Source: Streptomyces iranensis (GTDB taxonomy: Bacteria > Actinomycetota > Actinomycetes > Streptomycetales > Streptomycetaceae). From it: a stretch of 64,000 nucleotides of DNA. The stretch spans positions 1 to 64,000 of the forward strand of contig NZ_JAGGLR010000041.1 of assembly GCF_017874715.1 (NCBI RefSeq), in the 5' to 3' direction. Under the pieces are notes generated by a model. It did no database searches. It had not been told where the DNA came from and was given only the letters and a program-made list of their open reading frames with translations. Shown piece after piece: positions 1 to 64,000 of this stretch. Both the position numbers and the translations under genes were made by a program. Position 1 is the stretch's first letter. Each line of letters begins with the position of its first letter.

Positions 1-38
1 CCGACGAACCCGACCTGCCCACCGAACTCACTGCATAG
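1..38 (+). CDS. possible C-terminal end of a truncated gene
   Basis: One frame from base 3 reads DEPDLPTELTA and ends at TAG (36-38), so the window may open inside the last codons of a plus-strand gene. Eleven residues are too few to identify a family. It could equally be a chance open frame. Confidence 0.2.
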   Translation, partial: DEPDLPTELTA

Positions 39-100
39 CCTCAACAACGGATCACCGAGTGGCCGTCGATACACCACTCCAGCGGACGTGACCGCAGATC

Positions 101-153
101 TCGGGGTCCAGGGGCGGAGCCCCTGGTTACGGGAAGGGGCGGGGAGGGGAAAG
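101..153. repeat. Streptomyces-type dispersed intergenic repeat with hairpin
   Basis: The stretch contains the perfect hairpin CCAGGGGCGGAGCCCCTGG (108-126) followed by a G-rich tail. This motif, a GGGGC-type stem followed by TTACGGGAAGGGGCGGGG, recurs in many Streptomyces intergenic regions (recalled, not searched). It may act as a transcript end for a gene to the left. Confidence 0.5.
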
Positions 154-216
154 GAAAGCATCGCCATGCGGATCCGCCACGTGGTCCGCCGGACACCCCG
201 GCAGGGGCGGGCACAC

Positions 217-253
217 AAAAAGTCCCTCCCCTGCGATCAGGGGAGGGACTTTT
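217..253 (-). terminator. terminator downstream of the tRNA-like gene
   Basis: A 13-bp GC-rich stem (AGTCCCTCCCCTG with CAGGGGAGGGACT) is flanked by A on the left and T on the right, so it can terminate in either direction. On the minus strand it lies just 3' of the tRNA-like gene, the usual arrangement for tRNA genes in this genus. Confidence 0.75.
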
Positions 254-259
254 CCAAGG

Positions 260-328
260 AGCGCCGAGCAGGCCTTGCACCTACATCCCTCGTTTGGAGA
301 CGAGTATCTTTCCTTAGACGACCGACGC
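260..328 (-). tRNA. atypical tRNA-like gene
   Basis: Read on the minus strand, GCGTCGG (328-322) pairs with TCGGCGC (267-261) as a 7-bp acceptor stem with two G-U pairs. A 5-bp T arm (GTAGG/CCTGC) with loop TGCAAGG is present. The anticodon stem CTCG/CGAG encloses an 8-nt loop TCTCCAAA, one base more than usual, and the D arm is weak. No CCA is encoded. The loop offers CCA (Trp) or TCC (Gly) as anticodon, but neither sits in a normal 7-nt loop. A strong terminator follows. It could be a real unusual tRNA or a decaying one. Confidence 0.5.
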
Positions 329-385
329 ATCAACTCCCGCCCTCCAGGGCGGCGTTGCGAGATCAACTGTACCCCATCCGGGGGA

Positions 386-1495
386 TCACAGCCGCCACAG
401 CGGGGCGTCGTACCGCTCGGGCTGAGTCCCGATCAGCAGCGCCCGCAGATCGGCGCGTTGGACACCGCTCAGCCCGAGGATCTCGGTGAGACGGCGGAAG
501 GTGGTGTGGCTGACCCCGCGGGCGCGGGCCTCCTCCGCGAAGCGGGCGACCCCGGCGAGTACGGCCCTGGGCCGGAACGGCCCCTCGGGCGCCGCCCCGA
601 ACCGCGCCGCCTTCTCCCGTTCGTAGTCGATCTCCGAGTAGCCGCAGATCTCCCGGCAGTGCCGCTCGGCCTCGGCCAGTCCGGTGGTGTCGGCGATGGC
701 CCCGGCCAGCCGGTTCCGGCGGAACGCGGTGTCGAGATCCGCCTCGTGGACCACGGCCCCGTCGTCCGTCAGGGGAATGGTGAGCCCCGCGTCCCGTACC
801 TCGCACAGCCCGCGCACCCCCCGCGCCGCGGCCGTGAGCATGCCGGTGGCCTCCGACGGGTGCCATTCCATGACGGGGCCGATGGGCGCGACATCGTCGG
901 CGGTCAGCGTATGGACCACCCGCTCCAGCCGTTCGTGCAGCACCCCCACCGGAATCTCCCCGTCCAACCCGGGCCCGGCGACCAGCAGCCGGATCTCCGC
1001 GTTCACCTGTGCACACGCGGCGAGCGACAGCGCGTCCCCGAGCGGGCTCCGCAGCGTCGGCTCATCGCCGTGCGCGAGGATGTCGCCGCCCACGTCCAGC
1101 AGGTCGATCGACGCCGGGGTCAGGTGCTCGAGCAGCTCCTCCAGCTGCCGGACCATGCCCTCCACGCCGTGGTGGGGGTCGAGCAGGGCGAAGGTGTGCG
1201 GCAGCTCGGCGGCCAGCCGGGGCAGCGTGGACCCGGCGGGGGCCACGGGCTTCGCGTCCTCGGGTACGGCGTACACGCTCGGCGTCAGCGCCCGCAGACC
1301 GGTGAAGTCGGCCGCTGCCCGGGGCCCGGGGACGGGGTCGACGAGCAGCCGGTCCCAGGCGTAGGTCAGGACCACCGCCCGGTCATCGCCCGTCCCGCGC
1401 CCACGCCCACGCCCACGCCCGTACAGGGCCCGGTCGAGCACCGCGGCGGCAACGGCGTCCCCGCCTCCTCCGCCCGCCACGATCAGCCGCGTCAT
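386..1495 (-). CDS. DUF1152 family protein
   Basis: A 369-residue protein opening MTRLIVAGGGGGDAVAAAVL, a glycine-rich nucleotide-binding-like start typical of DUF1152 proteins of Streptomyces. The body keeps family landmarks such as LTYAWDRLLVDPVPGP and DLLDVGGDILAHGDE. The family has no established biochemical role. No signal peptide or membrane segment is visible, so it should be cytosolic. It lies 81 bp downstream of the dehydrogenase gene on the same strand and could be cotranscribed with it. The ATG at 1495 is only weakly preceded by a purine-rich site. Confidence 0.85.
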   Translation of the reverse strand: MTRLIVAGGGGGDAVAAAVLDRALYGRGRGRGRGTGDDRAVVLTYAWDRLLVDPVPGPRAAADFTGLRALTPSVYAVPEDAKPVAPAGSTLPRLAAELPHTFALLDPHHGVEGMVRQLEELLEHLTPASIDLLDVGGDILAHGDEPTLRSPLGDALSLAACAQVNAEIRLLVAGPGLDGEIPVGVLHERLERVVHTLTADDVAPIGPVMEWHPSEATGMLTAAARGVRGLCEVRDAGLTIPLTDDGAVVHEADLDTAFRRNRLAGAIADTTGLAEAERHCREICGYSEIDYEREKAARFGAAPEGPFRPRAVLAGVARFAEEARARGVSHTTFRRLTEILGLSGVQRADLRALLIGTQPERYDAPLWRL

Positions 1496-1576
1496 CCGCC
1501 CAGCGTACGGCGGGAACGGACAATTCCGTCGAACGAGACGCTGTCGTCAGAGCCGCGATCGTCAGAGCCGCGGTCA

Positions 1577-2335
1577 TCAGTGCGCGGTGAGCCCGCCGTC
1601 GACCACGAGCTCCGAGCCGGTGACGAACGACGACTCGTCGCTCGCGAGGAAGAGCATCGCCGGTGCGATCTCGTCCGCCCGGCCGGCGCGGGCCATCGGC
1701 GTCCGCACGATGTCCGGCTGCTGATCGCCCTGCTCGTCCAGGAGGTCCTGGATCATCGGGGTCGCGATCACCCCCGGGTGCAGCGAGTTGACCCGTACGT
1801 TGTCGCGCGCGTACTCGACCGCCGCGGTCTTCGACAGCAGCCGGACGGCGCCCTTCGACGCCTGGTACGCGGCCGCCGCACCGCTGCCCACCAGCCCCAG
1901 CACCGAGGATGTGTTGATCACCGACCCCCTGCCGCTCGCGCGCAACAGCGGCATGGCCGCCTTCATCCCCAGCCAGGTGCCCTTCTGGTTCACCTCGATG
2001 ACGCGGTCCCAGGACGCCTCATCGGTGCCCTCGATGCCCGGCCAGTCCAGGATCCCGGCGATGTTGACCAGCACGTCCAGACGGCCGAAGCGCTCCCGTA
2101 CGGTGGCGATCACGTCGCCCCACGCCTCCGCCGAGGCGACGTCCAGCGTGGCCGAGGCCACCTCGCTGCCGCCGCGCTTCCCGATCCGTTCCTCCAGAGC
2201 CTTCAGGGGTTCTGGGGCCACATCGGTGAGGAGCAGCCGTGCTCCCTCCTGCGCGAAGAGCTCGGCGGTCGCCGCGCCGATCCCGCCCGTCGCTCCGGTG
2301 ATCAGGGCGACCTTGCCGTGCAGACGTCCAGACAT
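1577..2335 (-). CDS. SDR family NAD(P)-dependent oxidoreductase
   Basis: A 252-residue classical short-chain dehydrogenase/reductase. The cofactor motif TGATGGIG is at 13-20, the NAG-like motif VNIAG at 90-94, and the catalytic residues are S143/S144, Y157 and K161 (YQASK). The C-terminal end follows the usual family pattern (FVTGSELVVDGG). Such enzymes oxidise alcohols or reduce ketones with NAD(P)(H); the substrate cannot be read from sequence. I chose the ATG at 2335 because GGAG stands about 8 bases upstream; the longer open frame to 2449 adds low-complexity RDSGRDAGRD translated from small GTCTCGACCC repeats. Confidence 0.93.
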   Translation of the reverse strand: MSGRLHGKVALITGATGGIGAATAELFAQEGARLLLTDVAPEPLKALEERIGKRGGSEVASATLDVASAEAWGDVIATVRERFGRLDVLVNIAGILDWPGIEGTDEASWDRVIEVNQKGTWLGMKAAMPLLRASGRGSVINTSSVLGLVGSGAAAAYQASKGAVRLLSKTAAVEYARDNVRVNSLHPGVIATPMIQDLLDEQGDQQPDIVRTPMARAGRADEIAPAMLFLASDESSFVTGSELVVDGGLTAH

Positions 2336-2516
2336 GGGTGCTCCGTTCCTCGTCTCACTCTCGAGCCGACGACCCGAGACTCGACTCGCGTCTCGACCCG
2401 CGTCTCGACCCGAATCCCGACCCAGTCTGCGCAGGTCAGCGGGGGTCAACCAGGACGCGCGCTGCCTGGGTGCGGCACACCCAGGCAGCGATACGGGAAC
2501 GAGGCCGACGGGCCCG

Positions 2517-3878
2517 TCAGACGGTCTGGGACTTCACCTCGGCCCCCTCCGGCTCCTCCGGCTCGCCCGGCTCCTCCCGACCACCCTTGCGGTCCTTGCG
2601 GACGGCCGGGTTGGTCTCGGGAGCGGCCGCCACGGCGAAGACCGTGACCGCGCCCATGCCGATCAGGAACAGCGCGATCGGCCAGGACGCGTCCGCCCAG
2701 GCGAGCAGCGCGGTGGCGACGATGGGGGAGAACCCGCCGACGATCATCGACGCGAGCTCATGCCCCAGGGCGAGGCCGCTGTAGGCCACCCGGCTGGCGA
2801 AGAGTTCGGTGAAGAACGCCGGCTGGGTGCCGATCATCGCCCCGTGGCCGATGACGACCGCCACGAAGATCGCCACGAAGATCAGCACCGGATTGCGCGA
2901 GTCGAACATCGCGAAGAACGGATAGGCCCAGACGATCACCGCGATCGCGCCCCCGATATACACCGGCCGGCGCCCGATGCGGTCGGAGAGCGCCCCGAAC
3001 ATCGGCATCGCGAACGACTCGCACAACATCCCCACCACGAGCGCGGCCAGCACCACCCCCTTGCCCACCCCGACCTCGGCCGCGTAGGAGAGGCTGAAGG
3101 TGAGGAAGAGATAGCTCGCACCGGTTTCGGCGACCCGCGCCCCGAAGGCGATCAGTATCGACTTGGGGTGGGTGCGGATGACGTCGAGTAGCGGCGGACG
3201 GGACTTCTCCGGTTCCGACTCCGTATCCCGGAACGCCGGCGTCTCCATGATCCGGAGCCGGATCAGCAGTCCGACGGCGGTGAGCAGGATGCCGACCACG
3301 AACGGAATGCGCCATCCCCAGGCGAGGAAGGACTCCTCGGTGGTCACCGACTGGGTCAGCGCGTAGGCGGAGGCGGAGAGGACGAACCCGAGCCCCACCC
3401 CGGTCTGGCTCCAGGCCGAGTAGAAGCCGCGGCGGTGGCTCGGCGCGTGTTCGCTGACGATCAGCACGCCGCCGCCCCACTCACCGCCGACGGCGATGCC
3501 CTGCACGATCCGCAGCGTTATCAGCAGCACCGGCGCCCAGGCCCCGATGGTGGCGTACGTGGGCAGCAGACCGATCAGACAGGTCGCGACGCCCATGATC
3601 ACCAGAGTGGTCACCAGCATCGACTTACGGCCGATCCGGTCACCGAAGTGCCCGAAGATGATGCCGCCCAGCGGCCGGGCGAGGAACCCCACCGCGTTGG
3701 TGCCGAAGGCGGCGATCGTTCCCACCAGCGGATCGAAGGTCGGGAAGAAGAGGGAGTTGAAGACGAGCGCGGCGGCCGTGCCGTAGAGGAAGAAGTCGTA
3801 CCACTCCAATGCGCTACCGAACAAACTTGCGATCGCCGCCTTGCGGACTTCGCGCTGGGGGCCCTTCACGTCTGCCAT
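2517..3878 (-). CDS. MFS transporter, metabolite:H+ symporter type
   Basis: A 453-residue membrane protein with about 12 hydrophobic segments. The N-terminus (ASLFGSALEWYDFFLYG), the FGHFGDRIGRKSML loop between helices 2 and 3 and the RIVQGIAVGGEWGGG motif are characteristic of the metabolite:H+ symporter branch of the major facilitator superfamily (ShiA/ProP/KgtP relatives). These import small organic acids or osmolytes with protons across the cytoplasmic membrane; the substrate is not determinable here. The C-terminus is charged and EPGEPEEPEG-rich. The start at 3878 has GGAGAG 7 bases upstream. The gene ends 181 bp before the SDR gene on the same strand. Confidence 0.92.
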   Translation of the reverse strand: MADVKGPQREVRKAAIASLFGSALEWYDFFLYGTAAALVFNSLFFPTFDPLVGTIAAFGTNAVGFLARPLGGIIFGHFGDRIGRKSMLVTTLVIMGVATCLIGLLPTYATIGAWAPVLLITLRIVQGIAVGGEWGGGVLIVSEHAPSHRRGFYSAWSQTGVGLGFVLSASAYALTQSVTTEESFLAWGWRIPFVVGILLTAVGLLIRLRIMETPAFRDTESEPEKSRPPLLDVIRTHPKSILIAFGARVAETGASYLFLTFSLSYAAEVGVGKGVVLAALVVGMLCESFAMPMFGALSDRIGRRPVYIGGAIAVIVWAYPFFAMFDSRNPVLIFVAIFVAVVIGHGAMIGTQPAFFTELFASRVAYSGLALGHELASMIVGGFSPIVATALLAWADASWPIALFLIGMGAVTVFAVAAAPETNPAVRKDRKGGREEPGEPEEPEGAEVKSQTV

Positions 3879-4164
3879 GTCGGCTCTCCAATGGCCGCTT
3901 CGAATGGGATCAAGACCTGCGGCTCGGGTGTGTTGGGGGATTGTTCGCAGCTGGTTCTCATGGCGGGAATGGCGGCGTTCCGCTCACCGGGACAGGACGC
4001 GAACCGGCGGTCTTAGGCCTCTTGGGAGAGCTGCACCCGTACGCCTCTCACACGTCCCACGTTCGTGGGATTTGCATACTTTCATGCCTTACTCTCCGCT
4101 TCGCCTGGTCACGCCTTCACGGTGGCGGTCCCGTCCAGGGGCCCGTGACGAAGGGAAGACACAC
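3879..4164. promoter_or_regulatory. divergent intergenic region
   Basis: This 286-bp gap separates the divergent transporter and secreted-protein genes and must hold both promoters. I could not assign a convincing -35/-10 pair. Plus-strand open frames crossing it lack ribosome sites and family resemblance. Confidence 0.4.
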
Positions 4165-4701
4165 ATGCGTGGAAGGCTCGTCATCGCTGCCGCGGCATTG
4201 ACCATGGCGCTGACGCCAGGCGTCGCGTCGGCGACACAGGACGGCGACGACCAGACGACCGGCTCTTACAGCGCCGAGGCGACCATGCCGCAGGGCTCCG
4301 AGGGGACCGAGTCCCACGGCTCCGGGGCGACCGGTTCCGTCAACTCCGAGGCGACGGCTTCCCAGAGCGACGAGACGACTGGTGCCCAGAGCGACGAGAC
4401 GACTGGTGCTCAGAGCTCAGAGGTGCCCGCTTCCCACGAAGCCTCCGGTCCCGACGAGGGCGTGCCCGGCTACGAGGTGGTCACCCTGCCCAATAAGAAC
4501 GTCCCGAACTTCCAGCGGCGCACGGTGTACTGCCCGCCTGGGAAGAAGGTCATCGGCGGCGGTGCTGAGGCCCGGGGCGACAGCGCCATCCTCGTCGGCA
4601 GCTTCCCCACCGATGACGCACGGGGCTGGATCGGGCTGGGCCGCCAGACCACCACCGACAACGTGGGCATCAGCGTCTTCGCCATCTGCGCCAACGTCTG
4701 A
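4165..4701 (+). CDS. secreted Ser/Thr/Glu-rich protein of unknown function
   Basis: A 178-residue protein with a signal peptide (MRGRLVIAAAALTMALTPGV, then ASA cleavage near residue 23). A linker of imperfect repeats (SDETTGAQ twice, then related SEAT/SSEV units) leads to a compact C-terminal domain from about residue 105, containing the YCPPGKKVIGGGAEARGD segment. A similar VxCPxGKxVxGGG domain occurs in many secreted Streptomyces hypotheticals. The start is supported by GGAAG 8 bases upstream. A hairpin terminator follows the stop. Confidence 0.8.
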   Translation: MRGRLVIAAAALTMALTPGVASATQDGDDQTTGSYSAEATMPQGSEGTESHGSGATGSVNSEATASQSDETTGAQSDETTGAQSSEVPASHEASGPDEGVPGYEVVTLPNKNVPNFQRRTVYCPPGKKVIGGGAEARGDSAILVGSFPTDDARGWIGLGRQTTTDNVGISVFAICANV

Positions 4702-4752
4702 TCGTTCATGCGGGACAAGGGCGCCCCCGTGGGCGCCGCAGGCAAGGAAGAA

Positions 4753-4780
4753 GCCCCCTCCGGATGCACCGGGAGGGGGC
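4753..4780. terminator. bidirectional terminator between convergent genes
   Basis: The stem GCCCCCTCCGG/CCGGGAGGGGGC lies between the convergent secreted-protein gene and lipoprotein gene and can serve both. Confidence 0.75.
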
Positions 4781-4835
4781 TGTGCCCTGGTGGGAGCGTC
4801 GGTGGCCGGGGCCGACCGACCGTCCGCGCCGAGGC

Positions 4836-5510
4836 TTATTCCGGCGTGCTGACCGGGCTGACGAAGGTCCCCGGGTGGGTGGCGCCCGACTGGTCCAGCA
4901 GCGCACCGCCGTACGGCCAGTCCAGCGAGAGGTTCGTCTCCTCGTTCGGCGGGGTGATCACGACCTGGTCCGGCGCGAACTTCTTGTCGTCGTCGCGGGT
5001 TGACGCCAGGAAGGTGATGTCGAAGGTGACCCGCCCGCCGGCGTCGACCCGGACCGGCTTCGGCTTGTCGTCGGTGCGCCGCAGGTCCCAGGTCTGGCCG
5101 TGCTCGGTCTGGAGCTGGACGCCCGGGAAGCCGACCATGGTGCAGTCGGTGCTACCGGTGTTCTTCAGCACCACCCGGGCGGTCTGCTGCCCGTCGTACT
5201 CCATGTCCGGACCGCCCTCGAAGTTCGACCACGCGGCCTCCAGGTGGTCGCTGGTGCAGCGGCTCGCCGACGAGGAGCCGCCCGAGGCGCTGCCCGCCTT
5301 GGCGTCGATGTCCTCGCCGGAGCCACCGGTCGAGCCCGAGCCACCGCCAGAGCCCCCCGACGTGCCGTTCGCGGTCGCCGACGGCGAGCCCCCCTTGGCG
5401 TCGCTGTCGGATTCGCCGCCTCCGCAGGCCGTGAGCGAGAACGCGGCAGCGGCGATCAGCGAGGCGACGGCGACGGTGCGGGTGCGGCGGAGAACGGTCG
5501 TGCGCGACAT
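4836..5510 (-). CDS. DUF4232 domain lipoprotein
   Basis: A 224-residue exported protein. The signal peptide ends in the lipobox LTAC (about residues 25-28), so it should be anchored to the outer face of the membrane by a lipidated cysteine. A Gly/Ser-rich linker to about residue 80 precedes a DUF4232 domain starting RCTSDHLEAAW, with the typical VVLKNTGSTDCTMVGFPGVQL segment. DUF4232 is a beta-sandwich-like domain of unknown role common in actinobacterial lipoproteins. Confidence 0.88.
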   Translation of the reverse strand: MSRTTVLRRTRTVAVASLIAAAAFSLTACGGGESDSDAKGGSPSATANGTSGGSGGGSGSTGGSGEDIDAKAGSASGGSSSASRCTSDHLEAAWSNFEGGPDMEYDGQQTARVVLKNTGSTDCTMVGFPGVQLQTEHGQTWDLRRTDDKPKPVRVDAGGRVTFDITFLASTRDDDKKFAPDQVVITPPNEETNLSLDWPYGGALLDQSGATHPGTFVSPVSTPE

Positions 5511-5707
5511 GGGATCCCCCCAGGGATGGTTGACGTGTGGGCCGAGGACGCGGTGCGTTGTCCACGGTGCGTTCCGCGTCCTGGGAACAACCTTGTTCGC
5601 CGCCGCTGCCGATCGGCTAACCCACGGCTAACACGCCGCTGTCGCACTCAACGCGATGGCCCCGAAGCCCTCCCCGGACAAGGAAGAAGCTCCGGTGAGG
5701 GCTGCGG
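5511..5707. other. intergenic flank ending in a degenerate terminator hairpin
   Basis: No gene is supported. At 5665-5706 an imperfect hairpin (AGCCCTCCCCGGA with TCCGGTGAGGGCT) precedes the partial tRNA-Phe copy. It resembles the hairpin found next to the intact tRNA-Phe (14281-14308) and probably is the original tRNA terminator displaced by integration. Confidence 0.5.
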
Positions 5708-5752
5708 TGGCTGGGGCCGGGGTCGAACCGGCGACCTTCCGCTTTTCAGGCG
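5708..5752 (-). repeat. partial tRNA-Phe 3' copy (attachment-site remnant)
   Basis: These 45 bases are identical to the 3' part of the intact tRNA-Phe (14331-14375), from the acceptor end through the T arm to the anticodon loop, then diverge. The missing 5' half rules out a working tRNA. A direct repeat of a tRNA 3' end is the classic scar of tyrosine-integrase insertion. The right flank contains short repeats such as CCGTCAG, like integrase arm sites. Confidence 0.8.
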
Positions 5753-6071
5753 AGTTGATCAGGCGCAGTGGATCACGCTCCGGCCTGGGAAGGTTCCAGG
5801 CTGACGGCCCGTGGTGTGCCGCTGTTGACCGTGGTTGTCCGCCGCCGTTGCCGTCAGACTGCCGTCAGGCGAAAGGTGTTGGCGGACCGAGGTTGAGGTG
5901 GTTGCTTCACTTCCCTGGAGTCCGGTGCCGTGGATGTCAGCCGGAGCCAGCGTTTCTTGCGGAACCTGCGTTTCATTCCCTCGGCTTCCTTCTTCTTACG
6001 CTATGCCACGCCGCACGCGGACCACGGACCACGGACGCTGACACCATCTCTGTCTTGGCCGCGCGCCACAC

Positions 6072-6350
6072 CTAGTAGAGAAGGCCGCGCTGATCTATCA
6101 GCACTCCGACGAGGAGCGCCAGTTCGAGCCGCTCCAGGGCCATGAACATGAAGAAGCCCCGCCCTCCGAAAACGTCTTGTGTCCGCAGACCTCCGCCGTG
6201 CGGGTTTCCGCGTCCGACGTCGATGGCGTCGCTGCCCAGGACCGTCAGCTGTTCAGCCAAGCGCTCCACCTCGGCCACGACTTCGTGCGGCAGGCCGCCT
6301 ACGACGTGCTCGGCATCGGGGTCGTAGTCCCAGGTCCAGTTATCGCTCAC
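6072..6350 (-). CDS. small hypothetical protein, candidate toxin partner
   Basis: A 92-residue protein (GTG start) beginning MSDNWTWDYDPDAEHVVGG with a middle part EVVAEVERLAEQLTVLG. It resembles short Streptomyces proteins that look like RelE/ParE-type toxins in size and in the GGLR...GGRGFFMFM pattern, but I cannot assign the fold with certainty. The start overlaps the stop of the upstream DUF6247 gene (GTGA), so the two are translated together, as in toxin-antitoxin pairs. Confidence 0.65.
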   Translation of the reverse strand: MSDNWTWDYDPDAEHVVGGLPHEVVAEVERLAEQLTVLGSDAIDVGRGNPHGGGLRTQDVFGGRGFFMFMALERLELALLVGVLIDQRGLLY

Positions 6351-6700
6351 ACGGAGATCTCGCGCTGCGCCACGTCTGTGATCTGTCGCATCTCGGCGAG
6401 TGCGGAGCGCAGGGCCTCGCGGTCCGTTGCTTCTTCCGCTGCGGCTTCCAGTTCACGCAGGCGGGCCGCTCGCGCGGGGTAGCGCTCGATGGCGACGAAT
6501 TCTCCCCACCACAGCAGGAAGGTGCGCAGCGGAGCGATAGTGCTCTGAGTGGCGGCTTGTTCGACCACGCGGTCGAGGTGTTCGGCGAAGGAAGGCAACT
6601 GGGCGGGGGCGATCTGGGCGACGGCTGCGCGGAGCGCTGCCGGAGTGAGCGCCGGCATGGAGATCAGGGGCCCGCCGGGAGCAGAGGGCTGCTCGGCCAT
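6347..6700 (-). CDS. DUF6247 family protein, candidate antitoxin
   Basis: A 117-residue protein matching the DUF6247 pattern (ALRAAVAQIAPAQLPSFAEH followed by PLRTFLLWWGEFVAIERYP). The family is found next to small toxin-like genes in Streptomyces. The C-terminal half is a predicted charged helix (RAARLRELEAAAEEATDRE). CAGGAG lies about 9 bases before the ATG. Coupled to the downstream 92-residue gene. An antitoxin role is inferred only from position and size. Confidence 0.7.
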   Translation of the reverse strand: MAEQPSAPGGPLISMPALTPAALRAAVAQIAPAQLPSFAEHLDRVVEQAATQSTIAPLRTFLLWWGEFVAIERYPARAARLRELEAAAEEATDREALRSALAEMRQITDVAQREISV

Positions 6701-6884
6701 CGGAACGTCTCCTGGGCGGCGGTCTGAGTGATCATCGTGAGCATGGCCGTTGTCGCGGACGCTGGGCTGAGCCTACGCCCGCGCCTGGTCCGCCACACAA
6801 CACCCGATGCGTCTCGATCGCTTTGGCCCAAGTGTGATCGCGCTGTGCTGGAGCTTGGTGCGTCGCCGGGAGTCGCCGGAGACG

Positions 6885-6923
6885 CCAGCGGCCCGGGGCA
6901 ACAAAGAAGCCCCGGGCCGCTGG
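6885..6923 (-). terminator. hairpin terminator next to tRNA-Gly fragment
   Basis: A 14-bp perfect stem (CCAGCGGCCCGGGG with CCCCGGGCCGCTGG) with an 11-nt loop lies just 3' of the minus-strand tRNA-Gly fragment. The pair looks like the tail of a tRNA gene carried along with its terminator. Confidence 0.7.
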
Positions 6924-6938
6924 CCTGGGGCTTCTGTC

Positions 6939-6988
6939 TGGAGCGGGTGACGGGAATCGAACCCGCGCTCTGAGCTTGGGAAGCTGCG
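6939..6988 (-). pseudogene. tRNA-Gly(CCC) 3' fragment
   Basis: The minus strand reads GCAGCTTCCCAAGCTC, then GCGGGTTCGATTCCCG and ACCCGCTCCA: anticodon loop TTCCCAA, T arm and acceptor end of a tRNA-Gly(CCC) including CCA. The 5' acceptor strand and D arm are absent and the anticodon stem is altered on one side, so it is not functional. It is likely an attachment-site remnant of another integrated element. Confidence 0.65.
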
Positions 6989-7220
6989 GCTCTTTGAAGT
7001 CGGGTCGGTCGCTGAGATGGGCAAACGACCCGGGCGATGTCCCGTCGCGCTTGGCGGTTGCCCCAGACTCGGTATCGATCTAGCACACCTCGGGCTACGT
7101 AGCGTCTCCTGCTCACAGTCCCGCTGTTCCCGACCTGCTTCCGTATGCGCTCTTCTTCCGATTCGCACGCGATGGTGGCGCGGACATGGCAGCCTATGAA
7201 CGGCAACGAAAGGACCAGAG

Positions 7221-7517
7221 ATGCCCATTCTTTTCTTCGCCGCCGCTGGTGCCCTCTTTGCAGGCGGAGCTGGCGGAGGGCGGTACCTGTGGAAGCGTGG
7301 TCTACAAGAAGCGGCCAAGCGCTTGCAGTATCAGGACGCCGAGGCCGCGAAGCAGGCGCTTAGGGATGCCATCGACCTTGCTGACCTCCGTAGCAAGGCG
7401 CAAGAGGCAGGCCTGGACCCGGATGAGGTCGTTGCCGGATACGAGACATTGCGAGACTCACAGTTGTCTCCTGAGGACGTACTCAAGAGGCTGCGCGAGG
7501 CTGCCATCACCGGCTAA
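7221..7517 (+). CDS. small membrane-anchored hypothetical protein
   Basis: A 98-residue protein with an N-terminal hydrophobic, glycine-rich segment (MPILFFAAAGALFAGGAGGG) and a helical charged remainder (EAAKRLQYQDAEAAKQALRD; LSPEDVLKRLREAA). No family recognised. AAGGA lies about 8 bases upstream of the ATG. It sits alone among decayed sequences in the left integrated segment. Confidence 0.55.
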   Translation: MPILFFAAAGALFAGGAGGGRYLWKRGLQEAAKRLQYQDAEAAKQALRDAIDLADLRSKAQEAGLDPDEVVAGYETLRDSQLSPEDVLKRLREAAITG

Positions 7518-7841
7518 GCAGCTCTGCCCCGCCATACGAATCTCGCATCCAACTGTTCGTGGGCGGCTGTTACTCACGGGGCAAGCAGGCTCACTTGGGC
7601 CTGGTGGTAGCTCCCTGGCCAGCGGGCGGAAACCCAGAGAGCGTCTGCGCACGGTTCCGGAAGGCCCTCGGGTTCCAGGAAAAGTGGCTGGTCAGGGCCT
7701 TATAGGTGCCGGGCTGTGCCACTGCTATCCACAAATAGGCCATGGTCGGCCGACTACCGATCTCACGGGGTTTCTCCGTCATCCTGGCTGAACATACGGA
7801 AACGGTCCTGAACCTGCTGTATCTCGGGGTGGCTGCCGTCC
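7518..7841. other. no gene seen
   Basis: Open frames here lack ribosome sites, consistent codon use or family resemblance. It is probably decayed sequence of the left integrated segment. Confidence 0.4.
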
Positions 7842-8241
7842 TCACGCATGACTCGCATGGTCAACAGGTGAAATACATGCAGGCGGCCTTACTCCGGTCC
7901 AGTGCTGTGTGCATGTTGCCTTCTGGGCCGGGGTGGTCGGGCCGATCCTCGCCTTGGTATTTAGGTCCCAGGCCAAACCGGCGACTCTAGCCTTCGCCAG
8001 AGGTTCTCCGACGGCCGCGGCAAGCCACACGACGTCCTCGTGCCATGCCATTGTGATACGGGCGGGGGTCGTGGAGTTGACTAATGTGATCAGCACGAAT
8101 CTGCCGGTCTGCTTGTCGCCCTTGTGCCTCAATCTGCAGCTTCATCTGTGATCGAGCAAAGAAGCCTGATACCCCGGCTGCCGCTGCTGTACCCATGGCG
8201 CCAACGGCTGCGCCAAGTAGTGCTGCAAGACCCGCATCCAT
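7842..8241 (-). pseudogene. frameshifted small membrane protein gene
   Basis: One minus frame starts MDAGLAALLGAAVGAMGTAA with a transmembrane segment and GFFARSQMKLQIEAQGRQAD, then degenerates near 8060. A second frame continues with ARITMAWHEDVVWLAAAVGE, which looks like the remainder of the same protein. A single frameshift joining them would restore an N-terminally anchored hypothetical protein. Family unknown. Confidence 0.35.
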
Positions 8242-8475
8242 GCTCTGAGTCTGAAGCATCCGTGCCTGGCATGTCCCGCACATCCGAGGTCGGCGGGGTC
8301 TCAGTGACGAGTCAACCTGGTCCCGCTGACGTGTCCCCTCGATGCGAACTACGGGCGGGGAAGTGGCAAGGTCTGCTGGGCTGCTCTCTGCATCAGACTG
8401 CTTGCGGTTCAGGAGGCCGGGAGCAACGGCGAGCGAAGCGAGTCCTTGAAAAATGAGGTAGAGATATCCGTAAGG

Positions 8476-8865
8476 GCGAGCTGCCCGTCATCCGGTCGCT
8501 TCAGCGGATCAACGGGGAGTTTGGTGTCGGCCCAGCCCAAGACGCGGTACTCGTGCCGGACGATCCCGCTCCCGCCCTTCGTCCTGGACGCCCTCCGGGA
8601 GCGGCGCGAGCAGCAGCGGGCGGAACACGGCTCCTACGGGGCTGAGTGGCTGGGCACGTGCACGGGGTCTTCACGACGGCCGTAAGCTCACCCGTGGATC
8701 CGCGCAACCTGAACCGCCACTGGTAGGCGACGCGCAAGCGGACCGGCCTGGACGGCTACCGCTTCCATGATCTGCGTCACTCGTTCGTCTCGCTGCTCCT
8801 GGACCTCGGGGCCGCGACGCACATCGTGCGGGAGATAGCCGGGCACAGCGATCCCCTGTCGATGA
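8476..8865 (+). pseudogene. degenerate tyrosine integrase, C-terminal part
   Basis: Fragments in different frames line up with the catalytic half of a Streptomyces site-specific tyrosine recombinase: GELPVIRSLQRINGE, PKTRYSCRTIPLPPFVLDAL, then GYRFHDLRHSFVSLLLDLGA and REIAGHS. The H-x-x-R box (HDLRH) is visible, but frameshifts near 8527 and 8660 and an in-frame TAG at 8724-8726 break the gene, and the region carrying the catalytic Tyr is missing. It abuts the second tRNA-Phe repeat, the usual int-att arrangement. Confidence 0.8.
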
Positions 8866-8896
8866 TCTCAACAGGGGTCTTTTCGCTGTTCAGCGA

Positions 8897-8941
8897 TGGT
8901 GGCTGGGGCCGGGGTCGAACCGGCGACCTTCCGCTTTTCAG
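8897..8941 (-). repeat. second partial tRNA-Phe 3' copy (attachment-site remnant)
   Basis: These 45 bases are identical to 14328-14371 of the intact tRNA-Phe region apart from the very first bases, ending in the anticodon loop. Together with the copy at 5708 and the intact tRNA at 14331 it divides 5.7-14.4 kb into two segments with the same direct repeat at each boundary. It lies 31 bp from the broken integrase. Downstream, GGCGTCA/TGCTGGCGTCAG repeats (8995-9055) resemble arm-type integrase sites. Confidence 0.8.
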
Positions 8942-9070
8942 TCCGAGCAAGGCTGCTTCCGGTGGCCGGTTCGCCTGGCTCGGCGGTCCGTTGACGTCTG
9001 CTGCTGGCGTCAGCGTTCGCGGCCGTTGGCGTCATGGCTGGCGTCAGACGGATGTCACCTGACCATCGCC

Positions 9071-9541
9071 TTAAGAGTCATCCCCAGATGGCTGCCGCTC
9101 TCGCATCAGTCGCTGTCGGCTTTCACCGCCCGATGCTTCAAAGAAAAAGCCGTAGACGCATGTCAGGATCACTGGAAGCGCCAGCAATAGCCACAGCAGC
9201 GTCCAACCACCGGCAGTTATAGCCCAGGTTCCAAGCGCGCTCGCGGCAGCGCCGAGGACCAAACTTCCTATGATTGAACTCCACTCGATCTTCACCTGAA
9301 CCTGAACTGACCGCTCTGGTACATAGTGTTCAGTCATCCATTCCAAGTGATCTCTTAGCTGCTGACGTGCTGGTGAATCTTCGGGAAGTTCGTTCAGGAG
9401 AGCAGCTTCCTCCTTCATGGCGCTTAGCAATTTGTCAGCCATGCTCACTCGGGCGGACCTGATGGCTACCCAGGCTGTAGCGGACCCCAAGACCAGTGTC
9501 CCCACAGCGGTAGCCAGAGCCGTCGCCGATTCAACACGCAT
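9071..9541 (-). CDS. hypothetical membrane protein
   Basis: A 156-residue protein with an N-terminal transmembrane segment (ATAVGTLVLGSATAWVAI), a charged cytosolic stretch (LLNELPEDSPARQQLRDHLE) and two further hydrophobic segments (SIIGSLVLGAAASALGTWAI; TLLWLLLALPVILTCVYGFF). No family recognised. I chose the ATG at 9541 because GGGAG stands 6 bases upstream. It follows the phosphotransferase gene by 47 bp on the same strand and may be the last gene of the peptide-maturation operon. Confidence 0.6.
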   Translation of the reverse strand: MRVESATALATAVGTLVLGSATAWVAIRSARVSMADKLLSAMKEEAALLNELPEDSPARQQLRDHLEWMTEHYVPERSVQVQVKIEWSSIIGSLVLGAAASALGTWAITAGGWTLLWLLLALPVILTCVYGFFFEASGGESRQRLMRERQPSGDDS

Positions 9542-9588
9542 ATGATCTCCCTGTTTGGACCTGCACTCGCCGACTCGTCTGCGGACGG

Positions 9589-10392
9589 TCACCCACGGCG
9601 GTGGTGCCGCCATTTCATCGCGGCCGAACGTAGGCGCGCTGTCCAGACGTCTGGAGAGTCCCCCGCGATCTCATTCCACAGCGCTGCGTTCGCGTCGGCG
9701 AAAAGATCCACGGCTGTGGGAGGCGCTGTGGCCCAGGCGGGGATGTGTTGTCCAATTTCTTCAGCTTGGGCCGGGCTGTGTCCGGAGGCGATGAGCCAGA
9801 TGATCCAGTAGGCGGGGTCGAGCCAGGCGGCTCCTCGGGTGGCCCATCCCCAGTCGACAAGGCGGGCTCGGGCACCGGTGATGAGGACGTTGTCGTTGTT
9901 CCAGTCAGTGTGGAGCAGGGCATCGCCCGCGAACGCTTCTGCATCGGCAGGGTGGGTGACGTACTTGGACAGGCGCTGTTCCGCTAGGCGGAGATCGATG
10001 TTGGGGCAGGGCATGTCGTCAAGCCTGCGTAGGGCTTGGACGACCTTCGGGATGTCCGGCGAGCCGGGAGAGTAGTCGGCGTGATGGCCGTCGAGTAGTT
10101 CGAAGCCGAGGATGTCCCAACCTTCGACGACGAGGTGGAAGAGCATGCGGGGAGCCAGGGGCGTGACATACGGGTTGATATCCGCCTCGCATCGCTGGGT
10201 CCAGACCCAGCGGTGCTCGCTGTTCAGTCCCTTGAGGAAGACAGTTCCTCCGGTGGTGTGGACGCGTGCCGAAAGAGCGCTGTTCTTGCCAGCGGTAACC
10301 GTCTCGGTTTCAAGGACCGCGCCTGTCTCGGCCTCAATCGAGCTACGGACCGAGCGGGGAAGGTCGTCGAAGGCGACGGGGGGCAGGGCCAT
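9589..10392 (-). CDS. aminoglycoside-phosphotransferase-like kinase
   Basis: A 267-residue protein of the APH/choline-kinase fold. Catalytic loop LLHTDWNNDNVLI (H-x-D-x4-N) and the metal-binding LVDWGWA segment are present; the N-terminal lobe has VFLKG with the expected lysine. Such kinases phosphorylate hydroxyl groups of small molecules or peptides using ATP. Here it follows the candidate precursor peptide (stop at 10472) and the radical SAM gene, so a substrate in that pathway, or self-protection, is more likely than generic aminoglycoside resistance. This is inferred from position. Confidence 0.82.
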   Translation of the reverse strand: MALPPVAFDDLPRSVRSSIEAETGAVLETETVTAGKNSALSARVHTTGGTVFLKGLNSEHRWVWTQRCEADINPYVTPLAPRMLFHLVVEGWDILGFELLDGHHADYSPGSPDIPKVVQALRRLDDMPCPNIDLRLAEQRLSKYVTHPADAEAFAGDALLHTDWNNDNVLITGARARLVDWGWATRGAAWLDPAYWIIWLIASGHSPAQAEEIGQHIPAWATAPPTAVDLFADANAALWNEIAGDSPDVWTARLRSAAMKWRHHRRG

Positions 10393-10424
10393 GACGGAAA
10401 GGCTTCCAGACGGGACGTGCGCAC

Positions 10425-10460
10425 GGGGCCTTCCGGCGCACGAACACGTCGGAAGGCCCC
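10425..10460 (-). terminator. hairpin between precursor and kinase genes
   Basis: The perfect 10-bp stem GGGGCCTTCC/GGAAGGCCCC encloses a 16-nt loop, 12 bp after the precursor stop. There is no long T run, so it may be a partial terminator or an mRNA-stabilising structure that raises precursor over kinase expression. Confidence 0.5.
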
Positions 10461-10471
10461 GCCACGGGTGA

Positions 10472-10612
10472 TCAGTTGTAGGGGTTGTCGTCGCCGCAGC
10501 CAGGAGTGGCGGCTCGAGCGAAGGTGTCGACGTCGTCGAGGATCACGATGTCCTCCTTGGTTCCAGCATCTCCGGGGCGGGGCGGCGCGATCTCGACCAT
10601 CACCGTTGTCAT
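10472..10612 (-). CDS. candidate RiPP precursor peptide (46 residues)
   Basis: Starting three bases after the radical SAM stop codon, with AAGGAAG about 8 bases upstream, this frame encodes 46 residues. The N-terminal part (MTTVMVEIAPPRPGDAGTKE) and middle (DIVILDDVDTFARAA) look like a leader; the end, TPGCGDDNPYN, carries the only Cys, a Tyr and an Asn-Pro pair and is a plausible core. Its small size, position directly after a SPASM radical SAM enzyme and strong ribosome site match ribosomally made, post-translationally modified peptide systems. I do not recognise the precursor family. Confidence 0.72.
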   Translation of the reverse strand: MTTVMVEIAPPRPGDAGTKEDIVILDDVDTFARAATPGCGDDNPYN

Positions 10613-10615
10613 GGT

Positions 10616-11731
10616 TCAGCTTCCTTTCGCGGTGTGTTGGCAGTAGATGTGCAGTGGTGCCTTCGCCTCCTGGTAGACCTTGGCCAGCGGCCTGCATACC
10701 CGGCAGGTGCCGGAGAGCTGGCAGCCGGAGCAGCCACCGGTGCGAAGCATCAGGGAATCGGCGATCCCGCCCAGGCGGCTGAGGCCCTCGACTCCTTCGG
10801 CCAGCAAAGGAATCGCGTTGTCGCGGCCGACTTTGCAGATGGACGCCATGCCGTGTGGGTCGACGTGGAAGAAGGTGTGGCCGGCGTTGCAGCCGCGGAA
10901 CGGTTCACGGTCGGTGAGGTAGTCGGGTGCCTGGGAGGCGAGTGTCTCGGCGCCGCCATAGATGGTCGGGGACATATGGGTGTACTCGCGGTACGGCAGG
11001 GCGTACTGGTCTGCGAAGGCGCGCATCCGGTCGTGCTCGTGGGCGTTGTGCCGTGTGATGATCAGCGCCAGATCGAGCGGCAGCCCGGCCTCATTGGCGG
11101 CGTTCAGGCCCTTCATGAACATCCGGTACGCACCCTTGCGACGGGTGAGTCCGTCGTAAGACTCCTCTGTGGCGCCGTAGAGGCTGAGCGTGATCCGGTT
11201 CGGACGGCGCTCCGTGAGCAAGGTGAGGTTCTTGGGGGCCGCGAGACGGGAGCCGTTGGTGAGGATCTCGACCATCATGCCCAGCTCGTGCGCCCGCCGG
11301 TATGTCTCGGCGAACAGCTTGTCGATCATTGGCTCGCCGCCGGTGAGCTGAAGCCATAGCACGCCAGCGTCATGGATGACCCGCAGCAGCCGTTCGCGCT
11401 CGGACCATTCGAGCCCCGAGAATCGCTTTAGACCTAGGTAGCAATGCTCGCAGTCGTAGTTGCAGCCCAGGTTCAGCTCGTACGACGCACGTCCGTAGCC
11501 GTGCGGCGAGAGGGAGCGGACGAGGACGGTATCGCGCGTCAACCGTTCGTCGAGGCTTAGACCCCATACCTTCCGGGACACGTCCACCAGCCAACCGGGT
11601 GATGCCGCACCGGAGGCTACGGCCGTCTCCAACTCCCGGTACGCGGTGGCCGGGAGCCGGGCGGCTTTGGTGCTGCCGGGACGGACGAGGAGGTGATGGT
11701 CGAGGAATGGAGCGGCGATCAGCTCATGCAC
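10616..11731 (-). CDS. radical SAM/SPASM peptide-modifying enzyme
   Basis: A 371-residue protein with GTG start at 11731 (GGAGGAAAC upstream); the start overlaps the stop of the upstream gene by 8 bp. Residues 1-85 may be a precursor-binding region. The radical SAM cluster motif is C90, C94, C97 (CNYDCEHC), followed by LQLTGGEPM and EILTNGSRL. The C-terminus has SPASM-type auxiliary-cluster cysteines: GCNAG, SICKVG, GGCSGCQLSGTCRVC and YCQH. The enzyme should bind at least one extra Fe-S cluster and install a crosslink or related change on the 46-residue peptide encoded next to it. Confidence 0.9.
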   Translation of the reverse strand: MHELIAAPFLDHHLLVRPGSTKAARLPATAYRELETAVASGAASPGWLVDVSRKVWGLSLDERLTRDTVLVRSLSPHGYGRASYELNLGCNYDCEHCYLGLKRFSGLEWSERERLLRVIHDAGVLWLQLTGGEPMIDKLFAETYRRAHELGMMVEILTNGSRLAAPKNLTLLTERRPNRITLSLYGATEESYDGLTRRKGAYRMFMKGLNAANEAGLPLDLALIITRHNAHEHDRMRAFADQYALPYREYTHMSPTIYGGAETLASQAPDYLTDREPFRGCNAGHTFFHVDPHGMASICKVGRDNAIPLLAEGVEGLSRLGGIADSLMLRTGGCSGCQLSGTCRVCRPLAKVYQEAKAPLHIYCQHTAKGS

Positions 11732-12176
11732 GGGTTTCCTCCTCCGGCGTGGCGAGAGCCACGCGGGCCCAGACGGTTTTGCCGATCGGGTTGCGGGCGC
11801 GGTGTCCCATCTCCTTGGCCAGTGCGGAGACGAGTTGGAGACCTCGACCGTGCTCGTCCTCATCGCTGGTCTCCATGACGCGAGGAAACCGACGGCTGCG
11901 GGCGTCGGAGACCTCGACCAGGCACGTGGCGCCTTCGCCGCTCAGACGGACTTCGAAGCGGTGACCGCGCCTGTGGCCGTGCCGCACGGCATTGGTCGCC
12001 AACTCGCTGCAGACCAAGACCGTACGGTCGATGTCTTCTCGTCCGTAGCCCCAGCTCAGCAGGGTTTTGTCGACCAGGCTCCGGACGAGGCGGACGCACC
12101 TGGGCGTGGAGGTGAATTGCATCGCCCAGCGCTGGGCGATGGTGTGCTGCTGGTTGTCGTTGGTCATCGGGAGCAT
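11724..12176 (-). CDS. RsbW-like ATP-binding regulator
   Basis: A 150-residue HATPase_c_2 protein (anti-sigma/histidine-kinase-like fold). The N box reads VCSELATNAVRHG, with DARSRRFPRV and the glycine motif EDEHGRGLQLV further on. Such proteins bind ATP and usually sequester a partner regulator; Streptomyces carries many orphan copies. I prefer ATG 12176 (GAGGGG 6 bases upstream) over the longer frame from 12245. Cotranscribed with the radical SAM gene, so it may gate expression of this peptide locus. Confidence 0.82.
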   Translation of the reverse strand: MLPMTNDNQQHTIAQRWAMQFTSTPRCVRLVRSLVDKTLLSWGYGREDIDRTVLVCSELATNAVRHGHRRGHRFEVRLSGEGATCLVEVSDARSRRFPRVMETSDEDEHGRGLQLVSALAKEMGHRARNPIGKTVWARVALATPEEETRA

Positions 12177-12250
12177 TGCGTCCCCTCGTCGCGGGTGGTT
12201 CCAGGGGGCTAGCTCATCGCAACGGTCGTCACCGAAATAGGTCATGGTGA

Positions 12251-12267
12251 TTACCCAACGTGGGTAA
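12251..12267. promoter_or_regulatory. palindromic operator candidate
   Basis: A perfect inverted repeat TTACCC-N5-GGGTAA sits in the 150-bp space between the divergent ATPase and HTH/TPR regulator genes. It is much more AT-rich than its surroundings, as expected of a promoter-operator, and is a natural target for the adjacent HTH protein. Confidence 0.55.
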
Positions 12268-12328
12268 AATCATCAGCGCTTGACCGCCCGGACAGCCCGC
12301 CGCCGCGGGGCGAGGGAGAGGGGCACGA

Positions 12329-13645
12329 GTGTCCGCACCGCAGCCTCATCGACTGCTGCCACCAGCCTTGTTGGCCAGCCCTGAGTGGCAGGAAGCATGC
12401 CGGAAGCGCGACTTCACCCGCATCTTCCAGCTGGTCAAGCTCAAGGCAGGGATCTATCCCTCGCGCATCGCCGCCCTTTGCGGCATGACGCCCAGCAGGG
12501 TCGGCGAGATCATGGCTGGACGTCGTGGTCTGGCCCACATCGATGTGATCGAGAGAGTCGCCGATGGGCTGCGCATCCCCGGCGCGATGCTGGGCCTGGC
12601 ACATCGGCCCTGGGAAATTCCCGCATCGGCTCCGGAGAGCGAGCGGAGCCAGGCATCCGAGCCACGGCTCGCACAGAGGGCAACGGCTACCGGTCCTGCT
12701 GCTGGGGAAAGCCTGGATGACCTACTGCCACTGGCCGACTCACAGGTCACCCGCTCCACGCTCGCCGCGCTGCGCTCCTCAGTGGAGGACTACTGGCGTC
12801 GGGACGACCAGCACGGTGGTGCGCCAATGCGGCCTGCGGTCGTCGGAAGTCTCACTTACGTCACACAGGTGATGCGGCACGCCGGGGATGCACTGGGCCG
12901 GGACCTGCGGTCCCTCGCCGCAGAGCTGGCCCGCCTTGCGGGCTGGGCGTATTTCGACGCCTGTCAGTACAGCACGGCACGTATCTACTTCAGCCAGGCC
13001 CTCAGCCTCTCGCGGGAGCAGGAAGATCGTCTCTTCGTGGCCAATGTGCTGTCCTGCATGAGCCTGCAGGCCACCTATGACGGCAATCCGGCAGAGGCCA
13101 TCACTCTCGCATGCAAGGCTCAGGACGTCACTCGGGCAGCGGGTGACCAGCCTCTGGTGATGTCCATGCTGCACATGCGCGAAGCGTTCGCCCACGCCAC
13201 CCTTCGCGACGCCTCCGCCTGCAATCACGCCATCGACCGTTCCCGCGACTCCTTCGAATGCGCACGCGGCCGGACGGACGAGACGCCCTCCTGGGTGCGC
13301 TATTTCGACGAGACCAAGCTCATCGTCGACACCGGAATCGCCCTGGCCCGTCTTGGCGAGGCACCACGAGCCGAACCTCTCATCGCCGAGGGACTGCGCC
13401 GGGAAACATCCGAACAGCAGCGCGGACGGGCTCTCCACGCCTTCTGGCTCGCCAGCACCCAGCTCGAGCAGGGCAAGCTCGGCGACGCCTGTCACAGCGC
13501 CGGACTCGCACTCGAACTGAGCACCGTGATCGACTCTCCCCGGGTCGCTGGGCATGTCCATGAATTCCACCGCCGTCTGGCTCCGTACGCCCGTGAGGCA
13601 CCGGTGATCAGGTTCGAGCAGCGGATGCGAGAGTCACTTGGCTAG
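12329..13645 (+). CDS. HTH (XRE) regulator with TPR-like C-terminus
   Basis: A 438-residue protein with GTG start (GGGAGAGGGG upstream). Residues about 15-75 form an XRE-type helix-turn-helix (IAALCGMTPSRVGEIMAGRR); the rest is alpha-helical with tetratricopeptide-like units (YSTARIYFSQALSLSREQED, AEAITLACKAQDVTRAAGDQ). This layout is common in Streptomyces regulators that may sense a peptide or small molecule through the TPR part. It is transcribed away from the radical SAM operon and probably controls it through the palindrome in between. Confidence 0.85.
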   Translation: MSAPQPHRLLPPALLASPEWQEACRKRDFTRIFQLVKLKAGIYPSRIAALCGMTPSRVGEIMAGRRGLAHIDVIERVADGLRIPGAMLGLAHRPWEIPASAPESERSQASEPRLAQRATATGPAAGESLDDLLPLADSQVTRSTLAALRSSVEDYWRRDDQHGGAPMRPAVVGSLTYVTQVMRHAGDALGRDLRSLAAELARLAGWAYFDACQYSTARIYFSQALSLSREQEDRLFVANVLSCMSLQATYDGNPAEAITLACKAQDVTRAAGDQPLVMSMLHMREAFAHATLRDASACNHAIDRSRDSFECARGRTDETPSWVRYFDETKLIVDTGIALARLGEAPRAEPLIAEGLRRETSEQQRGRALHAFWLASTQLEQGKLGDACHSAGLALELSTVIDSPRVAGHVHEFHRRLAPYAREAPVIRFEQRMRESLG

Positions 13646-14184
13646 TCGGCGCTCTTGGTGGCCTCGTCCAGCAGCAGATACAGCAGGCCGACCAGACTGC
13701 CGCTGCTGACGATCTCGCGGCGGTCGATCATCCCCCTTATCTCCGATAGGGCGATCCACTCGATCCGGTCCGATTCGTTCAGCTCTGTCGGCGGCCCGGT
13801 GTAGGTGGCCCCATCGGCGCGGAAGACGTGGTGCTCGGAGTCGGTGATCCCGTTCGCGGGCTGTGCGTACACCAGGGGCTTCATCGCCTCGACCCGCCAG
13901 CCGGTCTCTTCTTCGACCTCGCGGGCGGCTGCCTGCACCGGGGTCTCGCCGGGCTCGATGAGTCCCATGGGCAGTTCCCAGCCCCAGGCGTCGGTGATGA
14001 ACCGGTGGCGCCACATCATCAGGACGCGCTTTTGGTCATCGACCACGGCGGCAACGGCGAGGTGTCGCATGCGTACGACGTGGTGTTCCCAGCGGCGCCC
14101 GTCGGGCTGCTGTACGTCGACGAGCCACAGGTTGACCCAAGGGTTGCTGTAGATCTGCCGTTCGCCGTGGACGGTCCACCGCAT
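13642..14184 (-). CDS. Nudix hydrolase
   Basis: A 180-residue protein with a complete Nudix box GLIEPGETPVQAAAREVEEE plus TGW (G-x5-E-x7-R-E-U-x-E-E-x-G-U). Such Mg-dependent enzymes cleave nucleoside diphosphates linked to another moiety; N-terminal YSNPWVNLWLVDV resembles ADP-sugar-type Nudix proteins. I prefer ATG 14184 (GGGGAG 8 bases upstream) over two upstream ATGs. It converges with the HTH/TPR gene, the coding ends overlapping by 4 bp, and lies at the tRNA-proximal end of the integrated segment. Confidence 0.88.
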   Translation of the reverse strand: MRWTVHGERQIYSNPWVNLWLVDVQQPDGRRWEHHVVRMRHLAVAAVVDDQKRVLMMWRHRFITDAWGWELPMGLIEPGETPVQAAAREVEEETGWRVEAMKPLVYAQPANGITDSEHHVFRADGATYTGPPTELNESDRIEWIALSEIRGMIDRREIVSSGSLVGLLYLLLDEATKSAD

Positions 14185-14280
14185 GAATCCACTCCCCTTC
14201 ATCGACGCGGTGCCCAGCATGTCACTTCCTGGTCCGCCGCTCTTACGGTGCGTGCCGAGGGCGTCACGGGCAACGAAGAA

Positions 14281-14308
14281 GCCCCCTCCGGATGACCCGA
14301 GAGGGGGC
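14281..14308 (-). terminator. terminator downstream of tRNA-Phe
   Basis: The stem GCCCCCTC/GAGGGGGC lies 22 bp 3' of tRNA-Phe on the minus strand. Confidence 0.65.
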
Positions 14309-14330
14309 TTTGCCCTGGTAGGGGCTGTGG

Positions 14331-14404
14331 TGGCTGGGGCCGGGGTCGAACCGGCGACCTTCCGCTTTTCAGGCGGACGCTCGTACCAACTGAGCTACCC
14401 AGCC
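14331..14404 (-). tRNA. tRNA-Phe (GAA)
   Basis: Acceptor stem GGCTGGG/CCCAGCC, anticodon loop CTGAAAA with anticodon GAA, T loop TTCGACC, discriminator A; CCA is encoded (14330-14328). Its 3' part is duplicated at 5708 and 8897, so this gene is the integration target and has been restored by the incoming element. Confidence 0.96.
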
Positions 14405-14408
14405 GCAG

Positions 14409-14483
14409 CGGTCCTGACGGGATTTGAACCCGCGGCCTCCACCTTGACAGGGTGGCGAGCACTCCAAACTGCTCCACAGGACC
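14409..14483 (-). tRNA. tRNA-Asp (GTC)
   Basis: Acceptor stem GGTCCTG/CAGGACC, anticodon loop CTGTCAA giving GTC, T loop TTCAAAT, discriminator G. No CCA is encoded. Only 4 bp separate it from tRNA-Phe; the two are likely processed from one transcript. Confidence 0.95.
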
Positions 14484-14730
14484 TTGCGTGTACGAGCACG
14501 AGTCTCGCACATATGGGGTGCGCTCCCAACGGGATTTCCCGTCGTGGATTCGCACTCCTTGCGATCTTCGAACCGGGGCCTTGATTTCTCTCCGCCGCGT
14601 CGTTGTCGCTGGATCAGCGTATCAGACCTCCGGCCGTGTTCTGACCGCTCACCGGGCGGGCCGGGCCTCGGTCGGTGAGCGGTGGGGCGCGGTCGGAGGT
14701 CTGTCCGGCTCGGCCCGGATCAGGGGCGGA

Positions 14731-15552
14731 TCAGGGGCGGCCGCCGCGTTCCAGGGGGAGCTTTTCGCCCGCCTCGATCGCGACCGGCAGCCGGTTCTCG
14801 GTGGGCGGCAGGGGGCAGGTCGCGAGGTCGGTGTAGGCGCACGGGAGGTTGGTGGCGCGGTTGAAGTCGAGGGTGACGCGGCCGGTCTGGTCGGGGGCGT
14901 CGATCTGCAGGGAGCGGTTCGCGGCGTACGTGGTCACGCCCGAGGTGGCGTCGGTGAGGAGCACCATCAGGGCGCCGGGCCGCTTGCCGTTGAAGGCGGT
15001 GAGCTGGAACGTCTCGCCCTCCAGCTCGAACTCGACCTGCCCGGGTGCGTCGTAGACGTGCTCGAGCCCCTCCGCCACGGCGCCCACGGTGATCGCGCGC
15101 GGCTCGTCGAAGGGGAGGTAGCGGCCGGGGCGGACCCAGTGGGGGTCGGGAGCGTAGGCGGGGGTGTGGGTGAAGTCGGTACGGAGGGGGTTGCCCGGGT
15201 GGCGGGGGCGGACGATGTTGTGGCCGCCGCGCTTGGCGATCTCGATCACCGCGTCGCCGTACCCCGCGTACAGGCTGGCCCGCTCGGCGATCGCCCCGAA
15301 GACGTACCGCCCGTGCACCGCCGTGCCGTCGATCGTCAGCTCCTCGCCGTCGGCGAGCTCGACCACCACGCCCTCCGGGCCGCTGGACCAGGCCCCGGGG
15401 GCGTCCTCGAAGCGGGTCGGCTCCGGGCTCAGCCAGCGCAGGCTGGTGATCGCGAGAAATCCGTGGGGGTTGGCCAGCGCCTGCTCATGGGTACGGTGCC
15501 AGCGCTCCCACTCCTCGGCGAAGCTCACCTGGTCGACGTCCTGGACGGTCAT
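14731..15552 (-). CDS. DUF1684 family protein
   Basis: A 273-residue cytosolic protein of the DUF1684 family, recognisable from WHRTHEQALANPHGFLAIT near the start, the DFNRATNLPCAYTDLATCPL segment and the final LPPTENRLPVAIEAGEK. The family is widespread in actinobacteria without a proven activity. AGGGAG lies 6 bases before the ATG. It stands between the tRNA-Glu gene and the tRNA-Asp/tRNA-Phe pair on the same strand. Confidence 0.88.
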   Translation of the reverse strand: MTVQDVDQVSFAEEWERWHRTHEQALANPHGFLAITSLRWLSPEPTRFEDAPGAWSSGPEGVVVELADGEELTIDGTAVHGRYVFGAIAERASLYAGYGDAVIEIAKRGGHNIVRPRHPGNPLRTDFTHTPAYAPDPHWVRPGRYLPFDEPRAITVGAVAEGLEHVYDAPGQVEFELEGETFQLTAFNGKRPGALMVLLTDATSGVTTYAANRSLQIDAPDQTGRVTLDFNRATNLPCAYTDLATCPLPPTENRLPVAIEAGEKLPLERGGRP

Positions 15553-15631
15553 CTGCGCTCCCTAGCGTGGGGCCTGCGGCGGGTCCGGTGCCGTTGCGTA
15601 CGTACAACCGCGTGGGGGAGGGAGACATTCC

Positions 15632-15700
15632 GGGAGCCGCGGGAGCCGCGGGAGCCGCAGGAGTCGCCGGAGCCGAGGAAGCCGCCGGAGCCGCGGGGCC
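15632..15700. repeat. 9-bp tandem repeats
   Basis: About seven imperfect copies of GGGAGCCGC (variants GGAGTCGCC, GGAAGCCGC) stand between the DUF1684 gene and tRNA-Glu. Noncoding as far as I can see. Confidence 0.7.
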
Positions 15701-15717
15701 GCCGTGCGGCGCGCATG

Positions 15718-15757
15718 AAAAAAGTCACCGGCAGGTACGTTCCGACCTGCGGTGACT
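15718..15757 (-). terminator. terminator downstream of tRNA-Glu
   Basis: Stem AGTCACCGCAGGT-type (15723-15736 with 15745-15757) followed on the minus strand by six T residues; a classic intrinsic terminator 12 bp from tRNA-Glu. Confidence 0.88.
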
Positions 15758-15769
15758 CAAAGAAGGTGG

Positions 15770-15842
15770 TGCCCCCAACGGGATTCGAACCCGTGCTACC
15801 GCCTTGAAAGGGCGGCGTCCTGGGCCACTAGACGATGAGGGC
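15770..15842 (-). tRNA. tRNA-Glu (TTC)
   Basis: Acceptor stem GCCCTCA/TGGGGGC, anticodon loop CTTTCAA giving TTC, T loop TTCGAAT, discriminator A and encoded CCA (15769-15767). Confidence 0.95.
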
Positions 15843-15923
15843 CGATGGCCCACCTGGGCGCCTTGCGGCGCTTTCGGGGACGCGAGAAGCATATGGGATG
15901 CCGGTGAGGTTCGCCAAAACGGT

Positions 15924-17576
15924 TTACGGAGTGGTGGGCGTCGGTGTCGCCCCCGGGCGGTTCTCGGCCGGCAGATGTCGGCTGACCTCGGCCTTCGCCA
16001 GACCCAGACCGCCCAGATCGATCTCGTCCCATGCCTGGAGCCGTCGCGTGTCCCGGTCCAGGTAGAGAACCGACGCCTGCACCGTGTCCGGTGTGCCGTC
16101 GTCCACCGCGCGCAGCCCGCTGCCGCCCGTCGACCCCTCGGTCATCAGCCGGGTGCCGCCGGGGAGCACCTCCGTACGGCGGTGATGGACATGCCCGGTG
16201 AGGGCGAGCGGCACGGTGCCGTCGGTCTCGCGGGCGGCGATCGGGTTGTGGGCGAGGGCGATGTCGACCGGGGCGCCGGCGGCCTTGCGGTCCCGGATCG
16301 CCTCGGCCAGTTGCCGTCCGGCGCTGTGCTCGGCCGCGTCACCGGCGGCCGCGGCGGAGCGGTCGGGGGTGAACTGCGGATCGCCGATGCCCGCGATCCG
16401 CAGCCCGGCGACGGTGACCACATCGCCGTTGTCCGCCACATGCGCCCCCTTGCGCTTGGCCAGGTAGCGCTGGGTCGACGCCGAGTCGTGGTTGCCGCGC
16501 ACCCAGACATAGGGGGCGCCGAGGTCGGAGACGGGGTCGAGGAAGCCGTTCTCGGCGGAGGTGCCGTGGTCCATCGTGTCGCCCGTGTCGATGATCACGC
16601 TGACCTTGTACTGCCGCACCAGCGACTGCACGATGTGCCACGCGGCCGGATTGAGATGGACGTCCGAGATGTGCAGCACCCGCATGGTGGTCGGATCGGG
16701 CTGGTACGCGGGGAGCGTCGAGGTCGCCTCGTAGAGCTGGGTGACATTGGTCACCAGCCGGGCCAACTCCCGCTGATAGACGTCGAAGTCGGTCACGATG
16801 CTGCGCGCGTTGCCCACCACGGAGGGGGCGCTGGAGAGCAGCCCGGAGTAGCGCGGCTCCAGTACGGAATTCGGATTCCACGTGGCGTAGACGGCGCCCC
16901 CGGAGGCGGTCAGCAGCGTGAGCGCGAGCCCTCCGGCGGCCAGCGCCCGGCGGGGGCGGCGGTAGACCGCCAGGCCCAGCGCGGTGGCGCCGAAGACCAC
17001 GGCGACGCAGGAGCGGAGCGCGAGGCCGAGGGTGCCGCGGGTGATATCGCTCGCGACCTCGTCCTGGAGCCCGGAGAGCCGTTCGGGGTGGTCGACGAGG
17101 GCCTGGGACCGTATGGGGTCGAGCCGGTCCACGTCCACGTCCAGACGGAGCGGGGCGTGGTGGCTGTTCAGCTCGAGCGCGCCCAGCGGGGCCACGTTGA
17201 TCTTGGTGCCGCCGGTGAGGGACGGCCGCAGCGCCATCCGCGTGTCCATCGGGCCCACGGAGATGTGGACGCTGCCGACCACCAGCAGTCCGATCCAGGC
17301 GCCGAGGACGGTCACGGCGGCCAGCCCGGCGGCGCGGACCAGGGGGCGGGCGGGCGCGGGGGGATCGAGCGCCGTGGGGTCGAACGGCGTGGGGCCGAAC
17401 GGCGTGGGGTCGAACGGCGTGGGCATGCGGCTGGGGGAAGCGGCGGCGGAGGGGGGCTGCGAAGGGCGGCGGAAGCGGCGAAGAGTAGGGCGGCGGAAGC
17501 GGCGAAGGGGGGAGACGGCCGCGGTGCCCGCGCGCTGAGCGGTGGCACGGAGCAGCCGGAGCGGTTCGCGGGCCAT
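15924..17576 (-). CDS. membrane-anchored metallophosphoesterase
   Basis: Up to 550 residues. The N-terminus is Arg/Pro-rich with PTPFDPTPFG repeats; two membrane segments follow (AAGLAAVTVLGAWIGLLVVG and a pair near LGLALRSCVAVVFGATALGL), then an extracytoplasmic or cytosolic calcineurin-like phosphoesterase domain with the full metal-binding set: HISDVHL, DTGDTMD, GNHD, LAHNP and GHVHH. It should hydrolyse phosphoesters with two metal ions; substrate unknown. The start is uncertain: ATG 17576 or the internal ATG 17426 just before the repeats. Confidence 0.88.
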   Translation of the reverse strand: MAREPLRLLRATAQRAGTAAVSPLRRFRRPTLRRFRRPSQPPSAAASPSRMPTPFDPTPFGPTPFDPTALDPPAPARPLVRAAGLAAVTVLGAWIGLLVVGSVHISVGPMDTRMALRPSLTGGTKINVAPLGALELNSHHAPLRLDVDVDRLDPIRSQALVDHPERLSGLQDEVASDITRGTLGLALRSCVAVVFGATALGLAVYRRPRRALAAGGLALTLLTASGGAVYATWNPNSVLEPRYSGLLSSAPSVVGNARSIVTDFDVYQRELARLVTNVTQLYEATSTLPAYQPDPTTMRVLHISDVHLNPAAWHIVQSLVRQYKVSVIIDTGDTMDHGTSAENGFLDPVSDLGAPYVWVRGNHDSASTQRYLAKRKGAHVADNGDVVTVAGLRIAGIGDPQFTPDRSAAAAGDAAEHSAGRQLAEAIRDRKAAGAPVDIALAHNPIAARETDGTVPLALTGHVHHRRTEVLPGGTRLMTEGSTGGSGLRAVDDGTPDTVQASVLYLDRDTRRLQAWDEIDLGGLGLAKAEVSRHLPAENRPGATPTPTTP

Positions 17577-17747
17577 TGGTCCCGTATGCCCGTCCGCGCG
17601 GGGGCGTATGCCTGGGCGGCGCGGGGGTGGGCCGACACCGGGGGGCGGTACGTCGGGTGGCGGTGCGCCGGGCGGCCGGAGACGTCCGGCGCGGATAGCT
17701 TGGCGCCGACGGCTCCTTTCCGGGCCCGGCTGCCCGACAATGGCCTG
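17577..17747. promoter_or_regulatory. divergent intergenic region
   Basis: 171 bp between the phosphoesterase and the zincin-like peptidase, very GC-rich, with no recognisable promoter motif. Confidence 0.35.
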
Positions 17748-18098
17748 GTGCTGGAGATGACGCGCGAGGAGTTCGAGGAACTGGTCGCCGAGGCGCTGGA
17801 CCGGATCCCGCCGGAGCTGACACGGCTCATGGACAACGTCGCCGTGTTCGTGGAGGACGAGCCACCGACGGACGATCCCGAGCTGCTCGGGCTCTACGAG
17901 GGGACGCCGCTCACCGACCGGGGTGAGTGGTACGCGGGCGTCCTGCCGGACCGGATCACCGTCTACCGGGGTCCGACGCTACGGCTGAGCGAGACGCGGG
18001 AGGACGTCGTCCAGGAGACCGAGGTGACCGTGGTCCACGAGATCGCGCACCACTTCGGGATCGACGACGCGCGGCTGCACGCGCTCGGGTACGGCTGA
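17748..18098 (+). CDS. metallopeptidase family protein (zincin-like)
   Basis: A 116-residue protein starting VLEMTREEFEELVAEALDRI and ending with the zinc-binding motif VVHEIAHHFGIDD (HExxHxxGxxD), about residues 98-110. This is the minimal-zincin family conserved through actinobacteria; the substrate is unknown. I chose GTG 17748 because relatives carry the LEMTREEF start; the ATG at 17757 is the alternative. No strong ribosome site is visible. Confidence 0.88.
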   Translation: MLEMTREEFEELVAEALDRIPPELTRLMDNVAVFVEDEPPTDDPELLGLYEGTPLTDRGEWYAGVLPDRITVYRGPTLRLSETREDVVQETEVTVVHEIAHHFGIDDARLHALGYG

Positions 18099-18343
18099 TC
18101 CTCGGCCACGGCCTGTTCGCGGGCTCCGGCTGATTCCGGTGCCGGTATTCCGGCTGATTCCGGTGCCGGTATCCGCCTCCGGCCGCCCCCGCCCACATCC
18201 GCCTCCGGCCGGGCCCCGCCTACGACCGACGCCGGACGCGCGGTCTACGCGACGGGCCGGGTCCGCACCGCATGCGTGTCCTGGGCGGGGCGGGGCCAGT
18301 TGGGCAGGGCGTCACATCCCTGCCGTCTGGAGGTGTCCCGCGC

Positions 18344-18991
18344 ATGCCCGGATCCCCCGTGCCCGGATCCCCCGCTCCTCGCACCGCCCGTTCCCCCCGG
18401 TCCTCCCGGTCCTCCCGGTCCTCCCGGTCCCCCCGGTCCTCCCGGATCTCCCGGCCCTCCCGGATCTCCCGGCCCTCCCGGCGCGCGCCCCGTGCCGCCG
18501 TGCGCGGGGCGGCGGTCGCGGCGCTCGTGGCCGTCGCCCTGGCGCTGGGCGGCTGCATGAGCATCTCCGACGACCCCGAGCGGCCGGACAAACACCGCGG
18601 CTCCCACCAGAAGGGCGGTGCGGCGGACACGGGCGGCGCCGTGGTGCGGTCGGACGGCAGGGGGCGGCCGTATGCGGACTCCGACCGGGACGAGAAGGAC
18701 GGGAAGGGGAAGAAGGGCGAAAAAGGGAAGAAGAAGGACGGCGAGGACCGGTCGGCCTCGGCCTCCGCGACCGACCCCGGGGCCGAGCCCTCGGCCCCGC
18801 CCGGCAAGAAGGGCGCCCCGCACCACCGCCCGGCCCCCTCCGCCCCGTCGCAGCCGGGCGGCGCCACCACGTCCGACGCGCCGCCCGCGCCCCGGCCGTC
18901 GAACCCACCGCCGAGCGCGCCGGACCCGAAGCCGACCGCCCCCGAGCCCCCGACCGCGCCCGCCTCCCCGTCGGACCAGCCCGCGGGGTAG
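18344..18991 (+). CDS. putative lipoprotein with Lys/Pro-rich tail
   Basis: A 215-residue protein. GGAGGTG 9 bases upstream supports the ATG at 18344. The first 50 residues are an unusual Ser/Arg/Pro tract (SSRSSRSSRSPRSSR), translated from TCCTCCCGG-type DNA repeats. A hydrophobic stretch then leads to the lipobox LGGC (Cys near residue 71). The rest is low complexity: a lysine-rich segment (KDGKGKKGEKGKKKDG) and a proline-rich end. Membrane anchoring is likely but the long basic leader is atypical. No family recognised. Confidence 0.6.
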   Translation: MPGSPVPGSPAPRTARSPRSSRSSRSSRSPRSSRISRPSRISRPSRRAPRAAVRGAAVAALVAVALALGGCMSISDDPERPDKHRGSHQKGGAADTGGAVVRSDGRGRPYADSDRDEKDGKGKKGEKGKKKDGEDRSASASATDPGAEPSAPPGKKGAPHHRPAPSAPSQPGGATTSDAPPAPRPSNPPPSAPDPKPTAPEPPTAPASPSDQPAG

Positions 18992-19214
18992 GCCACAGTC
19001 GTCGCCGGCCGGCGCGGATGGAGTGAATTTGCTCTTGGGGGGTGGAGGTGCGTATGGTGGTAGATCGTTTGATCCCATTTGCCCGGCGCCTCGTAATAGT
19101 GCGCCGTGAGGCGCGTTCCTTGCCATCCCGTGGCTGACCGCATAGAGGCGGTCGTTTGCGACAACACACGGAGTTTGGGCGCGTGCCGAGACTCCGGAAG
19201 GTTTCGCATTTCGC
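18992..19214 (+). promoter_or_regulatory. leader region of the helicase gene
   Basis: 223 bp ahead of the DEAD-box helicase, with several inverted repeats (GCGCCTCGTAATAGTGCGCC-like near 19085-19110; CCGCATAGAGGCGG near 19138). DEAD-box helicase mRNAs often have long structured, cold-responsive leaders, but I recognise no catalogued motif here. Confidence 0.35.
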
Positions 19215-21566
19215 ATGTCCGTTTCCACTGATCACGCCGTCATGCCCGCTCACGAAGAGCCGAGCGAGCCGAGCGAGTCGAGCGAGCTGACCGCCCCGGC
19301 CGAGCCGTTCGAGCCGTCGGAGCAGGACGAGCAAGCCGCCACGGAAGCCCCCGACACCCCTAAGGCGCCCGACATCACATTCGCCGACCTCGGCCTCCCT
19401 GAGCAGATCGTCCGCAAGCTGGCGCAGAACGGCGTCACCACGCCCTTCCCGATCCAGGCCGCGACCATCCCCGACGCCATGGCCGGGAAGGACATCCTCG
19501 GCCGCGGCCGCACCGGCTCCGGCAAGACCCTCTCGTTCGGCCTTCCGCTGCTGACCACGCTGGCCGGCGGCCACACCGAGAAGAAGCGCCCCCGGGGCCT
19601 CATCCTCACCCCGACCCGTGAGCTCGCGATGCAGGTGAGCGACGCGCTCCAGCCGTACGGCGACGTCCTCGGCCTCAAGCTCAAGGTGGTCTGCGGCGGC
19701 ACCTCGATGGGCAATCAGATCTACGCCCTGGAGCGGGGCGTGGACATCCTGGTCGCCACCCCGGGCCGACTGCGCGACATCATCGACCGCGGCGCCGCGT
19801 CCCTCGACAAGGTCCAGGTCGCGGTCCTCGACGAGGCCGACCAGATGGCCGACATGGGCTTCCTGCCCGAGGTCACCGAGATCCTCGACCTGGTGCCGCA
19901 GGGCGGGCAGCGGCTGCTGTTCTCCGCGACGCTGGAGAACGAGATCGACAGCCTGGTCAAGCGCTACCTGGTCGCCCCGGTCACCCACGAGGTCGACTCG
20001 GCGCAGGGCGCGGTCACCACGATGACCCACCACGTGCTCGTGGTGAAGCCGAAGGACAAGGCTCCGGTCACCGCCGCCATCGCGGCGCGCAAGGGCCGCA
20101 CCATCATCTTCGTACGGACCCAGCTGGGCGCCGACCGCGTCGCCGAGCAGCTGTGCGACGCGGGCGTACGCGCCGACGCGCTGCACGGCGGCATGACGCA
20201 GGGCGCGCGCACCCGCACCCTGGCCGACTTCAAGGACGGGTACGTCAATGTGCTCGTCGCCACGGACGTCGCCGCGCGCGGTATCCACGTCGACGGCATC
20301 GACCTGGTGCTGAACGTGGACCCGGCCGGTGACCACAAGGACTATCTGCACCGCTCGGGCCGTACGGCCCGAGCGGGCCAGAGCGGCACCGTCGTCTCAC
20401 TGGCCCTGCCGCATCAGCGCCGTCAGATCTTCCGGCTGATGGAGGACGCGGGCGTCGACGCCTCGCGTCACATTGTCGGCGGCGGCGGAGCCTTCGACGA
20501 GGACGTGGCCCAGATCACGGGCGCGCGTTCGCTCACCGAGGTGCAGGCGGAGGCGGCCTCGAACGCGGCCAAGCAGGCCGAGCGCGAGGCGCAAGACCTC
20601 ACCCGGGAGCTGGAGCGGGCGCAGCGGCGCGCGGCCGAGCTGCGCGAGGAGGCCGACCGGCTGTCCGCGCGGGTGGCGCGCGAGCGCGGCGAGACCGTGA
20701 CACCGGCGGAGTCCGCGACCGCGACCGGGGCCGAGGCAGGGGCGGAGACGGTGGCCGAGGCCGCCGCCGTGACGCTGCCCGCGCAGCGTACGGCGGAGCC
20801 CGCGACCGTGCCCGCCGTGAAGGGTGCGGGGGCCGAGGCCGTCGAGGGTGCGGGTGGCGGCGAGGCGCCGCGCCGCTCCTCGTACGACCGCCGGGACAAC
20901 GACCGGGGCCGGGACGACCGTGGTGGCCGTTCCTTCGACCGCCGGGACGGCGACCGGGACCGTGGCTTCAACCGTGACCGGCGGGACGACCGCCGCGATG
21001 ACCGTGGCGGCTTCAACCGCCGTGACGACCGTGGTGGCCGTTCGTACGACCGCCGGGACGGCGACCGGGACCGTGGCTTCAACCGCGACCGTCGCGACGA
21101 CCGTCGCGACGACCGCCGCGATGACCGGCGCGATGACCGGCGCGACGACCGCTTCGGCCGCGACCGCGACCGGGACCGGGACCGTCGGGACAACGACCGT
21201 GGCTTCGGCCGGGACCGCCGTGACGACCGCTCGTTCGGCCGCGACCGCAGGGACGACCGTGGCGGCTTCAACCGCCGTGACGACCGTGGCGGCAGCCGTC
21301 CGTACGAGCGCCGTGACGACCGGGGTGGCCGTTCCTTCGACCGCCGGGACAACGACCGTGGTGGCCGCTCCTTCGAGCGCCGCGACCACAACCACCGTGG
21401 CGGGGACCGTCCGTTCAACCGGGACCGTCGCGACGACCGTCCGGGCCGCCGTGACGACCACCGGGGCGGTGCTACCGGCGGCCGTTCGTACGAGCGCTCC
21501 CACAGCTCGCACGACCGGTCCTTCGACCGCCGCGCCGACAAGCCGCGCTGGAAGCGCAACGGCTGA
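19215..21566 (+). CDS. DEAD/DEAH-box ATP-dependent RNA helicase
   Basis: A 783-residue SF2 helicase. After an acidic leader the motifs appear in order: Q motif (FPIQAATIP), Walker A GRGRTGSGKT (about 95), PTRELA, TPGR, DEAD box DEADQM (about 205), SAT, HGGMTQGART, ATDVAARGI and HRSGRTARAG. A coiled-coil-like stretch (about 455-495) precedes a 250-residue Arg/Asp/Gly tail of DRRDDRGG-type repeats, expected to bind RNA or form condensates. It likely unwinds RNA during ribosome assembly, mRNA decay or cold adaptation. The start has GGAAGG about 13 bases upstream, rather far. Confidence 0.93.
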   Translation: MSVSTDHAVMPAHEEPSEPSESSELTAPAEPFEPSEQDEQAATEAPDTPKAPDITFADLGLPEQIVRKLAQNGVTTPFPIQAATIPDAMAGKDILGRGRTGSGKTLSFGLPLLTTLAGGHTEKKRPRGLILTPTRELAMQVSDALQPYGDVLGLKLKVVCGGTSMGNQIYALERGVDILVATPGRLRDIIDRGAASLDKVQVAVLDEADQMADMGFLPEVTEILDLVPQGGQRLLFSATLENEIDSLVKRYLVAPVTHEVDSAQGAVTTMTHHVLVVKPKDKAPVTAAIAARKGRTIIFVRTQLGADRVAEQLCDAGVRADALHGGMTQGARTRTLADFKDGYVNVLVATDVAARGIHVDGIDLVLNVDPAGDHKDYLHRSGRTARAGQSGTVVSLALPHQRRQIFRLMEDAGVDASRHIVGGGGAFDEDVAQITGARSLTEVQAEAASNAAKQAEREAQDLTRELERAQRRAAELREEADRLSARVARERGETVTPAESATATGAEAGAETVAEAAAVTLPAQRTAEPATVPAVKGAGAEAVEGAGGGEAPRRSSYDRRDNDRGRDDRGGRSFDRRDGDRDRGFNRDRRDDRRDDRGGFNRRDDRGGRSYDRRDGDRDRGFNRDRRDDRRDDRRDDRRDDRRDDRFGRDRDRDRDRRDNDRGFGRDRRDDRSFGRDRRDDRGGFNRRDDRGGSRPYERRDDRGGRSFDRRDNDRGGRSFERRDHNHRGGDRPFNRDRRDDRPGRRDDHRGGATGGRSYERSHSSHDRSFDRRADKPRWKRNG

Positions 21567-21674
21567 TCGGGCCGTGCTGGAGGCCGTGCAACACCACGCT
21601 GTTGCACGGCCCTTCGCTCCCGGAGGGTATTGGCTCGGGTGTTGGCCGCTCGCCGAGCTATGCTGCGGGGGTGC

Positions 21675-21747
21675 GGGTCATTAGCTCAATTGGCAGAGCA
21701 GTGGACTTTTAATCCATTGGTTCAGGGTTCGAGCCCCTGATGACCCA
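21675..21747 (+). tRNA. tRNA-Lys (TTT)
   Basis: Acceptor stem GGGTCAT/ATGACCC, D arm with AGCTCAATTGGCAGAGC, anticodon loop CTTTTAA giving TTT, T loop TTCGAGC, discriminator A. No CCA is encoded. Confidence 0.96.
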
Positions 21748-21751
21748 CTTC

Positions 21752-21787
21752 GGAAACCGCAGGCGCCATCGGCGACCTGCGGTTTCC
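21752..21787 (+). terminator. terminator downstream of tRNA-Lys
   Basis: An 11-bp stem (GAAACCGCAGG/CCTGCGGTTTC) begins 6 bp after the tRNA end. Confidence 0.8.
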
Positions 21788-21971
21788 TCGTTCCTGAGGG
21801 TCCCGCCGCGCTGTCTTCCGTGGCCCGGGATCGGGGGGTTCTCACCCTCGTCGCACAGAAGATCGAGTCTCACTCGACCGGCGCTTGAGCGGATGCCGAG
21901 CGGTACTCGACCGCAGAGTCTGAACCTGCTGCGTCTGGCCCGCTGCTCGGAAACGCGTAAGGAGACTCCTC

Positions 21972-23066
21972 GTGCGACTCGCGACAACGATCCGGGGTTT
22001 GATCCCCGTCATGGCGCTGGCGGTATCGGCATGGGCGGTCTCCGCTCCGGCGTCCGCCGAAGGAAAGGGAGGCGGCGGAAAGGAGGGTGAGAAGGCGGCC
22101 CCGGTGCCCTGTGGGGACTCGGCGGCGCTGGTCAACGCGGTGAGCGAGGCCAACAGCTCGCCCTCGGGAGGGTCCGTCGTCCTGACCCCGGGGTGTGTGT
22201 ACACGCTGGGCTCCGCTGCGTTCACCGGTCCCAACGGAGCCGATGGCCTTCCTCTCATCACCCGCGACGTGTCCATCACCGGCACCCAATCCACCATCAG
22301 ACGCAGCGCGTCCGCGGGAGACTTCCGGATCGCGGAGATCGCGCCCGGCGGAAGTCTCACGGTCAGCGGCGTGATCTTCTCGGGCGGCCGGGCGACCTCG
22401 GGGGCGGGCACCGACGGCGGTGGCATCCTCGACCAGGGCGCGCTGAGGCTGACCCAGTCCACGGTCACGGGCAACACCGCGAGCAACGTCGGCGGAGGCA
22501 TCGAGGTCGCCTCGGGCGGCTCCGCGGTGCTTTCGGCCACGGATGTGACACTAAATTTCGCGGGGGACGGCGGCGGTATCCACATCAGTACGTCGGCCAC
22601 CCTCAGTGTCTCTGGCGGCAACATTTCGGACAATACCGCGGACAGCTCGGGCGGTGGCGTCAGCAACTTCGGGACGACGCTGCTGAGCGCCGTCACGGTC
22701 GCGAGGAACAGGACCACCAACTTCGAGGGCGGCGGCATCTCCACCGCGATCGGAGATCTCACGCTCAACGGCAGCCGGGTGCTCGAGAACACCGCGGGCA
22801 GTTTCGGTGGCGGTATCGCCAATATGGGCAGCGCGCTGCGCGTGCTGGCCACCACCGTGTCCGCGAATACCGCCACGCTGAATGGCGGCGGTGTGTTCCA
22901 GCACGCGGGCACCACACAAATGACCGGCGACATCGTCACCGGTAATACGGCCAATGGCGGCCAGGGCGGTGGGATCTTCACCGACGGCGGCTCGATCGCG
23001 CTCTCCGCGACCACGGTCACCGGGAACAACCCGAACCAGTGCGTACCGGCTCTCGCGGGATGCTGA
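21972..23066 (+). CDS. secreted right-handed beta-helix protein
   Basis: A 364-residue protein, GTG start with GGAG 7 bases upstream. The signal peptide runs to about residue 30 (VSAPASA). The mature part consists of repeated GGGI/NTA units (TGNTASNVGGGIEVASGG, SDNTADSSGGGVSNFGTT, ENTAGSFGGGIANMG), the pattern of polymorphic-membrane-protein/pectate-lyase-like right-handed beta-helices. No enzyme active site can be picked out. It may act as a surface or matrix protein. The stop codon is the first base group of a 24-bp tandem repeat array (see 23064-23180). Confidence 0.82.
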   Translation: MRLATTIRGLIPVMALAVSAWAVSAPASAEGKGGGGKEGEKAAPVPCGDSAALVNAVSEANSSPSGGSVVLTPGCVYTLGSAAFTGPNGADGLPLITRDVSITGTQSTIRRSASAGDFRIAEIAPGGSLTVSGVIFSGGRATSGAGTDGGGILDQGALRLTQSTVTGNTASNVGGGIEVASGGSAVLSATDVTLNFAGDGGGIHISTSATLSVSGGNISDNTADSSGGGVSNFGTTLLSAVTVARNRTTNFEGGGISTAIGDLTLNGSRVLENTAGSFGGGIANMGSALRVLATTVSANTATLNGGGVFQHAGTTQMTGDIVTGNTANGGQGGGIFTDGGSIALSATTVTGNNPNQCVPALAGC

Positions 23067-23180
23067 AAGAAGCGTGACGACCGCTCCTGAAAGAAGCGTG
23101 ACCACCGCTCCTGGAAGAAGCGTGACGACCGCTTCTGAAAGAAGTGTGACCACCGCTTCCGAAAGAAGTATGACGACCGC
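23064..23180. repeat. 24-bp tandem repeats at a gene end
   Basis: Five copies of TGAAAGAAGCGTGACGACCG plus CTCC begin exactly at the stop codon of the beta-helix gene. Because 24 is a multiple of three, each copy carries a stop in the gene's frame but the +1 frame stays open and reads ERSVTTAP per unit. The last copy is truncated. Confidence 0.9.
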
Positions 23181-23203
23181 TGAAACGATCCGGCCGAACG
23201 CCG

Positions 23204-23238
23204 CGGCGCCCCCGGAAGCCATTCTTCCGGGGGCGCCG
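23204..23238. terminator. bidirectional terminator
   Basis: A 15-bp near-perfect stem (CGGCGCCCCCGGAAG/CTTCCGGGGGCGCCG) lies between the convergent beta-helix gene and the Lys-rich secreted-protein gene. Confidence 0.85.
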
Positions 23239-23267
23239 CCTGCCTGACCGCGTGCTCGACTCGACCG

Positions 23268-23822
23268 TCAGTGCTTGCAGTCCTTCTTCTTCGCCTTGAC
23301 CTTGGCCTTGTGGTGCTTCGTCACCTTGTGCGAGCACTTGGCCTTCTTGTGCGGGTCCTTGGCCTTCTTGTGCGGGTCCTTGGCCTTGGCCTTGTGGTGC
23401 TTCTTGGCCTTGTGCGGGTCCTTGGCCTTGTGCTGCTTCTTCGGCGGGTCCTTGTGCACGACCACGACCGGGTCCGGCTCGTCGAGGGCGATGTTCGTGC
23501 AGTTGGAGCCGATGTTGGTGTCGCCCGTCGGGGCCATGCCGCCCGTGATGACCGTGGTGCCGGTGGTCGTGTCACAGTCGTTGGCTTGGGACGCCGCACC
23601 GCTGTTGGTGAAGTTGATGCAGTCCGAGCCGAGGTTGAAGTCGCTGGTGGGGGCGGCGGCGCCGGTGTTGGTGGTGGCGCCGGTGGTCGTGTCACAGAGG
23701 TTTCGCTGAGCCCCGCTGGACTGCGGGAAGAGGCCATGGGCACTCGCGCTAGCGGCGCTGCCGACCACCATTGTGCCCGCGGCCGCCGCGGCCATGAGAG
23801 CTGCCTTCTTGCCGATCTGCAT
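23268..23822 (-). CDS. secreted Cys-repeat protein with Lys/His-rich tail
   Basis: A 184-residue protein from ATG 23822 (GGAGG 10 bases upstream; longer frames lack a site). Signal peptide MQIGKKAALMAAAAAGTMVV to ASA. Two roughly 40-residue units follow, each with CDTTTG...TG...PTxDxNxGSxC. From about residue 122 the tail is almost only Lys, His, Ala, Asp and Pro (KKQHKAKDPHKAKKHHK and KDPHKKAKDPHKKAK). The first part is nearly the same as the protein at 24852-25211, which lacks the tail. The tail could bind anionic wall polymers or metals. Family not recognised. Confidence 0.75.
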   Translation of the reverse strand: MQIGKKAALMAAAAAGTMVVGSAASASAHGLFPQSSGAQRNLCDTTTGATTNTGAAAPTSDFNLGSDCINFTNSGAASQANDCDTTTGTTVITGGMAPTGDTNIGSNCTNIALDEPDPVVVVHKDPPKKQHKAKDPHKAKKHHKAKAKDPHKKAKDPHKKAKCSHKVTKHHKAKVKAKKKDCKH

Positions 23823-24131
23823 TGTTCTGGTGCCTCCATATCGGGTTCTCCGCGAATAATCCGCAGACACCTTTTGAACGATATTTCCGGAGGCCCGGAT
23901 CCGGGAATAGTCGAAGGATCACCCATCCGCCACAGTAAAGGTATATTCAGTCGGTGCGGAAGTCGGTGGAGTTCTATGCGGCGCCGAGTCGTGTGACGTC
24001 CATTGATAACGAAAAGTGTGACGTCCATGGAAACGAAAAAAATGAACGCGGCCCCGGGGGAATTCCCCAAGGCCGCGTTCATGGCGAACGGACGTCCGGA
24101 GCTCGGTCGCGAGTTCCGGGGGTTCGGTGCT
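23823..24131. promoter_or_regulatory. intergenic region of the surface-protein cluster
   Basis: 309 bp unusually AT-rich for this genome (for example around 23915-24045), containing the upstream gene's terminator (24043-24081) and presumably the promoter of the Lys-rich secreted gene. No coding sequence is supported. Confidence 0.4.
24043..24081 (-). terminator. intrinsic terminator
   Basis: Stem TGAACGCGGCC/GGCCGCGTTCA followed on the minus strand by seven T (plus-strand A run 24035-24042); ends the gene at 24132. Confidence 0.85.
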
Positions 24132-24686
24132 TCAGGATCGCTGGCGGTTTCCCTGGCCACCGCTCTTGCCGCTCTTCGTGCCGTTCGCGCTCTTCCCCTG
24201 ACTTCCGTTCTGGGGGCCGGCGCCGGCGGCATTGACGCAGTTGGTCTCGTTGGTGACTTCGGAGCCGGGGCCGATCGTGATCGGGCCCGTCACGGAGGTG
24301 GTGCGACAGTCGTTGGTCTGCTTCGTGACCCCGCCCGACTCACTGACGTTGACGCAGTTGGTCCCGTTCTTGATTTCCGATCCGGGAGCCAGCGCGACGG
24401 TGATCGGACCGATGACGGAGTGGGTACGGCAGCGGTTCTCCTGCGTCGTCACACCCGATTCGGCGGTGTTGACGCAATTGGTCTCATTGGTGATCTCGGT
24501 GGGGCCGGCCGCCACGGTGACGGTGCCGATGACGGAACTGGTGGTGCAGCGATTGCTCTGCGTCCCGCCGTTGGCGCCGGCCGAGCGGCTGGGACCTGGG
24601 TCGGCGGCGTCGGCTCCGCCCGCACTACCGATGAGCAGCGCGCCCACGGTCGCCGCAAGAAGCGCCGTCCTTTTGCGCATGTGCAT
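24132..24686 (-). CDS. secreted protein with three Cys/Asn-rich repeats
   Basis: A 184-residue protein from ATG 24686 (GGAGG 6 bases upstream). Signal peptide through ALLIGSAGGADA. Three repeats of about 37 residues follow, each with NRC or NDC, SVxGPITV, then a Gly-Ser-Glu segment and TNxTNCVN, two cysteines per unit. The C-terminus is Gly/Ser/Lys-rich. It is a looser paralogue of its two neighbours and is probably displayed on the cell surface. The TNCVN motif is reminiscent of chaplins but the overall pattern is different. Family not recognised. Confidence 0.75.
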   Translation of the reverse strand: MHMRKRTALLAATVGALLIGSAGGADAADPGPSRSAGANGGTQSNRCTTSSVIGTVTVAAGPTEITNETNCVNTAESGVTTQENRCRTHSVIGPITVALAPGSEIKNGTNCVNVSESGGVTKQTNDCRTTSVTGPITIGPGSEVTNETNCVNAAGAGPQNGSQGKSANGTKSGKSGGQGNRQRS

Positions 24687-24754
24687 AAAGAGCCTCCAAT
24701 CGGGCTTCGGGTGCGGTGCGTTCATCACCGTCGCCAAAAGCCTTTTTCATGGCA

Positions 24755-24785
24755 GCGGCCCTGGAAGGGAGGCTTCCAGGGCCGC
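24755..24785 (-). terminator. hairpin terminator
   Basis: A 13-bp stem (GCGGCCCTGGAAG/CTTCCAGGGCCGC) downstream of the 24852-25211 gene on the minus strand. Confidence 0.75.
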
Positions 24786-24851
24786 GATTCCCAACGGGGG
24801 GATGCCTCACAGTGTTACCGCGGGCGGGAACACCATGAAAGGGTCAGCGAC

Positions 24852-25211
24852 TCAGTGGCGGGTGACGCTGTCATCGTCGACGGCGATGTTCGCGCAGTTG
24901 GAGCCAATGTTGGTGTCGCCCGTCGGGGCCAGGCCGCCCGTGATGACCGTGGTGCCGGTGGCCGTGTCGCATTCGTTGGCCTGGACGACCGAACCACCGG
25001 TGTTGGTGAAGTTGATGCAGTCCGAGCCGAGGTTGACGTCGCCGGTGGGAGCGGCGGCGCCCGTGTTGGTGGTGGTGCCGGTGGCCGTTTCACAGCTGTT
25101 GAGCTGCACGATGAAGTCGTCGTTGGCGTTGGCCAGGGCACCGCCCGCGCCACCGATGACCAGAGCGCCGGCGGCCGCGGTAAGGAGAACTGCCTTCTTG
25201 CCGATGTTCAC
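24852..25211 (-). CDS. short secreted Cys-repeat protein
   Basis: A 119-residue protein starting at GTG 25211 with GGAGGAAT immediately upstream at good spacing. Signal peptide VNIGKKAVLLTAAAGALVIG then ALA. Two 40-residue units (CETATGTTTNTGAAAPTGD and CDTATGTTVITGGLAPTGD, each with NxGSxCxN) match the Lys-rich protein at 23268-23822 almost residue for residue, so the two genes arose by duplication. Four cysteines could form two disulfides. Exported; role unknown. Confidence 0.78.
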   Translation of the reverse strand: MNIGKKAVLLTAAAGALVIGGAGGALANANDDFIVQLNSCETATGTTTNTGAAAPTGDVNLGSDCINFTNTGGSVVQANECDTATGTTVITGGLAPTGDTNIGSNCANIAVDDDSVTRH

Positions 25212-25781
25212 TTGATTCCTCCGTCTGGGTTGCTCCGCGAATTCACGGACGCATGACACAACGAAGCTCATCAGTTAAGGCTTCGGGCCGCCAGTCAGCT
25301 TCACCCGTCCGGCATAGTGCGGTTCTTGCGCGGCGTGTTATCGGAGAATCCCGCTAAGGGGGACCAATGCGACGACCATTTGGCCCAGCAGAATCTGAAT
25401 CCCCGTTATGCGAAGAGGGCCGGACGGCTCTCGGGCAGCGGTGGGGCAGGGGCGAGGCGGAGGGACGGGAGCGGCGCGAACGCTCGACGGCCGGACGCTG
25501 GCGGGGTGGTGACGGGGCGGTGGAGCTCCGATGGCCGCGTGGCGGCCGGGAGACGGCCTCGCGCCGACCGACCGGGCCGCCCCGACCCCGCCCCGGGACT
25601 TGTTCGACCGGTCGGACGAGTGATACATCCAGGCTCTACGACGCAGGAGTGAGTGAGGCACAGTCACACCGACAGCTTCGCGGAACCGCAGCGCGGCGCG
25701 TGTTCACGCCGCTACGCTAAGTGCGCGAAGTGGTCGCCCGGGGGGCGCGGCGAATCAACGCCGGGAGGCGGGAGGAGAGAC
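25212..25781. other. intergenic region, no gene seen
   Basis: 570 bp between divergent genes. Open frames are arginine/proline-rich shadows of GC-biased DNA without ribosome sites. Promoters of both neighbours must lie here. Confidence 0.4.
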
Positions 25782-26552
25782 ATGGGGCACTCACGAAGGG
25801 AAGGGACCCCTTCCGAGCTGATGGACGGGCTGCTCGCCCGTGCGCAGAACGGCTTCGAGATCGGCGAGCCGGTGCTGGCCCAGGCGCGGAGCGCCCTGAT
25901 GCACCAGTCCGAGCTGCGGTCCTGTCGGCAGTGCAATGAGCGGTGCGGCCAGCTCGGGTACAGCACCTATCGGCACGTCTTCCTGCTCCCCGACGGCAGC
26001 AGCCTGCTGCTGTGGGAACTGGAACACAACACGGGCGAGGGCGGCCGCCCGCTGTACGAGCTCTACGCGGACGAGGACGCCCTGTCGCTGGCCGAGCGCC
26101 GCGTCCATGAGCGCCTCGGCGGCGCCCGCTGGGAGGAGCTCGACGGGTTACCGCTGTGGCTCCCGGACCAGCTGCTGCACACGGCCGAGCCGGTGGAGAG
26201 CTCCCGTGCGTATGTGGCCGACAATTCGGCCGACCACGCCCGTCGCGTCCTGCGCCGCGCGGAGAACCCCGACCGTCCGGACGAGGAGACCGAGCGGCTG
26301 CTGGCCACCGCGTTCGCCCATGACATCGCCCTCGCGCCCAAGCCCCGGCGCCGCTCCGGCGGTCCGGACGCGACCTGGTGCCGCTTCTATGAGCACGCCT
26401 TTCTCCTCGCCGGAGGGGACGAGATCGTGCTGTGGGAGCTGGAGCACAATCTGACCCGGGACGGTCGGCTGGTGTGCGAGGTGTACCTCGACGAGGTCTC
26501 GGCGGAGCTCGCGGCGGACCGCCACGCCCGCGCGCTGGGCGTCGATCTCTGA
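25782..26552 (+). CDS. DUF6227 family protein
   Basis: A 256-residue cytosolic protein with a strong ribosome site (GGGAGGAGAGAC). Two similar halves each carry a F-L-L-x-D/G-G-x-x-x-L/V-L-W-E-L-E-H-N segment (about 72-90 and 204-222), so it looks like an internal duplication. This matches DUF6227 proteins of Streptomyces, whose function is unknown. Confidence 0.82.
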   Translation: MGHSRREGTPSELMDGLLARAQNGFEIGEPVLAQARSALMHQSELRSCRQCNERCGQLGYSTYRHVFLLPDGSSLLLWELEHNTGEGGRPLYELYADEDALSLAERRVHERLGGARWEELDGLPLWLPDQLLHTAEPVESSRAYVADNSADHARRVLRRAENPDRPDEETERLLATAFAHDIALAPKPRRRSGGPDATWCRFYEHAFLLAGGDEIVLWELEHNLTRDGRLVCEVYLDEVSAELAADRHARALGVDL

Positions 26553-26630
26553 CGTACGCGGGGCCTCCTGGCGTACGCGGGATCTGCTGACGTACGCGGG
26601 ATCTGCTGACGTACGCGGTATCTGACGCTT
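26550..26630. repeat. about 20-bp tandem repeats after DUF6227
   Basis: Four imperfect copies of TGACGTACGCGGGATCTGC follow the stop codon directly. Confidence 0.75.
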
Positions 26631-26806
26631 CGTAGCCCCCGGTCGCGGCCTTGACGCGTCCACACCCCCCGCTGCACGGGGGAGTGGCGAGACGTCCTCA
26701 TACGGCGCCCAGCACCCGCTTGGCCGACACCGGCTCGCCTGGCGGCCCGTCAGCCGGAAGCCTGGTGACGACGGTGGCGCCGTGACGACGGTGGCGCCGT
26801 GCCGCT

Positions 26807-28240
26807 GTGACGGCGGCGGGCCGCGGACCAGGGAAGCGAGAGAAGCCGGTGCGGGTGCGAGGGAGCAGGGCTCGTACGGGCGCCCGTACGGAGGGCGGTA
26901 CGGCGGGCGGTACGGAGCGGCGTACGGCCTGGCCCCGGCTGAGCCGCCCGCTCGCCCGCCGTCCCACCACCCGCCTCCGTACGCTCATCGACACCGGTGC
27001 CGCGGCCGGTGCCGCCGCCGACGCGTCCGCCGGTTCGTCCATTCCGGGGCCCGCTCCGGCCGAGGAGAGCGGTAAGGAGCCCCCGGGCCGCCGTATGGCC
27101 CGCTGGGTGCCCGCCATCCTCGTCCTCGGCGGCATCGCCTTCGACCTGGCCGCCCCGCCCGGCTACACGGCCTCGCCCTTCTTCGCCGCCGCCCCCTTGG
27201 TCGCCGCGGCGCTCTTACCGCTGCGTCAGACCCTCGTCATGGCCGTCGTCGCGGTCCTCGTCACCTGTCTGCTGGCGGAGTTGCACGGGGTAAGGGACCC
27301 GACCCAGGCGGCCACCGAGATCATCACGGTGGCGACCGTGACCGTGCTGGCGGTGGTGATCAACCGCGTCGTACGCCGCAGTTACCACCGGCTCGCCTCG
27401 GCGCGCGGTGTCGCGGAGGCGGCCCAGCGCGCCGTCCTGCCCGCGCCGCCCGCCCGGCTCGCCGGGCTGGAGATCGCCGCGCGTTACGTACCGGCGGAGA
27501 AGTACGCGGCGATCGGCGGTGACCTGTACGCGGTCCAGGACACTCCGCACGGTGTACGGCTGACCGTCGGGGACGTTCGCGGCAAGGGGCTGGGGGCCGT
27601 GGAGGTCGTGGCGATCCTCCTGGGCTGCTTCCGGGAGGCGGCGGAGCAGGAGACGACGCTGGAGGCGCTCGTGGGCCGCCTGGAGCGGGCGCTGCAGCGC
27701 GAGGGCGCCCGGCGGGCCGACCTGGAGGTGGTCGAGGGGTTCACGACGGCCGTGGTGGCCGAAATTCCGCGCGGTGACTCCACCCTGCGGCTGATCAACC
27801 GCGGCCATCCGGCGCCGCTGCTCCTGGAGGAGGGCGGCGCGGTGCGCGCCCTGGAGCCGGAGACGTCGGCGCTGCCGGTGGGGATGGGGGAGTTGGCGGG
27901 TTGGCCGGACCGGGTGATGGAGCTGGCCTTCGCGGAGGGCGAGACGCTGCTGCTGTTCACGGACGGGGTGACGGAGGCCCGGGACCGCCATGGCGAGTTC
28001 TATGACCCGGAGGAGCGGCTGCGCGGCCGCCGCTTCGACGGTCCGCAGGAGCTGCTGGATGCCTTGGTGGCCGATGTCGAGCGCCATACGGGTGGCGGGA
28101 CGCCGGACGACATGGCGCTGCTGGCGGTCCGTCGGACACCGGCCCGCGGCAACGGGCGGGACAACGGGCGCGGCAACGGGCGCGGCAACGGGCGCGGCAA
28201 CGGTGAAGGGACCGACAGGGCGAACCCCACGCCGTCGTAG
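26807..28240 (+). CDS. PP2C/SpoIIE-type serine phosphatase
   Basis: Up to 477 residues. An Arg-rich start leads to two or three membrane segments (about 100-180: VPAILVLGGIAFDLAA, FFAAAPLVAAALLPL, LVMAVVAVLVTCLLAEL), a short linker with the ARGVAEAAQRAVLP motif, and a PP2C-type (SpoIIE) domain with IGGDLYAVQDT, VGDVRGKGLGAVEV, NRGHPAPLLL and LFTDGVTEARD, where the Asp residues bind metal. Such proteins dephosphorylate anti-anti-sigma factors in partner-switching. A GNGRGNGRGNGR tail ends the protein. The GTG start at 26807 is uncertain; ATG 27092 would begin just before the first membrane segment. Confidence 0.85.
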   Translation: MTAAGRGPGKREKPVRVRGSRARTGARTEGGTAGGTERRTAWPRLSRPLARRPTTRLRTLIDTGAAAGAAADASAGSSIPGPAPAEESGKEPPGRRMARWVPAILVLGGIAFDLAAPPGYTASPFFAAAPLVAAALLPLRQTLVMAVVAVLVTCLLAELHGVRDPTQAATEIITVATVTVLAVVINRVVRRSYHRLASARGVAEAAQRAVLPAPPARLAGLEIAARYVPAEKYAAIGGDLYAVQDTPHGVRLTVGDVRGKGLGAVEVVAILLGCFREAAEQETTLEALVGRLERALQREGARRADLEVVEGFTTAVVAEIPRGDSTLRLINRGHPAPLLLEEGGAVRALEPETSALPVGMGELAGWPDRVMELAFAEGETLLLFTDGVTEARDRHGEFYDPEERLRGRRFDGPQELLDALVADVERHTGGGTPDDMALLAVRRTPARGNGRDNGRGNGRGNGRGNGEGTDRANPTPS

Positions 28241-28524
28241 CCGACCGACCGACCGACCGACCAACCGCACCGCACCGCGCCGCACCGCACACCGTGCGTA
28301 ACCGACCGAGCCCCCTCCGCATAACAATTGACGCACGATCGATCCGTATGCGGTTTTGCCAACTCTTGCCCAGTACGTCGACTCGCCCCTATCTGTCCCT
28401 TCTTGAGCGCTAAGTTCATGCCAAAGGTGCGCGGATTCCTCTGAACAGCTTGGAATCACATCGCGCTCTCTATTAACGTTCGATAACGCAGCGCGGTCGT
28501 CACAACCGTCGCAAGGGCGGCACC

Positions 28525-28682
28525 GTGCGCCGTCGCCGAATCCCGTACGCACAGCGGCAGTACCGCACCACCAGCAGCACCAAGGGAACCGGGGAACCAA
28601 CAACCTTGGGGTGAATCGGGTCGAACCTGACCCGTAGGAGACCTTCCTGCTCCGAACCCGTCAGCTAACCCGGTAGGCGAGA
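28525..28682 (+). promoter_or_regulatory. c-di-AMP (ydaO-type) riboswitch
   Basis: The leader contains the conserved blocks of the ydaO/yuaA riboswitch in the right order: CGCCGAATCC, the purine-rich GGGAACCGGGGAACCAAC, CTTGGGGTGAATCGGG, AGGAGACCTTCCTGCTCCGA and CCCGTCAGCTAACCCGGTAG. In Streptomyces this riboswitch typically controls cell-wall hydrolases, as here, and ligand binding shuts expression off. The expression platform probably lies in the purine run 28680-28696 including the ribosome site. Confidence 0.85.
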
Positions 28683-28705
28683 AGGAAGGAAAGGAGTGCG
28701 CCTCC

Positions 28706-29959
28706 GTGGCGTCCAACAGGTCTGTCCTGGACGAGGCTCCGTATCGCACACGGGGAGGCGGTTTGGGGACCGCCACCGCCTACGGCCCCGGCTTCGACGC
28801 CGGCGGCAGGATGAGCTCAGGGGGCGGCCGATTCGCCCCCGACGACCCTTACGCGTTCGCGCCCGACGACCCGTACGCGTTCGCCCCGGACGACCGCTAT
28901 GCGGATGAGGGCGCCTCCGAGGGCCCGGGTGCCGGATTCGAGGCCGAGACCTGGGAGGAGTGGAACCCCACCGAGGAGTCCATCGCTCCCGTACGCGGTC
29001 GGCACCGCGTGGCCAGGCAGCGGGGCGGAACCATGGCGCGCAGCGGCGCCGTCCTCGGGGTCGGCGTGATCGCGGCGGTCGGTGCGGGCGGTATGGCCAG
29101 CGCCAAGGACCGTCCCGCGCTCCCCATCTCCATGCCGGACCTCGGCCATGTCGCCGATGAGGTCAAGGCCGGCCTGCCCGCCGCCAAGGACCTGCCGGGC
29201 ATCGGCTCCTGGGCGTCGGACGACAGCAGTGGCGCGCAGACCGCCGCCGCCCCGCTCTCCCAGGCCGGTCTGACCAGCGAGGACGAGCAGCGCGGCACCA
29301 CCGACGCGGGCGAGGCGCTCCGCGCCCGCATCCTCCAGCAGGCCGAGAACCAGCAGAACGCGGCGGACGAGGACAGCCGCACCGCCGCCGCGAAGGCCGC
29401 CGCCAAGGACGCCAGGGCCGCCGCGGACAAGGCCGCCGACCAGGCCGCGGAGGCGGCCGCCAAGCGGAAGGCCAAGGCCGAGGCGGAGAAGAAGGCCGCC
29501 GAGCAGCGGGCGAAGGAGGCGGCCGAGAAGAAGGCCGCGGCCGAGCGCCAGGCCAGGCTCGCCGCCGCGTACACCCTCCCCGTCGGCTCGTACACCCTGA
29601 CCGCCGGCTTCGGCCAGGCGGGCGACATGTGGTCGGCCGACCACACCGGCCAGGACTTCGCCGCCCCGACCGGCACCCCGGTCAAGGCGGTGCACGGCGG
29701 CACCATCACCCAGGCGGGCTGGGCCGGTTCGTACGGCTACCGCATCGTGCTGACCCTGAGCGACGGCACCGAGCTCTGGTTCTGCCACCTGTCCTCGATG
29801 GTGGTCACCTCCGGCAAGGTGTCGGCGGGTGACGTCATCGCCCGCGTCGGCGCCACCGGCAATGTGACCGGCCCGCACCTCCACCTCGAGGTCCGGCCGG
29901 GCGGCGGCTCGCCGATCGACCCGATGCCCTGGCTGCGCCAGCACGGGCTTAACCCCTGA
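28706..29959 (+). CDS. M23 family metallopeptidase (cell-wall hydrolase)
   Basis: A 417-residue protein from GTG 28706 (AAGGAG 9 bases upstream). An acidic N-terminus with FAPDDPYAFAPDDPYA repeats is followed by one membrane segment (SGAVLGVGVIAAVGAGGMAS, about 112-131), a long Ala/Lys coiled coil (about 205-290) and a C-terminal LytM/M23 domain with the zinc ligands HTGQD-type (H...D) and HLHLEV (near residue 392). It should cleave peptide crosslinks in peptidoglycan. The c-di-AMP riboswitch upstream fits control of wall hydrolysis by this second messenger. Confidence 0.92.
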   Translation: MASNRSVLDEAPYRTRGGGLGTATAYGPGFDAGGRMSSGGGRFAPDDPYAFAPDDPYAFAPDDRYADEGASEGPGAGFEAETWEEWNPTEESIAPVRGRHRVARQRGGTMARSGAVLGVGVIAAVGAGGMASAKDRPALPISMPDLGHVADEVKAGLPAAKDLPGIGSWASDDSSGAQTAAAPLSQAGLTSEDEQRGTTDAGEALRARILQQAENQQNAADEDSRTAAAKAAAKDARAAADKAADQAAEAAAKRKAKAEAEKKAAEQRAKEAAEKKAAAERQARLAAAYTLPVGSYTLTAGFGQAGDMWSADHTGQDFAAPTGTPVKAVHGGTITQAGWAGSYGYRIVLTLSDGTELWFCHLSSMVVTSGKVSAGDVIARVGATGNVTGPHLHLEVRPGGGSPIDPMPWLRQHGLNP

Positions 29960-29968
29960 TACCCCGGC

Positions 29969-30004
29969 GGCCCTGGCGCTCTCTCCCCCCTTGACGCCAG
30001 GGCC
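29969..30004 (+). terminator. hairpin terminator
   Basis: A 10-bp stem (GGCCCTGGCG/CGCCAGGGCC) 10 bp after the M23 stop. Confidence 0.75.
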
Positions 30005-30097
30005 GTCGGCTTTAGGCCCCTTACGCCCGACCTTCAGGAACACATGCGGGAACAACAGGCCGGAACAACCCCGTCCAGCCAACCGTTGTAGAGACGT

Positions 30098-31042
30098 ATG
30101 TCTGACAACACACAGAAGATCGGTGACCTGTCCGTCTTCCCGCTCTCCCTCGGCGGGAACGTCTTCGGCTGGACCGCGAACGAGGCCGAGTCCTTCCGGG
30201 TGCTCGACGCCTATGTGGCGGCGGGCGGCGACTTCGTCGACACCGCCGATGTCTACTCCGCCTGGGTACCGGGCAATGAGGGCGGCGAGTCCGAGACCGT
30301 CCTCGGCAACTGGTTCGCCTCCCGTGGCAACCGCTCCGACATCGTCCTCGCCACCAAGGTGGGCGCCGGCTCCCCGGAGCCGCGCGGGCTGACCTCTTCC
30401 GCCATCAAATCGGGCGTCGAGGAATCCCTCCAGCGGCTGCGCACCGACTACATCGACCTCTACTACACCCACTACGACGACCCGTCGGTGCCGGTGGAGG
30501 AGATCATCACCACCCTGGACGAGCTGGTCAGGGAGGGCAAGGTCCGCGAGATCGCCGCGTCCAACGTCGGCGCGGACCGTCTGGAGGCCCAGCTGGCCTT
30601 CTCCACCCGGGAGAACCTGGCCCGCTACGTCGCCCTCCAGCCGCACTACAACCTGGTCTCGCGCGACACCTTCGAGGGCGAGCTGTCCGAGGTCGCCGCC
30701 CGCCACGACCTGGCGACGATCCCGTACTACTCCTTGGCGTCCGGCTTCCTCACCGGCAAGTACCGACCCGGAACGGCCGTCGACAGTCCCCGCTCCACGG
30801 GCGCGGCCAAGCACCTGGAGACCGAGCGCGGCCAGAAGGTCCTCGCCGCCCTGGACGACGTCGCCGCCAACCACCGCACCGAGCCCGCCACGGTCGCCCT
30901 GGCCTGGCTCCTCGCCCAGCCCACAGTCGTGGCCCCCCTGGCCAGCGCCAGCTCCGTCGACCAGCTCCCTGCCCTCCTGGCCTCGGTCGACCTCAAGCTG
31001 ACCCAGCCGGAACTGGACCTGCTGACGTCGGCGTCGGACTGA
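30098..31042 (+). CDS. aldo/keto reductase
   Basis: A 314-residue TIM-barrel oxidoreductase. Catalytic Asp/Tyr in DTADVYSAW (D49, Y54 region), Lys in ATKVGAG, and the His-containing YIDLYYTHYDDP segment are present; the C-terminus keeps VAPLASASS-type phosphate-binding residues. It reduces aldehydes or ketones with NADPH; physiological substrate unknown. The conserved His is shifted to THYDD, as in many actinobacterial members. Confidence 0.92.
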   Translation: MSDNTQKIGDLSVFPLSLGGNVFGWTANEAESFRVLDAYVAAGGDFVDTADVYSAWVPGNEGGESETVLGNWFASRGNRSDIVLATKVGAGSPEPRGLTSSAIKSGVEESLQRLRTDYIDLYYTHYDDPSVPVEEIITTLDELVREGKVREIAASNVGADRLEAQLAFSTRENLARYVALQPHYNLVSRDTFEGELSEVAARHDLATIPYYSLASGFLTGKYRPGTAVDSPRSTGAAKHLETERGQKVLAALDDVAANHRTEPATVALAWLLAQPTVVAPLASASSVDQLPALLASVDLKLTQPELDLLTSASD

Positions 31043-31208
31043 CCGGAAGACGGGGCGGGACGGGCGCCAACCGCCCGGCGGGCGGTAGGACGGCGGGCGG
31101 GCGATATTGGAGCCCCGCCCGCCTGAGCCACCCGCGCGTACGCGAACCGCGACGCACGACCCAGGATCCCTTACTGCCGTCGGACGCGTTACTGCCGATC
31201 GGCGAGGT

Positions 31209-31508
31209 CTACCGCCGATCGGCGAGGGCCCAGGACGCGAGGGCGACGCCACCGGCGACGGCGAAGACGGACGGCCAGGCCCCGACCTTCTTCGCCAGCG
31301 GATGCGACCCGGCGAACGCGGCGATGTATGCCGCACTGAGCGCGGCGGCAGTCCCGTTCCCCGCCTTCTCCCGCCACCCCCGAGCGGCCACCGCCCCCGC
31401 AGCGGCCAGGGCAACCCCACCCAAGGGCCGCCTCTTGGTCCACCGAGCCACGCCATACCCCCCGACCAACCCACCCGCAGCCACAACCCCCGCCGGCACA
31501 CCAGCCAT
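31209..31508 (-). CDS. small conserved membrane protein
   Basis: A 99-residue protein, start ATG 31508 chosen because GGAGG is 8 bases upstream. Alternating hydrophobic stretches (VPAGVVAAGGLVGGYGVAR, GGVALAAAGAVAARG, AAALSAAYIAAFAGSH, WPSVFAVAGGVALASWAL) suggest three or four membrane segments. It resembles small conserved hypothetical proteins of Streptomyces with the same HPLAKKVGAWPSV motif. Function unknown. Confidence 0.75.
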   Translation of the reverse strand: MAGVPAGVVAAGGLVGGYGVARWTKRRPLGGVALAAAGAVAARGWREKAGNGTAAALSAAYIAAFAGSHPLAKKVGAWPSVFAVAGGVALASWALADRR

Positions 31509-31582
31509 CCCCATACCTCCCACTCGAAGGATCTCCTGGCCCCGACCCTACGCAGCAGACACGAGGAACCGTCGCCGGCCCG

Positions 31583-31891
31583 TCAGCCTTCCTCCACGAG
31601 CCCCGCATTCAAGGCCCGCGTCCAGAGCCGGTCCTGCCATTCGTTGGCGTCCGGCGCGGGCTTGACGGTGAGGACGGGGTTCGGGCCCGTCTCGATGAGG
31701 TGCAGCAGCGTCCAGGCGACGCCATGGCAATCGTCCGGACCGAAGCAGTCGGCCAGCGCCCTGGCCTCCTGGGCCGTGACCGGTCTGGAGATCGCATCAA
31801 GCTGCTCGACGCGCCTGTCGATCTCTTCCCCACTCGCCCCCACATCGGGAAGCGGCCCATCGGCAACGAATACCCGCACCTCGGTTCTCAT
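31583..31891 (-). CDS. hypothetical protein
   Basis: A 102-residue soluble protein (MRTEVRVFVADGPLPDVGA...), with a central LADCFGPDDCHGVAWTLLHL. I recognise no family, but codon use looks like a real gene. ATG 31891 is preferred over 31927; the ribosome site (CGGGG) is weak. Confidence 0.6.
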   Translation of the reverse strand: MRTEVRVFVADGPLPDVGASGEEIDRRVEQLDAISRPVTAQEARALADCFGPDDCHGVAWTLLHLIETGPNPVLTVKPAPDANEWQDRLWTRALNAGLVEEG

Positions 31892-31993
31892 CCCCGAATG
31901 ATCGTCCGCAGCCACTGCCCTGGGCAAGACGCCTCGGCAAGGCGAGCATGCCGACGCACGGATAAAGCAGTCAGGCCTCCGTCAACGCGGACC

Positions 31994-32203
31994 TCACCCC
32001 AACTGCCCATCCCGCACGGCCGCCACGAAGTCCGCCCACGCCCGGCGCGAGACCCCGATCACGGGCCCGCCCGGATCCTTGGAGTCCCGCACGGCGGACG
32101 ATCCCGGCCGGAAGGCGACCTCGACGCATTCGGTGTTGCCGGCACCACTGTAGGAGGACTTGAACCAGCCGCCGTCTCCGTCGGATATGCAGGGCTCGCG
32201 CAT
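31994..32203 (-). CDS. DUF397 domain protein
   Basis: A 69-residue protein with the DUF397 signature: WFKSSYSGAGNTECVEVAF, then VRDSKDPGGPVI and WADFVAAVRDG. DUF397 proteins are small partners of WhiJ-type HTH regulators in Streptomyces. Its ATG overlaps the stop of the HTH gene (ATGA), so both are made together. Confidence 0.93.
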   Translation of the reverse strand: MREPCISDGDGGWFKSSYSGAGNTECVEVAFRPGSSAVRDSKDPGGPVIGVSRRAWADFVAAVRDGQLG

Positions 32204-33048
32204 CAGATCTCCTCACGGACGCGTTCGATGAGGGCGGAGGACGAAGCCATGTCCAGCGCCTGAGCGCGAAGGTAGTCGAACGCGACCCGGTAGCGCTCCA
32301 GTTCCTCGTCCTTCTCCATGAAGAGCGAGCCGACGTGGATGTCGACGTACACGACGTCCAGCGAGGGCTCGGCACCCCCGAGAATCACGAAACTCCCCAT
32401 GGCCGCTGAGTGGGCGCCCTTGGCGAATGGCAGCACCTGAAGCGTGATGTCGGGCGACTCGTTGGCGCGCAACAAGTGACCCAGTTGCTCCCGCATCACC
32501 TCACGCGAACCGACCACGCGCCGGATCACGGACTCGTCGAGGATGGCCCACAGGCGTGGTGGCTTCGGTCGGCTCAGAACCTCCTGCCGCTTCATCCGAA
32601 GGTCGACGAGGCGCGCGATCTCCTCCGCGGACAGCCTCATCTCCGACGCGTGCTGCACCGCTTCCGCATAGCCGCGAGTCTGCAGCAGCCCCGGCACGTA
32701 CAGACAGGCGAAGTGATCCTCTCGGACTGCCTCGTCCTCCAACGTGAAGAGCAGGTTCATGCTCTCCGGCAGAGAATCCGCGAAGGAGGTCCACCACCCC
32801 TGCCGCTTCGCGTCCTTGGCAAGGCCGACCACGGCCTTCCGCTCAGCCTCGCTCGCTCCGTACTCACGGCACAGCGCGTCCACGATGGGCCACTTCACAG
32901 GCCCTTCCTGCGTCTCGTACCGGCTGACGGTCGCCTTCGAAACCCCGACAAGCCGACCCGCCTCCTCCAGGGTCATCCCCTTGCGGGCCCGGAACTTGCG
33001 CATCATGACGCCGAGCTGTCGTCGACGAGTAGTGGCCCGCGCTGGCAT
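32203..33048 (-). CDS. WhiJ-like HTH regulator with DUF5753 domain
   Basis: A 281-residue protein. An XRE helix-turn-helix (about 10-65: LRKFRARKGMTLEEAGRLVG-like, SKATVSRYE) is joined to a DUF5753 domain (YVPGLLQTRGYAEAV, LDESVIRRVVG, LQVLPFAKGAHSAAMGSF). This is the WhiJ family, which represses or modulates development and secondary metabolism and is thought to be controlled by the DUF397 partner. Start ATG 33048 has GGAGAGG 9 bases upstream. Transcribed divergently from the ATPase gene at 33269. Confidence 0.92.
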   Translation of the reverse strand: MPARATTRRRQLGVMMRKFRARKGMTLEEAGRLVGVSKATVSRYETQEGPVKWPIVDALCREYGASEAERKAVVGLAKDAKRQGWWTSFADSLPESMNLLFTLEDEAVREDHFACLYVPGLLQTRGYAEAVQHASEMRLSAEEIARLVDLRMKRQEVLSRPKPPRLWAILDESVIRRVVGSREVMREQLGHLLRANESPDITLQVLPFAKGAHSAAMGSFVILGGAEPSLDVVYVDIHVGSLFMEKDEELERYRVAFDYLRAQALDMASSSALIERVREEI

Positions 33049-33268
33049 GACGGCTACCTCTCCCTCCGAGCTGGCCACGACGGGACCAGCGGCAACAAGG
33101 TTATGGGCGGCTGAAGTTGCCACACCACCGGATTCACCCTTCCGAGAATTCGTGAGAAGTTACATAGAGAGACTTCTCAATGCCATACTCGCATCAGCCA
33201 GACTACGCAGCGCGGTCGTACGGACACGGCTGGGCACAGCGCTGACGTAGCGCCCAAGGAGTGTGGCC

Positions 33269-33901
33269 ATGTACCGCTACTCAGTCACCGAACCCCACCC
33301 TCGCCGCTGCATCCTCCCCTTCACCGCCGAGCCGCTCCAGCTGGCCGGCCTGCGCCGAGCGGTAAGAGCAGAACTCGCGGCCTGGGGGATGCAGACTCTC
33401 GTCGAGGAAGCCCAACTGATCACCACCGAGCTGGCGTCGAATGTGATCAAGCACGTCGGCCAGGGCTCCGTGGCCACGCTCGTCCTCGATGCCAGCACGG
33501 ACCAGCTCCGCGTGGAGCTGCACGACAAGAGCGACAAGGAGCCTCATCGTCTCAACCCGACGTGCGACGAGGAATCCGGCCGCGGGCTGCAGCTCCTCGC
33601 GGCCCTGACTCCCTCCTGGGGCACGATCCGCACGGTGGCCGGCAAAGCGGTCTGGTGCGAGCTGCCGCTGGCCCCGGACGAAACCCGCCGCCGCATCCAG
33701 CGCGCGACGACCGTAATGGAGACCTACGGCCTCGCGGTCGGCAGCCCGACCACGAGGCTCACCCACCGCCCGGTTCTGGAAGAGTCGGCGACCAGCTTGA
33801 TCCTGGACCTGCTGCACTGGCTGGCGGCACAGGGCCTCGACCCCGACGACATCCTCGACCGAGCCCAGATCCACTTCGAATCCGGGCGAGAGGTCGCCTG
33901 A
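33269..33901 (+). CDS. RsbW-like ATP-binding protein
   Basis: A 210-residue HATPase_c protein with N box ITTELASNVIKHVGQG and glycine motif EESGRGLQLL; a 70-residue C-terminal extension is specific to this type. AAGGAG precedes the ATG at 33269; a GTG two codons earlier is too close to it. Together with the divergent WhiJ-like and DUF397 genes it forms the recurrent Streptomyces HTH/DUF397/ATPase module. It probably acts as an anti-sigma-like or regulator-binding protein. Confidence 0.85.
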   Translation: MYRYSVTEPHPRRCILPFTAEPLQLAGLRRAVRAELAAWGMQTLVEEAQLITTELASNVIKHVGQGSVATLVLDASTDQLRVELHDKSDKEPHRLNPTCDEESGRGLQLLAALTPSWGTIRTVAGKAVWCELPLAPDETRRRIQRATTVMETYGLAVGSPTTRLTHRPVLEESATSLILDLLHWLAAQGLDPDDILDRAQIHFESGREVA

Positions 33902-34112
33902 CGATGTCATGGTTGGCTCCGCGAGTACGGCTGCTCAGCCAGCTGCTGACCGCCCTCAGCGCTGCAGGAGTGCGCCGCGCGGCTGGCTGCAGACTGCGGG
34001 TGATGCTCCACATGCCGAGGCACTTAGGAGCCCTTGCGGAGTGATCTTCGTGTGACACGGTGGAACGGTAGGTGATCTCGTTGCTGGGGGGTGAGGACGG
34101 CTCAGCCGAAGC
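33902..34112. other. boundary region, no gene seen
   Basis: Between the WhiJ-type module and the transposase remnants. Sequence near 34030-34080 may be an outer end of the IS5 remnant. Confidence 0.35.
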
Positions 34113-34440
34113 CGTGAGATCAGTGATGAGCTGTGGGTGGTGATCGAGGTTCTCCTGTACAGGCATGAACGCCGCCACCAACACCCGGGCCGTAAGCGAA
34201 TCGATGACCGCAAGATCCTGCAGGGGCTCATGTTCGTCTCTACACGGGCATCCAGCGGGATTCCCTGCTGCAGGAGTTGGGGTTCGGTTCGGAGCCGACG
34301 GGCTGGCGGCGGCCGGCTGAGCGGCAGGCAGTCGGTTTCTGGGATGGGCTCCAGCGGGTTCTGCTGGAGCGGTTGCGGGCGGCGGATCGGCTGGACTTCT
34401 GCCGTGCCACGGGCGATGACTTTTTCTACAGGATAATCGG
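34113..34440 (+). pseudogene. IS5-family transposase remnant
   Basis: The frame from about 34120 reads ISDELWVVIEVLLYRHERRH and PGRKRIDDRKILQGLMFV, the N-terminus of IS5-type transposases. A frameshift near 34237 moves the reading to LYTGIQRDSLLQELGFGSE and FWDGLQRVLLERLRAADRLD. The match stops near 34430 before the DDE catalytic region. The copy is frameshifted, truncated and inactive. Confidence 0.8.
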
Positions 34441-34459
34441 GGCGAGGCCGCCTAAAAGT

Positions 34460-35010
34460 AGACCTGAGTCCGGCTGACCGCGCACGGCCGGGCTCGAAAC
34501 TGGTCTGGGCGGGTGGGACACCCGGTGGAGGTGCTGGCTGCAGCGCTCGGGACGGTGCAGGTTGCCCGAGCGTGTTTCTGGAGTCGCGGGGGCCGAGACC
34601 GGGCGGTCGCCGGGGCGAGGTGGCCTCGATTGCGCGGGAGGCCAAGTGACCTGCTGCGACGATGAACTCCGCTCCGAGTATTGGCCCCATGTTCTGCCAG
34701 GAACTCGATGATGGCGGTCTGGAGGTGGGTGCGGAAGGGTTCGCGGATCTGCTGGTCGATGTGCTTGATCCGCTCGTTCAGGGCCAGGAGTTGGCTGGCG
34801 AGGCGGCTGCGACGCCCTGGACTGGCAGCGTGGTGTGCTGTGCGTCGGCGGCCTGTAGAGCCGCGGTGGTCCCTGTGTCGGGGCTGTGCACGCCTCGGGC
34901 GGTTCAGTACAGGCGGTGGGCCGGGCCTGGTCGGGCGGCAGATGGCTGTCGGGGTCTGATAGCCGCTGTTCAACGCACGCATCACCACATAGAACACGAT
35001 CTTAGTGCGG
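34460..35010 (-). pseudogene. IS110-family transposase remnant
   Basis: Minus-strand pieces in different frames, LLALNERIKHIDQQIREPFR followed by MGPILGAEFIVAAGHLA and later LAPATA/PRDS segments, line up with the C-terminal (Transposase_20) part of IS110-type transposases. Several frameshifts make it a fossil. It lies tail to tail with the IS5 remnant, left of the defence genes. Confidence 0.65.
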
Positions 35011-35300
35011 TTTACCGGCGCGAGATTGTCAGTGACATGCTCATGGCTGCCTCGCACTCGGAGTGCGGCTTCGATTTCTGCCGCCTGCTCCACAATGAAG
35101 GTCCAAGCCACAGACCTGGGCCGTGTTTCTTGTCCGGCCTCCCCTGCCCGTTGCACGGACTCGACCCCAAACGGCGCCCCGGCTAACGACGACGAGTTAG
35201 TGGGCACGGGCTGGTCGTGCCAGGTCAGTCATGGCGTGCGTGTTGCCTGATCATGCACAGTGCGTCGCATTACCTTGACACCCTGGTGGAGAATGGTCCT

Positions 35301-35732
35301 ATGTCCCCGACCGCATCATCACTGGCGGTTGCCGCGCGCATGAGCCGTCAAGCCTCCCGTGACACGTCGCAGGAGTTGGCCGTTCGCCGATTGCTGCACG
35401 GCGACGGTCTGCGCTACCGGCTGCACGTTCCCGTTCCGGGGATGCCCCGTCGGACCGTAGACATCATGTTCAGCAAGTTGAAGATTGCAGTATTCCTGGA
35501 TGGCTGCTTCTGGCACGGCTGCCCGGATCACGCTACAAGCCCGCGCGCGAACGCCGAATGGTGGCGCTCCAAGCTCGACCGGAACATGGAGCGGGATCGA
35601 GAGACGACGGACCAGCTGCACTCGATGGGCTGGACGGTCTTGAGGTTTTGGGAACACGAGTCGGCCGAGGAGGTCGCGCGCCGGATCAGCGCCACAGTGG
35701 TGTACAGGCGGTCGTCCCCGGGCGGGTCCTGA
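35301..35732 (+). CDS. vsr: very short patch repair endonuclease (Vsr)
   Basis: A 143-residue Vsr homologue. The catalytic core is clear: VDIMF (Asp 54), FLDGCFWHGCPDH (65-77), the AEWWRSKLDRNMERDRET segment and VLRFWEHE. Vsr nicks DNA 5' of T in T-G mismatches produced when 5-methylcytosine deaminates, and is nearly always encoded beside a cytosine-5 methyltransferase; two lie downstream (42457 and 44311). GGAG precedes the ATG at 35301 at suitable spacing; earlier in-frame starts add an unrelated leader. Confidence 0.93.
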   Translation: MSPTASSLAVAARMSRQASRDTSQELAVRRLLHGDGLRYRLHVPVPGMPRRTVDIMFSKLKIAVFLDGCFWHGCPDHATSPRANAEWWRSKLDRNMERDRETTDQLHSMGWTVLRFWEHESAEEVARRISATVVYRRSSPGGS

Positions 35733-36004
35733 CCCGAGATGCGGGCACCTGGGCTTCTCTCTTCCCGATTCCTGTCGGGTCCGCCGGACAGGTGCGCGTT
35801 CGCCGGCTCCGCGACCATCGGCTCGTGAGTTTCGGTCCAGATCTTGACTTGCGCATTAGGGGTCGTGCCACACAAAAATTAGTAGGTTGTAGGGCGGCAT
35901 ACCGGTGTGAGCCGCAGAGCGTGTTGCTCATGGAGCAATCCACGGAGGCGGCGGGGCCTGCGGTCCACCGGTCCAGCGAACGAGGGTGGGGGACGGGTGA
36001 CTCG
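35733..36004. promoter_or_regulatory. gap between vsr and the Z1 gene, probable promoter
   Basis: 272 bp, AT-rich near 35840-35890 (CTTGACTTGCGCATTAGGGG, then CACACAAAAATTAGTAGG). TTGACT at about 35843 is a plausible -35 box for the downstream operon, but no clear -10 is visible. In-frame ATG codons at 35930 and upstream could lengthen the Z1 protein. Confidence 0.4.
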
Positions 36005-38557
36005 ATGACCGACGAATTCGACAATATGTACGAGACGTTCCAGGCGCTCTTGGACGCGTTTCCCCCCTCAGAGTCGGTCAAGCGTCTTGAGCAACTCGGA
36101 ATCAGTGCAAGGGTCATCCAGCGAATCCGGGAGCGGCACGAGCAGCGAACCGTCCGCATCAAGGAGCTTGAGGAACCTCACGCGATAGTTTTGGGTAACC
36201 GCGACACCTGGTACACCGGTCCGCAGGCCAGGGACAAGTGCTGGCCGGCCATCGTGGGCCTGCTCCGCAAGGACGGCTGGCCGCAAGAACCTGCGATCAG
36301 GTCCCTCGATGATTCCTCCACTCGGGTCGTCTCGTTGCTGAACCATCCCAAGGAGAAAGCATTCTCCACGCGGGGCCTTGTCGTTGGATACGTGCAGTCC
36401 GGCAAGACGACAAACTTCACCTCGGTCATGGCCAAGGCGGCTGACCGCGGCTACAAGCTGTTCATTGTCCTGGCTGGTATCCACAACGGCCTTCGGCGCC
36501 AGACCCAGGATCGACTGGTGCAGCAGCTCGTGGAGTCGAATCCGGCGATGTGGTCACAGCTGACCGGCCTCGACAAGGACTTCACGCCACAGGAAAACCC
36601 TGCCTCGTACTTCGGGAAGAACAACAAGACGCACGTGCTATGCGTGGTGAAGAAGAATGCCACGGTATTGCGGAAACTGTCCCGGTGGCTCGAGAAGGCG
36701 TCGGACTACCTAGAGGACTGCCCGGCGCTGATCGTCGATGACGAGGCCGACCAGGCCACCGTGGCAACGAAGTCGATCAACCCTCTGATCTTGAACATCA
36801 TGAGCTGCCTACCGAAGTCAGCCTACGTGGGGTATACGGCCTCGCCGTTCGCCAACCTGCTGATCGACCCGAGTGCCGAGGATCTCTATCCCAAAGACTT
36901 CGTCGTCAACCTGCCCAAGCCCGAAGGACACTTCGGTACCGAGGTCCTCTTTGGGCGCTATGCGCTGGACGGAGAGGACCCGGAACAGGTCGACGACGGA
37001 TACGACATGATCCGGTCCATCCCCGAAGACGATGTGTCCTGCGTACGCCCCGAGACCAGGGCCGACATCGACGGCTTTCAGCCCGTTGTCACTGGGGCTC
37101 TCCGCAGGGCAGTTGAGTACTTCTGGCTGGTCACGGCCGCCCGGCGGGTACGCGGTACTGGTAATCCGCACAGCACCATGCTGATTCATACCAGCGTGAA
37201 CACCGCGGTGCACAACAGTTTCAGGAGTCCCTTGGAGTATCTGCGCAACCGGTCAGCGCGCTCCCTCGCGGACGCCGACTTCTTGTCCCGGCTGCGTGGC
37301 CTGTGGGAGCAGGAGGCCGACCGCGTTCCGGCCGAGGACTTCGGCGAGACGAGAGTGCCATTCGAGAAGTTGGTGCTGGAGCTGCCGGGAGTTCTCGACA
37401 GCTGCCGTGTCATCATGGACAACTCCAGCAGTGAGGACCGCCTCGACTACGAGAACGGTCCGGTCGTGGCAATCGCCGTGGGCGGCAATACTCTCTCCCG
37501 GGGACTGACGCTCGAAGGCTTGTCAGTGAGCTACTTCGTCCGCGCGGTTTCGGCGTACGACACTCTATTGCAGATGGGGCGTTGGTTCGGCTTCCGGAAC
37601 GGCTACGCCGACCTGCCTCGAATCTGGATGACGGACGAACTGGCCGAGTGGTTCCGTCACCTCGCCACGGTCGAAACCGAGATGCGGCGCGACATCGACA
37701 TTTACATGACCGAGGACGAGACACCTCTCTCCTTCGCCGTCCGGCTGCGTACGCACCCGGCACTGCGCGTGACCGCAGCGGCCAAGATGCGCGATGCTGT
37801 CACGGCGGCGTCGTCCTACGGCGGCAAGCGAGTGCAGACCCATTACTTCCACACGAACGCCGACTGGCTGCGTGGGAACATCGGCGCCGCACGCACTCTG
37901 GTTGCCGCTTGTGTCGCCAACGCGGTGAGGACGGAGGAACGCTCGGAAGAGGGCCGGTACATCTTCCGTGGCATACCTCACGACATCGTGACCGACTTCC
38001 TCTCGATGTACAGGTTCCACGAGAAGTCCCCGGAGAACGACGCCGACCTGATCACCGACTACATCCGAAAACGCGTCGCCACGGCTGGCTCGCTGGGCCG
38101 GTGGAACGCCGCCATCGTGGGCAACCCCAAAGGTGATGGCTTCACCTTCACCCCGGATGTGACCGTTGGGCGCAACATCCGCGCCCGTCTTGCCGTCACC
38201 AATCCTGCCCCGGACTTCGCCGACATCAAGACGCTGATGAGTCGCCGCGACGCCGCGGTGGACCTTACGGGCGATACGTCCAAGTTGACCGAGAAGGGCA
38301 TCATGGAGCGGCGCCGCATCGAACTCCCGGACACCGGCCTGCTGGTCCTCTACCCGATCGACAGGGTGTCCGCGCCGAGCCCGTCGAAGAAGCTGCGTGC
38401 ACCGTTGAACGCAGAGGAGCACGTCATTGGCGTCGGCCTTGTCTTTCCCAAGCCGAGGGACGGGGACAGCGCGGTGGAGAAGTACATCTCCGCCAATCTG
38501 AGCAATGTCCGGATCGAGGACGAGGACTACAGCCTCCTCGACAGCGAGGACGCATGA
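36005..38557 (+). CDS. Z1 domain NTPase/helicase-like protein (MZA-type)
   Basis: An 850-residue protein. Walker A GYVQSGKT (128-135), Walker B VDDEAD (244-249), motif-III-like TASPF (278-282), a Z1 core with GGNTLSRGLTLEGLSVSYF and LLQMGRWFGFR (arginine finger-like). Z1 proteins are SF2-like ATPases in predicted restriction-like systems with MutL-type ATPases. I start at ATG 36005; ATG 35930 would add 25 residues. The next gene starts inside its stop codon (ATGA). Likely DNA-translocating or DNA-unwinding subunit of the system. Confidence 0.9.
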   Translation: MTDEFDNMYETFQALLDAFPPSESVKRLEQLGISARVIQRIRERHEQRTVRIKELEEPHAIVLGNRDTWYTGPQARDKCWPAIVGLLRKDGWPQEPAIRSLDDSSTRVVSLLNHPKEKAFSTRGLVVGYVQSGKTTNFTSVMAKAADRGYKLFIVLAGIHNGLRRQTQDRLVQQLVESNPAMWSQLTGLDKDFTPQENPASYFGKNNKTHVLCVVKKNATVLRKLSRWLEKASDYLEDCPALIVDDEADQATVATKSINPLILNIMSCLPKSAYVGYTASPFANLLIDPSAEDLYPKDFVVNLPKPEGHFGTEVLFGRYALDGEDPEQVDDGYDMIRSIPEDDVSCVRPETRADIDGFQPVVTGALRRAVEYFWLVTAARRVRGTGNPHSTMLIHTSVNTAVHNSFRSPLEYLRNRSARSLADADFLSRLRGLWEQEADRVPAEDFGETRVPFEKLVLELPGVLDSCRVIMDNSSSEDRLDYENGPVVAIAVGGNTLSRGLTLEGLSVSYFVRAVSAYDTLLQMGRWFGFRNGYADLPRIWMTDELAEWFRHLATVETEMRRDIDIYMTEDETPLSFAVRLRTHPALRVTAAAKMRDAVTAASSYGGKRVQTHYFHTNADWLRGNIGAARTLVAACVANAVRTEERSEEGRYIFRGIPHDIVTDFLSMYRFHEKSPENDADLITDYIRKRVATAGSLGRWNAAIVGNPKGDGFTFTPDVTVGRNIRARLAVTNPAPDFADIKTLMSRRDAAVDLTGDTSKLTEKGIMERRRIELPDTGLLVLYPIDRVSAPSPSKKLRAPLNAEEHVIGVGLVFPKPRDGDSAVEKYISANLSNVRIEDEDYSLLDSEDA

Positions 38558-39579
38558 ATGACGATGCCCTCCGCAGGCTCGTCGAGGAGTCCTGGACGGC
38601 GCTCGAGGCCGAGCAGGTCACCGGTGCGCGCCGCCTTCGGGTTTCGCAGCTGCCTGTCGTTGTCGACCACGGTCCGTTGGCGGTGGCAGTCGACCACGAC
38701 GGGCACCGCCATGTCCTCGTGCCGACCCACGCCCACAGCAAGGTCCGATCCGGGCCGGACGGGCCGGTACTCCGGTTGCGCAAGCGCGCGCTGGAGGACG
38801 AGGAGACCTACCAGACCTACGCCGACCTGGCCTGCTTGCAGAAGGACTTCAGTGATCTGTTCACGGAACTGTGCGTTGACGTATTGGGTGCTGCCGAAGA
38901 GTTGCCCGAGCATCCCGTCAAGGCGCTCTATCGTGTCCTCGACCGCTGGAAGGCCCTCTTCCGGACGCAGGGAATGCCACTGGATCCCGAGCAGCTCGCC
39001 GGACTGTTCGGTGAGCTGACGGTGCTCAATCGACTTCTCGAGAGGGACTCGAGCGCCCACCGGGTGTGGCGCGGCCCTGAAGGACACCGTCACGACTACT
39101 CGACCGGGACCACTGCTGTTGAGGTCAAATCGAGTACTGCCGACGAAGGGCGGAGGCCGCGCATCCACGGACTTGACCAACTCGAGGCGCCGGAGGGCGG
39201 GACGCTCTGTCTGGTCTGGTTCCGCCTGCAGAGCACCGGAGCGAATGGACCTGGCATTGCGTTCGTGGAGTTGGTGGAGCGGACACTTCAGCTGTGCGAC
39301 GACGAGGGGGCGCTCCTCGCACTACTCGCACGGGCCGGATACCGTCCCGCTGATGGTGACCGCTATCGCGATGTGCGATTCGTGATCGGCGAGGAGAGGT
39401 GGTACCGAGTCGACCCCGGATTTCCTGGACTGTCGGGCCGGGCACTCACCGCGGCCGGTGTGCCGGTGTCGGTAATGGACGTCGAATACACAATTGACCT
39501 ATCCGGTGAGACGCCCTCTCCCCTGACGCCTTGCCAGGTGTCCCAGGTGATCCACAGCCTGATCCAGGAGTCCGTATGA
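38554..39579 (+). CDS. PD-(D/E)XK motif protein (DUF4420)
   Basis: A 341-residue protein with the restriction-endonuclease fold signature: E154 in GLFGELTVL, D181 in HDYSTG, and E190-x-K192 in TAVEVKSST. This is the DUF4420 family, the expected nuclease of MZA-type loci, and should cut DNA with Mg ions. Start overlaps the Z1 stop and its own stop overlaps the next start (ATGA both times), so translation is coupled. In the absence of an AIPR gene this is the clearest nuclease of the operon. Confidence 0.9.
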   Translation: MNDDALRRLVEESWTALEAEQVTGARRLRVSQLPVVVDHGPLAVAVDHDGHRHVLVPTHAHSKVRSGPDGPVLRLRKRALEDEETYQTYADLACLQKDFSDLFTELCVDVLGAAEELPEHPVKALYRVLDRWKALFRTQGMPLDPEQLAGLFGELTVLNRLLERDSSAHRVWRGPEGHRHDYSTGTTAVEVKSSTADEGRRPRIHGLDQLEAPEGGTLCLVWFRLQSTGANGPGIAFVELVERTLQLCDDEGALLALLARAGYRPADGDRYRDVRFVIGEERWYRVDPGFPGLSGRALTAAGVPVSVMDVEYTIDLSGETPSPLTPCQVSQVIHSLIQESV

Positions 39580-41564
39580 CGGAGCCCCGCTGGCTCTCCC
39601 AGCCCTATCCGCCGGAAGGCGCGAGTGCCGCGGAGGGTATTCGCAACCAGCTCGGACGTCCGGAACTCGACTTGCTCACCATCTTGGTGCGCGAGTCGGC
39701 CCAGAACAGCTGGGACGCCCGTCTCATGACGTCCGCTCTGCCGGTCGACTACCGCATCGACATGTGGACGGTCGGACCGGCCCACGCCGCAGCATGGCGG
39801 GAGCTTCTGCTCCGGGGCGCACCCGCCCGCGCGGAGAACTTCCCACTTCGCGAGAGTCTCAGGCAGAACTCGGTGCGGGTCCTGGCAGTCTCCGACCGCA
39901 ATACCCGCGGACTCGGAGGTCCCACCCGTGCTGATGACGCCGTGGGCTCGGAGCACGACTTTGTCTCCTTCGTCCGAAACATCGGCGAACCGCGCGACAC
40001 CGCGCTGGGTGGTGGCACGTACGGCTTCGGGAAAGGCATTTTCTACCTGTTGTCCAGGCCCGGAACCGTGGTGCTGCATACACGCTGCCGCACCTCTCGG
40101 GGAGGTTATGAGACGCGACTCATCGGCTGCACGCTGTGGAAGAGCTACGTCACCACTGAGGAGCAGGGAGATCGTCGCTACACAGGGCGGCACTGGTGGG
40201 GTGATACATCAGGAGAGGTTGTCGAGCCCTTGGTCGGCCAAGAGGCTGAGGCAGCGGCTCATCGGCTGGGCCTCAAACCTTTCGGCATCGAGGAGACCGG
40301 CACGACCGTCGTCGTCATTGATCCGCACCTGGACGACCTCGAGCCGTCCGAGGCGGCCGACTACTTGGCCGAAACCGTTGCCTGGCACCTCTGGCCAAAG
40401 ATGATCTCCATCGGAGACAAACCGCCTGCCATGAGCTTCTCCGTCACCTGCCACGGCGTCCCACAGCCCGTGCCGGATCCCCGGGAGACCCGCCCTCTCA
40501 ACATGTTTGTTGCCGCCTTCGAGGCGATGACCGGTCCCGAGGGCAGCGACCTGGAGTGCATGAAGCCCAAGCGTCATTTGGGGCGCCTCGGACTGGTGAA
40601 GCGGATCACGCCACCTCTGGAGCCGACTCGTGCATCCCGCATGCTCGACATTGAGGACCTCGTCCACCATGTCTGCCTGATGCGGCCCGCGGAACTCGTC
40701 GTCACCTATCACCCCGGACCGAAGCCCCCGAGCGCCAATCAGGGCTACGCAGGGGCCTTTCGGGCCGACGAGACGATGGACGAGACCTACGCCAGGGCCG
40801 AACCACCCACGCACGATGCCTGGAACCCACAGTCGCTCGAAAGGCCCGAGAGCACCTTCGTGCAGACGACGTTTCGTCGTATCGCCGAGGCGCTCGACCG
40901 TCTGCTCTCTCTCGGCGGCGTCGCCCGCCCCGGAGCGAGCAACGTCGCGCTGGGTGCTGCCAGTTCGCTCTTCTCCGGGTTGGTGGGTGGGGCCTGGGGC
41001 ATCGGCGGAGCCACCGCTTACTCCAAGCCGGGCAGCACTGCAATACGCTCCTCGAAGCAGAATGAGAGTACGGCCCTACCGACCTCGGACCGGCCCGTTC
41101 GGTCAGCAGCACGGTCGGGTACGGATCGGCCTGCCCTCGACGACACGGGCGGTCAAGCGACATTCAGCGCCGATCGCCGCACGTTCGCCGACGCGACGGA
41201 CAACGGTGGAGCCGGCGTTCTGCGCGGTCGTCCCCGAGTGCAGTATGTCGGCGACCCCTACTACGAGGATCGTGGCAACACCTCCGTGCTCGTCCAGGAA
41301 TTCCGACTGCCAGTGCCGGGACTGCAGCGGGTGCGCATCGATCTGGCCGTCACACTTCCCGGCTCCAGCGGCCGCGAAACGGATCCGCCGCTCGGGGCAA
41401 CCATGCCCACGCTCATCGGATGGGAGTCCGGGGAGGATCTCCTGGATACCTCCGAGGCGTGCGTGATGGAAGGCGGCGAGCTTGTACGGCGCGCTCTCGT
41501 GCGTCCGGCCCCGGACACCATGACCGAGATCGGCATCAAGGTCGAGGCGGTGAAGACACCGTGA
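39576..41564 (+). CDS. MutL/MORC-like GHKL ATPase
   Basis: A 662-residue protein with an N-terminal GHKL ATPase: N box VRESAQNSWDA (E40, N44), SDRNTRGLGG (Asp 107) and the lid glycines GGGTYGFGKG (146-155). The middle has no recognised domain; the stretch about 475-560 is Ser/Thr/Ala-rich and probably disordered, followed by a beta-rich end (VQEFRLPVPGLQRVRIDLAV). MutL/MORC-type ATPases close on DNA upon ATP binding. CAGGAG 5 bases upstream and ATGA overlap set the start. Probably the clamp or loading factor for the Z1 and nuclease proteins. Confidence 0.88.
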   Translation: MTEPRWLSQPYPPEGASAAEGIRNQLGRPELDLLTILVRESAQNSWDARLMTSALPVDYRIDMWTVGPAHAAAWRELLLRGAPARAENFPLRESLRQNSVRVLAVSDRNTRGLGGPTRADDAVGSEHDFVSFVRNIGEPRDTALGGGTYGFGKGIFYLLSRPGTVVLHTRCRTSRGGYETRLIGCTLWKSYVTTEEQGDRRYTGRHWWGDTSGEVVEPLVGQEAEAAAHRLGLKPFGIEETGTTVVVIDPHLDDLEPSEAADYLAETVAWHLWPKMISIGDKPPAMSFSVTCHGVPQPVPDPRETRPLNMFVAAFEAMTGPEGSDLECMKPKRHLGRLGLVKRITPPLEPTRASRMLDIEDLVHHVCLMRPAELVVTYHPGPKPPSANQGYAGAFRADETMDETYARAEPPTHDAWNPQSLERPESTFVQTTFRRIAEALDRLLSLGGVARPGASNVALGAASSLFSGLVGGAWGIGGATAYSKPGSTAIRSSKQNESTALPTSDRPVRSAARSGTDRPALDDTGGQATFSADRRTFADATDNGGAGVLRGRPRVQYVGDPYYEDRGNTSVLVQEFRLPVPGLQRVRIDLAVTLPGSSGRETDPPLGATMPTLIGWESGEDLLDTSEACVMEGGELVRRALVRPAPDTMTEIGIKVEAVKTP

Positions 41565-42457
41565 CCCGGCGCGTTCTTCCTTATCGCATCCCGCCCGAGG
41601 ACGTCGTCGTCCCCGAGGCATGGTTGCTGGTGAACGAGGCGGGCGAACTCGATATGCCCGAGGCGCTGCCCGACTGGGACTACCGGATGAACCTGCATCT
41701 GCGCAGACGCGTCAGGGTCGACTTGGACCGGGCGCGTTCAGGGTCAGGTCTTCCGGACGACGCAGCGCTAATGCTGTCGGCTGTCTGGACGGCCACCGGG
41801 TCCAACCTCGGCGGGCCGGCGCAGCATGTGCGCTTAGCCGAGGGCGGCACGCGTACCGTCGACTTCGACGTTCGACTGCGCGGTGCCGATCTGGGCGGTC
41901 TGCTGCTTCTCGACACCGCCCTCGTACTGGCCGAGCGCCGAAGCGATGCCCGACCGTCCTCGCCCCGCAGGGCCGGTTCTGTGCTGTGGAGCGATCGGGA
42001 TTCGTTGCGGCTCCAGGGCGATGCGCCCCAGTTCCCGATGGCCGTGATCGACTTTGCTCGAACGTCCTTCCCCGACGAGGCAGCCTGGCACTTGCAGATC
42101 AGCGGTGGCATGGAGAGCGCCACAATGGGATCTTTGCTCCTGCTGGTCAACGAACGGAACACGATCACCACCACCGCATTCGAGAATGCAGGGAAGCCCC
42201 GCCCGGTCGACCGCATCGTGCTCTCCGCGGTGTATGCGGACGCCGCACGAGTCATGATCGAACACGCACTCAGTGTCGACGATTTCGGCGAAGACGCCGA
42301 CTTCCCCGACGGCTCGCTGGGAGCCACCCTGCTGAGTCTCTTCGAGCAACTCTTTCCGGGGCAGTCGATCACTGACGTCCGGCTGCGCCAGCGGCAGTCA
42401 CCCGCATTGTTCGCTTCCGATCTGCAGGCAGCGGTCAAGATCTTCGAGGTGTCGTGA
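41561..42457 (+). CDS. unrecognised component of the defence operon
   Basis: A 298-residue protein (GTG start overlapping the previous stop as GTGA). No known motif: no nuclease, ATPase or helix-turn-helix signature. It has two beta-rich stretches (TRTVDFDVRLRGADLGGLLL; FPMAVIDFARTSFPDEAAWHL), an acidic VDDFGEDADFPDGS loop and an amphipathic C-terminus. It occupies the slot between the MutL-like ATPase and the methyltransferase genes. An AIPR protein would show a longer, distinct pattern, so this is not an obvious AIPR. Confidence 0.75.
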   Translation: MTRRVLPYRIPPEDVVVPEAWLLVNEAGELDMPEALPDWDYRMNLHLRRRVRVDLDRARSGSGLPDDAALMLSAVWTATGSNLGGPAQHVRLAEGGTRTVDFDVRLRGADLGGLLLLDTALVLAERRSDARPSSPRRAGSVLWSDRDSLRLQGDAPQFPMAVIDFARTSFPDEAAWHLQISGGMESATMGSLLLLVNERNTITTTAFENAGKPRPVDRIVLSAVYADAARVMIEHALSVDDFGEDADFPDGSLGATLLSLFEQLFPGQSITDVRLRQRQSPALFASDLQAAVKIFEVS

Positions 42458-44301
42458 TGAGCTTCCTTTACCCTCGATTGCTCGCCGAACAGGCCAGACC
42501 GCTCTTCGTGGAGTACCAGCACTTGACGGCAGCTGAGTTGACCCGTCAAGTGGCCGTCGCTCATGAGTCGGCGGTGTACGTGGCCACCGGTGGTGACCGA
42601 GTCTCCGCTGCCCAGCTCCATGAACTGCGGGCAGGGGTCGTAGAACTCGCACAGCGTGCTGGTTTTCCTGACAAGTCCGACCGCGCGAGCAATGCCGACT
42701 TCGATCTTCGGCTTGCCGCTCTGCTGCACGCCGAGATGGGTATGGTGCCCGCGGAGGCAGCCTCACGGGATGTCTGGGTCTTTCTCGCGCTCGTCCTGCT
42801 CCCGGACGTCGCCTTCTGGCGCTACCCTCGGCCGCCCAAGGATCGCATCCTCGGCACGGACCTCACCCGGCACGTTTTCGGACGGTTGTGGTGGCGGGCT
42901 CAGCTGGTTCGCTCGCCCGACGACCCGGATCCGTACGCTGCCCTCGAGATCCTGGGTGAGGCGGCGTTCGACCAGATCTATGCACGACGGGCCGCGCTCG
43001 GTGGAAGCCCGCACATGGTCCGGGCCATCCTCCGGGTCTGGAAGAACCTCGACCTGACTGGGCTCAACGAACGCGAGACGCTTCGAGATTTCCTCAAGAG
43101 ACTGCTCCGGCTCGCCCCGTTCGTACTCTTCGATGGCATCGAGACGGACGCGCTGGACCACGAACTGCGCGCGGTTGCCCAAGAGTCGGTGGATGCCCAA
43201 CGGGTGTCAGCCTCGATTCGCAGGACCGAGAGCACGCAGACCGGGCAGGACGGACCCGTAGACAGCATCAATGGTGAAGAACGACTCCCGACCTTGCCGG
43301 AGGAAGAGTCGCCGATTCCCCGACGCGCTTCGGTCGTGCCAGCTGATTCGCGCCGTTTCACGTCAGTTGAAATATGCGCTGGTGCCGGCGCGCAGGCTCT
43401 GGGGCTCGAGAATGCCGGCTTCGATCCGGTACTACTCATCGACAGTAAGGCCGATGCCTGCTTCACGATCGACCTCAACCGGTCGGAATGGGATGTCGTC
43501 TGCATGGACGTCGTTCAATTCCACCCGCGCATGCGTCCGGAGACGCTGGGGGTTGATCTCGTCAGTGGTGGGCTCCCGCGGGTGAAATCGTCCGCCACGG
43601 TCGGTCGTGCCGAGGACTCGGAGGAACGGAGGGTGCTCAGGGCTGCGGTCGATCTGGTACGTGACATCCGACCAAAAGCCTTGCTATTGGAGAACGTCCC
43701 AGACCTCGTTGAGGTCCCGCAGTTCGATGCCGAGCGCTCATGGATCGAAGCTCAGCTTCGGAGTGCGGGCTATCGCTCGAGTTGGCGGGTCCTCAATGCC
43801 GCAGACTTTGGCGTGCCGCAGAACCGCAGCAGCGGCTTCCTGGTTGCCCTGCAGGATCCATATTTCTTCCGATTTTCTTGGCCCGAGCCGAGTGAGCTGC
43901 CGCCGCCGACCGTTGGACAGGTTCTCGGCCCTTCCATGTCCGCACACGGTTGGCCCGGCGCCGCACGCTGGGTCAAGGGCGCGGACCGCATTGCGCCCGC
44001 CCTCGTCGGAGGCTCCGACCGCAGAGGAGGGGCCGACCTTGGTCCCACCGGCAGCAAGAAGGCCTGGGCCGCGCTCGGTGTGAACGGCACCAGTCTGGGC
44101 AACGAGGTCCCAGACGCGGACTTCCCCGTAGACGGTCAACCGAAGCTGACCATCGACCAAGCGGCCAGCATCCAGGCATTCCCTCCGGATTGGCGCTTCT
44201 TCGGCGGCAAGACATCCAGGTACCGTCAGATCGGCCACGCGATGCCGCCACCGCTCGCGACGGCCGTCGGAAGCGCGATCGCGGCGGCCCTGCGAAGCTA
44301 G
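42457..44301 (+). CDS. DUF6339-cytosine methyltransferase fusion lacking the PC motif
   Basis: A 614-residue protein. Residues 1-230 match DUF6339 (MSFLYPRLLAEQARPLFVEY, LTRHVFGRLWWRAQLV, PHMVRAILRVWKNLDL). From about 300 a C5-methyltransferase domain begins: motif I EICAGAGAQALGLENAGF (305-322), motif VI LLLENVPDL (E412-N413), motif VIII VPQNRSSGF and a C-terminal IQAFPPDWRFF. Motif IV, normally GGPPCQGFS, reads GGLPRVKSS (371-379): R375 replaces the nucleophilic Cys. It is thus probably inactive as a methylase. The ATG overlaps the upstream TGA by one base. Confidence 0.87.
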   Translation: MSFLYPRLLAEQARPLFVEYQHLTAAELTRQVAVAHESAVYVATGGDRVSAAQLHELRAGVVELAQRAGFPDKSDRASNADFDLRLAALLHAEMGMVPAEAASRDVWVFLALVLLPDVAFWRYPRPPKDRILGTDLTRHVFGRLWWRAQLVRSPDDPDPYAALEILGEAAFDQIYARRAALGGSPHMVRAILRVWKNLDLTGLNERETLRDFLKRLLRLAPFVLFDGIETDALDHELRAVAQESVDAQRVSASIRRTESTQTGQDGPVDSINGEERLPTLPEEESPIPRRASVVPADSRRFTSVEICAGAGAQALGLENAGFDPVLLIDSKADACFTIDLNRSEWDVVCMDVVQFHPRMRPETLGVDLVSGGLPRVKSSATVGRAEDSEERRVLRAAVDLVRDIRPKALLLENVPDLVEVPQFDAERSWIEAQLRSAGYRSSWRVLNAADFGVPQNRSSGFLVALQDPYFFRFSWPEPSELPPPTVGQVLGPSMSAHGWPGAARWVKGADRIAPALVGGSDRRGGADLGPTGSKKAWAALGVNGTSLGNEVPDADFPVDGQPKLTIDQAASIQAFPPDWRFFGGKTSRYRQIGHAMPPPLATAVGSAIAAALRS

Positions 44302-44310
44302 GATCAGCAC

Positions 44311-45666
44311 ATGCGCGCGCCCCGTCCCTACACCCCAGAGCCCGTCACAGTCGTCGACTTGTTCTCCGGCTGCGGTGGCTTCACTCAGGGATTTCACGAG
44401 TTCCGCCCCCAAAGGGTACCGGACGGCGGTCCTGTCTTCCACAGCATCGCGGCCGTCGAACACAACGCTGCTGCAGCAGCAACATACGCGGCGAATTTCG
44501 GAAGTGGCCAGCCCGACAAACACCTTCCACAGGCATGCGTCCATCTGGGCGACATTGAGCAGTGGAAACCAACACCAGCCGCGCTCCATGCGGACGTGGT
44601 GGTCGGGGGACCTCCCTGCCAAGGATTCTCTGCCTTGAATCGCGGCAAGAAGGGCAGTGAACGTAACCGCCTGTGGGAGGAATACGTTCGGATCGTTGCC
44701 GAGATCCGTCCGAAAGTGTTCGTGATCGAGAACGTCGATCGCTTTTTGAAGTCGGATGAGTTTCGTAATCTTCTGAGTCAAGTGGAAGGGGGCGGCCTGC
44801 TGCACGAATACATGCTCGTCGATCCTCCCGGACATAAAAAAACAGATACTATCGAGGATAAAAACAAGCGCTACCTGCTCAACGCGGCCGACTACGGTGC
44901 GGTTCAAGCGCGTCGGCGAGCCATCGTCATCGGTGTGCGTCGCGACATCGACAACGGTCGTGAGTTGACCTATCCTGTGTCGACGCATATTCGCCGTCCG
45001 AGAAGCGGCAGAGGTACCCTCGCTCAGCCGCTGGAAGGTGTCGATGCAGGGCGGCCCCTGTATTGGCGGGCTGTCGACAGTGTGTTCCATGAGTCCGAGC
45101 AGCTTAAAATACGGGGCACGGAACTCCCGGATGGCAAAGAATTTGTCGCCGAGGTCGATGCGTTCGTTCCTGGTATCTTCACCACCCTGGATCTCCATTT
45201 CGGCCGTACTCCAGAGGCTCTCTCCAGAGCCCGTTATCGCGCAATCCCCCTTGGTGGGAACCGGAAGGATCTGCGGGGCAAGTGGTACACGGTTGACGAG
45301 TTCGGTGAGATTTCCATTTTTGACGTTCCGAATCCTCCGAACATAAAGACAGCAGTCGAGTACCTGTCGACCGAGAGCTGGGACAATCATAATTCCGGCA
45401 CCGGTGATGTAATGGGAAGGCTCCGCCTGGGTGAGCCATCCGTCACCATCCGAACTGAATTCTTCAAGCCTGAGAAGGGCCGCTACCTTCATCCGACAGT
45501 TTCGCGTCCAATCACCCATTACGAAGCGGCTCGCATTCAGGGCTTCCCGCTCGAATTTCGCTGGTGCGGATCGAAGACCGATATCGCCAAACAGATCGGC
45601 AACGCCGTGCCGATCCCACTCGGCACGGCCATCGCCTCCGCTATCCACTTCTATCTGCGCGGATAA
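44311..45666 (+). CDS. DNA cytosine-5 methyltransferase (Dcm family)
   Basis: A 451-residue protein with all core motifs: FSGCGGF (18-24), GGPPCQGFS with nucleophile Cys 103, IENVDRF (E140, N141), QARRRAIVIG, and C-terminal EAARIQGFP and IGNAVP. It should methylate cytosine at C5 in a target set by its 170-residue variable region, and protect host DNA. The gene is 9 bp after the fusion gene. Parts (for example 44830-44875) are notably A-rich compared with the chromosome, a sign of foreign origin. The Vsr gene upstream fits its mutagenic by-product. Confidence 0.94.
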   Translation: MRAPRPYTPEPVTVVDLFSGCGGFTQGFHEFRPQRVPDGGPVFHSIAAVEHNAAAAATYAANFGSGQPDKHLPQACVHLGDIEQWKPTPAALHADVVVGGPPCQGFSALNRGKKGSERNRLWEEYVRIVAEIRPKVFVIENVDRFLKSDEFRNLLSQVEGGGLLHEYMLVDPPGHKKTDTIEDKNKRYLLNAADYGAVQARRRAIVIGVRRDIDNGRELTYPVSTHIRRPRSGRGTLAQPLEGVDAGRPLYWRAVDSVFHESEQLKIRGTELPDGKEFVAEVDAFVPGIFTTLDLHFGRTPEALSRARYRAIPLGGNRKDLRGKWYTVDEFGEISIFDVPNPPNIKTAVEYLSTESWDNHNSGTGDVMGRLRLGEPSVTIRTEFFKPEKGRYLHPTVSRPITHYEAARIQGFPLEFRWCGSKTDIAKQIGNAVPIPLGTAIASAIHFYLRG

Positions 45667-45725
45667 CCAACGCGGTGCGGTAAGGGCCATGCCCTTGGCC
45701 CTTGTGACAGCTCGATACACGAGCG

Positions 45726-45762
45726 TGCGGGCACCCGCGCCCTGCTGGCGCGGGTGCCCGCA
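45726..45762. terminator. bidirectional terminator
   Basis: A 15-bp stem (TGCGGGCACCCGCGC/GCGCGGGTGCCCGCA) between the convergent methyltransferase and L,D-transpeptidase genes. Confidence 0.85.
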
Positions 45763-45775
45763 GGTGCGTGGGGGC

Positions 45776-46975
45776 TCAGTGCAGGGCGCTGAGCTTTTGC
45801 CAGGAGGGGTAGGGGAGGTTCCAGTCGCCGAAGCCGTTGCCGGTGGAGACTGTGGCGCGGGTGGAGCCCGTTATCTCGACGATGTCGCCTCGGGTGGCGC
45901 GGTTGTAGAACCACTTGCCGTCGGCGAGGGACATGCCGACGCAGCCGTGGCTCTGGTTGGACTGGCCGAAGTAGCCGAGGCCCTCGTTCCAGGGGGCGGC
46001 GTGGGCGTAGGTGCCCGAGGTGGTGAGGTGGACGGCCCAGGGGACGTCCTTGTTGTAAGGGTCGGCTATGCCGACGGACTCGCTGGTCATGTTGACCATG
46101 GGGGCTTTGTCGAGGACGACCATGGTGCCGTTCCAGGTGGGGTAGGAGGGCTGGCCGGCGGATATCGGGATGGTCTTCTGCTTCTGGCCGTCCTCGTAGA
46201 CGGTCATCGTGTGGTTCTTGATGTCGACCTTGGAGATCCGGGGCGTGCCGATGGTGAAGGTTGTCGCGACATCGCGACGGAGGTAGCGGGAGTCGCCGGT
46301 GTTCACGCCGCTGAGGCGGGCGCGGAGGGTGACCTTGGTGCCCTTGTGCCAGTAGGTCTTGGGGCGCCAGTCGACGCGCTCGATACCGGTGAGGGGGTCC
46401 TTGACCCAGCCCCAGGAGCCTTCGACCTTCGGGCTGGTGGAGATGGAGAGGCTGCGCTCCACCGCTGCCTTGTTCGGCACCGGGTGGTCGAAGGCCAGGG
46501 AGACCGGCTGGCCCACGCCGACGGTGGCGTCCTTGGACGGGGTGACGGTGACGCCGTTGATCTGCTGGGCGGCGCGGGTGCGGAAGGTGGAGTGCTGGAC
46601 GGCGGACTTGCCGGCGGCGTTGGTGGCCGTGGCCTCGACGGTGTAGGTGGTGCCCGGGGTCATGGTGCGGTTGGAGCGCCAGCTGGTCTTGGAGTGGGAG
46701 AGGGCGCCGGTCACCGTGACGGCCTGGGAGCCGGCGCCGTCGGGGGCGATGCGGACCTTGGTGAGGGTGCCGTGGGAGGCGGTCACCTTGACCGGGGCGT
46801 CGGGGGCTATCGCCGCCGAGTCGCTGCCCGGGGTGATGGTGATCCGGGCGGGCTTGGCGTCGGCCGGGTCCACCGAGGCGGATTTCGACGCCGACTGGCA
46901 TCCGGCGAGCAGGGCGACGGCGATGGCGGGCACCGTGAGGGTGCGCAGGGAACGTAGGGAACGTAGGGAGAGCAC
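45776..46975 (-). CDS. L,D-transpeptidase (YkuD) lipoprotein
   Basis: A 399-residue protein from GTG 46975 (AGAGG 7 bases upstream). Signal peptide with lipobox LLAGC, two Ig-like domains (about 40-240) and a YkuD domain with the catalytic HAAPWN...SNQSHGCVGMS motif (Cys nucleophile). This arrangement matches the mycobacterial Ldt/LppS and Streptomyces orthologues: an exported, membrane-anchored enzyme that makes 3-3 crosslinks in peptidoglycan. It converges with the defence operon and marks the return to core chromosome. Confidence 0.93.
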   Translation of the reverse strand: MLSLRSLRSLRTLTVPAIAVALLAGCQSASKSASVDPADAKPARITITPGSDSAAIAPDAPVKVTASHGTLTKVRIAPDGAGSQAVTVTGALSHSKTSWRSNRTMTPGTTYTVEATATNAAGKSAVQHSTFRTRAAQQINGVTVTPSKDATVGVGQPVSLAFDHPVPNKAAVERSLSISTSPKVEGSWGWVKDPLTGIERVDWRPKTYWHKGTKVTLRARLSGVNTGDSRYLRRDVATTFTIGTPRISKVDIKNHTMTVYEDGQKQKTIPISAGQPSYPTWNGTMVVLDKAPMVNMTSESVGIADPYNKDVPWAVHLTTSGTYAHAAPWNEGLGYFGQSNQSHGCVGMSLADGKWFYNRATRGDIVEITGSTRATVSTGNGFGDWNLPYPSWQKLSALH

Positions 46976-47028
46976 AGAAGACCTCTTGCGGGAGTCGTGA
47001 GGGGCGGTGGTGGGTGGGGAGGAGTGGG

Positions 47029-47868
47029 TCAGCAACGCCTCTTCACCTCCTCGGGGTTGGCCCGGTACGGGCCGGGGGAGGCGGTGGCGGCGGGATCGAG
47101 GCGCCACAGCGAGACCGATATGCAGTAGGCGGAGGGGCCGTCGGTGTATTCGCCGGACGGGCTGCCGATCCCTCCGGCCTGCAGGACCCCGACCCGGGCG
47201 CCCGAGCGCATCAGGACGACCTGGGCGTCATGCGGTGCGCGGGACGGGTGCCAGCCGTAGGTCATGGTGGTCGGCTCGTCGGCCGCGAGCTTGGGTGACG
47301 AGGTGGTGCCCAGCGCCTTGGGGCGGGCGCATCGGTCCTTCAGCGTCTCCTCGAGGGAGACGAAGACCATCGCGGCCTCGCCGTCGCTCGCATAGGCGTT
47401 GATGGTGTGCCGCGCCTGCTCCGCCTTGTGGCCCTGATAGTCGCGGGTGCGCTGGGCGAGGGGGCGCGGACCGTCGAGGCGGCAGCTGGGGGAGAAGTCG
47501 AGCAGCGGTGCCCGGCCGTTGTCGGTGGAGGTGGTGGAGTCGGCCGTCTTCCAGCGCACCATCGCGTCGAACGGCAGCGCCGAGGGGCGAAGAAGGGCGC
47601 TCGCGGGGATCGGCGCCCCCGGGACGCGGTCCGTTCGCGGGGTGGGCGGGGCCGCCGGGAGCGTACGGGTGGAGTCGTCGCCCGGCAGCAGCCGCCAGGA
47701 GCCCGCGGTCACGGCGGCCACCGCCAGGACGGCCGCGGCGGCGATCGTGGTGCGCTGCCGTGCCCGGCGCCGACGGCCGCGCGCACGCACGGCTTCCGGG
47801 CCCGCCAGACGTATGGAGGGCTCGACATCGCGAGCGATATCGCGCAGGCGCTCGTCCAGATCAGCCAT
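47029..47868 (-). CDS. membrane protein coupled to ECF sigma factor, possible anti-sigma
   Basis: A 279-residue protein from ATG 47868 (AAGGAGG upstream). It has an N-terminal cytosolic part of about 45 residues (MADLDERLRDIARDVEPSIR), one membrane segment (RTTIAAAAVLAVAAVTAGS) and an extracytoplasmic domain with three cysteines. The start overlaps the sigma gene's end by 8 bp. This topology and coupling suggest an anti-sigma factor, though I see no canonical zinc-binding HxxxCxxC motif. Confidence 0.7.
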   Translation of the reverse strand: MADLDERLRDIARDVEPSIRLAGPEAVRARGRRRRARQRTTIAAAAVLAVAAVTAGSWRLLPGDDSTRTLPAAPPTPRTDRVPGAPIPASALLRPSALPFDAMVRWKTADSTTSTDNGRAPLLDFSPSCRLDGPRPLAQRTRDYQGHKAEQARHTINAYASDGEAAMVFVSLEETLKDRCARPKALGTTSSPKLAADEPTTMTYGWHPSRAPHDAQVVLMRSGARVGVLQAGGIGSPSGEYTDGPSAYCISVSLWRLDPAATASPGPYRANPEEVKRRC

Positions 47869-48460
47869 GGGAGGGCACCTCCTTGGGGTGGCAGACGGGC
47901 GGATGGGGGGACGGTGCTGGTGTCGGTGTCGGTGTCGGTGTCGGTGCCTCGGCGTCCGCATCGGCTTCGGCTTCGGCGAGATGGGAGCCGAGGGCCTTGC
48001 GGGCACGGCTCAGCCGGGTGCGCACGGCGCCGGGGGAGACGCCCGTCTCCCGGGCCACCTGCTCAATGGGCAGATCGAGAAGGTGGTGCAGGACCACGGC
48101 CGTACGCTGCTCGGGCTTCAGCCCGCGCAGGGCATGGACCAGCGCCACTCGGTCCGGGGCGAGATCGGGGAGATCGGGGGGCGGACCATGGCGGAAGTGG
48201 GCCCGCATGCGGTTACGGGCGCGGCGCCAGGAGCTGACGGCGAGGCGCAGGGCGACGGTGCGCACCCACGGCGTGGGATCACCCTCGGCGGTCAGCCGGT
48301 CCCAGCGCTGCCACGCCCTGGCATACGCCTCCTGTACCGCGTCCTCGGCCTCGGCGAGATCGCCCGTCGCCGCATAGACCACGGCCACGAGCCGCTTTGC
48401 CGTAACCGTATAGAACTGGTCGAAATCGGATGGTGTGGATGAAGGTGATGGTCCTGACAT
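47861..48460 (-). CDS. ECF sigma factor, SigE family
   Basis: A 199-residue sigma-70 factor: region 2 (FDQFYTVTAKRLVAVVYAAT, DAVQEAYARAWQRWDRL) and region 4 (LKPEQRTAVVLHHLLDLPIE, VARETGVSPGAVRTRLSRAR). The C-terminus is a PTPTPTPTPAPS tail encoded by short repeats, unusual for the family. Start ATG 48460 preceded by GGGGG. It should direct RNA polymerase to a small stress regulon and is cotranscribed with the membrane protein downstream. Confidence 0.9.
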   Translation of the reverse strand: MSGPSPSSTPSDFDQFYTVTAKRLVAVVYAATGDLAEAEDAVQEAYARAWQRWDRLTAEGDPTPWVRTVALRLAVSSWRRARNRMRAHFRHGPPPDLPDLAPDRVALVHALRGLKPEQRTAVVLHHLLDLPIEQVARETGVSPGAVRTRLSRARKALGSHLAEAEADADAEAPTPTPTPTPAPSPHPPVCHPKEVPSHG

Positions 48461-48525
48461 GAATCCCCCGCGCCCCCGCGTGCTCCCCGCTTCTATGTAG
48501 GAACACGTCCGAAAGGGGCGGGAGG

Positions 48526-50523
48526 TTACAGACGACTTTCGGGGCCGCCGGATCCGTACGGCACGGGGGAGGTGTGAGGCGTCGCCGAATTCGCGTGCGG
48601 CTGCGGGCTCCGCGGTAGTTGCGGGGTCTGCGATGGCCGCTGGGTCTGCAGGGGTTGCGGGGTCTGCGGTGGTTGCGGCGTTCGCGGTGGCTGCGGGCCG
48701 TGCGGGGGAGGGGCGCCCCACGGTGCGTAGGTGGGGTGGGGCGCGTACTGCGCCTGGGCGCCGGAGCCGGGGTCGTGGCCGGACCCGGGGCTCCCGTGGC
48801 CGGTGCCGGGTCCGGGGCTGCCGTGGCCGGTGCCGGATCCGGTGCCGCCATAGCCGTAGCCGGACGCGCGGCTTCCGTAGCCGTAGCCGTACCCCTGACC
48901 GCTTCCGTAGCCGTATGCGTACCCGCCGCCGTACGGCCCCGCGGGCCAGAACGGTGCGGGCATCGTCCCCGGGGCCGGCCGGGGTACGCGGCGCGGCCGG
49001 GGGAGCGGCACCGACAGCGCCGCGTGGGCCAGGGCGGGCTGGGCCGTCTCCCGCCGCTCCCACAGCCGGTCCAGCAGTTCCTTCTCGCGCGCGGTGAAGT
49101 CCGGCCCCGCCGTACCCCGGTACGCGCGCCGCCGCAGCAGGGCCAGCGAGGTCGCGAAGGCGGTGTACTCGCCGACCGTACGGGCCGCCACCGCGCCGTG
49201 GGTGCGGCGGGCGAGGTCGCGGGCGATCCCGCGGGCGCGCATCGAGGACAGTGCGAGCGGCTCGGGCGGGGTGAGCCAGCCGGCCGTCTGGTAGGCGGTG
49301 AGCTGCTCCCGTATCGCGCGCAGCTCCTTGGTGCGGGACCAGATCGTCAGCCAGGTCAGCAGCCCGAACACCGGGACCATGAACAGGGCGTAGACGATGA
49401 GGAAGCCGTAGCCGCCGAGGGTCGCCGAGCCGTTCCAGACGCCGTGCAGGACCATCGCCGTCAGCAGCATCGCGATCGGTATGAGGACGCGGCGGACGCG
49501 CTGGTGCCGCGCCGCCGCGGCGGCTATGCCGAAGCCCACACCCGTCATCGAGGTGAAGAGGGGATGCGCGAAGGGGGACATTACGGCGCGGATGAAGAAG
49601 GTCGCGGCCGTGGTCGACCGGATGCCGGAGTAGCCGAGCGTCTGGTCGCTGACGAAGGCCGAGCCGAGATAGAGGATGTTCTCGGTGAAGGCGAAACCGG
49701 TGGCGGTGATTCCGGCGACGACGACCCCGTCGACCAGCCCGTTGAAGTCACGGCGGCGGAAGAGGAAGAGCAGCAGGACGGCGGCCGCTTTGGCGCTCTC
49801 CTCCACGAACGGCGCGATGAAGGTGGCGCCCCAGGTGTCGGCGTCGGCCTGGCCGGTCGGGGACGAGGAGTCCACGGTCGTCATGAGCCACTCGGTGGCG
49901 AAGCCGTTGGCTATCAGCGCGACCAGCGTCGCCGCGCACGCCCCCCAGGCGAAGGCGAACAAAAGGTTTCGCCAGGGCTTGGGGTCCACGCGGTCCAGCC
50001 ACCGGAAGACCGCGATGATCAGCGGCACGGGGAGGACGGCGAGGCCGAGCCCCACCAGGAAGCCCTTGGTGCCCGTCTGCTCGCGCACCAGCGCCAGGAT
50101 GATCAGGCCGGAGAGCGAGAGCAGACCGGTGAGCGCGGTGGCCCTGAGCGCCTTGTTGTGCCAGACGCGGGCGAGGCGGCCGCCCGGACCCCACAGCCGC
50201 TGGCGGGGCGGTTGCGGCCAGCCCGCCGGTGCGGCGCCGGTGTGGAACCACGGGTGCTGGTCACCGTACGGAGAGCCGTAGGGCGTGCCGTACGGGGCGT
50301 CCGCGTGCGGGGCGTCCGCGTGCGGGGTGCCGGCGTGCTTGGCGTCGGCGTGCGGCGCTGACTGTGTCGCTTCGAACGGTGCGTCCCCGTGCGGGGCGTC
50401 GTCCTGCGGTGTCCCGTGCGGCGCGCCGTGTGGTGCGTCGTGCCGCGCTCCTTGCGGCGCCTCGTACGGCGGCGTGGCCGGTCGTGGTTCGGGCGGCTCT
50501 TGCGGGGGCGGGGACTGATGCAC
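48526..50523 (-). CDS. PrsW family intramembrane metalloprotease
   Basis: A 665-residue protein. The first 110 residues are PHGAPHG/HADAPHADAP repeats rich in Pro and His; then about eight membrane segments with PrsW motifs: FVEESAK, FAFTENILYLG, SPFAHPLFTS and HGVWN, whose Glu and His residues bind the catalytic metal. The C-terminal 200 residues are cytosolic, ending in YGYGSG and Gln/Pro repeats. PrsW proteins cleave anti-sigma factors within the membrane. An ECF sigma/membrane-protein pair lies just downstream, a plausible but unproven substrate. GTG start at 50523; the ribosome site is weak. Confidence 0.9.
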   Translation of the reverse strand: MHQSPPPQEPPEPRPATPPYEAPQGARHDAPHGAPHGTPQDDAPHGDAPFEATQSAPHADAKHAGTPHADAPHADAPYGTPYGSPYGDQHPWFHTGAAPAGWPQPPRQRLWGPGGRLARVWHNKALRATALTGLLSLSGLIILALVREQTGTKGFLVGLGLAVLPVPLIIAVFRWLDRVDPKPWRNLLFAFAWGACAATLVALIANGFATEWLMTTVDSSSPTGQADADTWGATFIAPFVEESAKAAAVLLLFLFRRRDFNGLVDGVVVAGITATGFAFTENILYLGSAFVSDQTLGYSGIRSTTAATFFIRAVMSPFAHPLFTSMTGVGFGIAAAAARHQRVRRVLIPIAMLLTAMVLHGVWNGSATLGGYGFLIVYALFMVPVFGLLTWLTIWSRTKELRAIREQLTAYQTAGWLTPPEPLALSSMRARGIARDLARRTHGAVAARTVGEYTAFATSLALLRRRAYRGTAGPDFTAREKELLDRLWERRETAQPALAHAALSVPLPRPRRVPRPAPGTMPAPFWPAGPYGGGYAYGYGSGQGYGYGYGSRASGYGYGGTGSGTGHGSPGPGTGHGSPGSGHDPGSGAQAQYAPHPTYAPWGAPPPHGPQPPRTPQPPQTPQPLQTQRPSQTPQLPRSPQPHANSATPHTSPVPYGSGGPESRL

Positions 50524-50585
50524 TCAACCGACCCTAACGAAAGGGGGAGGGGGACTCAGGGGTTATGCCCATCCCCTTGGGGTCG

Positions 50586-51401
50586 TTATGTGTCGTTGCG
50601 GCGGAAGATCAGGTCATGGACGAGGTGTCCCTTGTCCAGCCCCTGGCCCTCGAACTTGGTGAGCGGCCGGAAGTCCGGGCGCGGGGTGTAGCCCCCATCG
50701 GCCTGGGAGTTGTCGAAGGCGGGGCTCGTGGAGAGGACCTCCAGCATCTGCTCCGCGTACGGCTCCCAGTCGGTCGCGCAGTGCAGCAGCGCACCGGGCT
50801 TCAGCCGGGTGGCGGCGAGTTCGATGAACTCGGGCTGGATGAGGCGGCGCTTGTGGTGCCGCTTCTTGGGCCAGGGGTCGGGGAAGAAGACCCGCAGCCC
50901 GGAGAGCGAGGCGGGGGCCAGCATCTCGCGGAGCAGGATGATCGCGTCGCCGTTGGCGACTCGGATGTTGTCCAGGCCGCTCCGTTCCGCGAGCGCGAGC
51001 AGATTGCCCTGGCCGGGGGTGTGGACGTCGGCGGCGAGGATGCCCGTGCCGGGGTCGGCGGCGGCCATCTGCGCGGTGGCCTCCCCCATGCCGAAGCCGA
51101 TCTCCAGGATGACGGGGAGGTCCGGGCGCGGGCCCGCCTCTGTGGCGAACAACTCACCGAGGTCGATACGGCTCAGCCCGTCGATGTCCAGGCCCCACTG
51201 CGGCCACAGGCGGCGCAGCGCCTCGCCCTGGCCCGGGGTCACCCGGCCGCGGCGGGGGCGGAAGGAGCGGATGCGGCGCTCGTGATGTGAGCCCGCCGGG
51301 TCGGCCACGGGGCCGCCGGGGAACATCGGCTCGCTGCGGTCACGGGGGGCGGGCAGAGCGCGCTCCACGTGGGAATCGGGGGCGGTGGGCTTCTCGGACA
51401 C
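50586..51401 (-). CDS. trmB: tRNA (guanine-N7)-methyltransferase
   Basis: A 271-residue class I SAM methyltransferase. Motif LEIGFGMGEATAQMA binds SAM; VFFPDPWPKKRHHKRRL is the TrmB active-site signature, with TDWEPYAEQMLEVL near the end. It methylates G46 in the variable loop of tRNAs. A 60-residue N-terminal extension is typical of actinobacteria. GTG start at 51401. Confidence 0.95.
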   Translation of the reverse strand: MSEKPTAPDSHVERALPAPRDRSEPMFPGGPVADPAGSHHERRIRSFRPRRGRVTPGQGEALRRLWPQWGLDIDGLSRIDLGELFATEAGPRPDLPVILEIGFGMGEATAQMAAADPGTGILAADVHTPGQGNLLALAERSGLDNIRVANGDAIILLREMLAPASLSGLRVFFPDPWPKKRHHKRRLIQPEFIELAATRLKPGALLHCATDWEPYAEQMLEVLSTSPAFDNSQADGGYTPRPDFRPLTKFEGQGLDKGHLVHDLIFRRNDT

Positions 51402-51419
51402 AGTGCTTCGATTCTACGG

Positions 51420-51880
51420 GCGGGGGCGGGGGCGGGGAGGCTCGGCCGTGCCGACCCGGTGGGGGTGGGTGACCGGGTCCTGCCCGTGCCCCGGTGGTTG
51501 GGCTCGTCCGTGCCCTGGCGGTTGGGTTCGTCCGTACGGCCGCGGCTCGGTTCGGCCCGTACGGTCGCGGGGCTTGGTTCCACCGTACGGTGGCGGTTGG
51601 GCTCGGACCGTACGGACGTGGCGGGCACCGGCCCGTACCTCGGCAACGCTCTCCGGCCGTACGGCGGCGGTGCGGCCCGGCCCGTACCTTGGCGATGGGG
51701 CCCGGCCCGTACCTCGGCGGTGCGGCCCGGCCCGTACGGTGGAGATCCCCGGCCCGTTCGGTGGCGATCCCTGGCCCGTACGGCCGCGGCAGGCCCCGAC
51801 CCCGACCCCTACCTTGGCGACGGCTCCGGCCCTACAGCGGCGGTGGACCCCGGCCCCTACCCCCTCAACCCCTCCCGCTC
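51420..51880. repeat. long array of degenerate GCCCGTAC repeats
   Basis: About 460 bp with some twenty copies of GGCCCGTACGGTGGCG-like units (variants CCGTACGGCGGCGG, CCCGTACCTTGGCG) spaced 17-24 bp. No credible gene. It separates trmB from lhgO and begins within a few bases of both. Confidence 0.75.
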
Positions 51881-51882
51881 CG

Positions 51883-53097
51883 TCACCCCGTCCGCAGGGT
51901 CTCCAGCACTCGGCGGGCGACCTCGCGGCCGATCGGCAGGGAGGCCGTGGCCGCGGGCGACGGGGCGTTGAGCACATGGACGATCCCGGGCGACTGCGAG
52001 ATGAGGAAGTCGTCCACCAGCGTGCCGTCCGGCAGCACCGCCTGTGCGCGCACGCCCGCCGGGGCCGCTATCAGGTCGTCGGCCGTCACATCCGGCAGCA
52101 GGCGGCGCACGGCGTCGGTGAAGGCGCGCTTGGACAGGGAACGACGCAGCTCACCCGCCCCGTACCGCCAGTGGCGGCGGGCGATCCGCCAGGAGCCCGG
52201 ATACGCCAATGTGCCGGCCAGCTCCTGCGGGCGCACCGTATGCCAGGCGTACCCCTCGCGGGCCAGGGCCGGCACCGCGTTGGGCCCGATGTGGACGCCG
52301 CCGTCGATGCCGCGGGTCAGATGGACGCCGAGGAACGGGAACGCCGGGTCGGGCACCGGGTACACCAGACCGTTCACCAGCGAGGCGCGGGAGGGCACCA
52401 GCTCGTAGTACTCACCGCGGAAGGGCACGATCCGCATGCCTGGGTCGTCGCCCGCCAGCCGGGCGACGCGGTCGCAGTGCAGACCCGCGCAGTTGACCAG
52501 GGCCCGCGCGCGCAGCACCGTGCCGTCCGCCGTGCGCACCGCGACCGCGGAGGGGCGCCGGCCGATGGTGCGCACCTGCGACCCGTACCGCACCGAGGCG
52601 CCCGCGTCCTGGGCCAGCCGGGCCAGCCGGGCCGCCACCGCGCCGAAGTCGCAGACGCCCGTCGTGCCGACATGGATCGCGGCGAGGCCGCGCACCCATG
52701 GTTCGTACTCCGCGATCTGGGCGGGGCCCAGCTCGCGCACCGGAATGCCGTTCTCCCTGCCGCGCTGGACGAGGCCGTGGAGCCTCGGCAGCTCGGAACG
52801 CTCCGTGGCGACGATGAGCTTGCCGGTGACCTCGTGCGGGATGCCGTGCTCGGCGCAGAACTTCACCATCTCCGCCGCGCCGCGCACCGCGAACCGCGCC
52901 TTGAGCGACCCCGGCCGGTAGTAGATACCGCTGTGGATCACGCCGCTGTTCCGCCCGGTCTGGTGGCGGGCCGGGCCCGCTTCCTTCTCGAGCACGGTCA
53001 CGCGGGTGCCGGGCGCGGCGCGCGTGATCGCATACGCCGTCGACATGCCGACGATCCCGCCCCCGATCACCAGCACGTCGCAGTCCAACGCCGTCAC
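51883..53097 (-). CDS. lhgO: L-2-hydroxyglutarate oxidase
   Basis: A 404-residue FAD enzyme: dinucleotide motif VIGGGIVGMSTAYAI (about 9-23), RNSGVIHSGIYYRPGSLKA (covering the active-site His), and C-terminal VRAQAVLPDGTLVDDF and NAPSPAATASLPIG, matching LhgO. It oxidises L-2-hydroxyglutarate to 2-oxoglutarate, passing electrons to the membrane quinone pool. GTG 53097 has GGGGAGGTG upstream. Confidence 0.92.
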   Translation of the reverse strand: MTALDCDVLVIGGGIVGMSTAYAITRAAPGTRVTVLEKEAGPARHQTGRNSGVIHSGIYYRPGSLKARFAVRGAAEMVKFCAEHGIPHEVTGKLIVATERSELPRLHGLVQRGRENGIPVRELGPAQIAEYEPWVRGLAAIHVGTTGVCDFGAVAARLARLAQDAGASVRYGSQVRTIGRRPSAVAVRTADGTVLRARALVNCAGLHCDRVARLAGDDPGMRIVPFRGEYYELVPSRASLVNGLVYPVPDPAFPFLGVHLTRGIDGGVHIGPNAVPALAREGYAWHTVRPQELAGTLAYPGSWRIARRHWRYGAGELRRSLSKRAFTDAVRRLLPDVTADDLIAAPAGVRAQAVLPDGTLVDDFLISQSPGIVHVLNAPSPAATASLPIGREVARRVLETLRTG

Positions 53098-53338
53098 GCC
53101 ATGTCACCTCCCCACGCGCCACACCGTCCAGTCGCCCGACCGTCGATCCCTATCATGACCTGCGCCACTGACAACGGCCCGAAACCCATGTGAGGACTAG
53201 GGCCTGGGCTAGGTCCATCGGCCATATGGATCGATTCATGTCGAATCGGCCATTTCGGGCGGCTCGCCTCTGAATCGCTTATTCCGGGCTGCTCTCACCT
53301 CGCCGCTCATCCCCGGCCGTTCACCACTCATCGCGGCC

Positions 53339-53424
53339 GCTCGCCCCCGCTCTCATGCCGCTCGCCCCCGCCCTCATGCCGCTCGCGTCCGGTCCCATGC
53401 TGCTCGCCCCCGCTCCCATGCCGC
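53339..53424. repeat. about 23-bp tandem repeats
   Basis: Four imperfect copies of CTCATGCCGCTCGCCCCCGC run up to the stop codon of the HTH/TPR gene. The rest of the 53098-53338 gap shows nothing recognisable. Confidence 0.75.
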
Positions 53425-54888
53425 TCACGCCGGGGTCACCAGCAGCGGCCGGGCCTGCTCGCGCAGCTCGGCGACGCGCGGCTCGTCGCGGTACGCCTCA
53501 AGGCGCTGCATCAGGTCGCGTACGTACTCAGTGGTGCGCGCGGACGAGATCCGGTTGGCGACCTCCACGGCACGGGCGCCCGCCGCACAGGCCGCGTCCA
53601 GATTGCCGGACTCCAGTTCAGCGACGGCGGACACCACGAGCCGCAGCCCGTGCGACCGTACGAACTCCTCCGTCGGCCGGGCCAGCGCCTGCTCGGTGAA
53701 GCGCCGCACCTGGCGCGGCAGCCGGAGATCGCGATAGCACTCGGCGGCGTCGGCCGCGAACCGCTCATGGCTGTAGAAGTCGAGCCAGGACGGATCGGGG
53801 TCGCCCGCCCGCGAGCGCTCCAGCCAGCCTTCCGCGGACTTCAGGGCCGCCCCGCAGGCGGGCCCGTCCCCGGACTTGGCCTGGGCGCGCGCCTCCACGA
53901 GCCGGAAGAAGCTCATGGTGCGTGCGGTGGCCAGGCCGCGGTTGCGCTCCAGGGCGGCCTGGGCCAGGTCCACGCCCTCGTCGGCGAAGCCGCGATAGGT
54001 GGCCTGAAGGCTCATCGACGCCAGCACATAGCCGCCCAGGGGGACGTCGGCCGCTGCGCGGGCGAGGCGCAGCGCCTGGATGTAGTACCGCTGTGCGGCC
54101 TCCTGTTGGCCGGTGTCGAAGGCCATCCACCCGGCGAGCCGGGTCAGTTCGGCGGTGGCGCCGAAGAGGGAGCGGCCGACCTCGTCGCTGTACGAGCCGA
54201 GCAGCAGGGGAGCCGCGTCCACCCGGAGGCACTCGGGAACCATGGAGGAACGCCAGTCGCCGCCGCCGTACTTGGAGTCCCAGCGGCGCGCGTCCTCGGC
54301 GGCCTCGCGCAACTTGGTGACGTCACTGTGGCCGACGCGCTGCGGCGGTATGGCGTCCGGCGCCGCCGTGCCCGTGGTGCTCGCGGCGGTGGTTCCGTCC
54401 TCGGCGTCCTTGGGCTCGCGGGCCACCGAACTGTCGGCGGGGGATATGAGCCAGCGCGAGGCCGGGGTGGCGTATGCGCTTACTGAGAAAGATCCGGCCA
54501 GGCTCTGCCAAATGCCGACGCCACCGCGCCGACCCGCGAGATCCAGCCGGTAGAGCTCGGTCGCGGAGCGGACGGCCTGGCCGATGTCGCGCGGGAAGGC
54601 AAGCCCGACCTCGGGGGCCGGATCGGCATCGGCCAGGCCGATTTCGTGCAGGGGGACGGGGCGGCCGAGTTTGCTCCCGATCGCAGCCGCAATGAGGTGT
54701 GGCGCGGCGCCTTGGGGCACCATGCCCTTGGACACCCAGCGCGCGACGGACGTCTTGTCGTAGCGAAGCGTCAGGCCACGCTGGGCGCCGAGGTCGTTGA
54801 CTCTGCGCGCGAGCCCGGCATTGCTGATCCCAGCGAGGGCGAGAACGGTGCCGAGCTTTTCGTTCGGCCCGCGTGGCTCCCTGGACAT
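53425..54888 (-). CDS. large HTH/TPR regulator (NsdA/sporulation-associated type)
   Basis: A 487-residue protein. The first 80 residues form a helix-turn-helix-like region ([29 protein letters not shown]); the rest is alpha-helical with TPR units ([40 protein letters not shown]). It resembles the NsdA/sporulation-associated family that controls differentiation and antibiotic production in Streptomyces. ATG 54888 has GAGGGG 6 bases upstream. It is most like the family member next to atrA in S. coelicolor (recalled). Confidence 0.82.
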
Positions 54889-55870
54889 GCGCACCCCTCG
54901 ACAGCACCGACGGCCGCCCCGGCATAAGCGCGGGACATTCGTAAACCCAGCGTAGTTCGCCGCATCCCGACCGTTAAGAGGTGGTGTCCCGGATGGCGAG
55001 ATTCTTGTACGAACGGGCGTGCGGGGCGTGACGTGTGCTCCCGGTGTGTGTGGCTGTGCGCCCGTGTGTGCGCTCTGTCTCAGTCGCGGCGGGGACGTTT
55101 CGATGGGTCCTGCGTGGGTCGGCCCGCTGTACTGGATCCAGTGGGCTGGGGGACGCCGCCGCCTCATTCCCCGCGGGTGGCGGAACGGTCCGGGAGGCGA
55201 ATGCCGCCTCCCGGACTGTCGTGTCGGGAGGCGCGAGAGGCGGAAGTCGAGTCCCTACAGGTCGTCCGCAAGACCAACGAGAGCGCCACGGCAATTTGGC
55301 TGAATATTGCCCCTCACGGCCGGGCTCCCGCGTCGGGCCGGGGAGGGGGAGGCCCGACGCGGGAAGCCCTCTTCCGCGTAGAGCGCGCCCGGATTCGGCA
55401 TGGATTCCGCCTAGTTCTCCCTCGGAGCGGTGAACCACCTAGCACATGCCGCGGATGTCGCCGCGCGTGGTGGCCGCCGCGGCACGAGGCGGTAAGGCCC
55501 CCGTGTGATCTGCGGATTGGCGCTCGGGCGGCGCTCTTTCCGTGCGCCCCTTCGTGCGCCTTTTGTGCGCCGCTCCGCACACTCGTCGATGCCCTTGCGC
55601 TCTTGTGCGCCCCAATCGTGGCAGCATGGGCCATGGCGGAACGGTGGGTCGCTACCGGCGGTGGTTCCCTCGGCGGGCTCCTTACGGATGCCTTCGTGAG
55701 AGGTGCCACCCCCTGGGATCAACTCTGCGATTCCTGCGGTCATCTGTGGTCACAGGACATCCAGGAGATCCATGTTGTTGTCCGGTTCGATGCCGAAACC
55801 GTCAACATGCTGTGCATGATGGCACCTACTTCTTGGTTGCCCTGGATGCCCACAGCCTGTGGAGGCGGCG
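54889..55870. promoter_or_regulatory. long intergenic region with a strong hairpin
   Basis: 982 bp between divergent genes. Apart from the perfect hairpin CCCGCGTCGGGCC/GGCCCGACGCGGG (55327-55363) I see no RNA gene or coding sequence with a ribosome site; open frames are shadows. Such length suggests complex control of one or both flanking genes. Confidence 0.45.
55327..55363. terminator. strong isolated hairpin
   Basis: A 13-bp perfect stem with an 11-nt G-rich loop in the middle of a long noncoding region, followed by AAGCCCTCTT. It may end a small unannotated transcript. Confidence 0.5.
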
Positions 55871-57958
55871 ATGCGGTGGTTGGTGGGGTGGAGCAGTACC
55901 GCATCCGGCCCGGTCTCCTCGGAGGGCCGTGCGATCCAGCCGGTCGGTGCCCAACTCCTGTGGTCCGACCCCGATCCGCTGTGGGCGGTCGGCGACTGGC
56001 GGCCCGATGAAGTACGCGTGGTCCAGACCGACCCCTTCACCCGCCTCGCCGTCTTCGGCTGCTGCGGCGCCTCCGACGAGGAGCTGCGGGTGGGACTGTT
56101 CGCCGCCCGCGGCGGCGCCCTGCGCCATCTGACCGCCTGGCCCGGCAGCTACACGGCCGTGGCCCAGGCCGGCCGCCGCGTCACCATCGTCGGCGACCTC
56201 GCGGGCGCCCGGCCCGTCTTCCACACCGACTGGGGCGGCGGCACCGCCTACGCCACGGCCGCGCTCCCGCTCGCCGACCTCATCGAGGCCCAGCTCGACG
56301 TCGGCCACCTCGGCGCGCTGCTCGCCTGCCCCGACTCCCCGGAGGCCATGGGCGACGGCACGCCCTATATGGGCGTCAGACGCGTGCCCCCGGGCCATGC
56401 GCTGATCCTGCGCGACGGCGCCCGCGACATCACCGGCTACGAGCCCACCGCGTCCCTCGCCGTCGCCGCGCCCCCACTCGACCAGGACAAGGCCGTGGAC
56501 GCGGTCCGGGACGCCCTCGTGGAGGCCGTACGGGCCCGGCTCACCGCCCCGCGCCACGCCCCCGAGACCGATGACCTCGACCCCGGCCCGGTGCCCGGCA
56601 TGGGGCCCGCCGAACGGCGGGCCGCCCGCGGCGCGCCGGCCCCCGGCCTCGGCGCCGATCTGTCCGGAGGCAGCGCCTCCGCCACGCTCGCCCTGCTCGC
56701 CGCCGGTCTCCCCGGAATGCCCGGGACCCTCTTCGGGCACGGCACCGAGGCGGGCGAGCGGCTCCTGGCCGTCACCTTCAACGACCTCGCCACGGCGGGC
56801 GGCGCCCGCACCCGCGAGGCCGAACTCGAACGGGCCGGAGCCATCGCCGCCAATCCACGGCTGCACCATGTGGTCGTCGCCGCGGGCGAGGACGCCCTGC
56901 CGTACGCGGGCCTCGACACCGGCGCCCTTACCGACGAACCCGGCCCCTCCCTCGTCATCGCCGAACGCCACCGGCGCCGGCTCGCCGCGGGCAGCGCCGA
57001 CCACTTCATCGGGCACGGCGCCCGCCAGGTGCTCGACGCCCACCCCGCGCGCCTCGCGGACCTGCTGCTCGACCGCCGCAGACGCCATCTGCTGCGCCCC
57101 GCAACGGCGCTCGCCAAGGCCGACGGCCCCTCCGCGCAGTCCTTCTTCGTGCCCTTCACGGTCTACCGGGCCGCCCGACGGCTGGCCCGCACCTCCTACC
57201 GCGACGGCGTCCAGGAGGCCGCCGCGCGCCTTATGGAGCGCCACTTCATCGACGAACAGGCGCTACACGGCCCCGGCGCCGTATCCGCCTCCCTCGCCGC
57301 CCTGACGTGGTGCCGCCCCGGGCCCGCCGCCCGCTGGCTCACCGGGGAGACGCTCGCCGAGGTGTCCGTACGGCTGGAGGAAGCGGCCGTGCGCCCCGTG
57401 CTGCTGCGCCGCCCGGGGGAGCGCCGCGCCGACGCCGCCCTCGCCCGCTACGCGGCGGACCACCGCGTCTTCGAGCAGGCCGCCGAGATCCGCAGCCAGC
57501 GCCTGCACGCGCCCTTCCTCGACAACCAGGTGGTACGGGCCTGCCGTGCGCTCCCCGAAGCGCTTCGGGTGCAACCGGGGGCGCGCGCCGCGGTGCTGCG
57601 TTCGGTCCTCGCCGGAGCGGGCATCCGGGAGCTTCCCCCCGGCTGGGGCGCCACCTCCCACGCCGCCCACACCGCCGCCGTACGGACCGGCATGCGCACC
57701 TGGACGGGCGAGCTGATGACCCTCTTCGACGCGCCGCTGCTGGCCGACGCGGGCCTGATCGAGGCCCGTGTCGTCCGTAAGGCGCTGCGCGCCGCCGCGC
57801 AGGGGGAGCGGCTGCCCCTGGACGGCCTGGCCGAGCTCGTCTCCACCGAAGTCTGGCTGCGGCGCCTGCTGGCCCGCCGCGGCACCTGCTGGACGGGCAC
57901 GGCGGCGCCACGCCAGCGGGCCGTGGCGGGCGGAGTGGTGCCGCGGCCGAGCCTGTGA
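55871..57958 (+). CDS. asparagine-synthase-like protein
   Basis: A 695-residue protein of the asparagine synthase/lasso-cyclase superfamily. Residues 1-200 resemble a glutamine-amidohydrolase-like domain but start MRWLVGW, without the catalytic N-terminal Cys. The synthetase domain has the PP-loop DLSGGSASATLALLA (near 262). So it should adenylate a carboxylate but not use glutamine. GGAGGCGG precedes ATG 55871. No precursor gene of a lasso peptide is visible next to it; it is probably a conserved chromosomal gene of unknown substrate. Confidence 0.8.
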   Translation: MRWLVGWSSTASGPVSSEGRAIQPVGAQLLWSDPDPLWAVGDWRPDEVRVVQTDPFTRLAVFGCCGASDEELRVGLFAARGGALRHLTAWPGSYTAVAQAGRRVTIVGDLAGARPVFHTDWGGGTAYATAALPLADLIEAQLDVGHLGALLACPDSPEAMGDGTPYMGVRRVPPGHALILRDGARDITGYEPTASLAVAAPPLDQDKAVDAVRDALVEAVRARLTAPRHAPETDDLDPGPVPGMGPAERRAARGAPAPGLGADLSGGSASATLALLAAGLPGMPGTLFGHGTEAGERLLAVTFNDLATAGGARTREAELERAGAIAANPRLHHVVVAAGEDALPYAGLDTGALTDEPGPSLVIAERHRRRLAAGSADHFIGHGARQVLDAHPARLADLLLDRRRRHLLRPATALAKADGPSAQSFFVPFTVYRAARRLARTSYRDGVQEAAARLMERHFIDEQALHGPGAVSASLAALTWCRPGPAARWLTGETLAEVSVRLEEAAVRPVLLRRPGERRADAALARYAADHRVFEQAAEIRSQRLHAPFLDNQVVRACRALPEALRVQPGARAAVLRSVLAGAGIRELPPGWGATSHAAHTAAVRTGMRTWTGELMTLFDAPLLADAGLIEARVVRKALRAAAQGERLPLDGLAELVSTEVWLRRLLARRGTCWTGTAAPRQRAVAGGVVPRPSL

Positions 57959-58030
57959 CGGCTTCCGCACCGAGGCGGCACGAGGCCGCCTTGTGACATC
58001 TCGCCCCGGGGAGCCCTACGGGACATGGCC

Positions 58031-58150
58031 CCTCACGCCCAGGGAGCCGGGGTGTTCGCCCCTCACGCCCAGGGAATGGGGGTGTTCGCCCTGCGTGCTC
58101 AGGGAGCCGGGGTGTTCGCCCTTGGCACCCAGGGAGCCGGGGTGCTTGCC
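58031..58150. repeat. 30-bp tandem repeats upstream of the AfsR-like gene
   Basis: Four imperfect copies of a 30-bp unit containing AGGGAGCCGGGGTGTTCGCC. One frame is open across all copies (HAQGAGVFAP per unit) from ATG 58025, but it overlaps the regulator start and lacks other support. Confidence 0.85.
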
Positions 58151-58311
58151 GGGCGCCGGAACTCGGCGTTCTCACGGGAAGCCAGAAGCCGCCGTTCTTA
58201 CGGCGGACGGGAAGCCGGTGTCCTTACGGCGGACGAAAACGAATGGACCCCTCCGCCGCCGCTCCGCACCATCTCCCCAGCGGCAATCCGCAACCTAGGA
58301 GAATGGCCCCT

Positions 58312-61300
58312 GTGCGGTATCTGATCCTCGGCACCACCGAAGCGCGCGACGACCACGGCGACCCGCTCCCCCTCGGCGGCCCCCGGATCCGCGCGCTGCT
58401 CGCCGCGCTCGCCGTAAGGGCCGCACGCACCGCCCCGGCCTCGGTCGACGCCCTGATCGACGAGGTGTGGGCCGACGACCCTCCGCATGACGCGCCCGCC
58501 GCGCTCCAGGCGCTCGTCGGCCGGTTGCGCCGGGCCATCGGCAGGGACGCCGTCGTCTCCTCACCCGGCGGCTACCGCCTCGCGACCGCCGCGCCCCAGG
58601 ACGACGTCGACCTGTTGCGTTTCGAACGGCTGACGAACGAGGGCATACGCGCCCTGGACGCCGACGACCTCGAGACGGCCGCCGCCACCCTCCGTAAGGC
58701 GCTCGCCCTGTGGCGCGGCCCGGCCCTCGCCGACCTGCCGGACCGGGACGCTGCCGCCGCCCGCCCCGAGGCGCTCCGGCTGACCGCGCTGCATCGCCGG
58801 ATCGACGCGGACCTCGCCCTCGACCGCCCTACGGATGTCATACCGGAGCTGCGCGAGCTCGTCGCGGACCATCCGCTCGACGAGACGTTCCATGCCCAGC
58901 TGATCCGCGCGCTGCGGGCGGCCGGTCACTCCGCCGATGCCCTCGCGGCGTACGAGGACGTCCGCAGGATCCTCGCCGACCGCCTCGGCACCGACCCGGG
59001 AACCGAGCTCAAGGAGCTCCACAGACGGCTGCTGACGACGGACGCCGAGTCGGCCCAAGAGCGTCGCGGCTGGGGGCCCACCGCGCAGGCCGCTCCGCCG
59101 AGGGCCGACGGCCATGAGGGGAGCGGGGACGTGACCTGGGCGGACGGCACCGCGATCGACGGCCGCAGGGCGGCCGGGGGCGCGTTCGACGGGCGGGCCG
59201 GGGGCGCGTTTGACGGGCGGGCCGGGGGCGGAAGAACCGACGGCGGGGCCGCAAGCCGCGTCGACGGCCGGGAGGCGGGCCCGCGCACCGCCGTGCCGCC
59301 TCTGCCGCATGGCAACCTCAGGGCCCGCCTCACCAGCTTCGTCGGCCGTCAGAAAGAGATCGGCGACATCCTCCGCGACCTGGAGGGCGCCCGGCTGGTC
59401 ACCCTTACCGGCCCCGGCGGCTCCGGTAAGACCCGGCTCTCCGAGGAGGCCGCCGGGGCCGTGACGGACGGCTATCCGGACGGCGTCTGGATAGCCGAAC
59501 TCGCCCCGCTCGACCAGCCCTCCGCCGTCCCCGGCGCCGTCCTGAGCGCGGTCGGCCGCCGCGAGACCATGCTGCTCGCCTCCGGTCTTGAGAGCCGCAC
59601 CACGGGCGTGGACGGCGGGGATCCGACGAGTCGGCTCGTCGAGTACTGCGCCGACCGCAGACTGCTGCTCCTGCTCGACAACTGCGAGCACGTCATCGAC
59701 ACCGCGGCCCGGCTCACCGAGACCCTGCTCGCGCACTGCCCGGGGGTGACCGTGCTCGCCACCAGCCGGGAGCCGCTCGGGGTGCCCGGCGAGACCGTAA
59801 GGCCGGTGGAACCGCTGCCGCCCGCCCCCGCCCACCAGCTGTTCGCCGAGCGCGCCGCCACCGTACGGCCCGGCTTCGACCCGGCGGCGGAACCGGACAC
59901 GGCGGCCGCGGTCGCGGAGATCTGCCGCCGCCTGGACGGTCTGCCGCTGGCGATCGAGCTGGCCGCGGCGCGGCTGCGGCTGCTGACCCCACGCCAGATC
60001 GCGGACCGGCTTGACGACCGCTTCCGCCTGCTGACCAGCGGCAGCAGAACCGCGCTGCCCCGCCAGCAGACCTTGCGAGCCGTCGTCGAGTGGTCCTGGG
60101 ACCTCCTCGACGCGCGCGAGCGCACTGTGCTGCGCCGCGCGTCGGTCTTCGCGGGCGGGTGGACCCTGTCCGCGGCCGAGGCGGTGTGCGCGGACGCCCC
60201 GCCCGGCGCGAGTGCCCTTACGGACGGCACGGGTCACACGGACGGTACGGACGCCGACGGCGTCATCCAGGACGGCGTCGGCGTCCGTGACGTCCTTACG
60301 GACGCCATGGCGAGCACGCCGGAGCCGGGTGACACGGTTGCGTACGCCGAGACGCGCGCCCCGACGCGCTCTCATCCGCGCCCCCAGGCCAGGATCGCGC
60401 CCGCCGAGGTGCTGGAACTGCTCGGGGCGCTGGTCGACAAGTCGCTGCTGATCGTCGACCATCCGTCGCACGGTGCGGCGGCGGAGCACTCCGGCCCGGC
60501 GGGCGGCGAGCCCCGCTACCGGATGCTGGAGACCATCAGCGAGTACGTCGGCGAGCGCGCCACCGAGGACGCCGCGGCCCGCGCCGACAACAAGGCCGCC
60601 ATGGCCCGTCACACCGCCCACTTCCGGGACTTCATCCGCACTGCCGAGCCCCGTCTGCGCTCCGCCGGACAACTGCCCTGGCTGCGCCTCGTCGAGACCG
60701 ACCTCGACAACATCCGGGCAGCGCTGCACCGCTCCCTGACCACTGCGGACGAGCGCACCGTCTTCGCGCTCATCCGCGACTTGGCATGGTTCTGGTGGCT
60801 GCGCAACTACCGGGACGAGGGCGCCGCATGGGTCGGCCGTGCCCTGGCCCTGGAGAGCCGCCCCCATGGCACGGATGGCGAGGCGGACCGGGCACCGGGC
60901 GGCGGCCATCCCCTCGACCAGTTCCCGCTCATCCCGGCCCGAGTACCGGACGGCGAGGACGGCATCGACGAGGAAGCCACCCGGTACTGGCAGTTCATGG
61001 ACCTGCGGCTGCTGCTCTTCTTCCTGCTCGCCGAGCAGGGCACCGGCCCGGATCCGAGCGACCCCGAGATCCGGGACGCCGCCATACGCATGCGCGACGC
61101 CTACGCGAACCATCCAGGGCCCCGCAGCGCGTCTTTCCCCGGTCTGTTGTGGCCCTTCGCGGCCTTCGTCATCCAGGGCTTCAGCGGCGAGATGCTGCCG
61201 CTCATGGACCAGACCGTGGCCCACTGCCGGACCCACGGCGACGACTGGGCACTCGGCGTCTCGCTGATGTACCGCACCCACATGGCCATCGACATGCCGG

Positions 61301-62166
61301 GCGGTGTCGAGAGCGCCGGCGACGATCTGGCAGAGCTGCGTGAGCTGGCCGCCCGCGTCGGCGACCGCTGGATGCTCGCCCAGGTGGAGGGCGCGCGCGG
61401 CGAGATTGCCACCCATCGCGGCCGGTTCGGGGAGGCGAGGGCCGCCTACGAGAGGGCAACGCGGCTCGCGCAGGAGCTCGGCGCCCACACCGAGGTGCCG
61501 TTCCTCTATACCCGCCTCGCCGACCTCGCCGTCCACGAGAGGGATGTTGACGGCGCGCTGTGGCTGGTGGAGCGCTCCGAGGAGGAGGCGGAGCGCTGCG
61601 GCACCCAGGACGTGCTGGCCTTCAACGACATCGTGCGCAGCGAGGCCCAGCTGGTACGCGGTGATCTGGCGCGGGCCAGGACGTATTGCGACGCCGCGCG
61701 ACAGCGTGCGCTGCGCGGCACCTCGCCACCGCAGTTCTGGGTCGTGGCCAACGGTCTGGATGCCCGTATCACCGGCCTGGAGGGCGATCTGGTCGGCGGA
61801 CTGCGCAAGCTGCGGAAGACGCTGAGCGAGGGCCTCGCGGTGAACTCCATGGAGCTGCTGTTGGCCCATCAAGCGGAGTCGGCGGCCGAGCTCCTGGCGG
61901 GCTGCGGTCACGAGCGGCTCGCCGCGCGGTTGCTGGGCGCCGCCGACGGCTGGCGCGGTCGGCTGCCGCGCTCACCGCTGGTGGCCGAGGACGTCGGCGC
62001 GACCGCGGCGCGTGCGAGCGGAGCGCTGGGCCAGGACGCGGTGGAGAAGCTGCGCACCGAGAGTACGACCCTGACCCCCGAGCAGGCCCTCTGTCTGCTC
62101 GACGAGGCGCTGAGCTCTCTCGACGATGCCGATGCCACTGATGCCACTGACGCCGCCGTTGACTAG
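58312..62166 (+). CDS. AfsR/SARP-like regulator with NB-ARC and TPR domains
   Basis: A 1284-residue regulator. Winged-helix DNA-binding domain (about 1-85: LGGPRIRALLAALAVRAART, LQALVGRLRRAIG), BTAD domain (about 90-240), a Gly-rich linker with GGAFDGRAG repeats, then an NB-ARC-type ATPase with GPGGSGKTRL (367-376) and LLLLDNCEHV (Asp near 456), and a long TPR region. SARP-type proteins activate secondary metabolite clusters. Start GTG 58312 has AGGAG 9 bases upstream; ATG 58303 is too close to it. A Thr/Asp-rich insertion (about 640-700) with DGTGHTDGTDADG is unusual. Confidence 0.9.
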   Translation: MRYLILGTTEARDDHGDPLPLGGPRIRALLAALAVRAARTAPASVDALIDEVWADDPPHDAPAALQALVGRLRRAIGRDAVVSSPGGYRLATAAPQDDVDLLRFERLTNEGIRALDADDLETAAATLRKALALWRGPALADLPDRDAAAARPEALRLTALHRRIDADLALDRPTDVIPELRELVADHPLDETFHAQLIRALRAAGHSADALAAYEDVRRILADRLGTDPGTELKELHRRLLTTDAESAQERRGWGPTAQAAPPRADGHEGSGDVTWADGTAIDGRRAAGGAFDGRAGGAFDGRAGGGRTDGGAASRVDGREAGPRTAVPPLPHGNLRARLTSFVGRQKEIGDILRDLEGARLVTLTGPGGSGKTRLSEEAAGAVTDGYPDGVWIAELAPLDQPSAVPGAVLSAVGRRETMLLASGLESRTTGVDGGDPTSRLVEYCADRRLLLLLDNCEHVIDTAARLTETLLAHCPGVTVLATSREPLGVPGETVRPVEPLPPAPAHQLFAERAATVRPGFDPAAEPDTAAAVAEICRRLDGLPLAIELAAARLRLLTPRQIADRLDDRFRLLTSGSRTALPRQQTLRAVVEWSWDLLDARERTVLRRASVFAGGWTLSAAEAVCADAPPGASALTDGTGHTDGTDADGVIQDGVGVRDVLTDAMASTPEPGDTVAYAETRAPTRSHPRPQARIAPAEVLELLGALVDKSLLIVDHPSHGAAAEHSGPAGGEPRYRMLETISEYVGERATEDAAARADNKAAMARHTAHFRDFIRTAEPRLRSAGQLPWLRLVETDLDNIRAALHRSLTTADERTVFALIRDLAWFWWLRNYRDEGAAWVGRALALESRPHGTDGEADRAPGGGHPLDQFPLIPARVPDGEDGIDEEATRYWQFMDLRLLLFFLLAEQGTGPDPSDPEIRDAAIRMRDAYANHPGPRSASFPGLLWPFAAFVIQGFSGEMLPLMDQTVAHCRTHGDDWALGVSLMYRTHMAIDMPGGVESAGDDLAELRELAARVGDRWMLAQVEGARGEIATHRGRFGEARAAYERATRLAQELGAHTEVPFLYTRLADLAVHERDVDGALWLVERSEEEAERCGTQDVLAFNDIVRSEAQLVRGDLARARTYCDAARQRALRGTSPPQFWVVANGLDARITGLEGDLVGGLRKLRKTLSEGLAVNSMELLLAHQAESAAELLAGCGHERLAARLLGAADGWRGRLPRSPLVAEDVGATAARASGALGQDAVEKLRTESTTLTPEQALCLLDEALSSLDDADATDATDAAVD

Positions 62167-62397
62167 GCCGACCCGGCCGCAACCGCCGACCGGGCCGCAA
62201 CCGCCAACGTGGCCCCCAAAGCCGCCGACCGGGGCGCCGCACCGCCGCCCGCCCGCTGATGCGAACACGAGCAGCAGGCGCGATGCCCCGGCCGACCATC
62301 ACATGTCGTCACTCATACGGAGGAGGCGAGACGCGCCGCCCACCCCCTGAAACGGCGCGCGAAGACGAGAACGTGTCTCGCTCCGGGGCCGACGGCA
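62167..62397. other. convergent intergenic region
   Basis: 231 bp with ACCGGGCCGCAACCGCC-type repeats (62170-62235). No gene seen. Confidence 0.4.
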
Positions 62398-63123
62398 TCA
62401 CCCCATGGGGCGTGACCGCAGCCCGTCCAGCAGGATGTCCAGCAGCCGGGCCGAGGCCGCCGCCTGCTGTGCCGCGTCCGGCAGCGAGGGCGCCGCCGTG
62501 GCGATCACCAGCAGCACATCGGCGACCGTGACATCCGGGCGAAGCTCACCCGCGGCCCGTGCCCGCTCCACCAGCTGCCCGACGACCTCCAGCAGCGCCG
62601 CGGCGCCCGCGTCGTCCGGCTCGTCCTCAGCGACCATCGGCCGCTCGACCAGCCGGAGCTCCGGCTGAGCCGGTGCGGCTAACGCCGCCTGCCGCTGCTG
62701 CGGCAGCCGGATCTCGGTTTCCACGTCGACCCCGACCCGCAGCACCTGCGGCGGAAGCAGCCGGCCCGCGCCGGACGCCACCGAAGTACGCAGGAACCGG
62801 GCCAGCGCCGACCACGGCTCGTTCTCCTGACCCAGCGCCGCTCGGGCCTGATCGGTCAGCCTTGCCGTCTCCTCCTCGGCTATCCGGCGCACCAGCACGT
62901 CCTTACTGGGGAACCGCCGATAGACGGTGCCCACCCCTACCCGCGCCCGGCGCGCCACGTCTTCCATCGGAGCCCCGTACCCCAGCTCACCGAAGACCTC
63001 GCGCGCCGCCCGCAGCACGTGCTCCAGATTGCGCTGCGCGTCCACGCGCAGCGGTGTGTTCCGTCCGCCGTTTCCGTCCGACGACGCGACGGCTGCGGAC
63101 CATGACGAACCCTGAAGGTGCAT
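62398..63123 (-). CDS. atrA: TetR-family regulator, AtrA-like
   Basis: A 241-residue protein with a TetR helix-turn-helix (about 25-75: HVLRAAREVFGELGYGAPME, VGVGTVYRRFPSKDVLVRRI). The N-terminus MHLQGSSWSAAV and the flanking NADH dehydrogenase and AfsR-like genes match AtrA of S. coelicolor as I recall it. AtrA activates actinorhodin (actII-ORF4), N-acetylglucosamine uptake and other genes. Start ATG 63123 with GGGGG upstream. Identification is by sequence memory and synteny, not by search. Confidence 0.82.
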   Translation of the reverse strand: MHLQGSSWSAAVASSDGNGGRNTPLRVDAQRNLEHVLRAAREVFGELGYGAPMEDVARRARVGVGTVYRRFPSKDVLVRRIAEEETARLTDQARAALGQENEPWSALARFLRTSVASGAGRLLPPQVLRVGVDVETEIRLPQQRQAALAAPAQPELRLVERPMVAEDEPDDAGAAALLEVVGQLVERARAAGELRPDVTVADVLLVIATAAPSLPDAAQQAAASARLLDILLDGLRSRPMG

Positions 63124-63429
63124 AAGTGATCCCCCGGTAATGATGTCTCCCCCCGGAGACTCCCCGCCCAGACTGTCGAGGCAGTCACAACCCCGACGAA
63201 GTACGAACATAGTTGAGCGCAGGTCAAGAAAGAAGAGGGTAGCTCGGGACAGAACGCCCCCCGATCAGAGCAGCAGACCACCTCTTTCCGGCTATCAGCC
63301 CGCTTGCCCCCACCTATCCCGGGGCTGACCTGCGGACATTTCGTACGTGTAGCCGATTCCGCGACTCGGGGCCGAGCGAGCCGTCCGGTCACACAATTCG
63401 TCGGGCCTGTGGACAAACCGCGGTCGCGC
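63124..63429. promoter_or_regulatory. divergent atrA-ndh intergenic region
   Basis: 306 bp with relatively AT-rich patches (63195-63245). It must contain both promoters and may contain AtrA sites; I could not recognise a clear operator. Confidence 0.4.
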
Positions 63430-64000
63430 GTGCCTCATGGGAGGGTGAAGGAACCAGCGCGCATTCTCGTTGTCGGTGGTGGCTACGTCGGGATGTACGC
63501 CGCGCTGCGCCTCCAGCGAAAGCTGAAGCGGGAGCTGAGGCACGGCGGGGTGCAGGTCATCGTGGTAGACCCCGAGCCGTATATGACCTACCAGCCGTTC
63601 CTGCCCGAGGCGGCGGCCGGATCGATCTCGCCCCGCCACGTGGTGGTGCCGTTGCGGCGGGTCCTGCCCGACTGCACGGTCGTCATCGGCGAGGCCACCG
63701 CGATCCACCACGGCAAACGCACCGCGACCGTGAGAACCCTCGCCACGGAGGAAGAGGGCACCGGCACGGTCGACATCCACTACGACGAGCTGGTACTGGC
63801 CCCCGGATCCGTGTCCCGCGCCCTCCCGGTCCCCGGCCTCGCCGAGTTCGGCATCGGCTTCAAGACCGTCGAGGAGGCCATCGGTCTGCGCAATCACGTA
63901 CTCGAACAGCTGGACATCGCCTCCTCGACCCGGGACCCGGACGTTCGCGACGCGGCGCTGACCTTCGTCTTCGTCGGCGGCGGTTACGCGGGCGTCGAGG
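63430..64000 (+). CDS. ndh: NADH dehydrogenase, type II (partial, runs off the window)
   Basis: The first 190 residues of an FAD-dependent NADH dehydrogenase: FAD motif ILVVGGGYVGMYAALRL, VDPEPYMTYQPFLPEAAAGS, VVVPLRRVLP, and the second dinucleotide motif TFVFVGGGYAGVE at the window edge. It feeds electrons from NADH to menaquinone without proton pumping. GTG 63430 is used; GTG 63445 is an alternative start. Neither has a good ribosome site. Confidence 0.88.
   Translation, partial: MPHGRVKEPARILVVGGGYVGMYAALRLQRKLKRELRHGGVQVIVVDPEPYMTYQPFLPEAAAGSISPRHVVVPLRRVLPDCTVVIGEATAIHHGKRTATVRTLATEEEGTGTVDIHYDELVLAPGSVSRALPVPGLAEFGIGFKTVEEAIGLRNHVLEQLDIASSTRDPDVRDAALTFVFVGGGYAGVE

What the first reader, a model, noticed from the sequence alone, without database searches (positions are those of the whole stretch)
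9589..12267. Candidate RiPP locus: radical SAM/SPASM enzyme with a 46-residue precursor
A SPASM radical SAM enzyme is followed after three bases by an unannotated-size frame with a strong ribosome site, encoding a peptide whose end TPGCGDDNPYN looks like a core. An APH-type kinase follows, an anti-sigma-like ATPase overlaps upstream, and an HTH/TPR regulator faces away. I know no described peptide family with this core or with this kinase partner.
Basis: partly seen in the sequence, partly recalled or inferred. Interest (0 to 1): 0.85.

Follow-up and report, generated by a model that had tools for sequence, protein, structure and literature searches.

The report
Mobile peptide-modifying cassette with linked kinase
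A small gene set shared by many soil bacteria and some of their phages and plasmids makes a short peptide, probably reshapes it with a radical enzyme, and carries a kinase found only when the peptide has a tyrosine near its end, which suggests a new kind of modified natural peptide.

Summary
A radical SAM/SPASM gene (10616-11731, minus), a 46-codon gene three bases after it (10472-10612) and an APH-fold kinase gene (9589-10392) form a conserved cassette. In 160 of 160 distinct loci with a full-length enzyme, a short gene beside it ends in one of two related cores, CxC..GDDNPY or CxDDNPY plus one residue. The peptide passes no Pfam, NCBIfam or PHROG threshold; motif searches of an open-access library found no description.

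New: the kinase tracks the tyrosine. Of 180 distinct loci, 133 have the kinase and all 133 cores have Tyr; 42 cores have His, Phe or Asn there and none has it. On the tree 6 of 7 Tyr changes fall on branches where the kinase changes, but the strict paired test cannot reach significance (4:0, p 0.125). Many loci carry a GNAT acetyltransferase instead.

The cassette is mobile: it sits on Streptomyces phage Success, plasmids and predicted viral contigs, and here between tRNA-Phe repeats.

Best reading: a new RiPP family whose enzyme modifies the Cys/Asp core, probably by a thioether, and whose kinase phosphorylates Tyr. Chemistry and role are inferred.

The parts
10616..11731 (-). radical SAM/SPASM enzyme, 371 residues from the GTG at 11731 (longer ORF from ATG 11863); radical SAM cluster CxxxCxxC at C90/C94/C97 and SPASM-type cysteines C281, C299, C334, C337, C343, C346, C364
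10472..10612 (-). 46-residue precursor peptide, core ...TPGCGDDNPYN
9589..10392 (-). APH-fold kinase, 267 residues, with K54, E69, H161-T-D163, N168 and D180 in place
11724..12245 (-). HATPase_c_2 (anti-sigma-like) protein; accessory, probably regulatory
   Evidence: the genome holds 131 matches to this Pfam family at E 0.001
12329..13645 (+). NsdA-family HTH/TPR regulator facing away
13642..14220 (-). NUDIX hydrolase; a similar gene (cluster 14) lies beside the regulator in L031-L034
8897..8941 (+). 45-base exact copy of the 3' part of tRNA-Phe, probable left att repeat of the segment carrying the cassette
14328..14404 (-). intact tRNA-Phe whose 3' end is the other att repeat (14328-14372)
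5706..5752 (+). third copy, 47 bases identical to the tRNA-Phe end; suggests tandem insertions
8727..8896 (+). broken tyrosine recombinase remnant with HDLRHS motif
   Evidence: Phage_integrase, 26.7 bits, just under the cutoff of 27.1

Best explanation
This is a mobile RiPP cassette. Shown: radical SAM/SPASM gene, precursor gene, then an APH-fold kinase and/or a GNAT acetyltransferase form a conserved unit; the core is Cys-x(1 or 3)-[DNSE]-[DNS]-x-Pro-[Tyr/His/Phe/Asn]; the kinase occurs only with Tyr. Inferred: the enzyme binds the acidic leader through its N-terminal domain and uses the conserved Cys and the Asp-rich stretch to close a small ring, most likely a Cys sulfur to carbon thioether. 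The kinase then phosphorylates the hydroxyl of the Tyr, which is the last residue in most long cores and the last but one in most short cores. The GNAT acylates a different group. Leader removal and export would be done by host proteins, since no dedicated protease or exporter stood out among the neighbours. Phages, plasmids and islands carry it, so it probably serves competition or signalling for the element.
For: Precursor in 160 of 160 distinct full-length loci. Core positions: Asp at P-2 in 158 of 160, Asp at P-3 in 147 (else Asn, Ser, Glu), nearest Cys at P-7 in 109 and at P-5 in 51. Radical SAM cysteines and six SPASM-type cysteines invariant in 53 aligned enzymes. The predicted structure matches RiPP maturases SkfB (Z 21.9, 310 aligned, rmsd 5.8) and SuiB (Z 21.6, 319 aligned, rmsd 4.9) from residue 2-3 onward. 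The kinase fold matches APH-type kinases (several tied near Z 17), catalytic residues kept. Kinase with Tyr in 133 of 133 loci, kinase absent in 42 of 42 non-Tyr loci; a kinase profile finds none at E 0.01 in the 47 kinase-less loci. 6 of 7 Tyr changes coincide with kinase changes; 0 of 100,000 length-weighted random placements reach 6. In 48 of 119 kinase loci the core from its first Cys has no Ser or Thr, so Tyr is its only hydroxyl side chain.
Against: No chemistry is shown. Paired-lineage tests on supported branches: by Tyr, 4 pairs same way, 0 opposite, 1 no difference, p 0.125; by kinase, mostly 4 same, 0 opposite, 3 no difference; with so few pairs neither can reach 0.05. Five Tyr loci lack the kinase (L056, L059, L143, L200, L243). 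Two of the six joint changes are reversals on long or weakly placed branches (L089, L155/L156). The tree is a quick one. The precursor rule required Cys and Pro; one viral-contig locus found by eye has Val for Pro (L254). Six of 43 kinases have Glu in place of the catalytic Asp. The window's own kinase does not reach PF01636 at E 0.01.
Confidence: 0.55

Rival explanations
1. The kinase and the GNAT are self-protection enzymes: the mature peptide is toxic and the producer inactivates it by phosphorylating Tyr or by acetylation, as resistance kinases and acetyltransferases do.
For: The corramycin phosphotransferase, which acts on a peptide antibiotic (role recalled), is among the tied top fold matches (Z 17.0) and amicoumacin kinase is in the list. 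The GNAT profile weakly matches tabtoxin resistance protein and nourseothricin acetyltransferase (E 0.0045 and 0.009). Kinase and GNAT replace each other after the precursor gene.
Against: L106 and L237 (Phe cores) have neither enzyme, so they would lack this protection. Nine loci have both. The dependence on Tyr also fits plain tailoring.
Confidence: 0.25
2. The Tyr-kinase link is shared ancestry, not function: the kinase acts on another substrate or on the leader, and the GNAT clade drifted to His/Phe/Asn.
For: The His and Asn cores and three of the Phe cores sit in one large clade (tree); the strict paired tests are not significant.
Against: Separate Phe lineages lack the kinase too: L045/L194/L242, L043/L062/L078/L084/L218, L106/L237; 6 of 7 Tyr changes coincide with kinase changes.
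Confidence: 0.15
3. The C-terminal residues are cut out to make a small cofactor, as in mycofactocin or PQQ, and not a peptide product.
For: Strong C-terminal conservation; no dedicated exporter or protease noticed among neighbours; 51 of 53 enzymes match the mycofactocin maturase model at E 1e-15.
Against: Window enzyme 63 bits against a cutoff of 265; no mycofactocin-type partners were noticed among neighbour clusters, which were not scanned for them; the residue after Pro varies among Tyr, His, Phe and Asn.
Confidence: 0.1
4. The radical SAM enzyme is a viperin-like antiviral enzyme with a kinase partner, and the short ORF is incidental.
For: PADLOC pVip models match (E 1e-15); phage carriage.
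Against: The match covers only the common radical SAM core (84-232); NCBIfam viperin scores 45.5 bits against a cutoff of 180; SPASM-type cysteines are present and the short ORF is conserved in 160 of 160.
Confidence: 0.02

Closest known systems
Sactipeptide and ranthipeptide systems (SPASM radical SAM thioether maturases; SkfB, StsB)
   Same: radical SAM/SPASM enzyme beside a Cys-containing precursor; SkfB is the top structural row, tied with SuiB, and StsB the best NCBIfam match
   Different: 65 bits against a cutoff of 625 for StsB; core with one Cys or CxC, Asp-Asp and Pro-Tyr; kinase or GNAT partner
Lasso peptide kinases PadeK, ThcoK, PsmK (passages seen, PMC9266682)
   Same: a kinase in a RiPP cluster that phosphorylates a conserved C-terminal hydroxyl residue of the precursor
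   Different: they modify a C-terminal Ser in lasso peptides; here an APH fold, a Tyr and a radical SAM enzyme
Phosphotransferase-family kinases of kintamdin, thioamitides and related lanthipeptides (passages seen, PMC9415263; PMC7794033)
   Same: phosphotransferase-family protein acting on a RiPP precursor
   Different: there the kinase works with a HopA1-like lyase to give dehydroamino acids; 48 of 119 kinase-linked cores here lack Ser/Thr
FxsA/FxsB peptide systems of actinobacteria (section 24 read, PMC7159879)
   Same: actinobacterial SPASM radical SAM enzyme with a small precursor
   Different: FxSxx C-terminus, metallopeptidase and AP-ATPase partners; none was noticed as a recurring neighbour here
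Corramycin phosphotransferase (structures 8agy, 8ahd)
   Same: among the tied top kinase fold matches; acts on a peptide antibiotic (recalled)
   Different: 18% identity over the aligned part; a resistance enzyme (recalled), not part of a radical SAM cassette

Membership tests
radical SAM/SPASM peptide maturases | CxxxCxxC radical SAM motif and seven-Cys SPASM set | tested here: met
   radical SAM cysteines and six SPASM-type cysteines invariant in 53 of 53, C334 at 90% or more; last spacing is CxxC where I recall CxxxC; no Pfam SPASM hit
radical SAM/SPASM peptide maturases | leader-binding N-terminal domain (RRE) | tested here: inconclusive
   three strands then two helices at residues 4-56, whole-model alignment to SuiB and SkfB from residue 2-3; the domain was not searched alone
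RiPP (general) | small precursor gene conserved beside the modifying enzyme | tested here: met
   160 of 160 distinct loci
RiPP (general) | modified peptide product | not testable with these tools
   needs mass spectrometry
sactipeptides/ranthipeptides | Cys to carbon thioether | not testable with these tools
   conserved Cys is compatible
StsB sactipeptide maturases (NF045574) | score above the curated cutoff | tested here: not met
   65 bits, cutoff 625
mycofactocin maturase (TIGR03962) | score above the curated cutoff | tested here: not met
   63 bits, cutoff 265
APH-like kinases | kinase fold with HxDxxxxN and Mg-binding Asp | tested here: met
   catalytic position Asp in 37 of 43 and Glu in 6 of 43; PF01636 matches 21 of 43 members at E 0.01, not the window's own
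RiPP tyrosine kinase | phosphorylates Tyr of the precursor | not testable with these tools
   co-occurrence only
class V/thioamitide dehydratase kinases | partner HopA1-like lyase | not tested
   none was noticed among the larger neighbour clusters, but they were not scanned for it
FxsA/FxsB systems | FxSxx C-terminus | tested here: not met
   cores
viperin (NF038283) | score above the curated cutoff | tested here: not met
   45.5 bits, cutoff 180

The most novel reading that the evidence does not exclude
A family of mobile, phage- and island-borne RiPP cassettes in which an APH-fold enzyme is a dedicated tyrosine kinase for a radical-SAM-crosslinked peptide, with GNAT acetylation as an alternative end step. 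The phosphate or acetyl group would switch a toxic or signalling peptide on or off, so the element gains a small conflict or signalling system.
Probability: 0.3. Interest if true: 0.88.

Novelty: new variant of a known kind. Interest (0 to 1): 0.76.

Why it matters
It would add a RiPP family found in many actinomycetes and in at least one isolated phage, and would be, as far as I recall, the first kinase tied to a Tyr in a radical SAM peptide pathway. The Tyr-kinase rule makes a precise prediction that one mass-spectrometry experiment can test. Carriage on phages and plasmids raises the question of what a modified peptide does for a mobile element. The phage genes are annotated only as oxidoreductase, hypothetical protein and kinase.

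Tried and rejected
Literature: searches (open-licence PMC only). Searches for the core motifs DDNPY, GDDNP, CSCNAGDD, CSCSAGDD, GCGDDNP, GCNDDNP, CDAGDDNP and GDDQPY gave no relevant paper (10 and 11: unrelated hits; 68: none). The systems in PMC7159879 (passages, section 24) and PMC8939145 (passages) are different. PMC9062424 (passages) showed nothing on this family. Supplementary files were not searched.

Rejected: viperin, FxsB and mycofactocin membership (see Membership tests). A Tyr-based carbon-carbon cross-link is unlikely because that position can be Asn. Ser/Thr phosphorylation for dehydration does not fit cores without Ser/Thr (48 of 119). The HATPase neighbour was first taken as a sign of a regulatory module, but the genome has 131 matches to that family, so it is weak evidence. 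Neighbour clusters were named by eye, duplicates not removed; an ABC-ATPase cluster occurs in 8 of 98 loci at scattered places and was not counted as part of the cassette.

Range: phylum-wide sample 6 of 396 genomes, all in the window's genus; order 31 of 197; order of an Actinomadura genome 37 of 345; family of an Amycolatopsis genome 11 of 249. A second scan with the phage enzyme gave one locus already held. The GNAT's substrate was not resolved: all 48 GNAT loci (36 non-Tyr, 12 Tyr) have Asn before Pro and 47 have CxC, which may be ancestry. Searches are earlier, smaller versions of the table and tree; 66 and 105 replace them. Dropped before the counts: of 203 loci, 9 with partial enzyme, 1 with too little downstream sequence, 33 duplicates; of 26 mobile loci, 6 duplicates. 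L235 and L254 were assigned by hand, and L245 has only part of the kinase before its contig ends.
Full report
Observation. The 46-codon ORF lies three bases after the radical SAM stop codon. Many homologues begin near residue 45 of the longest ORF, so the GTG at 11731 is the better start, overlapping the HATPase gene by 8 bases. The upstream regulator is an NsdA-family TPR protein. The precursor has no NCBIfam match at E 0.1, one sub-threshold Pfam match (DUF1833, 13.4 bits, cutoff 21) and no PHROG match at E 0.01.

The precursor is real. Homologues of the enzyme were collected from 77 of 392 genomes of the genus, 31 of 197 of the order (partly the same genomes), 37 of 345 of the order of an Actinomadura genome, 11 of 249 of the family of an Amycolatopsis genome, and 68 loci from named records. 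From 203 loci, after removing 9 with partial enzyme, 1 too short and 33 duplicates, 160 distinct loci remain, and all 160 have a short ORF next to the enzyme stop with the same C-terminal pattern. Its start lies at -4 in 75 of them. The rule demanded Cys and Pro, but none of the 160 failed it.

Two core types. Counting from the Pro, the nearest Cys stands at P-7 in 109 loci, always as CxC, and at P-5 in 51, of which 50 have the single Cys and one a CxC. P-2 is Asp in 158 of 160 and P-3 is Asp in 147. The residue after Pro is Tyr 123, His 23, Phe 11, Asn 3. Single-Cys cores usually have at least one more residue after it (43 of 50), CxC cores rarely (7 of 110). Single-Cys cores appear in separate parts of the tree.

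Cassette. Clustering of neighbours of 98 loci (duplicates included, clusters named by eye) gives the order enzyme, precursor, then an APH-type kinase cluster (69 loci) and/or a GNAT cluster (26 loci); the commonest upstream genes look like regulators (HATPase, XRE, NsdA-like), and among the clusters I looked at none is a constant protease or exporter; an ABC-ATPase cluster occurs in 8 loci at scattered places. Pfam finds APH in 21 of 43 kinases and GNAT in 15 of 15 acetyltransferases. The kinase model (pLDDT 96.6) matches APH-type kinases; the top rows are tied, among them homoserine kinase at Z 17.3 (248 aligned, rmsd 3.1) and corramycin phosphotransferase at Z 17.0 (238 aligned, rmsd 2.9). 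Lys54, Glu69, His161, Asn168 and Asp180 are invariant in 43 of 43; position 163 is Asp in 37 and Glu in 6.

The enzyme. In 53 aligned members the radical SAM cysteines and the SPASM-type cysteines are kept. The model (pLDDT 86.6; residues 254-267 and the last three below 50) aligns over nearly its whole length with the RiPP maturases SkfB and SuiB. None of the 25 best of 47 NCBIfam families reaches its cutoff; the best is StsB at 65 of 625 bits.

The kinase follows the tyrosine. With phage, plasmid and viral-contig loci added, 180 distinct loci were classified (L235 and L254 by hand). Kinase present: 133, all with Tyr (124 kinase only, 9 with GNAT too). Tyr without kinase: 5 (4 with GNAT, 1 with neither). 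Non-Tyr: 42 (40 with GNAT, 2 with neither), none with kinase. A profile of the kinase finds nothing at E 0.01 in the 47 kinase-less loci, while the GNAT profile hits 44 of them. L106 and L237, both Phe cores of the single-Cys type, have neither. On the tree Tyr changes 7 times and the kinase 9 times; 6 changes share a branch, and none of 100,000 length-weighted random placements reached 6 (largest 4). That test ignores tree error. The stricter paired tests give, by Tyr, 4 pairs the same way, none opposite, one undecided (p 0.125), and by kinase mostly 4 the same way, none opposite, 3 undecided; neither can reach 0.05 with so few pairs. Two of the six joint changes are reversals on long or poorly placed branches. 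In L200, which lacks both families, I read by eye what look like unrelated acetyltransferase and kinase genes on the other strand (sequence; not scanned).

Mobility. The cassette is on Streptomyces phage Success (enzyme, 38-residue precursor ending GCGDDNPYN and kinase as genes 3, 2, 1), with a DUF5753 regulator and a tyrosine recombinase nearby; the two phage records found are the same phage. Eight plasmid records match, two of them from one strain and one of 11.85 Mb, a chromosome by size; I opened five. One is named phiDSM40276 and has recombinase, RecT and lambda-type exonuclease genes. In the window the cassette lies between two exact 45-base copies of the tRNA-Phe 3' end (8897-8941 and 14328-14372), with a third copy at 5706. 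Of 20 relatives searched with a query holding this repeat, 18 show one copy and 2 none. The segment is 65.0% GC against 70.0% left (1-5688) and 70.9% right (14405-30000). A broken integrase lies just outside the left repeat. This looks like an island built by successive insertions; close relatives L031-L034 show no tRNA gene within their fetched flanks, so the site differs elsewhere.

Mechanism. Shown: conserved cassette, core pattern, intact catalytic residues, kinase-Tyr link, mobility. Inferred from SPASM enzymes in general: leader binding and ring formation at the Cys and Asp stretch, most likely a thioether. Inferred from the link: the kinase acts on Tyr. Not resolved: substrate of the GNAT, leader removal, export, and biological role. 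Self-protection is a serious rival, because the kinase and GNAT resemble resistance enzymes.

Novelty. Searches for the core motifs in an open-access library found nothing relevant, and topic searches listed no paper that I recognised as describing it, judged from titles, abstract starts and the passages named above; subscription papers are not covered. Kinases in other RiPP clusters are known, so I file this as a new variant of radical SAM RiPPs, not a new kind of system.

Noticed in passing
window 5706-5752, 8897-8941, 14328-14404: Three copies of the tRNA-Phe 3' end bracket two segments; the cassette sits in the second, and a broken tyrosine recombinase lies at the end of the first.
   Followed up: partly
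L234, NC_073472.1 positions 266-2380: Isolated phage Success carries the whole cassette, annotated as oxidoreductase, hypothetical protein and kinase.
   Followed up: yes
L254: A viral-contig precursor ends CSCTASSDQVYNN: the otherwise constant Pro is Val, yet Tyr and kinase are kept.
   Followed up: no
L200 downstream of the enzyme: No family kinase or GNAT; the opposite strand appears by eye to encode another acetyltransferase and another kinase, possible replacements.
   Followed up: no
L008, L009, L039, L046, L054, L057, L065; L106: A small protein of unknown function (cluster 13) follows the kinase in these 7 single-Cys loci and, read by eye in L106, stays when the kinase is absent.
   Followed up: no
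window 9071-9613, minus: 180-residue protein after the kinase gene, no Pfam match at E 0.05.
   Followed up: no
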